This document shows, in pieces, positions 1-64,000 of a stretch of DNA of 64,000 nucleotides. Each line of letters begins with the position of its first letter. Within the stretch, counting starts at the first letter, position 1. The DNA is from Spirometra erinaceieuropaei. Its lineage: Eukaryota > Platyhelminthes > Cestoda > Diphyllobothriidea > Diphyllobothriidae. The DNA is taken from contig CACRXP010000002.1 in the NCBI GenBank assembly GCA_902702965.1, positions 1,640,512 through 1,704,511 of the forward strand, read 5' to 3'. Made by a program: the position numbers and the translations under genes. The notes beneath the pieces are model-generated. The model was not told the origin of the DNA. It made no database searches and saw nothing but the letters and a program-made list of their open reading frames with translations.

Positions 1-47
1 TAGTTTTTGCAGGCGGCCGAAAAGAAGTTCGTTCAAAATCTGGCAGC

Positions 48-855
48 TCAAGTTTTCATAACTCTGTTGCGCAAGGTAGCTTTGGGCCCGTGTGCAGTTC
101 TGACACCTAGTCCTGCAACAATGCGTTCGGTCGCCTCTGGCACGTCCCTGATGTACGGCAGGTCATGCCACGCTATAGATGCTGTCTGCGGATTCGTCCT
201 CCGGGGGCAAACGTATGAGCATTGGTTTACGAACATCTCCGGATAGCCTTTCCGCATAAACTGGTCGCGGGGATATCGGGTCTTGCGGGCTTTTTTCCCC
301 GAGTTGCTGCAATGTGTCCGAATCCGTTTGAAGAATATTTTCACTCGGCTTCCTTTGTGAGCCACAGTACAGTTGCTGTGAAAACTGAGAAGCCGCGTGG
401 TGTTCGTCAACTTCCTGTAGACCGTTGCATCTATTTCGTCGTTGGGACTTCGCCGAGCGGGAACATCAAAGAAGAACAGCTACTGCTCCTTTTCTTCTTC
501 CATCGTGAATTATATATCACGGAAGACTGAGTTGAGTAGATTATAGAAATCCTGCAGTATGTTCTCCTTGACGATGACAAACGTGCAGTTCACGTAATGA
601 CGCCGGAAGTTCGGGGCTTGCTCGTTGAAGGTAATGCTTTCCAGTTCTTGTAGGATCTTTTCTACCACTTAACCGAAGAGTGGGAAACCCACTGGAGTTT
701 CCTTGATCTGTTCATACGTTTCTTCCACAAAAGTGAAGTAGGAATTTTGACAAAATTCGAACAGCCTGATGAGGTGATGAATTTTGGGCAGACTCTGAGT
801 TTCGTGGTATGACAGAGCTTCAGGAGCTGAAGGATTTGGGCGTGTCCAAGACGTC
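48..855 (-). pseudogene. Penelope-like element fragment, RT C-terminal part (PLE-A0)
   Basis: Minus-strand translation matches the neighbouring PLE at 856-3483 in order. It runs from the TYFTF-like block through the (I/V)YEQ(I/V)K block, a degraded YVDD (reads YVNC), the LDV block, the cysteine/histidine-containing linker and the AHGPKATLRN block before the nuclease. Only 48-410 stays open (120 codons); upstream there are in-frame stops, for example where the (S/P)ISGF glycine block should continue. The GIY-YIG nuclease is absent because the fragment stops near 48. Its 5' end at about 855 corresponds to A1 position about 2205, so it is 5'-truncated and joined head-to-head to A1. The family is clear; activity is excluded by stops and the lost catalytic aspartates. 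Confidence 0.8.
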
Positions 856-3483
856 TTGGACCTCTTGGATTCGAGTAGGAATCCGAAACGTCAGGCTAAT
901 AAAGCTCTTGTCCCGGTGATCGTGTCTCCTTCTTCAAGACTACTTCCTGGGACTCGGCTATTCGCTTCTATTGGCAATGTATTTGGGCGCGATGCGGTCC
1001 GATCGGCCCGGCGATGGGAAACTTTCGCCCTTCGGGAGGCCTCTACGTATTCGCAGATCCGGTTTCTGCACAGGTGTCTCGACAATAATGTGTTACCGAA
1101 ATGTGTTTCATACAAGCCACCGGTTAACACGGATTTGGCGAGACGAGCAGTATTTCAGCACGGCAGAAGGATGATCCGTGTGCTCCTCCAAGATTGCCAC
1201 GCGAGACTTCGTAAGTACCGTCAAAGGATTGACCAAGAAAAGACCAGATGCTGTGAGTTCATGGGTGAAATCGGCACGAATCTGCTCCGGCGGAGGATAG
1301 CTGAACAAGCCCGCGAACAGAGCACGATACGCAACGCAGCACTGGAGAACAAATTTCGAAAGCTGCCCAATCCAACGTCGCCCAGAAACGACAAACGGGT
1401 GCACAACCTGTCATCAAAGGAGCTGACGAAGGATCAGATGCAGGTTTTACGGCACGAAGCTTCATTTAACACGGCTGACGCCAAACCTGTTAACATGATT
1501 GCAGCAGTGGAATCAATCCTTTGTCAGACGGAGGCAACGGAGGAGACTAAGAACCTCATCCGACACCAAGTGTCGTCTCTCCTGATGGCCCACAGGCCGC
1601 GGGAAGTGCTTTCCAAGGTCGAACGTGATGCGCTTAGAGAACTCAAGGCCGACAAAGACCTGGTCATCGTGCCAGCGGACAAAGGACGCGCCACAGTTGT
1701 ACTGGACAGGACAGACTACCTTCAAAAAGCCAAAGGTTTACTGGAGGACCGACAGTTCTATGTCCCATGTGCAACGAACCCTTTAAAGGCGCTGACACGC
1801 GAAATTAATGCTACGTTGTTGGCCTTGGAGAACTCAGGTGCAATAACACCGACCGACAGACGCATGGCGAGACCCCAAGATACGGCTTTGGCCCGATTCT
1901 ATGGCCTCCCTAAGGTGCACAAAGACGGTGCTCCTCTCCGACCCATCGTGTCGCTCAAAGGGACTCCAACGTACGGACTGGCTAAGTGGCTGTTCTGGCG
2001 TCTCAATTTCCTGACCGCAGAGTCAGACACCACGGTCTCTTCGTCGGCACAATTCCTGGAGAAACTCAAAGGGGTAAGCATCCATCCAAATGAGGTCATG
2101 GTATCTTTTGATGTTACATCCCTTTTTAGTTCTATTCCTCAGGACCTGGCGATCGAGACAATTGAACTGCTACTACAAAGCAAATACGATGAAACGGAGA
2201 ACCGTCTTGGACACGCCCAAATCCTTCAGCTCCTGAAGCTCTGTCTCAGGACGTACTTCACGTTCGACGGGACAATCTACGAACAGGTGAAGGGAACACC
2301 AATGGGTTCGCCGATTTCGGGATTCATCGCCGAGGCGGTCCTGCAACGGTTAGAGTCGCTGGTCTTCCAACACCGAAGACCGAAATTCTGGGCCCGGTAT
2401 GTGGATGATACCTTCGTCGTCATCGAACGGGATCAGGTGTTGACATTCCAAGAACATCTCAACGCCGTCTTCCCGGACATTCAATTTACGATGGAGGAGG
2501 AAGAGAACAACCAGCTAGCCTTCCTGGATGTCCTCGTATGCCGCAAGGATTGTGGTGGACTAAAGACCAAAGTGTTCAGGAAAGCGACAAATACGATGCA
2601 AGTACTGAACTTCAACAGTAACCACCCAATCAGCCACAAACGCAGTTGTGTAAGGACGCTCTATCGGCGTGTCGAAACGCACCGCAGTGAGCCGGAAGAC
2701 AAAATTGCTGAACTACAATACCTCCGACGGGTCTTCAAAGCCAATGGCTACCCGCGCAACTTCGTCGACCGGTGCATACGCAAAAGGGACGAAAGGCCTA
2801 ACCGCACGGACACCAAATCTTGGCGGACACTTCCGTATGTCAAGAACGTTTCGGAAGCTGTCGGCCGCCTTCTCGCACCACTTGGGGTTGGGGTGGCACA
2901 CAGACCGGACGCAACCATCAGGCGTCTGATCATGAAACCGAAAGACCCACTGCCACGGCTAGAAACGTCTGGAGTCGTTTATCGGATCTGGTGCAGTTGC
3001 GGACAAAGCAACTACGTCGGAGAAACCGGAAGACAGCTCCGAACGAGAATGGCCGAACACGCGGCAGCGGTGCGCAGAAATGACGCCAGCTCTCAAGTTG
3101 TAGCTCATTCGACGAGATCCGGCCACACATTTAAATTCGATGAGGCCGAAATTCTCGCAAGAGGTGACAAACGCGTGAGCCGGGAGCTACTGGAATCATG
3201 GTTTACTGGCCCCCAGTCCATCAACAAGTGCAACGATCTTCCCATTCAATACAGCGTGCTGAGACTTCGTCTAGGCGGAGTAATTGGCCACGCGGGGAGC
3301 GCACTGGTGAACACTCTTCCCAACACCCGGGTCAACGCGTCAGATGGTCGAGCAATCATCACGCCAACATCCAACACACGTGATGAAATTGCAGCAATTA
3401 TCGACTCGAATGTCGGCCATCAAGCAATAATCACATCAAGTGTGACAATCCCGGATGAAGGGGGGAGCCGTGAACGTTCATAG
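856..3483 (+). CDS. Penelope-like retroelement protein: reverse transcriptase + GIY-YIG endonuclease (PLE-A1)
   Basis: One uninterrupted frame of 875 codons, the best-preserved gene here. Residue numbers count from the TTG at 856. ADKG block at about 274-277; RT motif around FYGLPKVHKDG (348-358) followed by RPIVS; motif A SFDVTSLF with Asp at 419; GTPMGSPISGF at 480-490; catalytic YVDD at 515-518; LDV block at about 558. After a linker comes a GIY-YIG nuclease: VVY at 707-709, YVG at 720-722, an Arg/Glu pair in RTRMAEH, and Cys713, Cys715, His751 and His757 as likely zinc ligands. PLE proteins copy element RNA at a nuclease-cut target. The frame is open into the 5' pseudo-LTR and junction; the first ATG is at 1171, yet PLE-like residues precede it, so the true start is uncertain. 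No internal stop, so possibly recently active. Confidence 0.9.
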   Translation: MDLLDSSRNPKRQANKALVPVIVSPSSRLLPGTRLFASIGNVFGRDAVRSARRWETFALREASTYSQIRFLHRCLDNNVLPKCVSYKPPVNTDLARRAVFQHGRRMIRVLLQDCHARLRKYRQRIDQEKTRCCEFMGEIGTNLLRRRIAEQAREQSTIRNAALENKFRKLPNPTSPRNDKRVHNLSSKELTKDQMQVLRHEASFNTADAKPVNMIAAVESILCQTEATEETKNLIRHQVSSLLMAHRPREVLSKVERDALRELKADKDLVIVPADKGRATVVLDRTDYLQKAKGLLEDRQFYVPCATNPLKALTREINATLLALENSGAITPTDRRMARPQDTALARFYGLPKVHKDGAPLRPIVSLKGTPTYGLAKWLFWRLNFLTAESDTTVSSSAQFLEKLKGVSIHPNEVMVSFDVTSLFSSIPQDLAIETIELLLQSKYDETENRLGHAQILQLLKLCLRTYFTFDGTIYEQVKGTPMGSPISGFIAEAVLQRLESLVFQHRRPKFWARYVDDTFVVIERDQVLTFQEHLNAVFPDIQFTMEEEENNQLAFLDVLVCRKDCGGLKTKVFRKATNTMQVLNFNSNHPISHKRSCVRTLYRRVETHRSEPEDKIAELQYLRRVFKANGYPRNFVDRCIRKRDERPNRTDTKSWRTLPYVKNVSEAVGRLLAPLGVGVAHRPDATIRRLIMKPKDPLPRLETSGVVYRIWCSCGQSNYVGETGRQLRTRMAEHAAAVRRNDASSQVVAHSTRSGHTFKFDEAEILARGDKRVSRELLESWFTGPQSINKCNDLPIQYSVLRLRLGGVIGHAGSALVNTLPNTRVNASDGRAIITPTSNTRDEIAAIIDSNVGHQAIITSSVTIPDEGGSRERS
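866..972 (+). repeat. 5' pseudo-LTR of PLE-A1
   Basis: A 107-bp direct repeat of 3571-3677, differing at 6 positions by eye (about 94% identity). PLEs are known to carry such pseudo-LTRs arising from tandem insertion. This copy starts exactly at the stem II position of the hammerhead-like motif seen whole in the 3' copy, so it lacks the CTGANGA-like core. It lies inside the open frame of PLE-A1. Confidence 0.85.
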
Positions 3484-3510
3484 GTATGCGGTAGCATGGC
3501 TACTGCATCC

Positions 3511-3518
3511 TATAAATA
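3511..3518 (+). promoter_or_regulatory. TATA-like box in PLE-A1 3' region
   Basis: TATAAATA lies 28 bp after the ORF stop and 53 bp upstream of the hammerhead-like core. PLE-A2, B1 and B2 have similar boxes at similar places (24853, 45601, 47334). Promoter function is inferred only from this recurrence. Confidence 0.35.
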
Positions 3519-3559
3519 CCGCAGCCCCTTGTGCAACAACCACCCGTTTCTGCTCTTTT

Positions 3560-3601
3560 GTCTTTGATGATGGATTTGAGTAGGAATCCGAAACGTCAGG
3601 C
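3560..3601 (+). ncRNA. Hammerhead-ribozyme-like motif in PLE-A1 3' pseudo-LTR
   Basis: Read against the hammerhead layout: stem I strand GTCT (3560-3563) can pair with AGGC (3598-3601) through three Watson-Crick pairs and one G-T. The core TTGATGA (3564-3570) differs from CTGANGA at C3. Stem II GGATT (3572-3576) pairs with AATCC (3585-3589). GAA (3590-3592) is followed by ACGT (3593-3596), giving a two-pair stem III without a loop, and the cleavage-position C is 3597. Deviations are C3 to T and an extra T before stem II, so this copy may be inactive. Hammerheads in PLE pseudo-LTRs are established knowledge. A self-complementary stem III would need a dimeric fold. Confidence 0.55.
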
Positions 3602-3677
3602 TAATAAAGCTCTTGTCCCGGCGATCGTGTCTCCTTCTTCAAGATTACTTCCTGTGACCCGGCTCTTCGCTTCTATT
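3571..3677 (+). repeat. 3' pseudo-LTR of PLE-A1
   Basis: Direct repeat partner of 866-972 (6 differences in 107 bp). It ends at 3677, where foldback element R1a begins without spacer. The hammerhead-like motif straddles its left edge. Confidence 0.85.
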
Positions 3678-4307
3678 AGTTTTCTAATTGCCGAATAATT
3701 TTGAGCCTGATAGTTCGTTGCATTAGTACTTAGTGATTTCCCTCTACAAGGTGCATGCGTTCCGCGTACAGAAAATCACATATTTTTCTATGCCATTAAA
3801 GAGATATCATACAGAGTCCATAAAATTTTGCAATGAATGCGGACCGTGTTTTACATTTCATGAGGAGCAGTGGTAAACGGCCAGGTACGATGCTATGTGA
3901 ATGGACATTTCGCGGTCTTAAAAAATCTCATAATTAGAAACTTTTTTAAAACCTAATTATACTCCTTCCTTAAGTATAGAATATAAAGAAGACGTGATTC
4001 TCTATTGATTGACTAAAAGAAAGCATATTTTTGCTTATGGTTTCTATAAAATATATTTTAATTTCCACGATCATCTAAAATCGATGGGAAAAATGCATGC
4101 CACTTAAGTAGTCATTTTTTACCGAGTACGCTTTCTACAGGAAATTGAAAAGAAATGCATTTAAAAGCCTAAATCCTGCCGAGTCCTAAATGTTATAAGA
4201 GTATGCCTTAAGATAATCAGTATTACAACCGCGACCAAGTAATCCTTCCTAATCGAAAACGCATTTCAGAATTTCAGCCAACATTTCATGAGATGGGTCA
4301 CACACTG
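3678..4307. mobile_element. R1a foldback element, truncated (right part)
   Basis: Matches the central and right parts of the complete R1 copy at 47672-48663, including the central TCTAATTGCCGAATAAT block and the right terminus ending CACACACTG at 4307, followed by TA. The left ~370 bp is missing and is replaced by the PLE pseudo-LTR, so the PLE block either landed in R1 or deleted its left arm. No coding capacity. Confidence 0.75.
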
Positions 4308-4309
4308 TA

Positions 4310-4458
4310 AAGGGTAAAGACAACAGAGCACTATTCGGCTTCGCTGGGGGGGGGGGTGACTTGCCTTGTGGCCTCCAGCGGGATTGCAGACGAAGTTTCA
4401 TCTTAGAGGTGCCGAGGCGGCGATCGATCTGTCCAGCAATGGTGGGAGACGAGCCGAT
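4310..4458. other. Non-coding, no gene recognised; poly-G tract
   Basis: Contains an 11-base G run at 4346-4356. No open frame or RNA gene is supported. Confidence 0.5.
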
Positions 4459-4740
4459 TTACCATGTTTGGTTCACACAGCAAATGACCAGGATATTAAC
4501 CAACAACAACAACAATGGGTAGAGCCGCAGGGATCCTAATGTGCGCGACAAATGCGAGCAACTGGGTCTGCCACCGCATCCCGAAATGTTGGCATTTGTG
4601 ATGGTGCTCATTCCAATAACGCCTGCCAGAATCCGATTTGGCCCCCGTGTTGGTCCAGCGAATCTACCACGTGGTCCGTTTGGGGGGGAGGAGTACACAC
4701 AAGCCAGGAATCGCGTCAGTGACAGTTGATAAACCGATGT
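4459..4740. repeat. Repeat R7, copy 1
   Basis: About 250 bp aligns in the same orientation with 16990-17230. Shared blocks include ACCAACAACAA, CAACTGGGTCTGCCACC, TGTTGGCATTT and GTTGGTCC. Divergence is clear, with several indels. Frames on the minus strand stay open in both copies but share no recognisable domain, so I treat it as a dispersed repeat of unknown class. Confidence 0.65.
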
Positions 4741-5139
4741 AGGACAGAATAAGCAAGGCGTGTTGGATGGAGCTTCGTCGCTACCAGGGGGTCCGAATAC
4801 AAGGGTGGGGATCATCTTTGAGACTTTTATCATCGCAATAACTGCCTGTTGTAAACAATCATCTTACTATGCTGTGGAGGGGAAAGAAGTAAGAGACAGT
4901 AAAAATAGAGAGAGAGAGGCATGCGAATTAAACATCCTAAAGGAGTGATATCCCTTTTTTAAATAAAAAATGACGGGAGATCAGACAAACAATGAACGGG
5001 GAGTACAAGCGTCTGAAATCAAAGGGTTAATGGCTGAATCCCCACGCACGACGGGCAGCAGCAAACAATTGTCTTCAGAAAGGACGTTGGCTCATCGTTC
5101 AGACCAGCAGATTCCTCAACTCGACCATCTGACAAAGTA
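4741..5139. other. Intergenic, no gene recognised
   Basis: Short GA-rich stretch near 4905-4918 and A/T-rich sequence to 4980. No domain, RNA gene or second copy was recognised. Confidence 0.4.
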
Positions 5140-5300
5140 GGCAGAAGGGCATTACCGGAAAAGACAAAGGAGACTAGGATGGCCGTTTCTGGATGGCAAG
5201 CCGTCATCAGCCAGCCATACCCAACTCCGAACCATGCACCTCCAGAGGATAGAACTCGCGATCTGCCGGTTAGAAACTCAAGGCCCTAACCACTGAGACA
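5140..5300 (-). mobile_element. tRNA-derived SINE (SINE-1), minus orientation
   Basis: On the minus strand a tRNA-like head with an A-box-like CTCAGTGGTTAGGGC and a B-box-like GCGAGTTCTATCC is followed by a tail ending in CCTTTGTCTTTTCCGG. The same tail follows a different tRNA-like head at 50612-50760 and recurs near 63560 and 63865. Shared tail plus pol III-like head is the SINE signature. It is non-coding and would rely on a LINE for copying. Confidence 0.6.
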
Positions 5301-5400
5301 CTGGCTTTCTGTCCCATCGATTGCGATGGAATGTTTTAACGAAGGTAGCGGGCCACACATTTCAGTCTGCCTTGTCTTTGTTTGTAAAGTCATTGTGCAT

Positions 5401-5515
5401 TTATCAGGTGCCGCTGTGCGACTGCTGGCAGGGCTCCAGAAAGAGAGAGAGAGCCCCAAGGCACAAGGGGACGACTGAGTTCCGCAACGCGATCGGTGCG
5501 CGACCCTCTACCTGA
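5401..5515 (+). repeat. SINE-associated repeat (pair with 50476-50590)
   Basis: Shares CCGCTGTGCG.CTGCTGG, a GAGAGAG tract, AAGGCACAA and TGAGTTCCG with 50476-50590, same orientation. Part of the block (ACAACGGAAC...GTTCCGTAA) also occurs near 62236. Class not determined. Confidence 0.5.
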
Positions 5516-5689
5516 GAAATTATCCGTAAAAATAACTGTTAATGCAATATACTATACAGCATAGGAAGCATTTTCGGCGATTACCTTACAGATGGCCCAG
5601 ATGCTGAAATTTAAGAAATTCGCATTTATATTACGGAAATCTGAGACAAATTGAGTCCTAGCAAGTGCTTTTTAACACATGTCGCATAA

Positions 5690-5917
5690 GTACATGCAGC
5701 ATATGTTGGATGTAGTGATACAAATGGCCTGTGTAAGGGAGCACACCTCGTCCTCAGATAAGTTCTCTGACGCAAGGAATCCCATATGAGTGTGCTGTGT
5801 AACTTCCTCATTGCCTGGACTTTCTGAAGAACTCCATAAATTGATATAGAAAGAGGGCACTTTTGTAATGGCCTCCGGACATTTTTTAGACATTTTTAAA
5901 AACAGCATATGGAAATA
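5690..5917. repeat. Repeat X, copy 1 (left of R1b)
   Basis: About 230 bp directly repeated at 6908-7140, sharing CCCATATGAGTGTGCTGTG, GAACTCCATAAATTGATAT and AACAGCATATGGAAATAC. This copy is cut at its right end by R1b at the TA at 5916-5917. On the minus strand both copies stay open for about 75 codons with similar peptides (for example SFYINLWSS and VTQHTHMGF), but I recognise no family. Confidence 0.75.
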
Positions 5918-6907
5918 CAGTAGATGTGCTAACTCATTAAAAGTCAACCAAAATTTCGAAATGCGTTCTCGTTTCGAAAAGATAAATTAAGTAGTGTTGT
6001 AAAACTAATCGTGATGCAGCATAAATCTATAATTATTCAGTTACCTCAGGGTGTCGGCTTTCGAAAGAACTTATTTTCGGCTGCATGCAAGATCTATACT
6101 CTGCAAAAATGTCTACTTAAGTAGCATGCAATTTTCTCATTGGTGTTCGATGCCTTTGAAAATTCAATTATATTTCATGGAAAACATGCTAAGATATTCA
6201 TTCTTTTATTTATTCTGTAGAAAATCACGTCTTCTTCCAATTTCATACTCGAAAGAAGAGTATAATTCGGTTTTAAAAGGTTTATAATTGTGAGATTTTT
6301 TAATACCGTCAAATGGCCGTTCATGAAACGTCATGTATCTGCATTTACGAATGTGGCTTGTAAAGTTAACAATATTGCTCAAATCCATTGCCTAATTTTA
6401 TGAACCTCATATGCTCTCCTCTTAACACCGTAGAGAAATTCATGCAATATTGTTTACTTTACAAGCCACATTCGTAAATGCAGATACATGACGTTTCATG
6501 AGCGACCATTTAACGGTATTAAAAAATCTCACAATTAGAAATTTTTTAAAACCGAATTATACTCTTCTTTCGAGTATAAAATTGGAAGAAAACGTGATTT
6601 TCTACAGAATAAGTAAAAGAATGAATATTTTTATGCACGTTTTCCATGAAGTATAATTGAATTTTCAAGGACATCGAAAGTCAATGAGAAAAGTGCACAC
6701 TACTTAAGTAGTCATTTTTTGCAGAGTATAGATCTTGAATGCAGCCGAAAATAAGTTCTTTCGAAAGCCGACACCCTGAGGTAACTGAATAATTATAGAT
6801 TTATGCTGCATCACGATTAGTTTTACAACACTACTTAATTTATCTTTTCGAAACGAGAACGCATTTCGAAATTTTGGTTGATATTTCATGAGTTAGCACA
6901 TCTACTG
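5918..6907. mobile_element. R1b: complete 990-bp foldback (long-TIR) element, TA target site
   Basis: Begins CAGTAGATGTGCTAACTC and ends with its reverse complement GAGTTAGCACATCTACTG, bounded by TA at 5916-5917 and 6908-6909. The two halves are inverted copies almost to the centre: about 470 bp per arm around a loop of about 60 bp near 6370-6440. The empty site survives in repeat X copy 2 (near 7135, reading GGAAATACTGC), supporting insertion at TA. TA duplication with CAGT...ACTG ends is typical of Tc1/mariner-type transposons, but there is no transposase frame, so it is non-autonomous. Confidence 0.8.
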
Positions 6908-7140
6908 TATATGCAGCATAGCTTGGATTTAGCGATACAAATGACCTGTGTAAGGGAGCGCACCACGTCTTCAGATAATTTCTCTGACGAATGAAATCCC
7001 ATATGAGTGTGCTGTGTAACTTTTTCATTGCCTGGACTTTCTGGAGAACTCCATAAATTGATATAGAAAGAGGGTATTTTTATAATGGCCTTCGGATATT
7101 TTTTAAGCATTTTTAAAAACAGCATATGGAAATACTGCAT
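6908..7140. repeat. Repeat X, copy 2 (right of R1b)
   Basis: Direct repeat of 5690-5917. Here the sequence runs through the R1b insertion point uninterrupted, so it preserves the empty site. Confidence 0.75.
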
Positions 7141-8510
7141 TGTTTGGTTCAAAAGGGTGAAATACCTACCTTCTGTTTTATGAATAGAGCACCGTTATGA
7201 AAATACTAAAATTTTCTGCATTGGGCAATGAATTTAAATTTTTGTCCAGTGAAAGAAAATGAATGCTGATAGCAGGAAGCCCACCATTTGTTGAGAAGGC
7301 AAAAACTGCTCAGGGTGTTCTTCAAGTGCGACTCTCGGGGCATGAATATTTGATAACCTTTATTGCGCAAAGCAAATAAGGCACGAAGGTCGCCAATTTG
7401 ACTTTTTGCCCTGACGTTTGCCAGTTTAATTTAATTGGGTAGCCGGAAACTTTAAAGGCCACCTCATCAAAAGATAGGACGCAGTTTCGTGACTTAGGCA
7501 TTAGTCTAAAAAGGAGTCGGTTTTAGCTGTGGTATTTTTTTTCCTGAAACCTGAATACTGCTGTTCATTGGGCCACCTTCGGTTGCGTGATGAAATGATA
7601 CCAAAGTTTTGTCTGGCGCAGACGTCAAAATACGTACGTCCTTTTGTTCGACAAAAATATCGGCTTTGCGTTCTAAAATGAGAATCCTTTTTGCATATTT
7701 TGGCAACGATATAGAGAAGGGCGCCAATTAACTGTCAGTAGACTGTGGATCGTGCAATACGTGATTTATGGTAAAGGGAGATTTAGGGGTGGGACAGCAG
7801 GCTAGACAGTAAGCTGACAAAATGAAAGAACACACAAGAATTGCCCGGATGTATACCGGAAGTCTTATCCTACGCTATTCTATGTCAAAGGAAATGAGAG
7901 TAGTAATTAGACAATTCACGAAAAGCAAATTTCACAAAATAACGGGTGTTGAGTTAAGGTGTGAGGTCGTGAGAAGTAATCGTTGTCGGCAGTGTAGTTT
8001 CTGCAACAGCCTGCAAAGGTATGTCAGGATAAAACCCCATATGCCACGATCCCCCCTCTATTGACAGTTAAGCTGGGTCCTCCTCTATACCGTTGCACAT
8101 CTTTTTAACAAACGGGTGCCCGGTGGATGCGTAATATAGTCTGAATATTGCCTGACGCAAAAGTCAAAATACGTACGTTGTTTTGTTCAACAAGAATATC
8201 GGCTTTGTCATCTAAAGTAGGAAATCTTTTCGTATCTTTTTAACAAACGGGTGCCTTATGGGTGCGTAATATAGTCATACAGTTAGTATTAGACATTCTG
8301 AAAAAAGTTCCAAATGTTAACTTTTACCATCTTCTAAAGTATCTTATGTGATGTAATCGACGGTTCTATTCAAGCCACCTTTGGAATTCGTGTATTATTG
8401 GCCAAGCTGGCGACATGAACATCCAAGCTACTCGCCTGAGAAGAAGGGTCCTGGCTTAATGCTCCCTGACCTTACATGACGTATTGGCAGTGATGACCTA
8501 TGTCTTGTTC
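7141..8510. other. Non-coding with short internal repeats
   Basis: TCAAAATACGTACGT followed by a TTTTGTTC.ACAA.AATATCGGCTTTG block occurs at about 7625 and again at about 8166. ATCTTTTTAACAAACGGGTGCC occurs at about 8099 and 8235. The pieces look like fragments of one decayed repeat. The open frame 7822-8064 (80 codons) has no recognisable features and is not called. Confidence 0.4.
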
Positions 8511-9165
8511 AGCTATAGAACCACACTGTCATCGGTGTGAGATTTTTGGCCCGATCCCCCAAACTAGACGTAAGTTTTGAGCGTATTTGCAGCCTTGCAT
8601 TAACATGGGTTCCAAATGCCAAAGAACGGGAGATTAGTAGATGAATGAAGGGGGCATTCATCCGCTTCAGAATTAAAGACAGCTTTATAGTCGTGTCTAA
8701 CAAAATATTAAATGCTTGGTTAACGCTTGTCACAACTACGTTTCCACTGTTTCGTGTCATGCGAGCACTGAAACGACACGCCTAAGCATGGAAACATGTC
8801 GTTTAAGTGATCCATTTATATATATGATATATAAATGTTTTGTTTGGCAATAGAACCACGCTGTCAGCGGAGTGAGATTTTTGGCCCGGACTCCGCAAAC
8901 GCGACGTAGGTTTTCGGCATATTTGTAGCCTTGCATTAACATGGGCTCCAATTGCAAAAGAAAGTGAATTTTAGCAAAATATATTTACAATATAATAAGC
9001 ACACTTCCCGTAAGATACGAGATCTCTAATGAGTTAATTACTTTATGCATGCTTTATTGGCGAGATTAGTAGACGGATAAGGGAGACGTCCATCTGCAAC
9101 TAAAGCAGACAGTTTTAAGTCGAGTCTAACAAAATATTAAAGGCTTGGCTAACGCCCGCATCTCA
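8511..9165. repeat. Tandem direct repeat R6 (two units)
   Basis: Unit 1 (8511-8740) and unit 2 (8843-9165) share ATAGAACCAC.CTGTCA, GTGAGATTTTTGGCCCG, GCCTTGCATTAACATGGG, GAGATTAGTAGA and TCTAACAAAATATTAAA. Unit 2 has about 95 bp of extra sequence near 8965-9060. Unclassified; no coding. Confidence 0.7.
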
Positions 9166-9204
9166 GTCATTAATGGCCAAAATGCCATCTTCCAACGTTG
9201 GTTA

Positions 9205-10290
9205 CAAATGGCAAAAGGGCCCGGACATTTTCCACACTACTTCAAGTATGCGTTATTTGCGTGATCACTTACAATGCGCACGAAAAGTCTCACCAATGGA
9301 TACTGTGGAAGGCAAGATAAGTGAGTCTGTTCGTGGGCTGCCCGCTCATAGAATCGAGGCACAAGCAGCTTGCGACAGACGCATTTGTCTTCTCTGGCAG
9401 GAATTTCGATTTCGCCTTTTCAGTATAATTACGGTGGAATTGCATAACGCCCAGATTTGCACGCACGATCGTTGCTATCTTTACCGAGAGGCAGACAAGG
9501 CGCGTGTCCACCGACCAAGAATGCATTTAAATCACAGTACTGTATCGAGCCGTATTCAGTGGATCGCCGTAATTAGTCTAAGGGACGCATTAACGAGAAA
9601 CGAACGGTCAAGCAGACGCACCTTACTGGTGTAGCCGAAAAGTTGCCTTAAGCGCTCTGTCTGACACAATTTTCCCAGCGGCAGTAGAGGGGATGCCGAA
9701 ATTGGTCAAACTTAGTGCTCGTCGTTGGCTCAAGCAGATAATTCGAAGAGTGGTCATGCAACAGAAGGGGGATTTGCCAACCAGAAATCGCAAGCAATTG
9801 CATATTTGAGAAGAAACTGCACAGAGATAAGAAACGGCCGGTAACATCTCAAAAAGAGGACTAAGAGATTGCATACTTGCTAGATTTTCTTGACTTTCAA
9901 ATGTTCTTAAAACAGGCAATGACACAGACTCTGAACCCCACACAATTCTCAGAGTTGTCATGCAACGGAAGGGCGATTTTCCAAACAGAAATCTCAAACA
10001 GCTGCCCATAACTGGGAAATTAGTCCCCATGTCTGGAAGAGGCGTGCACACGCTAACGAACAATCGTGAACGAGGGCAAACATTTAAATCTGGTAATGTT
10101 TGTTGTGCCAATTTATGTTTCTTCGTAAGTCCATGGAGCAGATGAAAGAGCTAGTACGCTGGGAGACGCAGGGAAAACCATCGTGCGCCCGTTCCAGTGC
10201 GTATGCAAGGCGGACTATTAAAAAAACACTGTTACGCTGTTCCGCTACACAAAAACGATAGCCACATCGCCATGGGACATAACTCGGGCA
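9205..10290 (+). repeat. Repeat R2, copy 1
   Basis: Left part 9205-9533 aligns with the reverse complement of 34129-34415. Part b (9548-10290) aligns with 10926-11490 (same strand) and the reverse complement of about 32640-33187. At the position where copies 2 and 3 carry an R1 element, this copy instead has CAGTACTGTA. The frame 9173-9634 (153 codons) runs across two repeat parts and is not conserved in the other copies, so it is not called. Class of R2 unknown. Confidence 0.7.
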
Positions 10291-10291
10291 T

Positions 10292-10923
10292 CCAATTTTA
10301 TACTCGAAAGAAGGGTATATTTAGGTTTTAAAAAGTTCCTAATTGTGAGTTTTTTAATACCGTGAAATACCTGCTCATAAAACGTCAAGTGTCTGCATTT
10401 ACCAATGTGACTTGTGAAGTTAAAAATATGGCTCAAAACCACTGCTAAAATTTATGCACCACATATGGTTTGCTCTTAATGCCGTAGAATAATGAATGAT
10501 TTTCCGTACGCAGAAAATATACGCAGGTCGATTTCAAAATTATTTGGGAATTTGAAAAGTTTTTGAAAATCGAATTATACCCCTTTTTGAGTATAAAATT
10601 GAAAGAAGACGACATCTTCTATTGAATGAATAAAATAATGAATGTTTATGCATGCCTTCTACAAAGTATAATGAAATATTTAAGGGTATCGAAAATCAGT
10701 GGGAAAAATACATGCTACTTAAGAATTCATTTTTTATAAAGTATACTTCTTGTATGCAGCAAAAAAAGAAAATCGTTCGAAAATCGGCATCCCGCGGTAG
10801 CTGAATAATTATCAAATTATGCTGCAAGATGATCAGTTTTACAACCCTACCTAATTAATCTTTTCGAAAAGAAAACGCATTTCGGAATTTCGGTTGACAT
10901 TTCATGAGTTAGCCCACCTACTG
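10292..10923. mobile_element. R1c foldback element, left-truncated
   Basis: Matches R1e (33190-34126). The right terminus CACCTACTG ends at 10923 and TA follows at 10924-10925. The left ~300 bp is missing; the cut coincides with the end of R2 copy 1 at 10290. Confidence 0.75.
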
Positions 10924-10925
10924 TA

Positions 10926-12370
10926 CCGAGCCATGTTCAGTGGATCGCCCTATTTTGTCTGAGAGATGCATTAACGAGATACAGACGAACAGGCAGACGT
11001 ACTCAACTTGTGTGTCGTCGAGCTACTCTTTTTTGCGCTCAATCTGGCGCAATTTGTCAAGCTGAATGCTCGGCGCCGGCTCAGGCAAAGGATTCGAAGT
11101 GTGGTCATGCAACGGAAGGGTGATGTGCCAACCAGAAATCGCAAGCAATTGCCCATAACTGGTAAACTAGGTCACTTATCTGAAAAAAAACAGAAAGAAG
11201 AAACCACCGGGAGCCTCGCAAAATAGCGGACTAAGAGATTGCATATTTGCTAGGTTTTCCCGACTTTCAACTGTTTTCAAAACAGACAGTGACCCAGATT
11301 AAGAATTCCTCAAGAATTTTAGGCGGGATCCGAGCAGAGGAGAGAGCTAGTGCGTTGGGCGACGCAGAAAAAACCATCATGAGCCCGTTCCAGTGCGTAT
11401 GCAAGACAGGTCATTCAAAAGCACTGCTCTGCTGTTCTGCTACACCAGAACGATAGCCAAATCGTCATAGGTCATACCTCGGGCCGTACTCTGCCTGTCT
11501 TATCTGTGCGTGTGGCACGAGGCACGGACAAGTCACTGAGAAAATGAGGCTGATAATGCGGTTCCCTTCCTCAGCCACTGTGACAATTTGACTCATTTCC
11601 CACTTAAATAGATCTGACTCGTCTACACTTATGAAGAATGTGCGCGATATCTGAGCGGCAGTTAGGCTGGAATGACCTTCATGGTTCATTCCACTCTTGT
11701 GAAATCTACGCCCGTCGGTAGACAGCGACTTCACAACAAGTCAGCCACTGCACCCGACCCAACACCCTGCAGTCGGCTTCATTCGGATTGGCTGCTGGTG
11801 TACGGCAGAGGGATGAAAGTCTGCTGTCTATCTAGCTCGATGTCAGTGCCTACCTCCTCCCAATTAATTATCCAACACGCCTCAGGCTATCGCGAGACGC
11901 CAAGAGTCGTAGTCTTCAGTGTGACAGCTCTGATGACGCAAACCGATCTCACTCTCTGCTCAGAGTTGGGCTGCAGTGCCATCTGTTCACTGGGATTAGT
12001 ATGACATTTCTGGCCGGTTAGAAAGATGAAGATTCCCTTCTAAAAAACGGATTATATTCACTTAGGTAGCAGTTCGTATTTAACAAGCTTAGAGGGGCGA
12101 CCTTGTCAGCCACCGCACACACACACACACCCGCCCACCTCCAGCCGTCTTGACTTTGCTCTACCGGAGGAATAGAATCCGTCTGGGAGGGCAGACTGGG
12201 GTGGATGTAGCGCAGACGTGCTTCGCTGTAAATAAATTTAAGCACAGATCACGGTTGTGCCATCTCCGGAGACGGTGGCGGTCATTTTCGCTTTTGGCTA
12301 GCTCTCACGCATGCAAATTACTATTACACAGTGGGTGGTAGGCTGTCCTGAAGGACTCATCGATGTCAGA
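10926..12370 (+). repeat. Repeat R2, copy 2
   Basis: Aligns over about 1.4 kb with the reverse complement of 31737-33187, starting CCGAGCC.TGTTCAGTGGATC right after R1c and ending near CCTGAAGGACTCATCGATG. It contains a (CA)n tract at 12116-12130. No recognisable protein domain in any frame; the frame 11672-12004 is not maintained in the inverted copy. Confidence 0.75.
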
Positions 12371-12735
12371 TCCAGCGTTTGCATTGTAGCGTTAATCACT
12401 GAGAGTGTTTAGGTGGGAGATTTAAGAATGGATTTAAATCGCTCTGACTGTCTTATGCGGAAATGGTACATTTTGGCTGTGTTGTAATTATTGCAAGTAT
12501 GCAATCATACTTTGTTTCGAGAGTATGCCCTGTGTCGCCTCAGCCCTCAAAAGTTGCACATGGTGGACGTCCTTGCTTGAGATGGCTGAAGTGTCGTCGA
12601 TTCAGAGGGGCGGTAATCGAACCACTTGCTTTTTGCAAGAGAACTTTGCCGCTTATTCGATATCGTGCTTATTCATAACTAGCATCCAAAAACTATGCCT
12701 TTCAAAATCGTTTCTGTAGACGTGTAAGTATGACT
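12371..12735. other. Non-coding, nothing recognised
   Basis: No domain, RNA gene or second copy in the window was recognised. Confidence 0.4.
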
Positions 12736-12738
12736 GTC

Positions 12739-12862
12739 AGAGGTAAATTCTATGAACTGAATGGGAAAAAGAACCTTTTTTGGTAAAAGAATCGGCTCTT
12801 TGAAATGACCAATGAAAGGAAAAAGTAGAAGACGTAAATTGGCCATTGATTTCCTGCAAATA
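12739..12862. repeat. Direct repeat R9, copy 1 (left of RTE)
   Basis: Shares TTTTGGTAAAAGAA, GGCTCTTTGAAATGA, ACGTAAATTGGCCATTGATTT and CTGCAAA with 14773-14896, same orientation. The RTE fragment and R1d lie between the copies. Confidence 0.75.
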
Positions 12863-12887
12863 TATTTTATAAAAAACATCAACAACC

Positions 12888-14064
12888 GACGGCCGTCTGC
12901 TGCATTGACTATGCCGCCGCGTTCCATTCCGTTCACCGTGAGTCCCTGTGGCAGATAATGGCGCTAGATGGTGTGCCGGCAAAAATCATCGCAATGATAA
13001 AGGCCTACTATCGCTCCACTACTGCGAGAGTCCTGGTCCGCAACAATCTTTCCCAACCGTTCGGTATTCGGTCCTGCGTCCGACAGGGTTGTATCCTGTC
13101 ACCCATACTGTTCAACTACGCTATTGACTGGATCCTCGGGAGGGCCCCACGCGAGAGTGACGGCGTTGAGTTTTCCCCCGGACATCGACTGACTGATCTC
13201 GACTATGCCGATGATATCGCCTTAGTTGCTTCAAGTTTTGGTGATCTGCAGTCTATGGTGTCACGCGTGAACGAGGTCGCTAAATCTGTCGGTTTGTCCA
13301 TAAACGCTGGGAAGACCAAAGTGTTCTCAAGCTGCATCCCTGACCAGGAGATGGCACCCCTCGGGATTGATGGCTGTCAACTTGAAGAAATAGATAGTTT
13401 TAAGTACCTCGGGGCGAGGCTGCTGCATAATGGACAGAGTAAGGACGACATTGTCTCCTGAATCGAGGCTGCCCGCTGGGTTTTCTCAAGTTTTCGGAAA
13501 TGTCTATGGAACCGAGGTGACCTCTCCGTCGCCACTAAGATTCGCGTGTACCGTGCATCCGTCCGGTCTGTCCTTCACTACGGTCGTGAATGCTGGGCTT
13601 TGCGCGTGGAAGACGAGTGAAAACTGGAGGTATTTGACCACCACTGCCTGAGGACCATCCTTCGAGTGAAGTTCACCGACTTCGTCTCAAATGAGACAGT
13701 CCGCGCTCTCTGCGACAACATCGCAAGTAGAACTCAGGCCATCCAAGAAAGACGACTGTTGTGGTTCGGGCATGCTCTTCGTCGGCCACCTCAGGAGCTC
13801 AGTGTTACTGCCCTCGATCCGGCCCCGTTGCCCCATTGGAGGTGTCGACGAGGGGGTCAGTTCAAAACCTGGCTGGACACAGTTCGTCAAGACATGGAGG
13901 TGGTTCTTGGACCTGCGGTATTCGGTCTCCGTCGTAGGCGAAGGGAATGGGTTGAGCTGTCCAGATCTGCTGCTGCGGATCGTCGCGTGGAGAGGTACAG
14001 TTCGGGGCATCATCGAGGCCGGCTAGATCAGGCATGATCGCAGCCGTATCAAGTACAAGTATGA
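12888..14064 (+). pseudogene. RTE-like non-LTR retrotransposon, RT C-terminal part, decayed
   Basis: One frame reads the RT palm and the C-terminal region of a LINE. Motif A reads CIDYAAAFHSV, keeping the catalytic Asp but with His where LINEs usually have FDSV. Next come VRQGCILSPILFNYAIDW, then YADDIALVA with YADD intact, then GLSINAGKTK, then the C-terminal ERRLLWFGHALRR block. Two in-frame TGA stops (13459-13461 and 13618-13620) sit where an Arg is expected, and a frameshift near 13985 moves the end (VAWRGTVRGIIEAG) to another frame. The 5' end, including endonuclease, is absent. The short 3' end and C-terminus favour the RTE clade over CR1; clade assignment is moderately sure. Such elements copy themselves by target-primed reverse transcription. 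Confidence 0.85.
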
Positions 14065-14772
14065 AAAAAATATGCTTTCATTCACTCGTTTGACAGAGAA
14101 CTACGTCATCTTTATATTTTGTGCTCGAAAAAGGAGTATAATAAGGTTTTAAAAGCTTTCTAATTGCCGAATAATTTGGAGCCGGATTAGCCTTTGCATT
14201 AGCGCTTAGTGATTTCAGTCTGCAAGATGCATGCGTCCCGCGTAAAGAAAATCATATATTCTTTTATGCCGTTGAAAGATATAGAGAGTCCGCAAAATTT
14301 TGCAATGGATGCGGACTATGTTGTACATTTCATGAGGAGCAGTAGTAGACGGTGTGGTACGATCCTGTATGAATGGACATTGCACGGTCTTAATAAATCT
14401 CATAATAAGAAACTTTTTTAAACTTTATTATGCTCCTTCTTCGAGCATAAAATACAAAGAGGGCGTAATTCTCTGTCAAACGAGTGAATGGAAGCATATT
14501 TTTTCATGTTCTCTATAAAACACATTTGAATTTGTAAGACCATCGAAAATCAATATGAAAAATGCATGCTACAAAAGTAGTCATCTCTTTTTAAGTACGG
14601 TTTTCACAGGAGATTGAAAAGAAGTGTATTCAAAAACAGACATCCTGTCGAGTCCGAAATACTTTAGGACTATACCGCAAGATAATATATATTAGAACAC
14701 CACCTAAGTAATTCTTCCTAATCGAAAACTCATTTCATTTCATTTTGGTCAACATTTCGTGAGATCGGTCAC
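14065..14772. mobile_element. R1d foldback element, both ends damaged
   Basis: Matches R1f from the ATATGCTTTC block through the central region to GAGATCGGTCACTCA. The left ~270 bp is missing where the RTE ends, and the last few bases of the right end (CTG-TA) are gone. Confidence 0.7.
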
Positions 14773-14896
14773 TCAAAGAAAAATTCTATAAACAGAATCG
14801 GAAGAAGAGCCTTCTTTTGGTAAAAGAAACAGCTCTTTGAAATGATCAAGAGAAGGGGAATGTAGAAAACGTAAATTGGCCATTGATTTTCTGCAA
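14773..14896. repeat. Direct repeat R9, copy 2
   Basis: Partner of 12739-12862; follows the damaged end of R1d. Confidence 0.75.
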
Positions 14897-16845
14897 AAGC
14901 TTCTACGCGGAACACGAAGAAGGGCAGAGGCCGACCAAATGAAGCGGTCTAGGGGGACGGAGTTCTTCCTGATGAAGAAAGTCATAAGCTAATGAGCCCC
15001 TGCGTTTGCAGCGTAACGAGAAAGCGGCTCATGTCATAGAGGATCCTCCACAGCCAACATGAACCTATATTTTGGAACCGTTGTTTTGACCGCAGGTTCG
15101 TAATGGTCAGGAGAGAGTTTTGCATCAGACCCTCAACCCGCAGGGCGGGATCTTCCCAGATATGCGGGGAGGGAGGAAGAAGCAGAGCAGCAGTTGCGCA
15201 AACAGAAGCTGATGACAGTTGAACTCTCGTGAAAGATTATGTTCATTGTGTCACCCACTGACGGCATGGACGGTTACTTGCACATGAACTTGTTTACAAT
15301 AAGCGTGCGCAGCATATGCCGTACTCCTCCCTCACTCATCCAAGTCCGGTGTCAAGAGACAGTCAACAAGACAGGCGATGGGATGGTGGTTCCGTGACTG
15401 CCAAAACTAAATAGCCCACTTTCGCGTGCCACACACACGTCCGGTCAGCGCATGATGGGTCAAGTCTTCCAAGAAACAAGGACCGGCTCGGAATCCGATT
15501 GAGTGAGAGTTACATATTCGGAGGGAACCATTGCATCCTGACTCTCCTTCCTGCATGTAGCGACTCACCCCGTCACCTGGCAAGCTACGAATTCTGGTGT
15601 ACTTCGATTGTTTCAGTTGTGTTAGAATTAGTGGAGCGAGGAGTAAGTTTATGTGAGGCGGGATCGGAGTCTCACTCTCTCTCTTCCCTCTCTCAGGCAC
15701 CAGTTCGCTGTCCGAACCGGACAGCCGTCCAATGTGGGGATTGTGACAACTGGTCGGCGCGGCGTGGGTCTGCGTCTAGGCCTGCCACAACACTTCCGAT
15801 TGCGATATTTGTTTAGGGGTGCGCAGTTCGGATGACGCACTGAGCCGAGCCCTTATCTGAGTCCCGTTTTGGCCCAGCGGTGCTCCTGTGAGACCCGTAA
15901 TACACACCCACACAGACGCCTTCAGTGGGTGAAACACAGACTGAGTTCTGTAAAAACGCCCTTCAAACAGATCCTTACCAGTTACAAAAACCCGGACTAG
16001 AAAGAATGTGGGCATCCCCAGTTTCGAGGCGAATATATGCGAGATGATCAGTACAGGATTTTTTTAATCTGTTGCCTCAGTTATTTCTCTGGAAAGCATC
16101 AAAAAACACTCTTCCATGTATAAAAATTGTTCCATTTGTAGTTGAAAATCCTGTCAAAGAACCAGGATTTGCTCCCGAAAATCAACCCAAAGACTGACTG
16201 AATTGAATTGAGTAGTCACGCATAATCCATCGTATCCTATGCTAAAGTGTTGCAAGCAATTATGCAGGTCGGACCGGAATGAGGCCGGGTTCATGCGTGC
16301 CAGTTATTTTTATTCGATGCCGCTGCCTTCGAGCCGGGTGATTCATCCTAACTCATGGCCGTCATGGTAATTCCTCAAACAGGATGTCAGACAAGTCCTG
16401 ACTTCAGTTAGGCTCGTTTCCAGCCAATCTGTATTTCTCGTCCCTGTGCAGAGTTCTGCGTAATCGCCAGCCCCAGGCTACATGATTATTTATACTACTA
16501 ACAACACGGGTAGTAGTTAAAAGTCCAGACACGCGTGTTTCGCTGATCGTGTGCCGCTGACATACGCAGCCGCTAGGGGTTCGGCTCATCAGTAAGTTCC
16601 CCAGCCTACCCCATGTGTTTTTTCGTATCTGAACTTCAGTTACATCTTGCCTCGTTTAATGTCCGAGGACATTCATGCGCGAACTTTGAGTAAACGCTTG
16701 GGCACGGACTTGAAAGCAGAAGTCATATATCAGAAAACACGTGGGGAACGCCTGAGAGTTTGACCGTCGTTGCCGACGACTTCGACTGTGTGTTCCACAG
16801 CGAGGTGTGAGCAGGTACGATGGATTGCGTATGAATTGGCTTATA
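14897..16845. other. Long stretch without a recognised gene
   Basis: Several frames of 60-105 codons exist (for example 15499-15816) but none has a domain, and codon-level signal is absent. The stretch 15640-15910 has coding-like GC content and a CTCTCTCTC tract; it may be part of a dispersed repeat, but there is no second copy here. Confidence 0.4.
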
Positions 16846-17230
16846 GTGGTAATACACATGCGCTACATCTACTGCACTCTCCTCTCCTCCCCCAGCTGGG
16901 ATCGATGACAAGACAGAGTCAAGAAGACTGAAGGGGGGACGCAGGTGGATGGCACGGTCGAGTCTGCACCTTGGCTTTCCACCCCACACGCCCTGGTTCA
17001 CACAACAAGGGATTAGGATTTTAACCAACAACAAAAATGGGAGAGGGCCACAGGGGTCCCAATGTGTGCGACGTCTGCCGGCAACTGGGTCTGCCACCCC
17101 ACCCTGAAGTGTTGGCATTTCTTATGGTGTGCATTCCGATAACGCTTGCCAAAAGCCGATATGACCCCCGAGTTGGTCCGGCGCGTATACCGCGTCGCCC
17201 GTTTGGGGAACCATCGCAGCTGCGTCAGGC
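16846..17230. repeat. Repeat R7, copy 2, with flank shared with 31575-31665
   Basis: 16990-17230 aligns with 4459-4740 in the same orientation. The adjacent 16846-16925, read on the minus strand (GGGGGAGGAGAG..., GTAGATGTAGCGCA, CACTATAA), matches 31575-31665 on the plus strand. So R7 belongs to a longer dispersed repeat found three times here. Confidence 0.6.
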
Positions 17231-20200
17231 AGCGACATACGGTCGGGCAAACACGCATGTCTGAGATTTTAACTAGTACTTGTGCCGTCAGTATGCCAAC
17301 TAGTTACGTAGTTGTATGCTACTGACTGCCTGGCGCCAGTTTAGAAATAATACGCCGTTTATTCCACAGCAGTTGATGGATTTCACCTCCAGTATTCATA
17401 TAAACTCTCCGGCCGAGCCGGAAAAGGTCTGTTCCGAGGGAGTTATCCAAGCTCTTACATTAATTCCTTTGGAAATTAAACAAGGCGTCACCAGGCTTCC
17501 GATAATAGCTGTTACGTTTTAAAATGCTCCAATAAATCCCGCACTTATCTTGTTTCAATAGAATTTATGGTCACGTTCAAGGGCCAAAACAGCAGCTTCA
17601 GAACTAAATGAATCCCGTCCGTCGGATCGGTAAATGTGGAAAGGTTCAACCGTCTGCCACAACTTAAAATGCAACTATAGTCATCTTCCGCAGTAATTAT
17701 AAAATATCAGAACAATATTGCGCGACAGTTCAGACACATTGTCAGCACGCATCAGTTGTGACATATTAGAGATACGAATGCAACCTGAGTGACTGCTATA
17801 AATTTGACAAGCAACAGGTGTGTGGCAGACGATTTCAAGCCTGTCCGTTCGAAACGACATTACCGAGTCAGTGATATGTCCGACAATAACAAGGAGCATC
17901 TGAACGAATTCTTATTGACTTGTAATATTGTGCACTTTTTGATTATAAACAGTCATTTTACCAATATTTCGGGTCCCTCTCTCATACCTGTTTCCTCGGA
18001 TTGAAGGGCTGGCAGTCAGAAAGGACTTTTCTTATCATGAATAGCGTGAAACAATTTCATTCCTGTGTGAGTACAGAAACTGCGACTTGAGAAATTAGCC
18101 ATCCATCTGAACCACATCAAACAACCCGAGATTCAACCTCGCACGGCATCCCGACTTCAGCGTTGATAGCAGTAGCCAGGCAGGGAACGTGTAGGCAGAG
18201 AGGCGGAAAAAGTAGTACACCATCGTCTTCTACTTATTCTGCTGGCGACAGAAACACACACATGCGCTCGCACACAGTGCTGGAAGCAAACAGACGCCTT
18301 CCATCACATAAGTCATAAATAATTTGTCCAATTGAAGTCCATCGATGCCTTACCATAGGAAGATTCTCCGTCGCTGCAGATCGCGTCTCTTTTATTATAT
18401 CTGATGGAAGTAGGCATTTGCGGGAAACCTCACCTAATCAACGACCAGTTGTTCGGTTCATGAGAAGGCTGTCCAGACTGCTTTGTAAAAGCACCTGTTG
18501 CCATTAGATTTCCCAGCTCCAGTCACCTCGTGCGCCCTCTCCTGATTCGAACCAACGTGCTATTACCCCTTGGGGCTACGAGAATGTAGGCTTGACACGT
18601 ATCCAGGCCGTGGACATGTCAGAAGCACAGTCAGTTCTGCTTTCAAGTACGCGGGAGCACAAATTTTCCTGGACTGATTAATGCAAGAAAATGGACAGAC
18701 AGAGCTCAAGATAGGATACAAAGTAGCATAGTTCTAGCCGATATCTACTAGTTCTTTGTCCTTCATAACACAGCTATGCATCGCGATCACTGACTGCGAG
18801 AACTCTTTAAACCCAGGTCACAGATACCATATCCATTCGCCGCCAAAATACCTTTAATAAGCAACATGGCATGCCATTGCTTCAGTTTATTTGCAAGTCA
18901 AGTTCGCTGAGTCCATTAAATGTGGGTGGATAAATTCAGAGACGGAAAATTGATGCAATGCATCAGTCTGACAAAAGGATTAAGGAGATTGCGGTTAGTT
19001 CAATATCATCATTGCATTGATGCGAACATTTATTTGCCTCTGCTGGTTACCTGTCGAAAGTACTTCGTGCTTAGGTGGAACGTAGAGACATTTTACGATC
19101 AAGTCGCTCCAGTGGACAGGTAGTTTATCCTAATAATATGTTTTGCCGCAATTTTTATATTTTCCACCAGTATGTATTACGCTGTCCAAGTCAAATACAA
19201 ACATTGATATTTTATTGTTAAAGACACATTGGATTCTAATAATCAGTAATATTCGCCAACGCCGTGCACACTATTAGCAAATGCACCTCCGTAGAGTTCT
19301 TTGGAGCAATTCACATCCTGTAGAACGTTCTCAAGCAAGTGCTTTCGTGACTAATTTTTTAGTTGTCTAATTAATCAGCCGGAAGACAAGACTTCCGAAA
19401 TACAGTACTCAAGGTGCGTGCTCTCAATGAATACCTGTCCGCTGTAAATTTTGGCGAGAACTTCCGTGCATCGAGAACGTATCAGGAACTGCCAGCGCAC
19501 TTCGCATACCGCTGAGAGTGGGGCTTGCACACGGACCAGAGACATTAATGCAGCGTTAGTTGAAGAAATCGTCAGACTTGCTGCCCTAATGAAAGGGTTC
19601 TGGGGTTGCTCAACCAGACCAAGTGCAGTCACGGGCGAGGAAACTGCGTCGGAAAAACAAGCAGATTACTCGAGAGGCGAAGGGTGGTCAAGCATCTACC
19701 AGCAGTAAGGCGGAATGGCGGCGACACATGTTCGGTCTCAGTTGATGAGACCGCGCCACAATTTAAAGTTCGGTGTGGTCGAAGTCCTCGGTGGAGGTGA
19801 GAACTGCACGAATCGTTCGTTGTTTCAGCCATGGTTTTCCAGTTTGCACTCTATCAAGAAGCTTAACGGCCTTCTCCTCTATACAGCTATAGAACACTGT
19901 CCCCTCTGTGAGGAGAGTAACCAATCACAGAGGAAGTCCAAGACGAAGGTTCATCTGATGGAATTCCCAATCGATCATCATATTTTGGGAAAAAGGCTTG
20001 GGGCAGTTGATTCGGAATTTAGTAACCGCATTAGTATCGCCGTAGTATGCTGTGTTAAACCCGAGTATTTTCAATTAGAGTAGTCCATTGATGGTGTCGT
20101 AACTGAGTTCCGTGCATTCTGCACTCTTGTGGGACCACTATCACCATCTCTTTACGTTTTTAAAATGGGTTCGAACATTAATTTTGTAGGTCGTGATAAT

Positions 20201-20255
20201 GAGGCCCTTATATCGGGGACCAGACTCTCCTCCTCTTCGTGACGACTTAGAATCC
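17231..20255. other. 3-kb stretch without a recognised gene
   Basis: Only short frames. A truncated tRNA-like unit lies at 18527-18585. The 19450-19830 section has overlapping short frames of coding-like GC content but no domain I know. No repeat partner seen inside the window. Confidence 0.4.
18527..18585 (-). pseudogene. tRNA-like fragment (SINE head or tRNA pseudogene)
   Basis: The minus strand has an A-box-like CGTAGCCCCAAGGGG and a near-consensus B box GGTTCGAATCA only about 25 bases apart, so the anticodon arm is deleted. Not a functional tRNA. Confidence 0.4.
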
Positions 20256-20259
20256 TCCC

Positions 20260-22310
20260 GATTTTCGGATGTGTCGGCTAACAAGTTTTGCTTCCATGCA
20301 TTAGCAACGGGCATGGTGCGTAGAAACAGATTAGATTTGCCATACAACAGCCTTTACCGTCTCAAAATACCTCATCCCTATTTATTCACTATTTAATGAT
20401 TCGAATATAAAATAATGGTTGCGCAGAGGACATTCCACCTGCAGTAATTCAACGGCACAAATGAAAAGAAGGTCACAAATTAACCGTCCGCACGAAGGTA
20501 AGCTGTCATCACCTGTGTTAAGAATAGACTCAGACAGACAATGCTGTCTGAACCGACTGCCTAAACAGCTAGGTCCAACACCCCATACAAACTGTTACTT
20601 TACATCGCCGCCCTAATGCACTAACATAAGGCTTTTTGTCACAGCATTTTGTTTTTGCATGCAGACTGGCCAAAAAACCGCAGTTCAATTCTCAACGATG
20701 TGGGCCGTAAAAGCACAACTACATTTCGAGAAAATAGAGTTCCTCAGTCTGACTGCACATACGCATAAACGAAAAAACTCATTATTTGAATGAGAGCAGG
20801 ATTGGGCCTCATTTACTGGATTTCGCTCCAAATCATCCAGCGGAGACGAGGGGTCAAACAGTCCCTTCTGCTGACCTGCAAATAACCATCCGCACTGAAA
20901 TGAAGTTATAATAGGTCGGCAGATATCTTGCTTACTGAACACTTACGAGCAGGTCAACACTTCATGGAAGGAGGAAGAATATTTAAACAAACTACTTATT
21001 ACACCAAGGTACCCTGCATTAATAACACCAATCCTTATAGAGCCTTGCCATCCGTCAACAAAAATTAAATCAAACGTGAATAATATCAGTCTTTTTAAAG
21101 TTAGCAAACGGTAGTTATTCTCACGCATTATCTCTCCCCTTGTTTCCTGGTGGATAAAATAGAAATAAGAAGGAATCACTGTTACCAAGGCAGGAGAGGG
21201 ATATTCCCCGCCACCGCTGCATACTATCCTATTGATCGATTTGCAAACCGTGCAGTGTCTACTTAATTAAAATTGGACATCTCAAACATCTCTCCGCTCT
21301 GTTTCCTACGTTTGCACAAGTGCTCGCAACAAGACCATTTCTCAAAAAGTCAACCTTTCATGCCATCGCGGCTATTATGGGCTAGCTAATGCATCCGATT
21401 CACAGCGAACTCAGGTAAGCAACAAGAACCTCTGTCAGAATTGAACTTTCGACCTCACAATTAACTAGCTCACTCAACGCCAGAGCCTTCGAGTTAATTA
21501 ATTTACTGCTCTCCGTGTTTCAGTCTGCACTCCTAACGTTCGTCTTGCAATATTCCACCACGACATCACCATCATGCCATTGTCGATAGGGAATCCACCC
21601 CGGAAGTCCTCCTTCTCTACCAATTATCTTCTTTACCCTTTGGATGAAAGTTTAAGGAACGCCTGTAATTTGGCAGAAAACGTCCAAAGACCAGTTCGGA
21701 TTTGTGTTTGCGCTGACACGCTTCACTGCATTCTAACCAGCTAACTTCATTGTCTCGATTCTCGCCTATCTCCTCTTCCATTTTACGCCATCTTGTTGCC
21801 TATTTAAGGTCATATTTCTCCTAAAAATTAATTTCTGCCCCCGAGACAGCGTGCACAATATCCTCATTACCCTAATAGCTTGGGGTTTGAAAGCAGACCT
21901 GGACGCCTCCTGCAAATGCAGAATGAGGCACACCTCTTTCACGCTTTCTAGTTTTGAGCTCATAATTTCGGTGTTATTTTGAGCTCTACTTGGCTTGAGA
22001 TGTTGACAACTCTACAGGCCCAATTTCGTAAGATCTGCCTTATTCCTTGCTGGGGTCGCTGCTGAAGGTCCGTCACATCGGAGATGGGCGTAGTCAGTAG
22101 GAAAATAGGAGATCACGAAAGCAGTCTACTTATCTTTCGTTTGGACGATTGACAGAAAATCTTCCTGATCATCTGTGAGCCTAGGGGGGAGGGGCAACGA
22201 ACGGGGGCGGGTGGAGTGGGTGATTTTGTCTGTCATGAAAGTAAAGACTGGTAGTCGTAAAATGTGAAAATACGGGGCGGCTACATCAAGATGCGTTCGG
22301 ATAGGGTTGA
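20260..22310 (+). repeat. Repeat R4, copy 1
   Basis: Aligns over its length with the reverse complement of 28200-30215. Shared landmarks include AAGTTTTGCTTCCATGC, AATAATGG.TGCGCAGAGG, the ACAAACTGTTACTTTACATC block, CTATCCTATTGATCGAT and TATTTTGAGCTCTACTTGG. A third partial copy lies at 26065-26600. It contains a tRNA-like stretch on the minus strand near 21430-21490, also present in copy 2. No protein domain found. Confidence 0.75.
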
Positions 22311-23184
22311 GCTTCCCTATTCTGGAGGTGTTGCGCTAGTTTCTAATTCGGTGATGAGATGTCGGTAAGGGTTGAGTTAAGGATAAAGTTCAGCCTTAGG
22401 GGAAGGTTAGAGTTAGGACATAAGGCTAGGGCAGGGGAATACTTGCGCAAGTGAAATGTATGGACTCGATATCCTTATCACTTGCCGGTGCTCGTGTATA
22501 CGGCTAAATGCAAATTTCTTTAAGTAATTCGCTTGCAGTATGTTAATATCAGGTTACTAGTTTGAGAAAATATTAAGTGGGTGCCATTGAGTTGGTTGTC
22601 CGAAATATGAATTTTTGTGGTCACGTGCCAAGTTTTACTGGACATTTGAGTCGACGATAATTAACTAATATGGAGTTTTCACCTAATGCACATTCTACAA
22701 ACAAGTAGCACCACAGCCACAAGTAGTATGCTGTACTGTTCAACGAGGCAACAGAAACTTTGACGAAACACTTTCGTTACATAAATATATACATATACGA
22801 ATAACAGAGGTAGTATGCATTCCGAGATGATAAAATAAATGGAGAAGGCTCGTTGGAAAATCTTATATACGCGTAAATTTTCAAGTCGGTTACGCCAACC
22901 CGTTGTCAGACGAAATGACTTATGGAAGAGAGATAATAACTTTCAAGAGCAGGGGGAACATGAGGTTACATCGACAAAACAGACGTCCTTGTGAGGGGAG
23001 TGAATAACGTGTTTCGAGAGGCGCCAGAAAGAAGGGGGGTTTTCAGGGTTTCAGCTGTGCTTCACTCTGTCGGGGAGGTGCAAAATCTGTAATATTTCAC
23101 CTGCTCGAACACGGACTAGCAGCTGGTATCTTAGGGTGGGCGCAAGTCAGTGAGACGTGAACGTCCATCTCGATTTTCAGACGA
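22311..23184. other. Non-coding; short TTAGGG-like stretch
   Basis: 22300-22440 contains AAGGGTTGAGTTAAGG, GGTTAGAGTTAGG and GGCTAGGG, resembling the degenerate array at 35085-35415 but much shorter. Nothing else recognised. Confidence 0.4.
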
Positions 23185-23495
23185 GCTTGTAGACGTCTGC
23201 TCATCTAAGAAAGACGGCAGATTTTTAGAGGCTATTCATTCTGATAACTCGTGCATCAATCGTCACGTAGAATTGGATGCGGTGTACAACAATCTCAAGG
23301 AAAAGTGAGAAAGGCTTTGGCCAATCAGGACGTTATGCCAGCAGGAGGGACAGGGCAAAATCGATTTTTAGGTACGTTTAAATTTTAACTGTTTTGCACA
23401 CTTACTTCACGTCTGAGGACGACTTGAGGAACCGAAATCAAAAATTTACAATTAAATTTGTTTACCTCCCGCAAAGAACTTATTTCTTCCTTAAT
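23185..23495 (+). pseudogene. PLE-C fragment (C2): end of nuclease ORF and 3' region
   Basis: Translation gives GRFLEAIHSDNSCINRHVEL, matching the C-terminus of the GIY-YIG domain at 52929-53455, then a stop. The 3' tail aligns with 61840-62120, including TTAACTGTTTTGCACACTTA, CTGAGGACGAC and ACAATTAAATTTGT. Everything upstream of the nuclease end is missing. It joins an inverted PLE scrap at about 23497. Confidence 0.75.
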
Positions 23496-23496
23496 C

Positions 23497-23540
23497 ATTT
23501 CTCGCTTGACGATGACGAAGTTGGCCTCGACGTACCGAGT
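23497..23540 (-). pseudogene. Inverted scrap of PLE RT (YVDD block)
   Basis: On the minus strand this 44-bp piece reads a YVDD-block peptide with the two Asp replaced (YVEANFVIVKREM). The plus strand 25 bp further on reads VDETFVIVRQEM. The two pieces form a head-to-head inverted pair at the 5' end of PLE-A2. Confidence 0.65.
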
Positions 23541-23551
23541 TCACAAGACTG

Positions 23552-24714
23552 TATATATAAACGCCGTCGACGAGACCTTCGTCATCGTCAGGCAAGAAAT
23601 GATCGAGGAATTTCACAGTGTCCTGAATTCCATTTTCCCAGACACCCAATTCACAATGGAGGCGGAGAGCAACTAGCTGCCGGTCCTGGACGTCCTTGTC
23701 CATCGAAAACCCAACGAGCACATAAAAACGACGGTGTATGGAAAGATTACCAACACAGCCAAATCCTAAGCTATCACAGTAAACACCCGTTATGTCACAA
23801 ACGCAGCTGTTTGCGAGCTCTCTACAGTAGAGCAGAAGCACATTGCGGCGAAACGGACGACAAAAGGACAGAACTTCGCTACCTTCAGCGCCTTTTTATG
23901 GCCAACGGATACCAACGTAAATTTATCGAGCGCAGAAGGCAGTCTAAACCAGGCCAAAATCGGGTGGCAGAACAGCCGAAAGTCTGGCATGCACTGCCAT
24001 ACATCGACAACGTCTCTGAGGTAGTTTCTCGCCGCCTAAGACCCTTGGGGATCAGAAACGCTCATCGACCAGACTCAACCATTCGACATTTAGTTCTGAG
24101 GCCGAAGGACTCCTGTCACGAGGTGAGACGACAATGCCATCTACCGGGTCCAATGTAAGTTTTGTGAAGTTAACTACATCGGAGAGACGGGCAGCCGGTC
24201 AAAAACCCGTGAAAACGAACACATGCGGGCAGTGAGGATAATGGACCCGTTGTCTCTGGTAGCGGAACACTGCGCGGACTGTGGACACACTTTCGCCTTC
24301 CAGAACGCCAAAATTATGAGTCGAGGCAATGACCGCGTAGCCAGGGAAACGATCGAGGCCTGGCACACGGAGACAACCTCAATAGACCGTTGTGTCGCCC
24401 TTCCCGAAGCCTACCAAGCCCGCCGGACGCAGCTCAACGAACGAAGGAGCAAGCGCGAAGTTAGGCCAGACATAAATCCAAACACGGGAGAGCCTACGAC
24501 GGACCTGCACGTAGCCACAACGCAAATCGGGCCCGACGAAGGCGCAGTCATCAATACTGTTGTCTCAACCACTACTCCGGAAGACTGGGAGAAACGAGGT
24601 CAGAGGGATGCAATCGAGACTAGCAACCCAGGACGCCAACTAAGGTCAACGCGAAAGTGGGCGATGGCCACCAACGTTCAAATGCCGAGCCCCGACGAGA
24701 GACAGGCCATTTGA
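23552..24714 (+). pseudogene. PLE-A2: RT C-terminus + GIY-YIG endonuclease, frameshifted
   Basis: Starts inside RT motif C (VDETFVIV, second Asp replaced by Glu) and runs through FPDTQFTME, a stop, the LDVLVHRK block, CHKRSCLRALYSRAE, the AHRPDSTIRHLVLRPKD block and a GIY-YIG domain. A frameshift near 24115-24130 splits the nuclease start; in the second frame AIYRVQC...YIGETG is intact, with AEHCADCGHTFAF supplying the His pair, and ends at 24714. The order matches PLE-A1. The upstream two thirds of the RT are missing, so it cannot be autonomous. Clearly PLE-A group, closer in sequence to A3 (60165) than to A1. Confidence 0.85.
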
Positions 24715-24852
24715 TAGCAGCCATCCCCCTCCCGCTCTGTCCGGGCGACTACAGAGACGATCTCTGTGCCATGCGGACAATTAGCGCCAAAGTCGATTAA
24801 CGACTCCCCCGTGTAATTAACACCATGTTAACATGACTGTCATCCCTTCCCC

Positions 24853-24860
24853 TATAAGTA
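24853..24860 (+). promoter_or_regulatory. TATA-like box in PLE-A2 3' region
   Basis: TATAAGTA, 139 bp after the ORF stop and about 40 bp before the hammerhead-like motif, the same order as in PLE-A1. Confidence 0.3.
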
Positions 24861-24883
24861 CCATGTGACGTCGTACGATACTC

Positions 24884-24925
24884 GCCTCCGAAGATGAAAG
24901 CTTGTCTGCTTTTGAAGCGTCAGGA
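24884..24925 (+). ncRNA. Degenerate hammerhead-like motif in PLE-A2 3' region
   Basis: GATGA (24893-24897) is followed by stem II AAGC (24898-24901) with GCTT (24908-24911), then GAA (24914-24916), then GCGT (24917-24920) as a two-pair stem III with one G-T, then C24921 and AGG. CCT at 24886-24888 could pair with AGG, as stem I does in PLE-D. The CTGA half of the core is disrupted by extra bases, so activity is unlikely. Confidence 0.4.
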
Positions 24926-24984
24926 CAATACAACCATGGTTCGCAGGATCGCCTGTTCTTCTCATATATGCATATGCAGAAGTA

Positions 24985-25060
24985 GACTTCTGGCAAAGAT
25001 AAGAAGACCGGAGTGGCCATTTCTGATTTAGCAGTCCTTGTTTGCCAGTCACTTTCATGC
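24985..25060 (-). repeat. SINE-1 tail fragment
   Basis: GGCAAAGATAAGAAGACCGG, TGGCCATTTCTG and TTAGCAGTC match the reverse complement of the SINE-1 tail seen at 5140-5300. Confidence 0.45.
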
Positions 25061-26064
25061 TTCGTGCAGGAAGAGGTCTAACTGCGTTTTTTAGGTTTGC
25101 ATAAAAAAGGCATAATTTTTGGCATAAATACATCGGGGCATGTTGACTGAAATATCCAGTTTCTCATCACAAACTTCCTTGTACAAAATACTGGGAGTCT
25201 GTTGAACTACGGATAAGTGACTGAAATGCTCAGTGACTCTAATTTAAAAAAAAATCGTACTGTGTGTGAGATAATGCTGTAATATATCTCTCTGAAACAC
25301 AAATAAAAAACGTAAAGTCAACGTAAGAAAACCAATAATATTTCCAGTATAATATTGGGGTAGTGGATAGTGCATTTGTCAGGTAAGGAGCTGCATCATT
25401 GTAAACCCCAAGGTAATCTAATCCTTCACCTTAACCAAATAAGATCTTTTCTCGACAGCGTTTGGGTGATCGACAGTGTGCGAACACCGTTTATGACAAA
25501 TACTTAACAAGCAGATGTTCCCAAAAGTGTTAACTAGGAACATCGTTAAGTAAAATGATTTCTTAGCAGTGAAACCCTGCATTCCATTTACTAACTGTCA
25601 AACTATATGTGATTCGCCCGAAATAATATGTCATTCGTTCTGGTGAATTTGCCCAAAGAGGGATATGGCCTCCTTAACCAGAGTTCTTCAGTGTACTTCC
25701 ACATTATCCTTCTACTGTATTTTCAGATTTTGCTTTGGTATACAGGAAAAATTAGACCATTTGCAATATTCAACGTATGCAGTGTCTTGAGGCACAATCC
25801 AAGTGGAGAAAGAACTCTTTCTGGGACCGGAGGCTTGCATAAGTAGTTCAGGGCAAGGCAGGACAGTGAACAAATGCCTCCTTCTCAGCAGGACTAAAAT
25901 TGCATGCATAGTCTTTTTTGTGCACTGCATGTATGAGGGGAGGGGGGATCTCAGAAACCGGGTTACCGCCTTCTCGACATTTAAAATTCAGTCAGATCTC
26001 CATAGTTGGATACGAGGTTATTACTTTATTCCATGATCGTAGGGGTGATGGTGGTGATCATGCA
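25061..26064. other. Non-coding, nothing recognised
   Basis: A/T-rich with short frames only. The 72- and 77-codon frames around 25628-26036 overlap on both strands and have no domain. Confidence 0.4.
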
Positions 26065-26600
26065 GTCGAGCCTCCTTGGAGTTTGAATGCAGGTCTGGAC
26101 GCCTAACGCAAATACAGAGTCACACCTCTTTCACGCTTTCAAGATCGACCAGTTTTGAGGCCCTTTTTCAGTGTTATTTTGAGCTCTACTTGGCTTGAGA
26201 TTTTGGGAACTCTAAAACAACAATTTCGTACGATCTGCCTTATTCCTTGTTGGGGTCGCTGCTGAAGGCCTGCCACATGGGAAGTGGGTGTAGTCAGTAG
26301 GAAAATAGTAGATCACGTAAGCATTCTGCGTAGCTTTCGTTTGTACGATTGGCAGAAAATCTGCCTGCTTAGATGTGAGCCTAGGGGAGGGGCGACCATC
26401 GGGGAGGGTGGAGTGTGCATTGGTGTCTGTCATGAAAAGGAAGGCTGGTAGTCGTAAAATGTGAAAATATGGGGCGTCTACATCAAACTGCGTTCGGATA
26501 GTCCCGTCCAGGAGGCAAACTCAAAGATGCGCATATAACTCAGGCGAAGGTTAGTCAGCGAGGAATTGTGCCCGTGCGGTTAAGTACCATTTAGCGTCTA
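26065..26600 (+). repeat. Repeat R4, copy 3 (partial)
   Basis: Aligns with copy 1 from about 21885 to 22305 and with the reverse complement of copy 2 from about 28140 to 28690. Copies 2 and 3 share sequence past the point where copy 1 diverges (GGCGAAGGTTAGTCAGCGAGG). Confidence 0.75.
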
Positions 26601-28139
26601 CCCTGGGCACTGACTACATCGCACAATCGACGCAACAAACTGTTAAATATTATAAATTCCTCGAGGCACATCCCGTCTCTATTCTGTTCCGGGTAGGAAA
26701 CCCGGAATCAAATACTTCGAGTTTAAGCCTCCCTTTTAAACTACCATTTCTGGTTGGCAGTGTGATCACTTGACGGTGAAAGGAGGTATAAGCATCGTAA
26801 GCTCTCCGGATTCCTCTCTCTCTCGTATATACTTTCTCAAGAGGAGTCGATGGACGGAAAATTTATTAAGGAAATGCCCTTAGGGCAGCTTCCCTCCTAC
26901 GTGCTGACCATCGATGTCTTTGCTCGGACGACCCCGATATCTCGAAGCCGGTTAAGACGGTCAGTCAGACGGTTAAACGTCTGGGTCAGTTANNNNNNNN
27001 NNNNNNNNNNNNNNNNNNNNNNNNNNNNNNNNNNNNNNNNNNNNNNNNNNNNNNNNNNNNNNNNNNNNNNNNNNNTCCTCCACTAGCCACTCTTCGAAAC
27101 TTTCCTGGTTCAAGGTGGAACTGGCCAGACTCGCCACGACAATGGCGGTCTCTGGACTCAAACATTTTGCTGGTCCCGCAACAGACCTGGAGATTGAATG
27201 TTTTGTTTAAGTGAAATGAAGGACCCCACTTGGGCGAGGACCCAGGATGAGAACGATGCGATGGAGTGTCAATGAAGGTGCCGGTGTTCCTTCCATTCCG
27301 AGTGGTTGACTCTCGTCGTCGGAGTTATCGTCATATCAGGTCGTTTCGTTTTCTCGCACTCAGTGTCAGCATTCCCGCGTCCCTTCCCAGCAGCTGCCTT
27401 CAGTGCTGCGACCCCGGACCGATAATCTAACAGACACAACAGAACGCTCCCCAATCTAGGCGGGACCATTGACAAATGTAACATTCCTTCTTCTGATTGT
27501 ATACTATGCCTTTAATACATAGTTATACGCTTGGTGCCATAGTACAGTTCTCGGGCATGTCGGTTACTACTTCTCATAGCTTCTTCCTATGTGCATTCGG
27601 CGTGGTGCTCTACAATTCTGTTCAGTATATTGAAGGGCTGCGGAACCAACACAACTGTTTACCCATTCGGTGTATGTGCGTGCATGTGCCAACCTCAACG
27701 TCTTCGACCGCTACAGCCTAGCACGATGAAATCGCAGCTATGACGGTCGCCGTCCCCGTTTCTGCCCTCCTGTGGCTGATGTTTTTGCAGAATGTCAAGT
27801 GTGGCGCCGGGGTATGGCGACGTGCTTCACCCTACCCCTTCCTGTCCTTTCAGGAAAAATACCCAGATGAAAAAGAAAACACGCCTCATCCCTCTGCTTG
27901 CTGCAGCTCCGGCCACACTCCTATCAGCTGTGACATCCAAGTGGCAGAAAGTCCTGGACAGGCGCTGGTGAATATTTCAGCCTTCTTTTTTACCAACGTA
28001 TGTTGGATCGCCTGCAGGCCTTCTCTTCCTCAAATTGAGGACTTATCAACTCAACTCTCAAGTCGCCCATCCTCTTTCTTTCAAGCTGGTAGTCATTCGG
28101 GATTTACCGCCGTGCCTGTCAACTACCAGCGTGAAAGAT
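26601..28139. other. Region holding an assembly gap; no gene confirmed
   Basis: Positions 26993-27075 are 83 Ns. A frame at 27740-28309 (189 codons) begins with a hydrophobic MTVAVPVSALLWLMFLQN stretch that could look like a signal peptide. Its last ~55 codons lie inside repeat R4 and no domain is visible, so I do not call a gene. Confidence 0.4.
26993..27075. other. Assembly gap (83 N)
   Basis: Run of N in the supplied sequence. It lies between R4 copies, where collapse of repeats is likely. Confidence 0.99.
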
Positions 28140-30215
28140 TTATGTGTGTAGGTCTCAATAGTACTAAACCGCGCGGACACAACTCCTCGCTGACTAACCT
28201 TCGCCTGGGTTATATGCGCATCTTTGAGTTTGCCTCGAAGCGATCGTGCCTTTTGAGCAGATCAACTTCCTCCTGGCTGACGGGACTATCCGAACGCAGT
28301 TTGATGTAGACGTCCCATATTTTCACATTTTACGACTATCAGTTCCCCTTTTCATGACAGACAACGTCGCACAATCCACCCCCCTCCCCGTTCGTCGTCC
28401 CTTTCCCCTAGGCTCACAGTTGATCAGGCAGATTTTTTGCCAATCGTCCAAACGAAAGATAAGTAGACTGCTTCCGTGATCTCCTATTTACCTACTGACT
28501 ACGCCCACTTCCCATGTAACAGGCCTTCAGCAGCCACCCCAACAAGGTATAAGGCAGATCGTACGAAATTGTAGCTTAAGATTTCCCAGACTATCAAGCC
28601 AAGTAGAGGTCAAAATAACACTGAAATAATGATCTCGTAACTGGTCGATCTGGAAAGCGTGGAAGAGGTGTAACTCATGCTGCATTTGCGTTAGGCGTCC
28701 AGGCCTGCTTTCAAAACCCAAGCTGCTAAGGCAATGGGGATATTGTGCACGCAGTCACGGGGGCCAAAATGTGACCTTAACTAGGCAACAGGATGGCGGA
28801 AAATGGAAGAAGAGATAAGCAAGAATCGAGACAATGAAGTTGGCCGGTTAGAATGCAGTGACATGTGTCAGTGCAAACACATATCCGAACTTGCCTTTGG
28901 GCCTTTTCTGCCAAATTATTGGAAACCCTTAAACTTTCATCCAAAGGCCAAAGATGGTCATTGTAAGGGAACGAGGACTTCCGGTATGGATGTCCTAGCG
29001 GCAATTACGTGATGATGATGATGATGTCGTGGTGGAATATTGCTAAACGGACGCTAAGACTGCAGAATGAAACACTAAGAGCAGTAAATTAATTCAACCG
29101 AATGCTCTGGCGGTGGGTAAGCTAGTTATTTGTGGGGTCGAGAGCTCAGTTCTGACAGAGGTTCTTGTTGCGTACCTGAGTGCGCTGTAAATCAGATGCA
29201 TTTGCCAGCCCATAATAGCCGTGATGCCATGAGATGTTGACTGTTCGAGAAGTGGTCTCTTTGCGAGCACTGCTGCGGATGTAGGAAACAGAGAGAAGAG
29301 ATGTTTGAGATGACCAATTTTAATTAAGTAGACAGAGCACGGTTTGCAGATCGATCAATAGGATAGTATGCAGCGGTGGCAGGGAATATCCCTCTCCTGC
29401 CTTGGTAACTGTAATTCCTTGTTATTTCTATTTTTTCCATCAGGAAACACGGGAGAATATAAAGCGTCAGAATAACTACCGTTTTCTAGATTTGAAAAAC
29501 AGGTACTCTTCACCTTTGATTTGATTTTCGTTAACGGAAGGAAAGGCTCAATAAGGATTGGTGCAATTAATGTCAACATATAATAACTTATTTTCAGTGA
29601 AGATGTTGATTTGCAGGAGAAAGGAGGGAACTGTTGGATTTTTCCAAAATATTTTGACCCCTAGTCGTTGTTAGATGATTTGGAGCCAAATCCAGTAAAT
29701 GAGGTTCAATCCTGCACTCATTCAAATAATGAGTTTTCTCCGCCTCTGCGTATGTGCGGTCAGACTTAGTAGTTGTGTTTTTTTAGGCTCACATCGTCCA
29801 AAGTTTAACTGCAGTTTTTTGGCCACTCTGCGTGCAAAAACAAAATGCTGCGACAAAAAGCCTTATTTTGGTGCAGTACGGCGGCGATGTAAAGTAACAG
29901 TTTGTATGGGGTGCTAGACCTAGCTGTTCAGGTAGCCGGTACTTACGACATTGTCTGTCTGAGTTTATTCTTAGCACAAGTCATGTTTGCTTACCGTCTT
30001 ACGGACGGTTAATTTGAGACCTCCTTTTCATTTGTGCCGTTGAATTACTGCAGGTGGAATGACCTCTGCGCAGCCATTATTTTACATTAAAACGTATTTT
30101 GATAAGGTAAGTGCTGTTGTATGAGAAATACAATCTGTTTATACGCATCATGCTCGTTACTAGAGCATGGAAGCAAAACTTTTTAGCAGACACATCCTCA
30201 AGGACTCTTAGGCAT
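28140..30215 (-). repeat. Repeat R4, copy 2 (inverted)
   Basis: Reverse-complement partner of 20260-22310, plus about 130 bp more at the 28.1-kb side shared with copy 3. Contains a GATGATGATGATGATG tract at 29011-29026 that is only ATGATGG-like in copy 1. Together with copy 1 it makes inverted arms of about 2 kb separated by about 6 kb. Confidence 0.75.
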
Positions 30216-30329
30216 GACTAGAAGCAGTCAGCACCAGCCCTGGCTTCACCAGCCGTCACTGCTGCCTGAGAGGACAACCAAGATTTGTGTATACAACAAA
30301 TACCCCAATCTTGTGACTCCTGTCTTCTT

Positions 30330-30770
30330 CTGGCAAGTCGGGATTTGGCTTGATGATCGTAGCGCTCCGAATACACTCACACCACTTGGACGCTACAAAT
30401 TATTCGCTCACATGCGTGTCCGCAAAAGCGGAATCCACCGCGATATCGACACACACCCAACACGCATTGCACATCCACCAAACCTCCCGCCCCCAGCCCA
30501 ACCAACTTCCAATCGATCAGCGTGTCGATCAGTAGCAGCATCGATCGACGCAGTATTCCCCAACCTATCTTGCTCATATTGTCACCGTACTTTCATCGGT
30601 CTGGTCGGTCACTTGCGAATCCATCGCACAGAGTCTGGCGAACCAGTGCTTGGAGCACCAACATACGCCAAACGCCATCGCCTTAATTGCTCGCATTGCC
30701 TTCACGCAATCAGTCAACGCACCGGCCCATTTGGTTCGATGCACGTCAATGAGAACCTGTGGTAAGTCAT
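30330..30770 (+). pseudogene. LINE C-terminal zinc-finger segment, decayed
   Basis: The frame 30214-30765 contains a complete C2H2 finger (CSYCHRTF...GLVGHLRIH) flanked by two decayed fingers: upstream KLFAHMRVRKSGIHRD without its cysteines, downstream CSHCLHA... without its first histidine. The linker ESGEPVLGAPTYAKR resembles the spacer found in C2H2 arrays at the end of flatworm LINE-like ORFs, as far as I recall. A related copy lies at 42778-43110. A host zinc-finger exon is the alternative, but two decayed copies in one window favour a mobile origin. Confidence 0.6.
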
Positions 30771-31109
30771 CACGGACAGGAACACATCGTCGAACACTCC
30801 CTCAACAAAACATGCGCCACATAAGAACACAACCAGCATTCTACACCACCGGCACCTTTCGCGTAAGTGGAAAGTGTACTCACTGTCTCCCTTTTCTATG
30901 CGGGTTCTCTGATGCCTGTAAGATCCGAGCGTGTTACTCACTTGTGTGTGAAATCCCGGTGTGGGCGTTCGGGGAGTCGGGTCGTGCGCGTTGTGCACAC
31001 AGACGAGTTCTCCAGCTATGCCGGTCAGTGGGCCAACTTCCCTCACCACGCAAACATCTGACCGTCTCGGACGGTGTAGTGGTGCCTGGTAGTGGGATGT
31101 GGGAGTGAG
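30771..31109. other. Sequence after the zinc-finger segment, no gene confirmed
   Basis: Overlapping frames on both strands (30650-31108 plus, 30714-31130 minus) with no domain. Probably the 3' part of the same LINE remnant. Confidence 0.4.
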
Positions 31110-31332
31110 GTCGAAGGTTTCAACGCACATTCCTCCCTATAAACAGTTTGACACGTTACAATTTATCACTCTGTGCTAAAGGCCGTGGCTTGGAAGGCCG
31201 CCAACTCGACGGGATAACTCTGTCGAAGGTTTCAACCTGTATTCCTCAACGTAAACAATCTTACATGCTTGAACCAATCACGGTGAGCAAGAACCGTGGC
31301 TTGGAAAGTTGCCAGCTGACGGGATGACTCTG
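31110..31332. repeat. Tandem duplication, two units of about 112 bp
   Basis: GTCGAAGGTTTCAAC starts unit 1 (31110) and unit 2 (31222). Both end with CCGTGGCTTGGAA, GCCA.CT..ACGGGAT.ACTCTG. Divergence of roughly one fifth suggests an old duplication. Confidence 0.75.
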
Positions 31333-31736
31333 ACCATTCAGTCGGCCCAGTGTGTTTGCGTGCAGTGGCCCGCTAGTGGATTGCGAGTCAGACGACAACG
31401 GCTTCTCCCTAATGTGGCCTGTATAACACTCGCACACAGTGGGATCCGAGACGTTTGCCCTTTTTCTTGTTGTATAAAATCCTGGTCTATATAAGTTGTG
31501 GACGAAGAGGGGTGTTGGTCGCCTGGGTGCGGGTTTTTCGCTATGTCAGCCACCTGCGCCCTCTCTAACCTCCGGTATTTCTGGCTTTGTCTTGTCTCCG
31601 GGTCCAGGTGGGGGAGCCGGAGAGAACACTGTAGATGCTGCGCAAGTCTACTATCACTATAAAGTAAGTCGCGTGCAAGTCACCGTCCCTGTCGTCACCC
31701 TGCTGTAGAGCACACGACAGACATCGTCGGTCACGA

Positions 31737-33187
31737 CGACATCGATGAGTCCTTCAGGACAGCCTACAACCCACCGTGTAATGGTAATTTCCATGCACGA
31801 GAGCTAGCCAAAAGCGAAAATGACCGCCACTGTCTCCGGAGATGGCACAACCGTGACTTGTGTTTAACTTTATTTACAGCGAAGCCCGCTTAAGCTACGT
31901 CCACTCAAATCTGCCCTTCCAGACAAATTCTATTCCTTCGGCAGAGCAAAGTCAAGACGACTGGAGGTGGGTGGGTGTGTGTGTGCGCGCTGGCTGACAA
32001 AGTCACCCGTCTAATCTTGTTAAATACGAACTGTTCCCTAAGTGAATATAATCCGTTTTTTTAAAAAGGATGCCTTATCTTTTTAACCGATCAGAAATGT
32101 CATAATAACCTCAGTGAACAGATGGCACTGCAACTCAACTCTGAGCAGAGAGTGGGATCGGCTTGCGTCATCAGGGCTGTCACACTGATGACTACGACTC
32201 TCGGCGTCGCGGGATGGCCCGAGGCGTGTTGGATAATTAATTAGGAGGAGGTAGACACTGACATAAAGCTAGACAGCAGACTTTCATTCCTCTGCCGTGC
32301 ACCAGCGGCCAATCCGAATGAAGAGTGACAGCAGGGTGTTGGGTCGGGTGCAGTGGCTGACATGTAGTGAAGTCGTCGTCCACTAAGTACTCCGGATGGG
32401 CGTAAATTTCACAAGAGTGGAATGAGCCATGAAGGTCATCCCAATCAACCGCCTTTTAGGTATCGCGCACAATTGTAATGAGTTTAAAGGAGTCAGATCT
32501 ATTTAAGTGAGGAATTAGTCGATTTGCTAGAGTGACTGAGGAAGGGAACCGCATTGTCAGCCTCATTCTCTCAGTGGCTTGTCCGTGCCTCGGGTCACAC
32601 GTACACAGGAGACAGGCTGGGTAAAGCCCGAGTTATGTCCTATGGCGATGTGGCTATCCTTCTGATGTAGCAGAACAGCAGAACAGTGCTTTTTAATGGC
32701 CCGCCTTGCATACGCACTGGAACGGGCTCATGATGGTTTTTTCTGCGTAGCCCAACGCACTAGCTCTCTCCTCTCCTCGGATCCCGCCTAAAATTCTTGA
32801 GGAATTCTTAATCTGGGTCACTGTCTGTTTCGAAAACATTTGCAAGTCGGGAAAACCTAGCAAGTATGCAATTTCTAAGTCCGCCATTTTACGAGGCTCC
32901 CAGTGGTTTCTTCTTTCTGTGCAGTTTTTTTAGATGAGGGGCCTAGTTTCGCAGTTATGGAAAATTGCTTGCGATTTCTGGTTGGCACATCACCCTTCCG
33001 TTGCATGACCACACTTCAAATCCTTTGCTTGAGCCGGCGCCGAACATTCGGCTTGACAAATTGCGCCAGAATGAGCGCAAAAGTGAGTAGCTCGACGACA
33101 CACAAGTTAAGTGCGTCTGCTTGTTCGTTTGTATCTCGTTAATGCATCTCTCAGACAAATTAGGATGATCCACTGAACACGGCTCGG
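31737..33187 (-). repeat. Repeat R2, copy 3 (inverted), parts c and b
   Basis: Reverse complement of 10926-12370. Shared landmarks on the plus strand here include CATCGATGAGTCCTTCAGGACAGCC and TCCACTGAACACGGCTCGG. R1e is inserted at its end, and the missing part a continues at 34129-34415. Confidence 0.75.
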
Positions 33188-33189
33188 TA

Positions 33190-34126
33190 CAGTAGGTGAG
33201 CTAACTCATGAAATGTCAGCCGAAATTCCGAAATGCGTTTCCTTTTCGAAAAGCTTAATTAGGTAGGGTTGTAAAACTGATCATCTTGAAGCACAATTTG
33301 ATAATTGTTTAGCTACCGCGGGACGCCGGCATTCGAACGGTTTTCTTTTCTGCTCCACACAAAAGTATACTTTGCAAAAAATGAATTCTTAAGTAGCATG
33401 CATTTTTCCCACTGATTTTCGATACCCTTAAATATTCCATTTATTTCGTAGAAGGCATGCATAAACATTCATTCTTTTACTCATTCAATAAAAAATGTCG
33501 TCTGCTTTCAATTTTATACTCAAAAAGGATGCAATTCGATTTTCAAAACTTTTCCAATTGCCGAATAATTTTGAAATCGACCTAGGTATATTTTCTGAAT
33601 AGGGAAAATCATTCATTATTCTACGGCGTTAAGAGAAAACTATTTGTGGTTCATAAATTTTAGCAGTGGTTTTGAGCCATATTTTTAACTTTTCAAGCCA
33701 CACTGGTAAGTGCAGACACATGACGGCCATTTCACGGTATTAAAAAACTCACAATTAGAAACGTTTCAAAACCGAAATATACCCATCTTGCGAGTATAAA
33801 ATTGGAAGAATACGTCATTTTTTACCGGATTAGCAAAAGAGTGGATATCTTTATCCATGTTTTCCGCGAAATATAATGGAATTTTTAAGGGTATCGAAAT
33901 TCAGTGGAAAAATACATGCTACTTATGAATTCATTTTTTACAAAGTATACTTTTTGTGCCTAGCAGAAAAGAAAATCGTTCGAAAGCCGGCATCCCGCGG
34001 TAGCTGAATAGTAATCAAATTACGCTGCAAGATGATCAGTTTTACAACCCTACCTAATAAATCTTTTCGAAACGAAAACGCATTTCTGAATTTCGGTTGA
34101 CATTTAATGAGTTAGCCCACCTACTG
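33190..34126. mobile_element. R1e: complete 937-bp foldback element inserted in R2
   Basis: Starts CAGTAGGTGAGCTAACTC and ends GAGTTAGCCCACCTACTG, with TA on each side (33188-33189, 34127-34128). Arms are inverted copies of each other over several hundred bp. R2 sequence continues on both flanks, so insertion into R2 is directly visible. No transposase frame. Confidence 0.85.
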
Positions 34127-34128
34127 TA

Positions 34129-34415
34129 AGTGCATGCTTGGTCGGCGGACACGCGTCTTGTCTGCCTGTCAGTAAAGATAGCAACGAGCATGCGTGCCTA
34201 TCTGAGCATTATACAATTCCACCGTAATTATACTGAAATGACGAAACCAAACTTATTGCGAGTTGTTTGTCTTTTGATTCTGTGACCAGGCAGTCTATCA
34301 ACAGACTCGCTTATATTGCCTTCCATCATATCTATCAGTGAGACTTTCTGTGCGTGCGGTGTAAGCAATAACGCAGAAAGCGCCTACTTAAAGTAGTGAT
34401 GGAAATTTCTGAGCC
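34129..34415 (-). repeat. Repeat R2, copy 3, part a
   Basis: Reverse complement of about 9225-9533, including CAGTATAATTACGGTGGAATTG and GTTGCTATCTTTAC. It completes the R2 copy split by R1e. Confidence 0.75.
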
Positions 34416-35084
34416 ATCATCGCACTGAGTATGGACGTCTGACATGAACGCTCGGCCGGGTGAAATTCTTCCCAATGTCGTCAAATTTTCACGTTGAAAT
34501 TAAGATCTCGGCGTAAGAAGTGGGAACATTTACCGCGAAGCAGTGGCTCTCCCTCAAACAAGCCATTTAGATAATTCATCCTAATAGTATACCTTATGCC
34601 TGAAATAAACATTGCCTGACTTTTGAAATTTGCATCTGCGGCAAACTGGAAAACCTCTGCGTTTGATTTGACCTTCGCCCATAGATCTGATGAAACCAGT
34701 TTGCTTGCCAACATAACTTTTTGCGTGGTTGTTTTTCAAGATTTTGTCCGGCGGAACAGGGAGGTTTGACACGAGAATAAAGATCTTCTCCTTCGACGGG
34801 TGAATTCGCGTGAAGTCATGCATTTCGCTGTTTAAAATCAGAGTGAAAGTAGAATATGTCAAAAGTACTAGCACTTTTATTTGCAGGCAGTATAAAGAAT
34901 GCCTCGAGTGTAGTTTGGGTTCTTGGTTTTCCCAATGGGATAGGGGTCGGTTACGCTGTCCTAGTTCCAAGTGTAAGCGCAATGTGGGCATTGCAAGTAA
35001 AGCAAGCCGAAGGATTACGCTGAAATCGTTATTCGAAAAGTAGCCAAAACTGAAACGGAAAAGGGCAGCCTGGTGTTTCGGTTT
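34416..35084. other. Non-coding, nothing recognised
   Basis: Frames of 77-136 codons on both strands overlap around 34481-34991 without any domain. Confidence 0.4.
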
Positions 35085-35415
35085 GGAGGTAGGGTAGATT
35101 TTGGGGTTTGGGTTAGCGTCAAGCTGAGAATTGAGTTAAGGGTTAGGATTTGTGTTAAGTCTAAGTGTTCCGGTTAGAGTTAGGGTTTGGGTTGCGGTTT
35201 AGGTTTGCCTTTTGTGTTAAGGTTGGTGTTACGGTTAGTGTGGGGTTACGGTTAAGGTAGGGGTTATGGTTTAGATTAGGGCTAGGGTTTGGGCTGGGGT
35301 ATGTGGTAGGTTTAGGGTTGGGTTTAGGACTAAGCTTAGTGTTAGCGTTCGGCTTATAATTACGTTAAGGATTAGGTTTACTTTTGAGGTTACGATTTGG
35401 TTTGGGGTATTGCGG
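35085..35415. repeat. Degenerate TTAGGG-like array
   Basis: About 330 bp of G/T-rich plus strand made of variants of GGTTAGGG/GGGTTTGGG (for example AGTTAGGGTTTGGGTT, GATTAGGGCTAGGG, GGTTTAGGGTTGGG). The flatworm telomere repeat is TTAGGG, so this may be an old interstitial telomere-like tract or a degenerate minisatellite. Confidence 0.65.
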
Positions 35416-36819
35416 TCCGCGTGTCCTCTCAGGAGGCTCTTTTAAGAGGATTTTAGGCTTTCTTGAATCTCGCAGGAGATTTTTGTACATCAGGTTGTCT
35501 TTTCCGTTTCAGTCTCGACTACTTTCCCCACTAACGACTTCAGCATCCCCCGTCAGCTTCCTTTATTTTCAATGGCCACATGGCTCTTACACTTGGGACC
35601 AGGACAGCGAAATTGACCGTTGCCCACAATAGTACCTGCCAATCCGATGAATGCTCAACCTAATTGTGCTCCGGCGATCTGTGGGATCGGGGAGCGGCGA
35701 CTGACTGCCATCCTCTGCTTCGCGTGAGTGTGCTTGATAATAAGGAGGACACTCATCCTTGAGGACTCATCACATCTGTGCTCTGATCGTAGACGAGAAG
35801 ATAATTACCTTCTTAGCTTTCCGTAACCGCAGTCCAGTTGTTGTCAAACGATCTGGAGCGGGTGGATGGAACGTGTGTCTGGAAGATTCAAGAACAACCA
35901 GATATTCAAAAACTGCTTCCCGAAATTCCATATAGCAGAAATTATCATGAAGATGATGCCATTTTATGTTTTGCTCATTTAGTTACATCTGACAAATAGC
36001 AGGATGTATATGGGCCATCTCACTTGTAGTTTACAAATTGTATAGCACTTCAACGTGTTGGCTGTGCTGATTGAAGATCTAAACAGTCTGGCTACGTGTT
36101 TTCTATACTTAAAATTACTTTGCCTTAAATGGCTGGTCGGAAACAGACATGTGGACTCTCTGAAATTTGCTGCAAGGCCATTTGCAATAGGAGAATGGAT
36201 ATCAATAGAGACCTGTCAAAGGAGAAAATATGGTGTCCTTGAATACAAAAAGTGAAAATATCCTATTTGTGCAGCATATTTGTTACGATACGTTAAAAGA
36301 CACTTTAGAAAAAAATGGTTTATGAGGACACTCGTATCCGTGCGCTACCAAACGAAGACTAATGTTTAATTAGGAGTTGATTTTGCATTTTGAAGACATT
36401 TCTTATTCCTATAAAACGCTCTGAGGTGTCGTCAGTTTTTCATGTTGAATGTGAGCCCCTGGCGAAGGAAGTCTGGAAGCCATTAGTCTGCGACAAAAGC
36501 TTTTCGTCAAAGAAAAACCGCTTGACTTTCTCGTCCAACAAGCCTACTTAGTAGATGGAACAAACAACGCCTAATTTGCCAAGTTTGCTTCTGGAACACC
36601 TTAGTACTTTTGCGCAAAGATAAGCAGAAACTTGAGGTCTTGTCATCATGACGTTTTTCGTGCGTGTGTGTCCCGCGTGTTGTCAAGGCGACTCACCTAT
36701 TTGGTCTGTAACCAGCCGCGTCAATGCACAATTAGCACTGGCAGAAGATTTTAGGAATTAAGGCGAAATTTCGAGTTCCAGGTTTATGCATAAGTGAAGA
36801 AGAGTCGAGCACCGGAACA
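35416..36819. other. Non-coding, nothing recognised
   Basis: Short frames only, no repeat partner seen in the window. Confidence 0.4.
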
Positions 36820-36972
36820 CCAAAATAGTCGCCCACGGCGGAAACAAAGCAGGCCGAGAATTTATTGAAGCCTGGGCGTAGGATGAGAACTCGGTCGATC
36901 GATTTATCGATCTGGCGCCGGCGTACAGAGCCCTTCGTAGTCACCTCCAGTCGTGCGATGTCGGTCGATGAT
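36820..36972 (+). pseudogene. PLE-D remnant: end of GIY-YIG nuclease
   Basis: The plus strand reads KIVAHGGNKAGREFIEAWA, a TAG stop, then DENSVDRFIDLAPAYRALRS before a TGA. This lines up with the end of the PLE-A nuclease (EILARGDKRVSRELLESW ... SINKCNDLP). Everything upstream is missing or unrecognisable. It is followed at the expected distance by the best-preserved hammerhead core in the window. Confidence 0.7.
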
Positions 36973-37018
36973 TGGGCCAACGTGTCTCATAACTGTCGTT
37001 TGTCCTGTTTCTGCCACT

Positions 37019-37060
37019 ACCTCTGACGATGGACCCCTGTACGAGTATGAAAGCTCAGGA
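37019..37060 (+). ncRNA. Hammerhead-ribozyme-like motif in PLE-D tail
   Basis: Stem I CCT (37020-37022) pairs with AGG (37057-37059). The core CTGACGA (37023-37029) fits CTGANGA exactly. GAA at 37049-37051 is followed by AGCT (37052-37055), a two-pair stem III, and C37056 at the cleavage position. The stem II segment is 19 nt, the same length as in PLE-A1, but pairs poorly here. Stem III is A-T/G-C where PLE-A1 has A-T/C-G, a change that keeps pairing. Confidence 0.55.
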
Positions 37061-37455
37061 TAATAAACAAAGTGTTCCAGTGCTCGACGATTTTAGGAAT
37101 GCTTTCCGCCTGAAGTCCTGCATTTGGTCGTACATGAGCCAAAGAAATTGGACAGGGCAGGAAGCATACTTTGAAAAAATTCTTATTACTCGTATTTGTG
37201 GACAATGTAAAGGACCTCTCGACATTTATCGGTGGCGACAACGAGCATGATGATGATGATAAAGAGGAGGAGGAGGATAGGTAGGACAGGGGAAGGATAG
37301 ACAGCGGAAATATGACCGCATAATCCGGGTCAGAGCGCCAGTTATGTGAATCATCAATGAAGACGAAATGAACGACCAATTCATCCGGATGGCTTTCAGT
37401 TAAATCAAATTTTACGAAAAGTTGTGGCCACTATGAACTGAAAATCTACATCCTC

Positions 37456-38055
37456 CTAGAGTATGTGGAGAGGGCTGAGGTTTTCTTTGGCAGAGTAGTC
37501 AGCAAAGCCGTGGGACGTGATATTTATTCGATTTGTACATTGAAGAATGAGTTTCCTAATAAGAGACAGGACAGGAAGAAAGTTTTGCGCTAATGACATG
37601 ACCCATAGTTGAGAAGGTCGTAGTCGGAAGCGTGGTCTCCTTATTTTGGCTGAACTGCAGTTGGACGCGGACACTTCTGTTGAGAAGAAAGCCTTATTTG
37701 GAGCTGGCATACGGCTTTTGACGCTCAGAAATAATTCAGCGTCAGCAGCTTCAAAAGAAGAACTGCTAACAGAAGAGTGTCCGCAAAACATGCGGGAATG
37801 ACAATACTGTTGTTTAAATCGGACCTCGCCATTCCATACTTTTGCAGATAGTGGAGGCAGCGTATTTTCGCGGAATTCCATTTCCATGGTACGCGGATTT
37901 TTGAAAGCCTCCTGAATGAAGGTTAGAGGAGCGAGGAGTGCGAACCAGGATTTACCGCTATTCATCGCTGTACACTGGCCTGGACGTTTTGTACGGAGGA
38001 AGGGATCGGCAAAATTATCCCGAGTTAACGTGTAGAACAGTTGGTTAAGGGCCAC
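37456..38055 (-). CDS. Unrecognised 199-codon open frame
   Basis: I do not recognise it. The frame has an ATG start and no stop for 199 codons, which is long for this base composition. The peptide is Ser/Phe/Leu-rich, with no signal peptide, no clear membrane segment and no domain motif. It sits between the PLE-D remnant and a CR1-like tail, with no repeat copy in the window. It could be chance, a host exon, or part of an unknown element. Confidence 0.15.
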   Translation of the reverse strand: MALNQLFYTLTRDNFADPFLRTKRPGQCTAMNSGKSWFALLAPLTFIQEAFKNPRTMEMEFRENTLPPLSAKVWNGEVRFKQQYCHSRMFCGHSSVSSSSFEAADAELFLSVKSRMPAPNKAFFSTEVSASNCSSAKIRRPRFRLRPSQLWVMSLAQNFLPVLSLIRKLILQCTNRINITSHGFADYSAKENLSPLHIL

Positions 38056-38368
38056 AACTCAGACCTGGCTCGTCCCTTTCTACTTTCATTTCGCAGTGTT
38101 TCCTGAAGTCCTTTGAGCACAGTCCATTCTCCTTGCTCTTTGCCTCCTTTATAATTACCGACCTTGATAGGCTCCTTTTTTCTCGCCAGCTTGCGCTAAC
38201 TATCGGTAGACTTCTAGTCTCTCATTTGTTCCAGTAGAATAGTTTTGAAAGCCTGTACTAGTATTTTTTTAGAATTTTCGCCTGGTTAGAGTGAGTGGCC
38301 TAAACTGAGACTGCAGATGGGCTGACGTTTGTTTAGACTAACTAGTGGACACAAAACTATCGATAAGC

Positions 38369-38388
38369 CAGTCAGTCAGTCAGTCAGT
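38369..38388. repeat. (CAGT)5 microsatellite, 3' tail of CR1-like element
   Basis: Five CAGT units (ACTG on the minus strand) mark the 3' end of the minus-strand LINE. CR1-type LINEs are known for short microsatellite 3' ends. Confidence 0.6.
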
Positions 38389-39128
38389 GTATTTGAGGGA
38401 AATAGGCTTACGCCTTTGAACTCCCTATTTGTACATAAAAAAATCGATAAACAAGCAAAAATGTGAAGAAATTACAGCATTAAGTGAATGCATACATTGA
38501 TTCACATATGTCACTAGTCACATGGCTAAAAAGTCACATAGTCCGCTTGTTGCTGCAGCATATATCTGTCAAGGCTACATTTAAAGGTCTCCACAGATTG
38601 AGACATAACAACCGTCTCGGGCAGGTTATTTCACGGTTCCACGAAACGGTTGGAGAAGAAATATTTTCTCACATTCAGTCTACCCTGTGGCACACGTAGC
38701 TTGTAGGGATGTCTCCGGAGGTGAGTTGTAGTGGCGAGTTGGAAAAAGTCATCGCGCCGAAGGGCACAATCCAAGCCGCGCACGATACGGAAAGTTTGTA
38801 TCATGTCTCCGCGCAACTGCCTATAACTCAGAGTATAGAGATTAAGGTAAGTTAAGCGGATCTCGTATGGCAGTGTACTTTTACCTCTTATTAATTTTGT
38901 TGCTCGTCTCTGCACCCTTTCGAGCAGATCGTAATCCTGATGCGTCCACGGTCTCCAGGCCTGAATTGCATATTCGAGATGGGGCCTTATAAACGTGCCG
39001 AAGACTTTGGTGAAGCAGTCTTTATCGAAAACTACGAATGCCCGCTTGATGGCATATAGCATTGAGGTTGCGGCCTTGGCCGCCTTACAGCATTGTGTAG
39101 AAGGCTTTAGGCTGTCTGCAAGCGCCAA
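38389..39128 (-). pseudogene. CR1-like LINE, C-terminal region and 3' UTR
   Basis: The minus strand reads LKPSTQCCKAAKAATSMLYA, then FIRPHLEYAIQAWRPW, LERVQRRATKLI, LSYRQLRGDMIQTFRIVRG and LRVPQGRLNVRKYFFSNR. This is the conserved region after the RT domain in CR1/jockey-type LINEs. A frameshift near 38640 follows, and the rest continues in another frame to a stop near 38545. The frame on the 39130-39293 side looks unrelated. The RT and endonuclease are missing (5' truncation). A second element of the same group is at 62810-63490. Confidence 0.8.
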
Positions 39129-42100
39129 GGCTGCTGTACTCCTGCCCCACCCATGAAGACTATCCGCCGTGCGATTCATCCCTGATTCAGCCGGATGACG
39201 CGCCACTATCCCAACTGACGTCTCGCCAGTGTGCCCATCTCGCCACGTACGTCGCCATGACGAAAGCAGGCTTATGTGGACAAGCAAGACCAAACAGTCG
39301 GTGACAACACCGCCTCACTGTCTGTCCAGAAGGTCGGTTATCCTTTGAGCCAGGTAACCCTGGACTGTGTATGGTTTGTTTCTGTCACCTAACACTGGAC
39401 CCAAATAAGTGACTGAACCAATCACTCGATGCTTCAATGGATGATATACGGAAAGAAACTCCATCATGATATCTAACGATTTTGACTTCTTGAAACATTC
39501 CCTTTGCCAAGTTTCGCAGATCTCATACTCCTAATTTTGAAGTAACTGCGATGAGTAACACCCCTATGAAACCCAGTTAAAATATAGGTTGTAGTCCTTT
39601 GTTAATGCTCTGAACGCCTGTACTCTCCTTTGGTTATTTTTTTTTGCCGCTATTCGGTGAGTTTCCGGCTTACCAAAAAAGACTTCTATTCCCTGCGGTT
39701 AGGACATGTCCACGCATCTCCAGCAACGGAGACTAATTTTCACGTCATTACTCGTTTTATTTGCGGCTTATTTGCAGAACTAAACTAAAAACTCGTACAT
39801 CGTTTCTGGGATGCCGATAGTTTTGCTCCCAGGTTAATTTGGACTTAATGGTTTGATTACCAAGACTGCCTGACCCCGAGTAATTTGACTGTCAAAGTAG
39901 ACTGCGACCGTCTGCAATCTGGGGCAAATTAGTCGGACGCGCGCGACTTGGATTTCAGTGAGGATGGACTGGGCGACATTGGTCTCACCCTCTATCCCCA
40001 TGGCAATCTTCGGAACATGTCGAGGCGATCGGCCAAACATTCTTCTCCAGGCACCCAACATTTGCCGCAACTCTGTACTTCCCTCAGCTCAAATGAACAA
40101 AACTTCGCTTGTCCGAGCGAGAGTTGCTATGACAGTAATCTCATAGTAAGCCATTAAAATTAATCCGAAATTCTGAGGTATTGTGTTCTACCGCCAATCG
40201 TGACAATTTTTCGAGCCACGCATCTTGAAGAGATCGTGAGGGTGGAAGAAAGCATGGTAAACTCATTCAGCCTCAGTCTTATTGATTCCTTCTCCACTCT
40301 CCGTTACCTAAGAGCTACAAAACCGACCCAAGTCGAATGTGGGTGAAATCTGGGGCCGTGTCTGACGTGATGCCAGATATCCATCTGACGGGCGTACCTG
40401 TCTTGTTTGCTCCAGCATCTTTTTCTCTGACGCCAGTAGAGACGCGCTGTTTACCTGGTCGCCTCCCTCGTTCTGTCTGCCAACAGATACCTGCGTTGTT
40501 CAGAGCAACGGGGACAAACACTGAACTTGGGGGGCAACGATGATTTGTGCGAAGCCAGAATTGAGCCGGCCTGTGGACCGTGTCATACGCTGAAATGTGG
40601 CAGAGGGTGTTTCACAGGTGGGACAACACGCAGGACGGGGAGCAAGAAGACAGAAAATGAATAAATTTCTGCCGAAAATCTTATCGTACGCTGTCGTTTG
40701 GCAAAGAAAATGTGCCTGATAATTAAAATATAAACAAAAGGCAATTTTTTAAAACTTGTAACTGACTTTGAATAAAGCACTGCTGGTAAGTTTACATTTA
40801 GTCAGAAAGGGAACGGTGAATAATAAGGGATGTCTACAGTCACATTGAATTGTAGGGCATATTTTTGGAGTTGCTGTTTACTTGGGTGTCCTACACCCTA
40901 TCGTCACACATTGGGGCGATGCATGATATGGTGTTTTCTAGTGAAGGAGACATGCACAGCAGCTCTCCCACTCTCTCGTCCCACACCAAACACGTTCAAG
41001 TCAGTGACGCCTTCAGCCTGAACCCGGGTCTTCAGCAGGAATCAAATATCCCATTTGATGGGTGTCGTCGTGCCGCTTTCTTGTAGTTCACCGTGCTAGT
41101 TCAAAGGTGTTTCGTTAGATTGGTGCCATTCTCGCTCTCTCCACTCTGTGCACGAGGCAAGCTAAAGGCAGACTGACCGGAGACTGGGTGCGACACGGTG
41201 GATAATGTAGCGCAGAACGAACACATGTGCTCGTTTCGTTCACGTTAGTCTTGATCAACATAGAAGGGAAAGAGAGAGGCCAAGGGGACCATATTAGGAA
41301 GAACGCTATTATGGTCTGACAACCACGTCATCAGAGTGTAAAAGGGTGTACATTTATCATAGCGGAAAACCAGGTACTTACTCGGCTAGATTTGAACAAG
41401 TCTAGGTGCTTTCTCGGCTACTTTTCTTCCTCTCATCGAATTTCAGTGGTGATTTAAGGTAAGACCGGCTGTGAATGAAGTCGGGCACAGTTTCTGGCGT
41501 CGCTTAAAGCCTTCGTGTTACATGCATCGCAAACCTTCTTGACCCTCGCTTAACCTTATGCAAGTAATTAATCATGCCCGCAGTCAAATGCGTTCGGATA
41601 AATGGATTCACACGATCTAGTTCATCTGCTGGAGGACAAGTGTGATGTCGATGTTGCGGTTAATTTTGTCCTTGTCAGGTCAACAATGTGATCATTTACA
41701 CTGATTTCAGTGGAAACAAATTCAGCAAATAAATATAACTGTCTTATTCTAATGAAAGTTAATAGAGTACGCGTTTCTTCAATAAAACGGTGAATACCGT
41801 AAAATATACGATAATGCAATGAAGAAAATCAGTGCTTTCCCGCCGACATACACAGAGAGTCTTTCTGTATGGGTAATCATGGGGTGATAGCTACTCACAT
41901 AAAGTCTTAATTCGCAAATCACAGTCAGGGAAGTAATATTGGTTGTGGTGGATGGTGGAAAATGGTTGAAAGGAAATATTCAGTCTTTTTGTCGGCGGTG
42001 GTTGCTGGCGAGTTTATTCGGTGGCACCTTTTCACCCAATCTCGGCCAATTGACAATTACATAAGTGCTAATTTTACTTGCTTTTTCCGAGGGGCTAGAC

Positions 42101-42204
42101 GTGAGCCTTAGTAACCGTCAGCAGTCTCGAGGTTGCCGCATAGCTACCATGTGCTGTAGCACACCATAGTTATGGTGGCGAGCTATCAAAATTTCGACCA
42201 TCGC
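39129..42204. other. 3-kb stretch without a recognised gene
   Basis: Short frames only (60-78 codons). 41160-41215 contains GGTGGATAATGTAGCGCAG, resembling a motif in R2 (near 12200) and R7, but too short to call. Nothing else recognised. Confidence 0.4.
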
Positions 42205-42400
42205 AAGCGCTGACCTCCATCGCAACTTGCGCGCGAACTGGTTTATAGAGAAGTATATTTGAACAACGTCTCGTTGCAAAATAATATTAGGAAGACAAGA
42301 GGTGGACACTAGCGCGGTGATTGACGAAGCTAAATGGCCCATCTACGCTCATCGGACACGAAGTTGTTCCACCGTGTGTACCACAGTGCGATAGCGCATA
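42205..42400. repeat. Direct repeat R5, copy 1
   Basis: Shares TCGCAACTTGCGCG, ACGTCTCGTTGCAAAATAAT, GAAGACAAGAGGTGGAC and TTGTTCCACCGTGTGTACCA with 44158-44325, same orientation, about 1.95 kb apart. Confidence 0.8.
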
Positions 42401-42777
42401 CTCAGGCCTCATATTTGTGAGAACAGCATGAGAGTCATAATGGGAAGGAGCCATTGCAGCTCGACTCTCAGTCTTCCAGTCGCTTCGAAATACTCCCACG
42501 AGGACCGTCTGGTCTCATCATGTGACGGTCTTCCAAATCACGAATGTTGGAGAGTCGTGACAGATTCAAGCCCGTCCGCTCGTTTAGAATGAGACATATG
42601 CGCCGAAACCGTCGACCTCACTCTCTCTTCCATCTCTATGGTACGAGTCAGTCAGTTTTCTGATGCGGAGACTGGGTGCAGTGGCTAACAGGACTAAAAT
42701 TGCCCGACTGTACTTGCTACACGCAAGATCTTGCCTCCATACAATACGCCAGAATTTCCCACAAAGAGGGTGGACTC
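42401..42777. other. Non-coding, nothing recognised
   Basis: No domain or repeat partner seen. Confidence 0.4.
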
Positions 42778-43110
42778 CTAGGGTCTCACATGTGTTAGAG
42801 TAGCAGCGGAGCCAAAGAGCTCTATTCTCGCTTGCGTGTAAGGTGATAATTTCCTGCTGTGGTCTGCGGTGAGGGACGGGTTTGTGTTTGGAGTATTTTG
42901 TAGTGAGAGACAGAGTATGAGGTAAGAGGGCTCGACGGACGGTGTATTATCACATGGTTTATGGAAGTGCCTGTGGCCGAGTAGGTTAATGTGGTGAGTA
43001 AATGTGCGTGGGCAGTGTTGGCGGGTGCTGTGGGCGTATGTTGGTGCTTCAGGCACTGGTTTACCAGCCTCTGCGCGATGGATCCTGATGTGATCGGGGT
43101 CGAGCGATTA
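42778..43110 (-). pseudogene. LINE C-terminal zinc-finger segment, decayed (second copy)
   Basis: The minus strand reads AEAGKPVPEAPTYAHSTRQH, then CPRTFTHHINLLGHRHFH. This matches the linker and next finger of the segment at 30330-30770. The finger has lost its first cysteine. Two reading frames carry overlapping pieces, so frameshifts are present. Confidence 0.55.
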
Positions 43111-44157
43111 CAGAACACGAAATGATATGTTAAGTGGGACACCCACTGCCCTAACTCAGTTCCCATACCCGGATGTGAACCGTAATTTAGACCTCGTTGA
43201 CACACATGCACCACATTGTGGGCTGTTGTAGGTTTGGATCGCTGATAACAATGCCGTGAACCGACCTAACAACTTTTCCCCTGCATGTCAAGTGATACGC
43301 ATTTTCCGTGGAATTCGTGCCGTGATTGTCTCCATGCGCGAGTTACCTATATAATTTTAGTTGAGTATTTAAAAATTACATTTTGGAAATTTGTCAAAAG
43401 AAAATTATTGTAAAAATTTCTTTCTAATATACACCTTCAATATCATTTTCCTCCTGCATTTTTCCCTTAAATCAATGTTATAGACGAGTGGAACATCGGT
43501 TTATACGATTCAGATGTCATATTTTTCTGAGCAACTCAGTAACAGTCACCTGTCCCACTCTTGTTTTACTGGTTTCGTTATTTATTTAGAGCAAAAACAG
43601 GAAGTTAGATGGGTTAAGTATTAGTTCGTCTCTACTCAGATGTTTTGCGATAAATTTTGCCTAGTCCCAAAACATTCTCGCCCACGCCACCAACGTATCT
43701 TGCAATATCTTGATGTTTTTCACAACGAAGAGGAAAACATGTAGTTAAAATGACAATAACTTCAGTTAGGAACGAATTAACGCGGATAAATTAAATGAAA
43801 TGCAGCAAATGAACTGTGTGCTTTCTAGTGGTAAAATAAAATAGACAATAAAACTGTGATTAATTAGTGGAGGACAAACTGTGGGGGTCTGTACAAAAAT
43901 CATCAGACTTTAGTGTCTCGTTTAAATTTAGTTTGTGCGCAGAGCGTAGGCTTTTGTGCGTTTAGCAACCATTAGGCATACTGAATTTCCTCACCAACGC
44001 GCACATTTTTCGCAAGTTTCGGAAAGTTTAAAAACACTTTTACTCACACCATCAACGTTTCCTGCAGAATCTTTGCGTTTCTCACAATGAGGGATTAAAA
44101 GCGTGGTCAAAAATACAGTAACTACGGCCAGGGGCGAATTCGTTTGGATGAAAAGAA
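43111..44157. other. Non-coding, weak internal duplication
   Basis: 43680-43790 and 44040-44150 resemble each other (CACCAACGTATCTTGCA / CATCAACGTTTCCTGCA, then TTTTTCACAACGA / TTTCTCACAATGA, then GGAACGAATTAACG / GGGGCGAATTCGTT), suggesting an old duplication of about 360 bp spacing. Confidence 0.4.
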
Positions 44158-44325
44158 GAATCGCAACTTGCGCGTGGTTTATAGCGACGTCTCGTTGCAA
44201 AATAATATTATGAAGACAAGAGGTGGACGCTAGCGCGGTGATTGACGGAGCTAAATGGCCCGTCCACGCTCATCCAACACGAACTTGTTCCACCGTGTGT
44301 ACCAGACTGCAATAGGACATACTCA
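44158..44325. repeat. Direct repeat R5, copy 2, adjoining PLE-B1
   Basis: Partner of 42205-42400. It ends where PLE-B1 coding similarity begins, so it could belong to the PLE-B family or be its insertion target. Confidence 0.75.
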
Positions 44326-45432
44326 TTAAATGTGCAGTTCCTTTTCGACAACCAACTCTATAGAGAAGTAGACGGTGCTGCTATGGGCTCACACCTTGGA
44401 CCTCTCCTAGCTGATGTCCTCATGGTCAAATTGGAGAGATCCCAACTAAGCGGTCAGATCGATAAGTTAAAACATTACGGTCGCTATGTTGATGATACCT
44501 TTGCAATTGTCACTACAGAAACCGACGTAGCTACCATCGTAGATGCGGCAACCCAGGCACATCCGTCGATCATATTGACGCTGGAGACCGAAAAGGCCGG
44601 TTCACTCCCTTTCCTAGATTTTTTTCTAAGCAGGAGATCTGACGGGAGTGTTCGAAGAAGCGTCTATCGGAAGTAAACCTGGTCTAGACAATATACGAAA
44701 TTCGCCATTTTCGTACCCCTCCAACAAAAATGAAATCTAGTCCGATTTTTGGCACAAAGAGCTAGAAAAATTTGCTCAACAGATAGCATCGAGGAGGAGC
44801 TCAGAAAGATCCTGGACTGCCTTCGAGAAAACGGGTATCCTGACAGGTTTATTGCAAAGAACCTTGCCGAACGACCGATCAAACCCGCCACACCGACCGC
44901 CGAAGAGAAAACTTTGTTCTTCGAAGTCCCTTTCCAAGGGGACGCGGCGAGTGAACTCCTAAGGAGACGCCTTGATCAAGCTGTCTCGCGAACCTCCCCA
45001 GCAGCAAGGGTTCAAATATCATTCTCTACTAACCCTATTTTACGCGGAGAAGGTAAGGATAAGTTGTCACCGCAGACCACCTCAATGTGCATATATTCCT
45101 TTACTTGCTCCTGTGGAACAGATTATATTGGTCGCAGGAGTCGGTGCTTATCCAAGAGAATACGGGAACACCCCCCGGCATGGTTGCGAAAAGGCGAAAC
45201 GAGGAACATAAGCAGCGTCATGCTCGCGCATGTTGTCGATTCCGGACATCGTGTGGACCCTAATGACGCTTTTCGTGTGATTTATAGGGCCCCATCGAGC
45301 TGCCCTAAGCTACTAGGCCAGCGCATGTTAGCGACAGCGGGAGCGGCCGCCATTAGGTTACGAAAGCCAAACTTATGCGCGCAGAAGAAGCACGTTCAGG
45401 CTCCGCGCCTACAGTGGTCGGAGGTCGACTAA
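44326..45432 (+). pseudogene. PLE-B1: RT C-terminal part + GIY-YIG endonuclease
   Basis: Reads NQLYREVDGAAMGSHLGPLL, then GRYVDDTFAIV (YVDD intact), LPFLDFFLSR, then two in-frame stops at 44674 and 44731, then a long linker and a nuclease with CIYSFTCSCGTDYIGRRSRC and KRIREH, followed by MLAHVVDSGHRV with the two histidines. The frame stays the same across the stops. This family differs from PLE-A (AMGSHLG instead of PMGSPIS) and is a separate lineage. 5' truncated: RT motif A and everything before it are missing. Confidence 0.85.
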
Positions 45433-46639
45433 CGGTGCAACTCTCCCCGCGCACTTCCGCTTCCACCCCGCCCCTAACCGTGACTGCTATTACCCTCCCC
45501 TCCCCTCCCCTCCCCCACATTGCCCCACCCCGCCTGTGTTTTAAAGAGAACTTTTATCGATTCCTCTTATCGCTGACATGTTTTACTTCTATCCTGTCCC
45601 TATATAACTGTACTGGCCCGACGAGAATTTATCGAAAGCTACGTATGCTCGCCGCCTCGTCTTCTGATTACTGCTATGGGAATTTTCGCATCTCTGAAAT
45701 TATTTCATTTTTGATTTTTTATAAAAACCCCGCCATCCATCTCTGTATGCTGCTGGTGCTGACATAATTAATACACAACATTGTTCAAAAACGGTAACTT
45801 ATCCAACCCAATCTGAGACAGGCAGCTCTGAGACCAATGCAGCAGTTAATGATGCCAGAAAGTTTAACGACTTCCTATTAAACTGGAAATTCACGCTTAC
45901 TACCTGATACGGCATTCCCAACTGAGGCGTCAATAAATTTTATTCTGTAGAAGTGATTTTTCTAGACACGGAGCCAAGTAAACCAGGGATGTTTGCAAAC
46001 AAATTGACATAATGCATTTACCTAAATGTATTATGCTAATTTCCCCTTAATCCAATATTGCTGCTGGTAAACAGTATTTTATTAGTTTGCCAGAGTAGAC
46101 GTCAATTATACAGAACGGTCCTTGCAAAGTGTACTACAGGACAGGGTGAAGATACTATCAGATGTCTTTTTGTTTCCGTCAGGGAAGCAGAGAAATGTTT
46201 GTCCAATGTGGAGAATGGGAGCAAGTGAAATGGTATCTATCTCTAAAATCTCTTTATTTATTTCAGGCCATTAGTACCTGCACAAGTTAGCAAAACATGA
46301 TGACTGAAATCCAGACGAGTGGATCGAGGCAACTTGCATGTTGTGCGCTTTAATTAATAGTTTACCTTATTAAGAAAAACGTATTTTCTTACAAAAAATA
46401 CGCTCCTGATTCATTCTGCCAACAAAATTGCCCATAACTTCAAGCGGCTTTTCTGCATTCGAGCATTCTAAAAAGTGACAAACTGTCATAGACCCCATTT
46501 TTACGTTTGTCAAGTGGTGATAATCAGCTGAATGAACGAGGCTTGCAAAACACCCTTTGCCAAGGTAAAATTTTGATTTTTCTGTCTGCGTAGTTAGGGT
46601 GAAGCAAGGTGACTGCTTACGCTGTCAAAAGAAACAAGC
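45433..46639. other. PLE-B1 3' tail and intergenic sequence
   Basis: 45440-45680 looks like the PLE-B1 3' region: C-rich CCCTCCCCTCCCCTCCCC at about 45497, TATATAAC at 45601, and CTGATTA at 45664-45670 where other PLE tails have a hammerhead-like core. Beyond 45770 nothing is recognised. Confidence 0.45.
45601..45608 (+). promoter_or_regulatory. TATA-like box in PLE-B1 3' region
   Basis: TATATAAC, 63 bp before CTGATTA; same order as in PLE-A1, A2 and B2. Confidence 0.3.
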
Positions 46640-47107
46640 TTGACGGATCGTACCACCGGCACCGACGCAAATAGGACGGCGTCTGAAGACCGCGATCACT
46701 AGCGCTATCTCCGCGCAGCGAATTTACGCGTCTGCTTCGCGAACACTCCCCTCCCCTGGAGATAAAGACCGACTACGGTTGTGGGCCACAACGGTGTGTA
46801 TTTACTCATCTACTTGTTCCTGTGGAGCAGGAGACATTGGCTGCACAAACAGACACCAGGAAAATAGAGTACGTGAACAAATACCGGCCTGACTAAGCAG
46901 AGGAGAAAACAAATCGATTTCGAGTACTATTCTCGCACATCTTTTCGATACGAATCACCGAGTCGATGACAAAAAAACCTTTCAGGTTGTCTACCGGACA
47001 CCAGCAAGCTTCTCCAAAGGCCTATGGCAACGGGTGCTAGTTACAGCCGAGACAGTGGCTATACGCCTAACGAATCCAGTGCTATGTTGTCAGAAGACAT
47101 TGACATA
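46640..47107 (+). pseudogene. PLE-B2: GIY-YIG nuclease fragment
   Basis: Reads CIYSSTCSCGAGDIGCTNR, then REQIPA, a TGA stop, then LSRGENKSISSTILAHLFD, then the C-terminus to a TAG at 47107. It aligns along its length with PLE-B1. The YIG of the nuclease is DIG, so the second catalytic-motif tyrosine is lost. The RT part is absent. TATAAA at 47334-47339 and CTGATAA at 47376-47382 follow in the 3' tail. Confidence 0.75.
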
Positions 47108-47333
47108 GGCGCTCTGGCCTGCGTTACCAAAGCCGACCCCAGATGGTCATTACACGCCTCCCCAGCCCCCGGATGGCAGTGACGTCTGCTCCACGTACCC
47201 GACTTACAAACATCACGAACAACCCATGTCACCCTTCCCCCACTTTCGCCAATGATCATAACACGCCGACCTCGTCATGCGGGTGGCGTGGGAACGCTGA
47301 GTGTTAATGACCCCTGGGTCAGTTATAAACCCC

Positions 47334-47339
47334 ATGAAC
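47334..47339 (+). promoter_or_regulatory. TATA-like box in PLE-B2 3' region
   Basis: TATAAA, 42 bp before CTGATAATGAGTTGCCGAAA, which resembles a decayed hammerhead core. Confidence 0.25.
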
Positions 47340-47671
47340 TTCCCATATTTTCAATTTCTATCTAACCGCATTAGCCTGATAATGAGTTGCCGAAAACGCG
47401 TGTTTGCCAAATTGACTTTTCAAGAAATAGAGAACTTTCATTGCTAACCTTTTCGACTTGAAGTAGGCAGAAGTGACAAAACATGCGTAGTTTAATAACG
47501 CGAAATTTTATAACATTTTTTCACATGCGAATGCTCATAGAATTTTTGCATAACTAACCGCTCAATAAGAAAACAATCTCGAAAAGTGAAGCCAGACAGA
47601 TTTATAAACGGAAGGTAATGTTAAACAGGATTGTGAGCGAGTTTGGATCAGGGAGGAACTGTGCTGATTTA

Positions 47672-48663
47672 CAGTGAGTGACCGATCTCATGAAATGTTG
47701 ACTGAAATTCTGAACGGCGTTTTCGATTAGGAAGAATTACGCAGGCGCGGTTGTAATACTGATTATCTTGCCGCATAATCTTATAACATTTCGGATTCAG
47801 CAAGATGTGAGGTTTTGAAGACACTGCTTTTCAATCTCCTGCGGAGAACGTACTCGGTAAAAAATGACTAATTAAGTAGCATGCATTTTTCCCTGTTGAT
47901 TTCGGATGGTCTTGCAAATTCAAATATGTCTCATAGAAACCATAAAAAATATGCTTTCTTTTTGTCAATTATTAGAGTATCACGTCTTATTTATATTTTA
48001 TACTCAAAGAAGAAGTATAATTAGGTTTAAAAGAAGTTTTCTAATTGCCGAATAATTTGGAGCTTGATCATTCGTTGCATTAGCGCTTAGTGATTTGAGT
48101 CCACAAGGTACATGCGTTCTACGTAGAGAAAATCACATATTTTTTATGCCATTAAAAAGATATTATACAGAGTCCATAAAATTTTGCAATGCATGCGGAC
48201 TATGTTGTACATTTCATGAGAAGCAGTGGTAAATGGACAGGCATGATGCTATGTGAACGGAATTTGCGCGGTCTTAAAAAATCTCATAATTAGAAACTTT
48301 TCAAGACCTAACTATACCCCTTCTTCGAGCATATAATATAAAGAAGACGTGGTTTTCTGTTAATTGACATAAAGGAAGCATATTTTCGTTTATGGTTTCT
48401 ATAAGATACATTTGAATTTGCAAGACCATCCGAAATCAACAGGGAAAAATACATGTTATTTAAGTTGTCATTTTTTAGCGGTTACGTTTTCCACAGGAGA
48501 TTGAAAAGCAGTGTCTTCAAAAGCTCACATCCTGCCGAGTCCGAAATGTTATAAGATAATGCGGCAAGATAATCAGTATTACAACCGCACCCACGCAATC
48601 CTTCCTAATCGAAAACGCCATTTAGAATTTCAGCCAACATTTCATGAGGCCGGTCACTCACTG
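47672..48663. mobile_element. R1f: complete 992-bp foldback element, TA target site
   Basis: Starts CAGTGAGTGACCG and ends CGGTCACTCACTG, with TA on both sides (47670-47671, 48664-48665). The arms are inverted copies for about 385 bp (for example CGGTTGTAATACTGATTATC on the left and its complement on the right). The central ~220 bp is unpaired. Ends and target site are of Tc1/mariner type; no transposase frame. It is the best reference copy for the GTGAGTGACC subfamily. Confidence 0.85.
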
Positions 48664-48961
48664 TACGTGAACGGATTTTAACTACAACAGAAACAGGTCA
48701 GATTGGATTGAAGCTTTATATGAGATTGCATGAGGTCGCAGGTGATAAACTGCTACCAAACAGGCTAGTCGCTCCATGATACCAGTCCTGACGGTAAAGA
48801 CAACTCCAGCGCCTCGACGTTCTGCCTTTGAAAGATCCCTCCAGAAGAAGCTACAGTCTACATCCACCTGTCCTTGTTCAGAAGCTCAGATCTCACAGAG
48901 AGCGGTAATATCCATGCTGTATCACGACAGTTCCCGGGTAACCAGAACTTGCTTTCTTTTA
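48664..48961. other. Spacer between R1f and R1g
   Basis: The open frame 48776-48970 (64 codons) has no recognisable feature. Confidence 0.4.
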
Positions 48962-49662
48962 CAAGTTTAGTAAAACATCACATCTTCCTTACATTTTATA
49001 CCCTAAGAAAGTGTATATTAAAGTTTTGAAATAGTTTATAATTATGAGGTTTTTAAGACCCTGTGATGTACATACACACAGCATCGCACATGCACGTTTA
49101 CCAATTCTCCTCATTAAATGTACAACATGGTCCGCATCCATTGCAAAGCTTTATTAACTCTATGTGGAATATCCTTGAAGGCATAGAGAAATATATGGTT
49201 TTCCTTACGTGGAAAGTATGCACCTTGCAGACTGAAATCGGTGAGTGCTTGTACAACGGCCAATCTGGCTCAAAATTCTTCGAGAATCTGAAAACCTTTT
49301 CAAAACCTAAATATACACTTTCTTTGGGTATAAAATTTAAAGAAAATATGATTTTCTATCAGACAAGTAGAAGAAAGCATATTTTTTAAGCATGCTTTCT
49401 ATAAAATATATTAGAGTTTTTAAAACTATCGAACATCAATAGGAAGAATGCATGCTACTTAAATAGCCATTTTTTACTTAGTGTACTTTCTACAGGAGGT
49501 CGAAAAGAAGTGCATTCAATAGCCGATATCCTGGCGAGTCCGAAATACTATAGGATCCTGTCGCATTCTAATCAGTATTAAAACCCAACCTAGGTAATCT
49601 TTCCTAATCGAAAACGCATTTCAGAATTTCGGCCAACATTCCGTGCGATCGGTCAGGCGCTG
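48962..49662. mobile_element. R1g foldback element, left-truncated
   Basis: Aligns with R1f from the TCACATCTTC block to the right end, which reads CGATCGGTCAGGCGCTG and is followed by TA at 49663-49664. The left arm's first ~300 bp is missing. Confidence 0.7.
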
Positions 49663-50475
49663 TATGGCTGTCTGATTATTTCAGACATAAGTCAAATTCA
49701 ACTATCTGCCACGACTTTGTTTAGTTTGAAGACGGCTCGGGCAACATGTAAGATCACTGGTAAGCACTCCGTAGAACTTTTGTGTTGGAGGAGCGGGGGA
49801 AGGGAAGATTTAATAGGAAAGGTGACTACTGGGTGTGGAGACACACACGCCGGATACCGTCATGTAGCTAAGTTTGCCGGTCAAAATTGTTGCCGAGGCA
49901 CCGCCAGACAACGGCGAGGTTAGGTTCTGCAGCCCCACCTGGGCAATATTGCAAGGTTAGCTTTCCAAAAAATTTAGTGACTGCAAGTGTGCCGACTTTA
50001 ACATATCGCATGTTCGCATTTTCCCTACAATTTTAATTCAGCGACTGACTGTATCACGTGGGATGAGTGCTTATAAGCCAGCGTCGGCTGCTTCACACGC
50101 GCTTCCCTGCGCGCGCTTCAAGCCCTGCTTGCGCACTCATTACTATCCTAATCCAGCGAGTGGCCAGGTAGACTTGCTAATGAAATTGTTCGGACGGTAT
50201 GGAACTCCGTCGGTTCCCCAAAGTGGCCATACGGTGAGAATTACCACGCGGTTCCCTCTGTGCCCCTCCAGATGTGGTTGCGCCCTCCTTATCCTCTCAA
50301 TCCAGTAAGTAGCTGTGTAGGGAGGGGGGAGGCGAGTGTGTATACGTCACCTTCACTCGCTTCCCTGCGCGTGCTTAAAGCTCTACTGGCACTCTCCTCT
50401 CCTTCCTAATCCAGCGAGTGACTAAGTTAGGTATGTTAACTAATATTGCTTTAGTAAGCCAGCCATATGGTGCCT
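49663..50475. other. Non-coding, nothing recognised
   Basis: Contains two similar stretches (50080-50170 and 50350-50430: CGCTTCCCTGCGCG, ATCCAGCGAGTG), a weak tandem duplication of about 260 bp spacing. Confidence 0.45.
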
Positions 50476-50590
50476 ATATCATGCACCGCTGTGCGGCTGC
50501 TGGTTGGGCTCGAGAGAGAGCTGGTAAGGCACAACGGAACGAGTGAGTTCCGTAAGAATGATCGGTGAGCGTCCTCTTTCATTGTATATT
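50476..50590 (+). repeat. SINE-associated repeat (pair with 5401-5515)
   Basis: Same blocks as at 5401-5515, directly upstream of a SINE-1 copy. Confidence 0.5.
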
Positions 50591-50611
50591 GCCGATAGAA
50601 ACTGACAGGAC

Positions 50612-50760
50612 AACGGGCGCGTGGTCCAGTGGTTGGAGGCGTTGGACTTCCAACTTACAGGTCGTAAGTCCGAGCCCCAGTTGTTCCACACTTCGGGATT
50701 GGGTATGACGGCTAATAAGCCAGCCTCCCTTGTCTTCGTCGGTAATAACATTCTAACCGT
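50612..50760 (+). mobile_element. tRNA-derived SINE (SINE-1), plus orientation
   Basis: The head has an A-box-like GTGGTCCAGTGGTTGGAGG, an anticodon-arm-like GTTGGACTTCCAAC and a B-box-like AAGTCCGAGCCCC. The tail GGGTATGACGGCTAATAAGCC...CCTTGTCTTCGTCGG is shared with 5140-5300 (minus). Confidence 0.6.
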
Positions 50761-51463
50761 ATGGTATCACTCAGGCGGGGTTTCAGAACGAAACATTGCC
50801 GCCGCCCACTGAGGAGACTAAAATTTCTGAGTCACAGGTGACCGCTAGGTGCCGGTTAAGGGCCGTGTAGTGCAATCAGCATGTGCACCAGGTTCATGGA
50901 GAACCGGTCACTCCCACACAGCAAACCCCTTTAATGAAGATTCCCCCAAAATCGACGATCGTACACGCCCTGGAAAGGGAAAAACATATTCATTCGGAGG
51001 AACTCCCAGAGTTGGTGTCTGTCCAGCGTAATAGGGTGCACAGGTCGGCAATCCTGCAGATAAGACCGAAACTGCTGTTGTAAAATTAATCTCCGAGAAC
51101 TCACGACGGGGGTAAAAGTTCTTAACAATTGTAGTCTTCCGAAAGCGTTGAAAACCGCATTCTACAACAAACATTGTATCATGGAAGTGACTGAGGAATC
51201 TAAAGGCTAGAAAGTGTTCATTAGCATCTCAAGGAAGCCTTGATACTCAGTGAGGTGCAATGTTGCCAGAATGCATGCAGTAACTTTATGAAATAACGGT
51301 CAACTGTATACTTCTGTTGTCATTAGGACCAAACATTTCTGACCCTCAGTCAGCCTGTCGAAATGTGGTTTTGTTAAATCTTCTAATTCTGTGGCATCTG
51401 CACCTAGAACACTGCAGAACGGAAAATAAACTCTCAGACAAGTGTTCGCATATCCATTCTCCG
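50761..51463. other. Non-coding, nothing recognised
   Basis: Short overlapping frames on both strands, no domain. Confidence 0.4.
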
Positions 51464-51817
51464 ATGAATTCAGAGCCTACTTTTACTACTATTGCCTTGC
51501 TGCTTATTGTGCTGATGATTGAAGGACACTTACTCCAGGGTCATGCACTTTGTTGTCATAGCAGTAACGTTGTTTTCATGCAGATAGGTCCTGAAAGCAG
51601 GTACACAGCACTTTCTCGCTTAACAGGACTATTATTGTTCTCCATACTTCTTTCCCTTATGAAAAAATTGTCATTTCCAACCAACATAGCAATAAATCCG
51701 ATAATTCTTCGTATTTTCGCCTTGCCCAATAGGCATTTGTATTTAAGTACTTGCCTCGTCGGTGCACTCGAACCTGTCGCCCAATTACTAGACAGCTTCC
51801 TGGCTATTGTGCACTAA
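51464..51817 (+). CDS. Unrecognised hydrophobic open frame (117 codons from ATG)
   Basis: I do not recognise it. The frame is open from 51317, but the first ATG is 51464. Hydrophobic runs (TIALLLIVLMIEG, LTGLLLFSILLSL and a C-terminal LSTCLVGALEPVAQLL) could be membrane segments. No homologous copy in the window and no start context that helps. Chance remains the likeliest explanation. Confidence 0.15.
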   Translation: MNSEPTFTTIALLLIVLMIEGHLLQGHALCCHSSNVVFMQIGPESRYTALSRLTGLLLFSILLSLMKKLSFPTNIAINPIILRIFALPNRHLYLSTCLVGALEPVAQLLDSFLAIVH

Positions 51818-52453
51818 TTGCAGTTTTTCGCTGAGTTACATTCATAAAGTTACTTCCAACCTTCCCACGCTGTCTCAGCGACTAAAGATGAAAAAATGCC
51901 GCATTAGTTTTTCTAGTTTAGTCTGACGCCAAAGTAATCCGCATGAATAATCATCATTGGCAGTTATAGATGCAGCATAAAAAACGGGCGGCCGAAACTC
52001 TATAATAGATTATTGTGGAGATAAATTAAATATGGCAGCTTGGGATAAGAGGTTTTATGCAGAAACAGCATAGGCTCACATTGACGATGTGCACTGTTTG
52101 AAAAACAAACACGGAAATTGTAATAAAACAGCATGTTTTTTCTGTTTTCTGGCTGCTAGTGAAAGCCCAAAAAACTGGCACTACTTCAATCTGACGAGGA
52201 GATAGATCATCGTCTTGAAATTCACGTGAACAGCACAATTTATTTCTGAGGAAAAACCTTTTAGTTCATGTGGCAGCCAAACCAGGGACAGGGAGGACAC
52301 CGACAAAGACAAGTTTTGGCCGATTAGCCTTCACCTGTCCGTCAATGAGGACTGCAGATTGGACCCCAAGGCAAATCTGGTGAGCGTGTCCTGTAACCTG
52401 GTCCGTGACACCCATCCATCATGGTTAATATCCTCGACTCAAAACCGACGGAA
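51818..52453. other. Non-coding; SINE-1 scrap near 52285
   Basis: ACCGACAAAGACAAG near 52288 is the SINE-1 tail end in minus orientation. Nothing else recognised. Confidence 0.4.
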
Positions 52454-52536
52454 CAACGGGTCAGCGGTTCAGTCATAGAGCGTTGGAATGCATAAGCCTT
52501 AATGACCGAAGACCGTGAGTTTTAATTCCAGCTATC
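52454..52536 (+). pseudogene. tRNA-like unit (SINE head)
   Basis: GGTCAGCGGTTCAGTCATAG resembles a D-arm/A box, TTGGAATGCATAAGCC an anticodon arm, and GTGAGTTTTAATTCC a mutated B box. Too degenerate for a functional tRNA. Confidence 0.4.
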
Positions 52537-52829
52537 TAAAACCTTGAGTCTAATATGACTAGCTTAAGGCTTTTAAATAGCACCTATGTCGGCTATAACA
52601 CCTTTATCATATAAAATTCATACTGCTTGTAGTATTTTTTGTTTTTGAAATTGGCATTACGTGATTAATCCACAGTGACGGATTTTCTCCGACTCAAATG
52701 TCCACTGAAATTTCGGGTCTGATCCTAAAAAATCATGTCTCGGGCACTGAACTCCATGTCCTACACCTACTACTTTCTGAAATTCTTAGCTTGATACATA
52801 CACACACACATATATATGTTGAAGGCAGA

Positions 52830-53455
52830 GGCGTTCTTTGAGAAAAGGTACTTTATTGCGTGAATTTTCGACGCCGGTTCCCCGGGTAGTCGTCAGACGG
52901 AGACCGAAAGTAAATGTGCCGAAAACAGTTAACATCTGGCAGTGCACATGAAAAAATCGATAATCGCTCGCGTTCGCGCCCGTGAGCGGCCGCTATTTGC
53001 GTCAATCCGTCCCGATTGGCTCTCGTCTCTTCCATTTCTCCTTGAGACTTTTGTACGCGCGTCCAACTCGATGTGACGGTTGATGCACGATTCATCCGAG
53101 TGCATGGCCTCAAGGAACTCTCGGCCTTTCTTGAAGGGGCAGGCACCGACAATCCGTGTTCTGTCCCAAGCAAACGTATGCCCGGTGTCCAAGCTATGCA
53201 TGGCTACTTGAAACAGGTGGTCTCGCCTCTTTACTGCAAGTTGGTGTTCGTGAATGCGTGTAGAAGCGGATTTTCCTGTTTGACCACAATAAACTGCATC
53301 ACAGGCCTCACATGGGATCTTGTAGACGACTTTCTTTCTATCCAAATAGTCGACCCTATCCTTAGGGTGTACTATCTGAGTACGTAGTGTAGTCGTCAGT
53401 CTGTGTGCCACCCGAATCTGGTGTCTCTTTAGGTGCCTTTCCACAAGTTCAGACA
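52830..53455 (-). pseudogene. PLE-C1: GIY-YIG endonuclease domain and 3' end
   Basis: A clean minus-strand frame to 52929 carries VVYKIPCEACDAVYCGQTGK, STRIHEHQLAVKRRDH and AMHSLDTGHTFAW, ending with REFLEAMHSDESCINRHIEL and a C-terminal tail. The GIY position is VVY and YIG is YCG. Cys62, Cys65, His100 and His106 (counted from the ATG at 53495) are the likely zinc ligands. The first ~15 codons are AT-rich sequence bordering R1h, so the element is cut there and the RT is missing. 52830-52928 is its 3' region and reads CTGACGAC...GTCGAAAA, a relic of the motif seen at 62036. The nuclease itself looks intact, though unlikely to be expressed. Confidence 0.85.
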
Positions 53456-53685
53456 CATATATACATATGCATATGCAATCAGTGACCGAGTCCACGAAAT
53501 GTTAGCTGAAATTCTTAAATATGTTTTCAAATTACGAAGGATTACTTAAGTGGGGCTAAAATACTGACATACACTCGATATAATCCCATAATATCGTCGA
53601 CTTGGTAGGATGCTGGCTTTTGATTGCACTTCTTTTCGATCTCCTGTAAAAACCGCACTCGAAAATATGACTATAGTTGGTGATC

Positions 53686-53762
53686 TAACTCAGAAAAGGT
53701 GTGAGGACTTGCGATTGATTGCTAATCAATCGTAACCCGACACCGACGCGTGAATCCAATAT
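53686..53762 (+). pseudogene. tRNA-Ser(GCT)-like pseudogene
   Basis: ATTGA-TTGCTAA-TCAAT forms a 5-bp anticodon stem with a 7-base loop, T33 and anticodon GCT. It is followed by a long variable region and GACGCGTGAATCC, a B box lacking about six bases. The acceptor stem does not pair well. Pseudogene or SINE head. Confidence 0.4.
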
Positions 53763-55547
53763 CTATATTTGTAGTTAAGTCTTTGAAGAAATCAAAAACA
53801 CAAGGTGTTAAAGATAAAATACGAAATTATTTATAAGAGCGGAATATTTCCAAAACCTCAAAAGTGCTTGTTGTTGCATAACCTTTAATTCTATGTGCGC
53901 AGAAATCCTGAACATGAGAGAACACTGAGTAAATATGACAGAACATTAAAATAAATTCTGAAAATAATCTTTTAATGAAGTTTAAATTTAAAGGCCTTTG
54001 AAGAATTAGTGTAGTTTTTAAACATGCGATTTCCTAGGAACCTAATTTCTTAGTGTAAATTCCAGAACCGTTTCCGAGAATCTGTGGAATTTTTAAAGCT
54101 CTTGAATTGGTTGAGAGGCGGTTAAATAAGGCAGACAGATTTCGCTTGATATCGCTGACAAAGACGTCGAGGAAACAAAAGCTTTCATAAAGGCACATGT
54201 TCCCAGGTTGGTCGGTGACCAACAAATTTTAATAAAATTAACAGGTTTAGTCGTAAACAGACAATTTTAAGGATATAACGGAACATTTTGTACCGTGAAA
54301 TATATTTGCACTTTTTGTTTGTTCTGGATTACGTCGAGTTTCATATCTGCCGTGAGGTATCGCTAAATGCTTTATGATGTTCAGTGTCTTCATTCGGTTC
54401 CCATAAAGACAGACTCTGTATTATATGCTTGTAAGAATCTTAAAATTTGATACTTCTTAAAGGCATGTACTGGGGAGTGAGTATTTAACCGTTTTCTTTC
54501 ATGTTAAAGGTCTTCTGCGTCCCACTTGAAGACTCAACCAAACAGCAAACCCCATAGTCAAGTAAAATGGATATTCGCAACAAAAATTAGCAGCAAATAT
54601 GATTTTGATCAATTCCCTTTTAAAGGAGTGCTTTAAGACTGCACTCCACTGACGGGTGTCTGTGCGGTTAGTATTTTTGTCTGGCTAAAAATCTGATGCA
54701 TCTCGCCGTTTCTTTTATGTTGCTAGAGCATACTAACATTTTTCTACAGAAGAGTCAGGAACATGTCATTTTGTTCATATTGCATCCATTCTCGCTATCT
54801 TTGCCTACTTTTAGGCCACGCCTTATGACTGTAAATGCACACAATGTAGTCATCTAAATGCTGATATTTTGCTGAAACTCCAGTGTTTTGCTCGTTCCAC
54901 TTGTCACTTACGTATGTGCAGGAACGAGCCCACACGAAAATTAGTGTTCCATATGTTCAGAAGTGGAAATGACTTTTTGTTAGTAATCATTTCGGTGATG
55001 ACCACAGCAATTTCTCCAACGGCAAAACTATGTCGGCCCATTATTGCACTTCCGGACATGACATCGGTTAAATCTGCTAATTAGACTTCTGAAAATCTGT
55101 AAAATGTCTGGTTCTTCAAAAACAAGCTGGACGTTAGCAAACTGGAGCACACGGTTAGCATCAATCAAAAAATCATTTTTAAATGCGAAAAGCTCTGCTT
55201 TGTAAAATTATCGAGAGTAAATTACACGATTCTCAAATGAAAAACACGCTTCGATGCGCACCCGATGTTAAGGACAGAGATTAGCATAGGAAATCTCTCG
55301 AATATATTGCAATTTTTACTTTTCCTTAAGTAAATGAATATTTCGTTGTGTAAAATTATGTGAACTAGACAACAGGCAACATGCACAGCGTTTGCGACTT
55401 CCGAAAATTCGCAAATCAGTTACTATCACCAGGTTTCTTGAGATAAATCACGTACACACTGCTTTTCGATCCCTTTATGAATTCAGATATATTTTATGAA
55501 AGAAATGCAAATAAAGTCTTCCTTGAGCCCATTTGATGGTAAATTAT
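53763..55547. other. A/T-rich interior of R1h, nothing recognised
   Basis: Only short frames (63, 71 codons) without domains. Confidence 0.4.
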
Positions 55548-55640
55548 GCTGCGTGGGTTCGAATCCCATCGAGGCGCCGAATTTTTCACAGTTGCGTCAA
55601 TATGAATTATTCAAAATCTGCCAAAATACCTATGAATTAC
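55548..55640 (+). repeat. tRNA-Thr-like SINE (SINE-2), 3' part only
   Basis: GCGTGGGTTCGAATCCCAT and the tail TTTTTCACAGTTGCGTCAAT...CTGCCAAAATACCTA repeat almost exactly at 55854-55940. The 5' part of the tRNA-like head is missing. Confidence 0.6.
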
Positions 55641-55796
55641 GTGAGCCTATTAGTCATCTGGTGGATTCTAGGTGAATTACTTAGGAAATCCTGCTTGGGC
55701 AGTCAACGTACTGTATCAAATTTGGTGGATTCCGGACGTTGCAGTAGTTTGGGCGGGTAAACTCGACCCAAATGTGATTAAACTCGAGTCGTCCGG

Positions 55797-55940
55797 CGGG
55801 GCCTCGTAGCTCAAGTGATTAGAGCGTTGGCTGTACTAAAGCCTTCTCCTTACTGCGTGGGTTCGAATCCCACCGAGGCGCCGAGTTTTTCACAGTTGCG
55901 TCAATATGAATTATTCAAAATCTGCCAAAATACCTAAGAA
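55797..55940 (+). mobile_element. tRNA-derived SINE (SINE-2), complete head
   Basis: The head folds as a tRNA: acceptor GGCCTCG against CGAGGCG with one mismatch at the end, D stem GCTC/GAGC, anticodon arm GGCT-GTACTAA-AGCC, T arm GTGGG-TTCGAAT-CCCAC with a consensus B box. The body resembles tRNA-Thr, but the anticodon loop is altered (reads ACT). The shared tail makes it a SINE rather than a tRNA gene. Confidence 0.65.
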
Positions 55941-56596
55941 ATTATGTTTTGTTTAATTTTCTGCCCCAAAATACGGCCTTTCTTATTCAAAAAGTTTTTT
56001 ACTTCCAGTGTAATTTTAAGTCAAGAGTGCCGTTGCGTTTGTGTTTAGCGGTTTCAGTCTGCAAGTTGTCTACTTTCTAAGTAAGGAAAACTACGTATTC
56101 CTCTACGCCTTTTGCATGATATTATGTAAAGCTCGTAAAAATTAATAATAGATTTGGATTACGTTGTATACTTTATGAGGAGCCCAAACAAGCGAGCAAG
56201 TAACATGCTGTAGGAATGGACATCCCCTAAATTTAAGAACCTCATAAGTGGAAAACTTTCAAAGTCAAAGGGCGCTATTTATGCAAGTATAAAAGCCGAA
56301 AAACATATTTGCTTTAAAGTGCGTGCAGGAAATATTTTTCGCTATATTTTATAAAATATACCCGGATTAAAAAGGCCATCAAAAATCGATGTAAAAAATT
56401 TGGGTCACTTTATTCCGAGCGCGATTTTTTTGGGAGATTGGAAAGAAGTGCGGTCAAAAGTCAAAATCCTGGCAAGTCCAGTATGCGATGAGATTATGTT
56501 GCATTATAATTGATAGCTCAGCCTCACTTACGTTATACTTCCTAGTAGAAAAGGCATTTCGAATTTTCGGCCAACATTTCACGAGATCGGTCACTG

Positions 56597-57689
56597 ATTG
56601 TGTGTATATGCATATGCATAACACGTGATGGGAACCACTGAATATACTTATCCCCGTAAGTACTTACTGGTAACTCCTAATATAGCCAATTAATAATGCT
56701 CTTGAATCGTTTAAAGGAAAAAAATAAATACTGTGTTGTTTGGAAAGTGAACTTTCAGAGAAAGGCAGGGATGGGGAAATAGAAAAGGAAGTGTTATATG
56801 AGTGAACTTAATTTTCATAGGCGCACGATGTATAAAAATTACGCGATAATACAGCAGGGTTTAAAAACTCCCTTTGTATAATCGTCTGTTTAAATGCCCT
56901 CTAATAACTAGCGTAATTTGCAGTATAGCTAACGGCCAACTGTTTAAGGGTTCGCCATGTCTCTTATGTCCGATCACGTGAAGGTGATTATGAAAAATTA
57001 TTTCATAGTTATATGACAAGGCAAACTGTTCAATCAACGATCGACCTAGAGAGATAAAACGTGATAGGTAACCTGAAACAGGGGTCTAGAATGCGGGTGC
57101 ATATGGCGGGGGGGGGAGGGGGACAGAAGTCATCCAAGTATGGGAGTTAGGACTACAGTGAGAACTTGTCCGGCGTGATTTAGAGTGCATTCAGTCATGC
57201 CGGGGAGGGAGGGGGGGGGGGGGGGGGGGGGGCGAAATGAGAGGGCGAACATGGGAAAAGGGTTTCGTCCATAATCGATCCTTACCATGGTAGTGCCAGG
57301 TTTATCACGTGGTCCAACTGCTTACAGATGTTGAAAGGAAACATCTGCTGAGCAGATGTTTTCTTTTAGCAACTTCTTATTTCACCAGTACATTTATATG
57401 GTGACGGGGCTAGTCAAACATTCATCTAATAGCACAAGCGGGAGGTGGGGAATGTTTGAGGTCAAATAAGGGCAGTTAATACTAATCTAGTCGGGTAACA
57501 CTGTCTAATACTGATGGGGCAAGGAACTGGAGAGAGATATGCCATAGAAATTTGGCGAAAGCGCGAAAAACGCCTGAGGTTAGCAGGTTCACCGGCTTTT
57601 GTCATGGTAAATGTGAGGTTTGCACAAGGTCTTTCTAGACACACAAGACCGCCTTTCGTGACCTGATTGCGGACGCCTCTGTTGTTTGA
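56597..57689. other. Non-coding; poly-G tracts
   Basis: G9 at 57108-57116 and G22 at 57211-57232. Otherwise nothing recognised. Confidence 0.5.
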
Positions 57690-58117
57690 TTTTGGCAGAT
57701 CTCTGGAGCCCTGTAAATTCCTCAGAATGTTTACATGATGCTCCGAATCAATGACCTCTGAAAGAATGATCCTGTCTGAGCTCATAGCTCTGTTTTTTCT
57801 CAATCACGCTAGGAGGATTTGCGCATGCATTTGGATGGGTTCCTACACCTGCGATTAATAAAGCCTGCTCTACTGGGGCAGGTAAAGGAATAAATGTGCA
57901 TAGAGGTGCTCCGGACTGGTAACGTATCCTTCCCTCCTCCGCACAGAAGGGACTAGTTGAGAATAATATCCGGAAGCTTGCCACTGGGAAGGTCAGTGAA
58001 TCGGCTTGGACGAGGCGTCTTCTCAGTTGAAACAAAGGATCGCTTTGACTTTTAGGAATCCAATCCTCTCCTTTGTTGTCAACACGTTTGGTTTTACTGG
58101 AGTATGTCGGAGGCAAA
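57690..58117 (-). pseudogene. PLE-B3: GIY-YIG nuclease fragment, decayed
   Basis: On the minus strand HIYSFTCPSRAGFINRRCRN matches the nuclease start of PLE-B1 (CIYSFTCSCGTDYIGRRSRC), with the zinc cysteines and YIG mutated. The flanking regions match in shifted frames (SDRIILSEVIDSEHHVN corresponds to SSVMLAHVVDSGHRVD). Several frameshifts. Confidence 0.7.
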
Positions 58118-58544
58118 CGACTGCTCGCTAAATGGGCTTCCGACTTCTACGGGAATATTCGCTACTTTAAGCCAGTCCGAAAGTGGCTTAGTTAGTTTTA
58201 ATGAGTTGATAAACCTCAGGAATAAGGGTTTTCAAAGGTTCCATTTTACGAGGCTGGCCGGTGACTAAATGGGCTTAAAAGTAGCATACAAAATTGTAAG
58301 CACATGATTTTCTGTTTATCAGTGGGACCTGTTTTTCACTCATAAATTTTAGTGTCTAGGTGGAGGTATTTGGACCATTTTCCGCGATAATGATCATTAT
58401 TCGTGAGATTACACGTATGCAGTTCATTGATGCAGGGCGTGCGACATGTCCTTCTTGTTGTGCCCTTAAGTGCACTGTAGAACCCTCACTAACAGCCGTA
58501 TAAGGATGAGAAGCATGATAGAATAGGGGCCAACAAAACGGGAG
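58118..58544. other. Non-coding, nothing recognised
   Basis: No domain or repeat partner seen. Confidence 0.4.
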
Positions 58545-58700
58545 ACTAAAATGTGTCTTGTGTCATGGCATACCAGCCTTCGCCTTCCGGTCAGGCCCGA
58601 ACACCAGTTTTGAATAACATGAGGTCCGGATTCAAACGCGTTTATTCTCGAGCGTTATGTTCGGCGTTTTGCCATTAGGCCACAGGCCAGTGGTTCTGTC
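58545..58700 (-). mobile_element. tRNA-derived SINE-like unit
   Basis: The minus strand carries GGCCTAATGGCAAAACGCCG (A box, D arm) and GTTTGAATCCGGACC (B box) at tRNA spacing (58621-58690), followed by an unrelated tail with GGTATGCCATGACAC. Not foldable as a complete tRNA. Confidence 0.45.
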
Positions 58701-59364
58701 GGCTGCGGTCGGTAATACTGACTGGCGTGGGTTTTTGAAAGTTAGGGTTGCTTGTAACTGGCTAACGACTGTTACTCAGCCAGAATAGACCATCCCGGAC
58801 TGTTCTGTTTTTGTCGACACTGTTTAAATGTTATTACTCATCGCTTTGCGATTGCGAACTGACTCTATACTTTAGGACAAAAGGTAACAGTCAGATGTCG
58901 CATTGCATTGGAGGATAACCCACTCACTATACGTCTGGTGGCGTTCAAATTTAATCGTTTTAATACGGGAGGATGAAAGGAAGTTGACCGTCAGCTGCCA
59001 TTTCCTGACACGTCTGCCTGCATAAAAAAACAACAGGAAATCGAAGTAACCGTTTACAGGAAGTCGACCAGCATCTTCCCCTTTCTAGGCTTAACTAGTT
59101 ACTACTAAAAGCAACTGTGTAAGGACACTGCATCGCCACGCCTAAACGCTGAAGTGCAGGCAGAACAACAAGAGGCGGTTTACAGGCCCCACATACATCG
59201 GCGGTTTTGTTCAGACGTGTTGGCGGCCAATCCACGAACCAAATTAGGAAATGCTGTTTGGGCTGAAATGCAAGCGCGCGATGGCAGAAATTGCCACTGC
59301 GTTCAATTAAATTGCCAGTGCAATGAACGGGTTAGGACCTAAAGTGACAAACAGACCGGAAGTG
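58701..59364. other. Non-coding, nothing recognised
   Basis: The 62-codon frame at 59154-59342 has no domain but lies next to the exon-like frame below. Confidence 0.4.
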
Positions 59365-59610
59365 ACAATTCGCATCAACTTCTCCCACTCAGGGCACAGT
59401 ATTAATCGACAAAAACGCTGACATAATCGATTTGGTTGAATGCGACGGAGAAAAAGTCAGCCTAATTGACGAAACTGGTAAACGAGCGCGAACGAGGAGT
59501 CAGTTACGTGAATTTGCGGCTAGGCGAAGTGAGAAGTCCTATCTAGTGGCTGCTTACGTATCAGACCAGGGGCAAAAGCGTACTTCTGATCGATCGCCTG
59601 TTTTGGACTA
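59365..59610 (+). other. Exon-like open frame without ATG (81 codons)
   Basis: Between a TGA and a TAG the plus strand reads a charged peptide containing TVLIDKNADIIDLVECDGEK, then SLIDETGKRARTRSQLREFA. Composition (Asp/Glu/Lys/Arg rich, few rare residues) looks like real protein, but there is no ATG and I recognise no family. It could be a host exon or a fragment of an element ORF. Confidence 0.25.
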
Positions 59611-59865
59611 GTTGGCTGACCATATTTCACGCCAGTTGCAAAACGCCTGGTATTTAAACAATGTCACTGTGTAGTCAAGATCTGCTGAAAGAAATGATTA
59701 GCGCGGCAAAAGACTTACGCTTCTATTTATCGTTGGAAATGAATTCAGGTAAGAGTCTGTAGCTTCGGAGAAATGAAGTGTTAGACGCAGAAGCCTCCTT
59801 CGATTCTTCTTTTTTGAAATTCCCTGAGAATCCCACGTTTTAATTATTTGATTACATTTATGTAT

Positions 59866-60034
59866 AGCAGCGAGGAGGGACAACAGAGAATGTGAGTAGA
59901 TTGATACAGTACTGTTGCGGGCTTATTTGGCCCTCATTCAGCCAATCATAAATCTAACCAGCAGCTGAGGACAGATGAGCGCAAAATACAGTACTGCATC
60001 GATCTACCCGCATTCTCTGTCCCCTCCTCGCTGC
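59866..60034. repeat. Inverted repeat (arms ~48 bp, loop ~72 bp)
   Basis: AGCAGCGAGGAGGGACA...ACAGTACTG (59866-59914) is inverted at 59987-60034 (CAGTACTG...CCCTCCTCGCTGCT). It lies just upstream of PLE-A3. Confidence 0.65.
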
Positions 60035-60164
60035 TTTTATGACTTGGCCAACTTTGGCCTGGGTGTCGGTAGCCTGTTCGGGACCTTCGCAACCCATGCG
60101 GAGATTATTTGCTTCGGGATGCCAATAGATCGGTGTGCACCCATTCCTGATCAAATATGTATAT

Positions 60165-61487
60165 ATATCACTTTTTGCTCAATTTTTTGCCCCAAGACCT
60201 ACTTCACCTTTGAAGGAACGGTCTATGAACAAATCAAAGGAACTCCAATGGGTTCGCCGCTGTCTGGTTTCATTGCTGATGCGTTCCTTCAAAAGGTTAG
60301 AGACGCTGGTGTTCGCAACCCACAGACCAATATTTTGGGCTTGGTATGTGGACGATACCTTCGCCATCCTAAAGGGGGAGATGGTCTCCGGATTTCACAC
60401 GATCCTAAACTCTGTTTTTCCGAACATCCAGTTGACAAGGGAGACAGAAGTCAACAACCAACTAGCCTTCCTAGACGTCCTGGTCCACCGCAAAACCAAC
60501 GGGAGCCGAAGAACGACGGTATACCGAAAGGCCACCAACACACGTCAGGTCCTCAGTCACTACAGTAACCACCCGTTGTGCCATAAACGTAGCTGTGTGC
60601 GGACTCTATACAAGAGGGCGGAAACTCATTGCAGCGAGGCAGCCAACAAAGTAGCCGAACTCCATTATCTTCGGCGGATGTTCATCTCCAACGGTTACCC
60701 TCGCAGTTTCATCGAACATAGCAGGCAACCAAGGAAGGCTTTAAGGCCAACGAGAGAACAACCAAAAGTGTGGCAGGCGCTACCGTATATCGAGAATATA
60801 TCCGAAGCAGTCGCTCGTCTCTTACAACCACTGGGAATCGTCGTCGCGCACAGACCTGAAGCGACAATAAGAAGTCTCGTCATGAGACCCAAGGCCCCTC
60901 TGTCACGAGGCGAAACAGCGAATGTCGTCTACTGTGTCCAGTGCAGTTCCTGTGAGACGAACTACGTTGGAAAGACCGGAAAACGGCTACAAACCCGTAT
61001 GAGTGAGCACGCAAGGGTAGTGAGAAGGATGGACCAACTCTCCCTGGTGGCGGAACATTGTGCTGGACACTTTTTCGTCTTCCAGAACGCCGAAATCCTA
61101 GGCCGAGGTACCGACCAGACAACCAGGGAAACGCTCGAAGCCTGGCACACCGTACCAACTTCCATCAACCGCTGTACGATTCTCCCGGCGGCTTACAAGG
61201 CCCTACGAGTGCGGTTCAATCAACGGAATCAAAGGCAGGAAGTTAGGACCACAAGCGCAAGTGAACACAGTTCACGCCCAAACGCCGATGACGGGGATCA
61301 GCAGGCCGATAAAGGAGACGCAGGCAACGGGCCAGCAACCACCGGGGTGCACACGGGCAGATGCAAACGAGGGACAATTACGAGAAACGCAGGTCAGGTG
61401 CAACAAATGCGGGAAAGGCAGACGAGGTCAATGACCGTTGCCATCCCGACACAGCCCACCCGACGAGGAGACGGAGGAAGGGACTAA
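60165..61487 (+). pseudogene. PLE-A3: RT C-terminal half + GIY-YIG endonuclease, one frameshift
   Basis: Starts near TYFTFEGTVYEQIKGTPMGS, shifts frame in an A4 run near 60291, then stays open to 61487: FWAWYVDDTFAIL (YVDD at 60345-60356), NNQLAFLDVLVHRK, CHKRSCVRTLYKRAE, AHRPEATIRSLVMRPK, then a GIY-YIG domain NVVYCVQCSSCETNYVGKTG, QTRMSEH and AEHCAGHFF (two residues shorter than the AEHCADCGHTF of PLE-A2), ending with a Gln/Arg-rich tail. Apart from the single frameshift and the missing 5' half it is well kept. The 3' tail after 61490 is short and runs into PLE-C3. Confidence 0.88.
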
Positions 61488-61649
61488 CCAGCACGACAGC
61501 AATTAACTTCTCCCCCCGCAGCAGATCCTGCACGAATAGCAGTTGGAACGACAACACTCCCGCATTTATCAGTGCTTATATTGAGGCTTTCGATCCGGCG
61601 GAGGAATTCAAGAAAGCTGTTAATATTGTTAATGCATTAGCATGGGACA

Positions 61650-61718
61650 AGTGGTCTGGATTTTTTACGGCCAGCTGGTGTTCATGTATTCGTGTTGAGG
61701 CCGATTTCCCAGTTTGAC
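61650..61718 (-). pseudogene. Inverted scrap of PLE-C nuclease at head of PLE-C3
   Basis: The minus strand reads QTGKSASTRIHEHQLAVK, identical in order to PLE-C1. It abuts plus-strand HQLAIKGRDR at about 61719, a head-to-head junction. Confidence 0.7.
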
Positions 61719-62130
61719 ATCAACTGGCCATAAAAGGGCGAGACCGCTCGTCCTCATTTGCCATGCATGCGCTGGGAACTGGATACAAATTTGCCTGGTA
61801 CAAGACTCGCATTGTATGTGTCTGCTAATTTAAAATAGGCCGCAAATTTTTAGAGGTCATTCATTCTAATAACTCCATGGATCAATCGACAAGTAAAATT
61901 GGGTGCTGCACACAACCTCAAGGAAAAGTGGAAAAGGCGCTGGCCAATCAGAGCATTACACCAGGATGAGTGAGAGGACAAAATCGATTTTTAGGTGTCT
62001 TTAAATATTAACTGTTTTGCACACTTAGTTCACGCCTGAGGACGACCTGGGAAAACAAAGTCGGAAATTTACAATTAAATTTGTCTATCTTTCCCACAGA
62101 ACTTATCTCTTCCGAATTATGCTTCTTAGG
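61719..62130 (+). pseudogene. PLE-C3: nuclease end and 3' region
   Basis: Reads HQLAIKGRDRSSSFAMHALG, YKFAWYKTRIV, a stop, then GRKFLEVIHSNNS, matching PLE-C1 and C2, with frameshifts after. The 3' tail (61930-62120) aligns with 23330-23490 and contains a hammerhead-like arrangement at 62036-62081. Confidence 0.75.
62036..62081 (+). ncRNA. Hammerhead-like motif in PLE-C3 tail (stem I not found)
   Basis: CTGAGGA (62036-62042) fits CTGANGA. Stem II CGAC (62043-62046) pairs with GTCG (62060-62063). GAA (62064-62066) follows. Stem III ATTTA (62067-62071) pairs with TAAAT (62076-62080) around a CAAT loop, then T62081. No convincing stem I. C2 has the same layout with two mismatches in stem II, and C1 has CGAC/GTCG but lacks three core bases. 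Confidence 0.35.
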
Positions 62131-62174
62131 ATGTCGTTTTCAAATTTATGTACATATATATACACATGTTTATG

Positions 62175-62300
62175 AGATAGCACCGACAAAGACAAGGGGG
62201 ACTGGAAGACTGTGCGACCGCTTGCGAGGGTTCTAGTTTGAGCCCCAGACACAACGGAACAAGCACGTTCCGTAACCCTATCGATGAGCGCCCAGCCTAC
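62175..62300. repeat. SINE-1 and SINE-associated scraps
   Basis: ACCGACAAAGACAAGG (SINE-1 tail end, minus) is followed by a tRNA-like TTCTAGTTTGAGCCCCAG and by ACAACGGAACAAGCACGTTCC, shared with 50476-50590. A (TA)n tract follows at about 62302-62316. Confidence 0.45.
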
Positions 62301-62809
62301 ATATATATATATATATCTGACATGGGACTGAACTTATGAAGTGCTGGATAAAATTTTAAATGCGTCTGCATGAAATACTCACGTCTAACTGCCGCTGGAA
62401 CACAGATAAAAATGGAGGATAATTCCATGGTTAAGCCTACATGATGATGTGATGGCCATTAGCTGTGCAAATTCCCAGCCAACGGCGTACGAATACACTT
62501 ATAAGGAGGCAAGTAATCAAATTAAGTGGGTTTGCACAGGAGCGTTCTCAAATATTTCACCTGGGAGTTTATATCTATTGTCTATGCAGGCGTCGAACTC
62601 TCCGGTTTTTATAAAGTAATGCATATTTCCTAGACAGAGTGTGTAAACAATTTGTCAGTTTTGCCGGCTTTTGTGGAAAACTCTTTTCCCTAACACTGCA
62701 TGTTCGCAATAGATGGCTTCTTTCATTTTTGGCTGACCTGCGTTTATAAAGATATCTGAAACACTTTGAAAATCATTGGTTCATTTAAATGTCTGGATGT
62801 TTAGTATAA
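62301..62809. other. Non-coding, possible R1 end remnant
   Basis: 62340-62400 (ACTTATGAAGTGCTGGATAAAATTTTAAATGCG) weakly resembles the R1 left end, too diverged to call. Confidence 0.3.
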
Positions 62810-63490
62810 TTCAGTATATATGAGGGATAGAGGCAGAGCCTTGGAAAGCCCTATTTACAGATAGGCGGTTGAAAAAAACACGCAGATGTTTACATAGCAG
62901 TTATGCCAGTCATTGATATCGTGTAAGTGTTTGACTATGAAGCATAAATTTATCTAGGCTTCTTTTGAAGGTCTTAACGTTTTCCGCCAAGACAACAGAG
63001 TTCGGCAATTTGTACCGTCCTTCAGCCAGCCGGTGAGGAAAGAATTTGATCCGCAATTCGAGTTCGGCATATTTTAGCCTCAATTTGTATTGATGCCCTC
63101 GAAGATTTGTCGTCCGCGCCAGTTCGAAGAAATCGTCAAACTGAAGAGCACAGTCTAGCTCTCTGACGATCCTGAAGGCCATGATCATATCCCCTCTGTA
63201 TTGTCTATAAGAGAGAGGAAATATTTTTAGCTTTTCCAGGCGTCTCTCATAAGGCAAGCAACTTAATCCGTCAACTAGCTTGGTCGCTCTTCGTTCTACG
63301 TTCTCCTGCAGGGTGTAATCTTGTTTCGTCCAGGGACACTATGCCTGAACACAGTATTCCAACATTGGTCGAATGAGTGCTCCAAATACTCGGCCGAAAA
63401 GTTCTTCATCAAAATTGATGAGGGATCCTCTAATCGCACCTAGGATACACATAGCTTTCTTTGATACCTTGGCGCAGTAACGTTCTTGAA
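62810..63490 (-). pseudogene. CR1-like LINE, C-terminal region (second copy)
   Basis: The minus strand reads FGALIRPMLEYCVQA, a TAG stop, then CPWTKQDYTLQENVERRATK, LPYERRLEKLKIFPLSYRQY, GDMIMAFRIVRE and the C-terminus to about 62910. It aligns with the element at 38389-39128. RT and endonuclease are missing. The tail after 62910 carries AATAGGGCTTTCCAAGGC, similar to the 3' UTR at 38410. Confidence 0.78.
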
Positions 63491-63559
63491 AAGTGAATAA
63501 CCAGATTCATATTAATGTCAGTAGTACATAGACACCAGAAGACGTCTTCCCGAGAAGGT

Positions 63560-63760
63560 GGATATAGCTATGCAGAGGAGGACTACCGACAAAAACAAGG
63601 AGGACTTGGTGGTCATTTCCGGCTTATTTTTCATAGCCAGCCAGGTCCACACCACCCCGGACTTGAGGACACCTGAGGCCTAAGCCCGCGCTATTTTGTT
63701 TATTAGTTCGACACTCTACCCACTGATCCACGGTCTCAGTCGGTTGCAATTGGGCGTACT
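63560..63760 (-). mobile_element. tRNA-derived SINE (SINE-1), minus orientation
   Basis: Minus strand: a tRNA-like head with GGATCAGTGGGTAGAGTGTC, then the SINE-1 tail GGCTGGCTATGAAAAATAAG...CCTTGTTTTTGTCGGTAG. Confidence 0.55.
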
Positions 63761-63864
63761 AAATATGGTAAATGAATGGTCACTGTTCGCGTTACGGGAC
63801 ATGCTCGTCCCGTGGTGGTTTTGGAGCTCGGTCTAAAGCGCCGTAGGCAGTCGCACCGCAACAA

Positions 63865-64000
63865 GTAACATATGCCGAAGGAGACTGAGATGGCCATTGC
63901 TGAATTGTTAGCCGTCGTCAGCCCGCCTTACCCAGTTCCAGGACCTCGTACAGGATCGACCAGTAAGGACTGGAGCAGATATCTACGAAGGCAACCGAAT
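63865..64000 (-). mobile_element. tRNA-derived SINE (SINE-1), minus orientation, cut by window end
   Basis: Minus strand has the SINE-1 tail: AACTGGGTAAGGCGGGCTGA, CGACGGCTAACAATTCAG, AATGGCCATCTCAGTCTCC. The head runs out of the window. Confidence 0.5.

What the first reader, a model, noticed from the sequence alone, without database searches (positions are those of the whole stretch)
37019..37060. Hammerhead-like motif in PLE-D, with stem III pairing kept but changed relative to PLE-A1
Seen: CTGACGA core, CCT/AGG stem I, GAA, self-complementary AGCT stem III, C at the cleavage position. PLE-A1 has the same layout with ACGT, and both have 19 nt between core and GAA. A-T/C-G versus A-T/G-C keeps pairing, a compensatory-type difference that argues for a selected RNA fold. 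Known: PLEs can carry hammerheads in pseudo-LTRs. Inferred: this tail once cleaved, probably as a dimer because stem III has no loop.
Basis: partly seen in the sequence, partly recalled or inferred. Interest (0 to 1): 0.75.

Follow-up and report, generated by a model that had tools for sequence, protein, structure and literature searches.

The report
Decayed hammerhead ribozyme in retrotransposon tail
This spot in a tapeworm genome is a worn-out copy of a small self-cutting RNA motif that sits at the start of a common jumping gene; the kind is already known, but thousands of related copies here show that its RNA shape has been kept while its letters changed.

Summary
The motif is real and lies where stated. 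It is a minimal hammerhead in the 3' tail of a 5'-truncated Penelope-like element (PLE) of a diphyllobothriid tapeworm (Spirometra/Sparganum), a kind already published. No Rfam model matches it, but a model built from other PLE families does: 26.9 bits, E about 2e-5; best hit outside PLE tails 8.9 bits.

A pattern that leaves stem II and the stem III dinucleotide free matches 13,684 places in the genome against 16 for the reversed control. Covariation is strong: 90.3% of cells paired against 75.5% shuffled, 71 double-changed cells against 23. The A1/D difference (ACGT/AGCT) is a family difference, and a third family type has AATT. The dimer reading fits; dimeric cleavage of such motifs is published (title seen only).

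Side finding: insertions are often head-to-head pairs with outward hammerhead tails, one long and one short in 16 of 17 callable pairs. The case is ordinary in kind; the genome makes PLE mechanism testable.

The parts
36818..37088 (+). PLE-D: 5'-truncated Penelope-like insertion, end of the GIY-YIG endonuclease ORF plus 3' tail
   Evidence: the other full-length matches listed cover query 19/20 to 288/289 only (40 of 2,834 candidates scored)
36813..36947 (+). remnant of the endonuclease C-terminal coding region
   Evidence: tblastn to PLE-B, 42% identity, E 2.5e-7
37020..37022 (+). stem I 5' strand CCT, pairs with 37057-37059
   Evidence: sequence; stem I cells 89.5% paired in 50 copies
37023..37029 (+). 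hammerhead core CTGACGA (C3-A9)
   Evidence: sequence; R1 model hit 37015-37066
37029..37031 (+). ATG overlapping A9: start codon of the PLE ORF
   Evidence: annotated proteins P0002-P0005 begin MMDSSRNPKRQANK, as the A1-type motif encodes; frame read by hand for D
37031..37048 (+). stem II 37031-37036 / 37043-37048 with loop 37037-37042; 4 of 6 pairs left in this copy
   Evidence: family stem II 6 of 6, window copy 4 of 6; two private changes, at 37035 and 37047
37049..37051 (+). GAA (G12-A14)
   Evidence: sequence
37052..37055 (+). AGCT: self-complementary stem III without loop (positions 15.1 to 16.1)
   Evidence: stem III cells 95% paired in 50 copies; middle pair CG 30, GC 14
37056..37056 (+). 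C17; predicted cleavage between 37056 and 37057
   Evidence: position by homology to hammerheads; not assayed
37057..37059 (+). stem I 3' strand AGG
   Evidence: sequence
3556..3607 (+). PLE-A1 3' tail hammerhead (stem III ACGT; C3 is T)
   Evidence: 65.7 bits, E 7e-17
858..902 (+). PLE-A1 partial 5' copy of the motif; the 7-nt core is absent
   Evidence: 46.4 bits
24880..24931 (+). PLE-B tail hammerhead-like motif (core CCGAAGA, GCGT)
   Evidence: 21.8 bits, E 6.6e-4; 6 of 6 stem II pairs
52859..52896 (-). PLE-F tail hammerhead (CTGACGA, AATT, no ATG)
   Evidence: listed as G000:C2:1693370 in the F-type search; not found by model R1

Best explanation
The motif is a minimal PLE-type hammerhead (published as a minimal variant of type I) at the ORF start and in the 3' tail of an endonuclease-bearing PLE. 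Stem I is 3-4 bp, U10.1 comes from the overlapping AUG, stem II is 6 bp with a 6-nt loop, and stem III is a four-base palindrome without a loop. Inferred working: two copies of the motif, in one tandem transcript or in two RNAs, pair through the palindrome into a double hammerhead, and each is cut between C17 and the stem I 3' strand, 25 nt after the AUG. The cut would release or trim PLE RNA units. The window copy is a decayed, 5'-truncated insertion with stem II broken at two pairs, so it is probably inactive or nearly so. Shown here: the motif, its place, genome-wide recurrence, covariation, decay. Inferred: cleavage, dimerisation, purpose.
For: Model without D rows finds D, A1 and B. 13,684 matches against 16 control; F type 2,212 against 11. 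99 of the 100 listed matches have the 19-nt spacing although five spacings were allowed. In 50 distinct rows 8 of 12 pairs show changes on both sides; sliding the partners drops pairing from 90% to 11-46%. Self-complementary middle pair: 86 of 99 and 90 of 100 in the F type. D family stem II 6 of 6, window copy 4 of 6; energy of stems I and II -9.0 against +2.2 kcal/mol. Layout matches the Anolis element PAc, whose ORF begins at stem II and whose cut site is 26 bp after the start codon (passages of PMC11167929).
Against: No Rfam hammerhead hit at E up to 10. The lone D copy folds no better than shuffles (z 0.59), and the family's lowest-energy fold is another one (-11.5 against -9.0). Core letters were fixed by my patterns, so their conservation there is by construction. 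CG, GC and AT are few events. Among A/T-only middles, self-complementary ones are hardly favoured: 27 of 45 rows left after dropping 55 rows of an unrelated repeat. Two of three phage-like sequences found by the same letters score 19.2 and 15.3 bits with model R1, not far below B. In 8 of 12 pairs with double changes, 28 of 500 shuffles did as well. Junctions at the cut site are only weakly in excess.
Confidence: 0.85

Rival explanations
1. The stretch is conserved only because it encodes the N-terminus of the PLE protein (M....K-R/A-Q.NK); the hammerhead look is a by-product.
For: A9-T-G is the start codon and AAA-NNT-CAG encodes K-R/A-Q; annotated proteins begin there.
Against: Stem II differs between families with amino-acid changes but keeps pairing. 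CG to GC changes R to A. The F type has no ATG at A9, yet has the same layout in 2,212 matches, with AT in the middle of stem III in 89 of the 100 listed.
Confidence: 0.06
2. The fold is kept as a protein-binding or template-recognition hairpin for reverse transcription, not as a ribozyme; U10.1 may pair with G12 and extend stem II.
For: RNAalifold extends stem II by the U-G pair (both letters were fixed by the patterns in most rows). In PAc, cleavage-dead mutants still insert in vitro, and the hammerhead shows no cleavage without protein (passages).
Against: PAc does cleave with protein, and the single mutants at C3 and G8 lose it. A stem II hairpin does not explain the self-complementary stem III or the stem I pairs.
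Confidence: 0.2
3. Chance resemblance in a decayed tail.
For: Loose hammerhead patterns occur by chance in the window: 11 matches against 6.3 expected.
Confidence: 0.01

Closest known systems
Minimal hammerheads of Penelope-like elements (Cervera and de la Pena 2014; Lunse, Weinberg and Breaker 2017; neither held; known here from reference lists and passages of reviews)
   Same: place in the PLE pseudo-LTR, minimal size, helix III missing, possible cleavage as dimers
   Different: this copy has lost two stem II pairs; no cleavage test; in two paper searches I saw no report of hammerheads in Spirometra (10 of 224 papers listed, none holding the word; 4 papers, listing)
PAc (Poseidon, Anolis carolinensis) hammerhead, PMC11167929 (passages)
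   Same: ORF starts at stem II, cut site 26 bp after the start codon (25 nt after the AUG here), insertion ends inside the ORF start
   Different: other host and sequence; PAc cleavage was shown, and only with the PLE protein
Penelope elements of Adineta vaga, PMC3846280 (passages)
   Same: head-to-head inverted pseudo-LTRs, tail extension on one of them, short target duplications
   Different: few copies there; I did not search that paper for hammerheads
Rfam hammerhead families
   Same: core CUGANGA..GAA..UH and three stems (recalled)
   Different: no match at gathering score or E up to 10

Membership tests
canonical type I hammerhead ribozyme (features recalled) | core CUGANGA, GAA, U16.1-H17 | tested here: met
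   37023-37056
canonical type I hammerhead ribozyme (features recalled) | stem I with open ends | tested here: met
   3 bp in D; pair 3 of stem I varies UG/AU/UA/CG in 50 copies
canonical type I hammerhead ribozyme (features recalled) | stem II | tested here: inconclusive
   D family 6 pairs; window copy 4 of 6 with two mismatches
canonical type I hammerhead ribozyme (features recalled) | stem III closed by a loop | tested here: not met
   AGCT without loop: not filed as canonical type I
canonical type I hammerhead ribozyme (features recalled) | Rfam covariance model score | tested here: not met
   no hammerhead hit at E up to 10
canonical type I hammerhead ribozyme (features recalled) | self-cleavage 3' of H17 | not testable with these tools
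   needs an RNA assay
PLE minimal (dimeric) hammerhead | lies in the tail or pseudo-LTR of a PLE | tested here: met
   endonuclease remnant directly upstream; family boundaries
PLE minimal (dimeric) hammerhead | helix III reduced, self-complementary across families | tested here: met
   86 of 99, 90 of 100; 95% of stem III cells paired in 50 copies; not favoured among A/T-only middles
PLE minimal (dimeric) hammerhead | homology to other PLE hammerheads | tested here: met
   R1 model without D-type rows, 26.9 bits; other PLEs of the same genome only
PLE minimal (dimeric) hammerhead | cleavage as dimer | not testable with these tools
   needs an RNA assay

The most novel reading that the evidence does not exclude
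The palindromic stem III of the PLE hammerhead serves mainly to hold two template RNAs together in a dimeric RNP, cutting being secondary. That RNP cuts both target strands and starts one cDNA on each, from two different start sites, giving the head-to-head insertions with one long and one short hammerhead tail seen here.
Probability: 0.1. Interest if true: 0.8.

Novelty: new member of a known kind. Interest (0 to 1): 0.42.

Why it matters
What the hammerheads of PLEs are for is unsolved: a 2020 review says their in vivo activity and role are still a mystery (passage), and in PAc the ribozyme is dispensable for insertion in vitro (passage). This genome holds 15,896 strict motif matches to two patterns (a small share is an unrelated repeat), enough natural variation to test which parts of the fold are kept, and many insertions whose ends record where reverse transcription began. 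It can help to separate two-sided target-primed insertion from self-priming, and ribozyme from hairpin.

Tried and rejected
Rfam gave no hammerhead; the weak snoRNA and microRNA hits are below gathering score and treated as chance. IMG/VR pattern scan: 3 hits, of which I read 160-200 bases each and which I take for chance in phage-like contigs; a scan of that collection with the A1 protein found no relative, and model R1 scores two of the three at 19.2 and 15.3 bits, as sequences picked by the same letters would. Single-strand folding is uninformative. A/T-only stem III middles showed little preference: 27 of 45 self-complementary (one-sided p 0.12) after 55 of 100 listed rows, an unrelated 35-nt repeat, were dropped. 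The arm-length numbers are unusable for 5 of its 9 pairs, because the aligner took the palindrome as one match, and are not used. One control pattern was mis-specified by me and is not used as a control.

Test of in vivo cleavage by junctions: A1-type copies that begin exactly at the predicted cut site, 16 places, of which 15 are true junctions after reading the upstream DNA by eye (one is a point deletion, L169; L183 and L184 share their flank). Other offsets: 4 nt upstream 6, all true; before GAA 7, of which 3 true; 1 nt upstream 10, upstream DNA not read, 3 look like deletions; 1 nt downstream 7 with a stricter downstream word, 6 true (9 of the 15 at the cut site carry that word); 4 nt downstream 5, not read. 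The excess is about twofold and not sharp: undecided.

Full report
Source. The window lies in a 759-Mb, 1,932-contig assembly. The PLE-A1 protein matches proteins of Sparganum proliferum and Spirometra erinaceieuropaei, best hit 91% identity over 97% of its length; the 120 hits listed of 429 are from these two. So the host is a diphyllobothriid tapeworm. In these two genomes Penelope elements make up about 10% of the assembly (PMC8166898, passages with Table 2).

The observation. The window holds PLE pieces in many places. PLE-D is only a tail: the other full-length matches listed cover window 36818-37088 or one or two bases less (40 of 2,834 candidates scored). A search of 13 tails for the best hammerhead-like arrangement (the anchor of one, 22909 -, was set from a motif already seen) gave scores of 15 or more in A1, D, F (52896 -) and 22909 -; 1.1% of 1,500 random 350-nt pieces of the window reach 15. 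B, C and one further F tail reach 14 (5.8% of random pieces). The other six tails scored 9 to 13, no better than background. A strict descriptor hits twice in the window (0.1 expected), both in PLE tails.

Stem II. Of 14 distinct D-family rows that cover the motif, 11 have all six pairs of stem II, and 12 have the core CTGACGA; the window copy differs from the family at 16 of 271 positions, two of them inside the motif and both in stem II (a 15th row lacks the region). Energy of stems I and II is -9.0 kcal/mol for the family and +2.2 for the window copy. So the copy drifted after insertion.

Genome-wide recurrence. The pattern CTGANGATG-N15..19-GAANNNTHAG has 13,684 matches, the reversed control 16. 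Of the first 100 listed, 99 have the 19-nt spacing; their middle dinucleotides are CG 73, GC 13, others 13. Stem II pairing in 71 distinct rows is 93.7% against 86.2% when whole 3' strands are dealt out anew, highest of 2,000 deals 89.2%. Families differ by matched changes in stem II: GGATTC/GAATCC, GGAAAC/GTTTCC, GGACTC/GAGTCT, GAACTC/GAGTTC. The A/T-only form of the pattern has 252 matches; 55 of the 100 listed are an unrelated repeat, so a small share of the 13,684 is not PLE. A pattern for the F type, which has no ATG at A9, has 2,212 matches against 11; 89 of 100 listed have AT in the middle of stem III and 1 has GC.

Covariation. 50 distinct copies were aligned: 31 from the window, the loci and D loci; 19 more, 18 and 1, chosen for varied stem II. 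Cells paired 90.3% (shuffled 75.5%, 0 of 500 reach it), double-changed cells 71 (23.2, 0 of 500), covariation score 0.420 (0.178, 0 of 500), pairs with changes on both sides 8 of 12 (6.3; 28 of 500 shuffles reach it). Slid partners pair in 11-46% of cells. Related copies inflate shuffle tests, and 19 rows were picked for variety, so the slid control and the pair types matter more than the zeroes. Stem I alone was weaker in an earlier 45-row set (51 of 2,000 deals reached the observed value); that set held rows selected for A/T middles.

Covariance model. R1, built from 28 rows without D-type or window rows, finds in the window: A1 tail 65.7 bits, A1 5' copy 46.4, D 26.9 (E 2.1e-5), B 21.8 (E 6.6e-4), then nothing above 8.9 bits. 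It does not find the F-type tails. On three phage-like loci picked by the same letters it gives up to 19.2 bits.

Overlap with coding. A9-T-G reads as the PLE start codon in A1, B and D (frames by hand). Of 120 fetched proteins 7 carry K.Q.N near the start, and P0002-P0005 begin MMDSSRNPKRQANK, which is what the A1-type motif encodes. The stem III dinucleotide is the first two bases of a codon NNT, so CG or GC gives R or A. PAc has the same overlap (passages). In the F type the overlap is absent, so the motif does not depend on it.

Working. Inferred from homology: with no loop, stem III can form only between two motifs; self-complementary CG, GC and AT in different family types fit that. Reviews state that PLE hammerheads are minimal, lack helix III and may cleave as dimers (passages), and a 2017 title reports dimer cleavage (reference list; paper not held). 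In PAc cleavage needs the PLE protein and is not needed for insertion in vitro.

Head-to-head insertions. Among the 82 listed motifs on contig C1, 12 of 15 neighbours within 5 kb face away from each other (0 of 20,000 strand shuffles). In the F-type list 15 of 20 pairs within 2 kb do so, and 13 of these 15 differ by at most one base, against 4.9% of random pairs. I fetched 33 divergent pairs, picked by closeness from the lists, not all of them. The two outward tails end at places differing by 20 nt or more in 26 of 33; of the other seven, at least five end in TA or TTC repeats on one side or both. In two family types where tails fall into two length classes (thresholds set after seeing the lengths) 16 of 17 pairs have one long and one short tail, none two long, one two short. 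Words of 8 or more shared by the outer flanks occur in 14 of 33 pairs against 2.3% of 1,056 mismatched combinations; of 11 or more, 7 of 33 against 0.2%. Head-to-head pseudo-LTRs, a tail on one of them and short duplications are described in Adineta vaga and were read there as self-priming on an antisense template (PMC3846280, passages); PAc cuts and extends both strands and starts at two adjacent sites (PMC11167929, passages). The pattern here fits one start per strand. PAc, however, showed no difference in start site between the strands.

Verdict. A real, decayed member of a published kind of ribozyme. The value lies in the size of the natural data set and in the insertion pattern.

Noticed in passing
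G000, 33 pairs, e.g. L117, L118, L119; window 54-853 (-) facing PLE-A1: PLE insertions are often head-to-head with outward hammerhead tails, one long and one short (16 of 17 callable pairs), with short target duplications in many.
   Followed up: yes
L170-L184: 15 junctions where an A1-type copy starts exactly at the predicted hammerhead cut site, about 13 of them (by eye) joined to an inverted PLE arm; in L171 both arms start there. Excess over other offsets about twofold, not sharp.
   Followed up: partly
D-family tails, e.g. L012-L029: Many tails end in a (TTC)n run of varying length that is the poly-serine codon tract of the ORF, suggesting that reverse transcription starts at a microsatellite.
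   Followed up: no
L009, L023, L026, L028, L029; variants in L008, L030: Several D tails continue into the same 3' sequence (TATGTATACACCTGGAACTCGAAATTTCGC); by hand it reads TPGTRNF, like LPGTRLF in A1, so it is probably the long form of the tail.
   Followed up: no
L066-L089 (16 of the 30 loci): An unrelated dispersed repeat carries CTGACGATGGCAAGCAGCCTCTACAGAAAATTAAG, a hammerhead look-alike without an evident stem II.
   Followed up: no
window 35184-35300: Tandem array of period 18, GGTTGGGGTTACGGTTTA, faintly telomere-like.
   Followed up: no
window 3671-14778, 33188-34128, 47668-49664: Families of inverted and direct repeats forming foldback-like units.
   Followed up: no
window 55800-55881: tRNA-like match of 35.4 bits, possibly a SINE head.
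   Followed up: no
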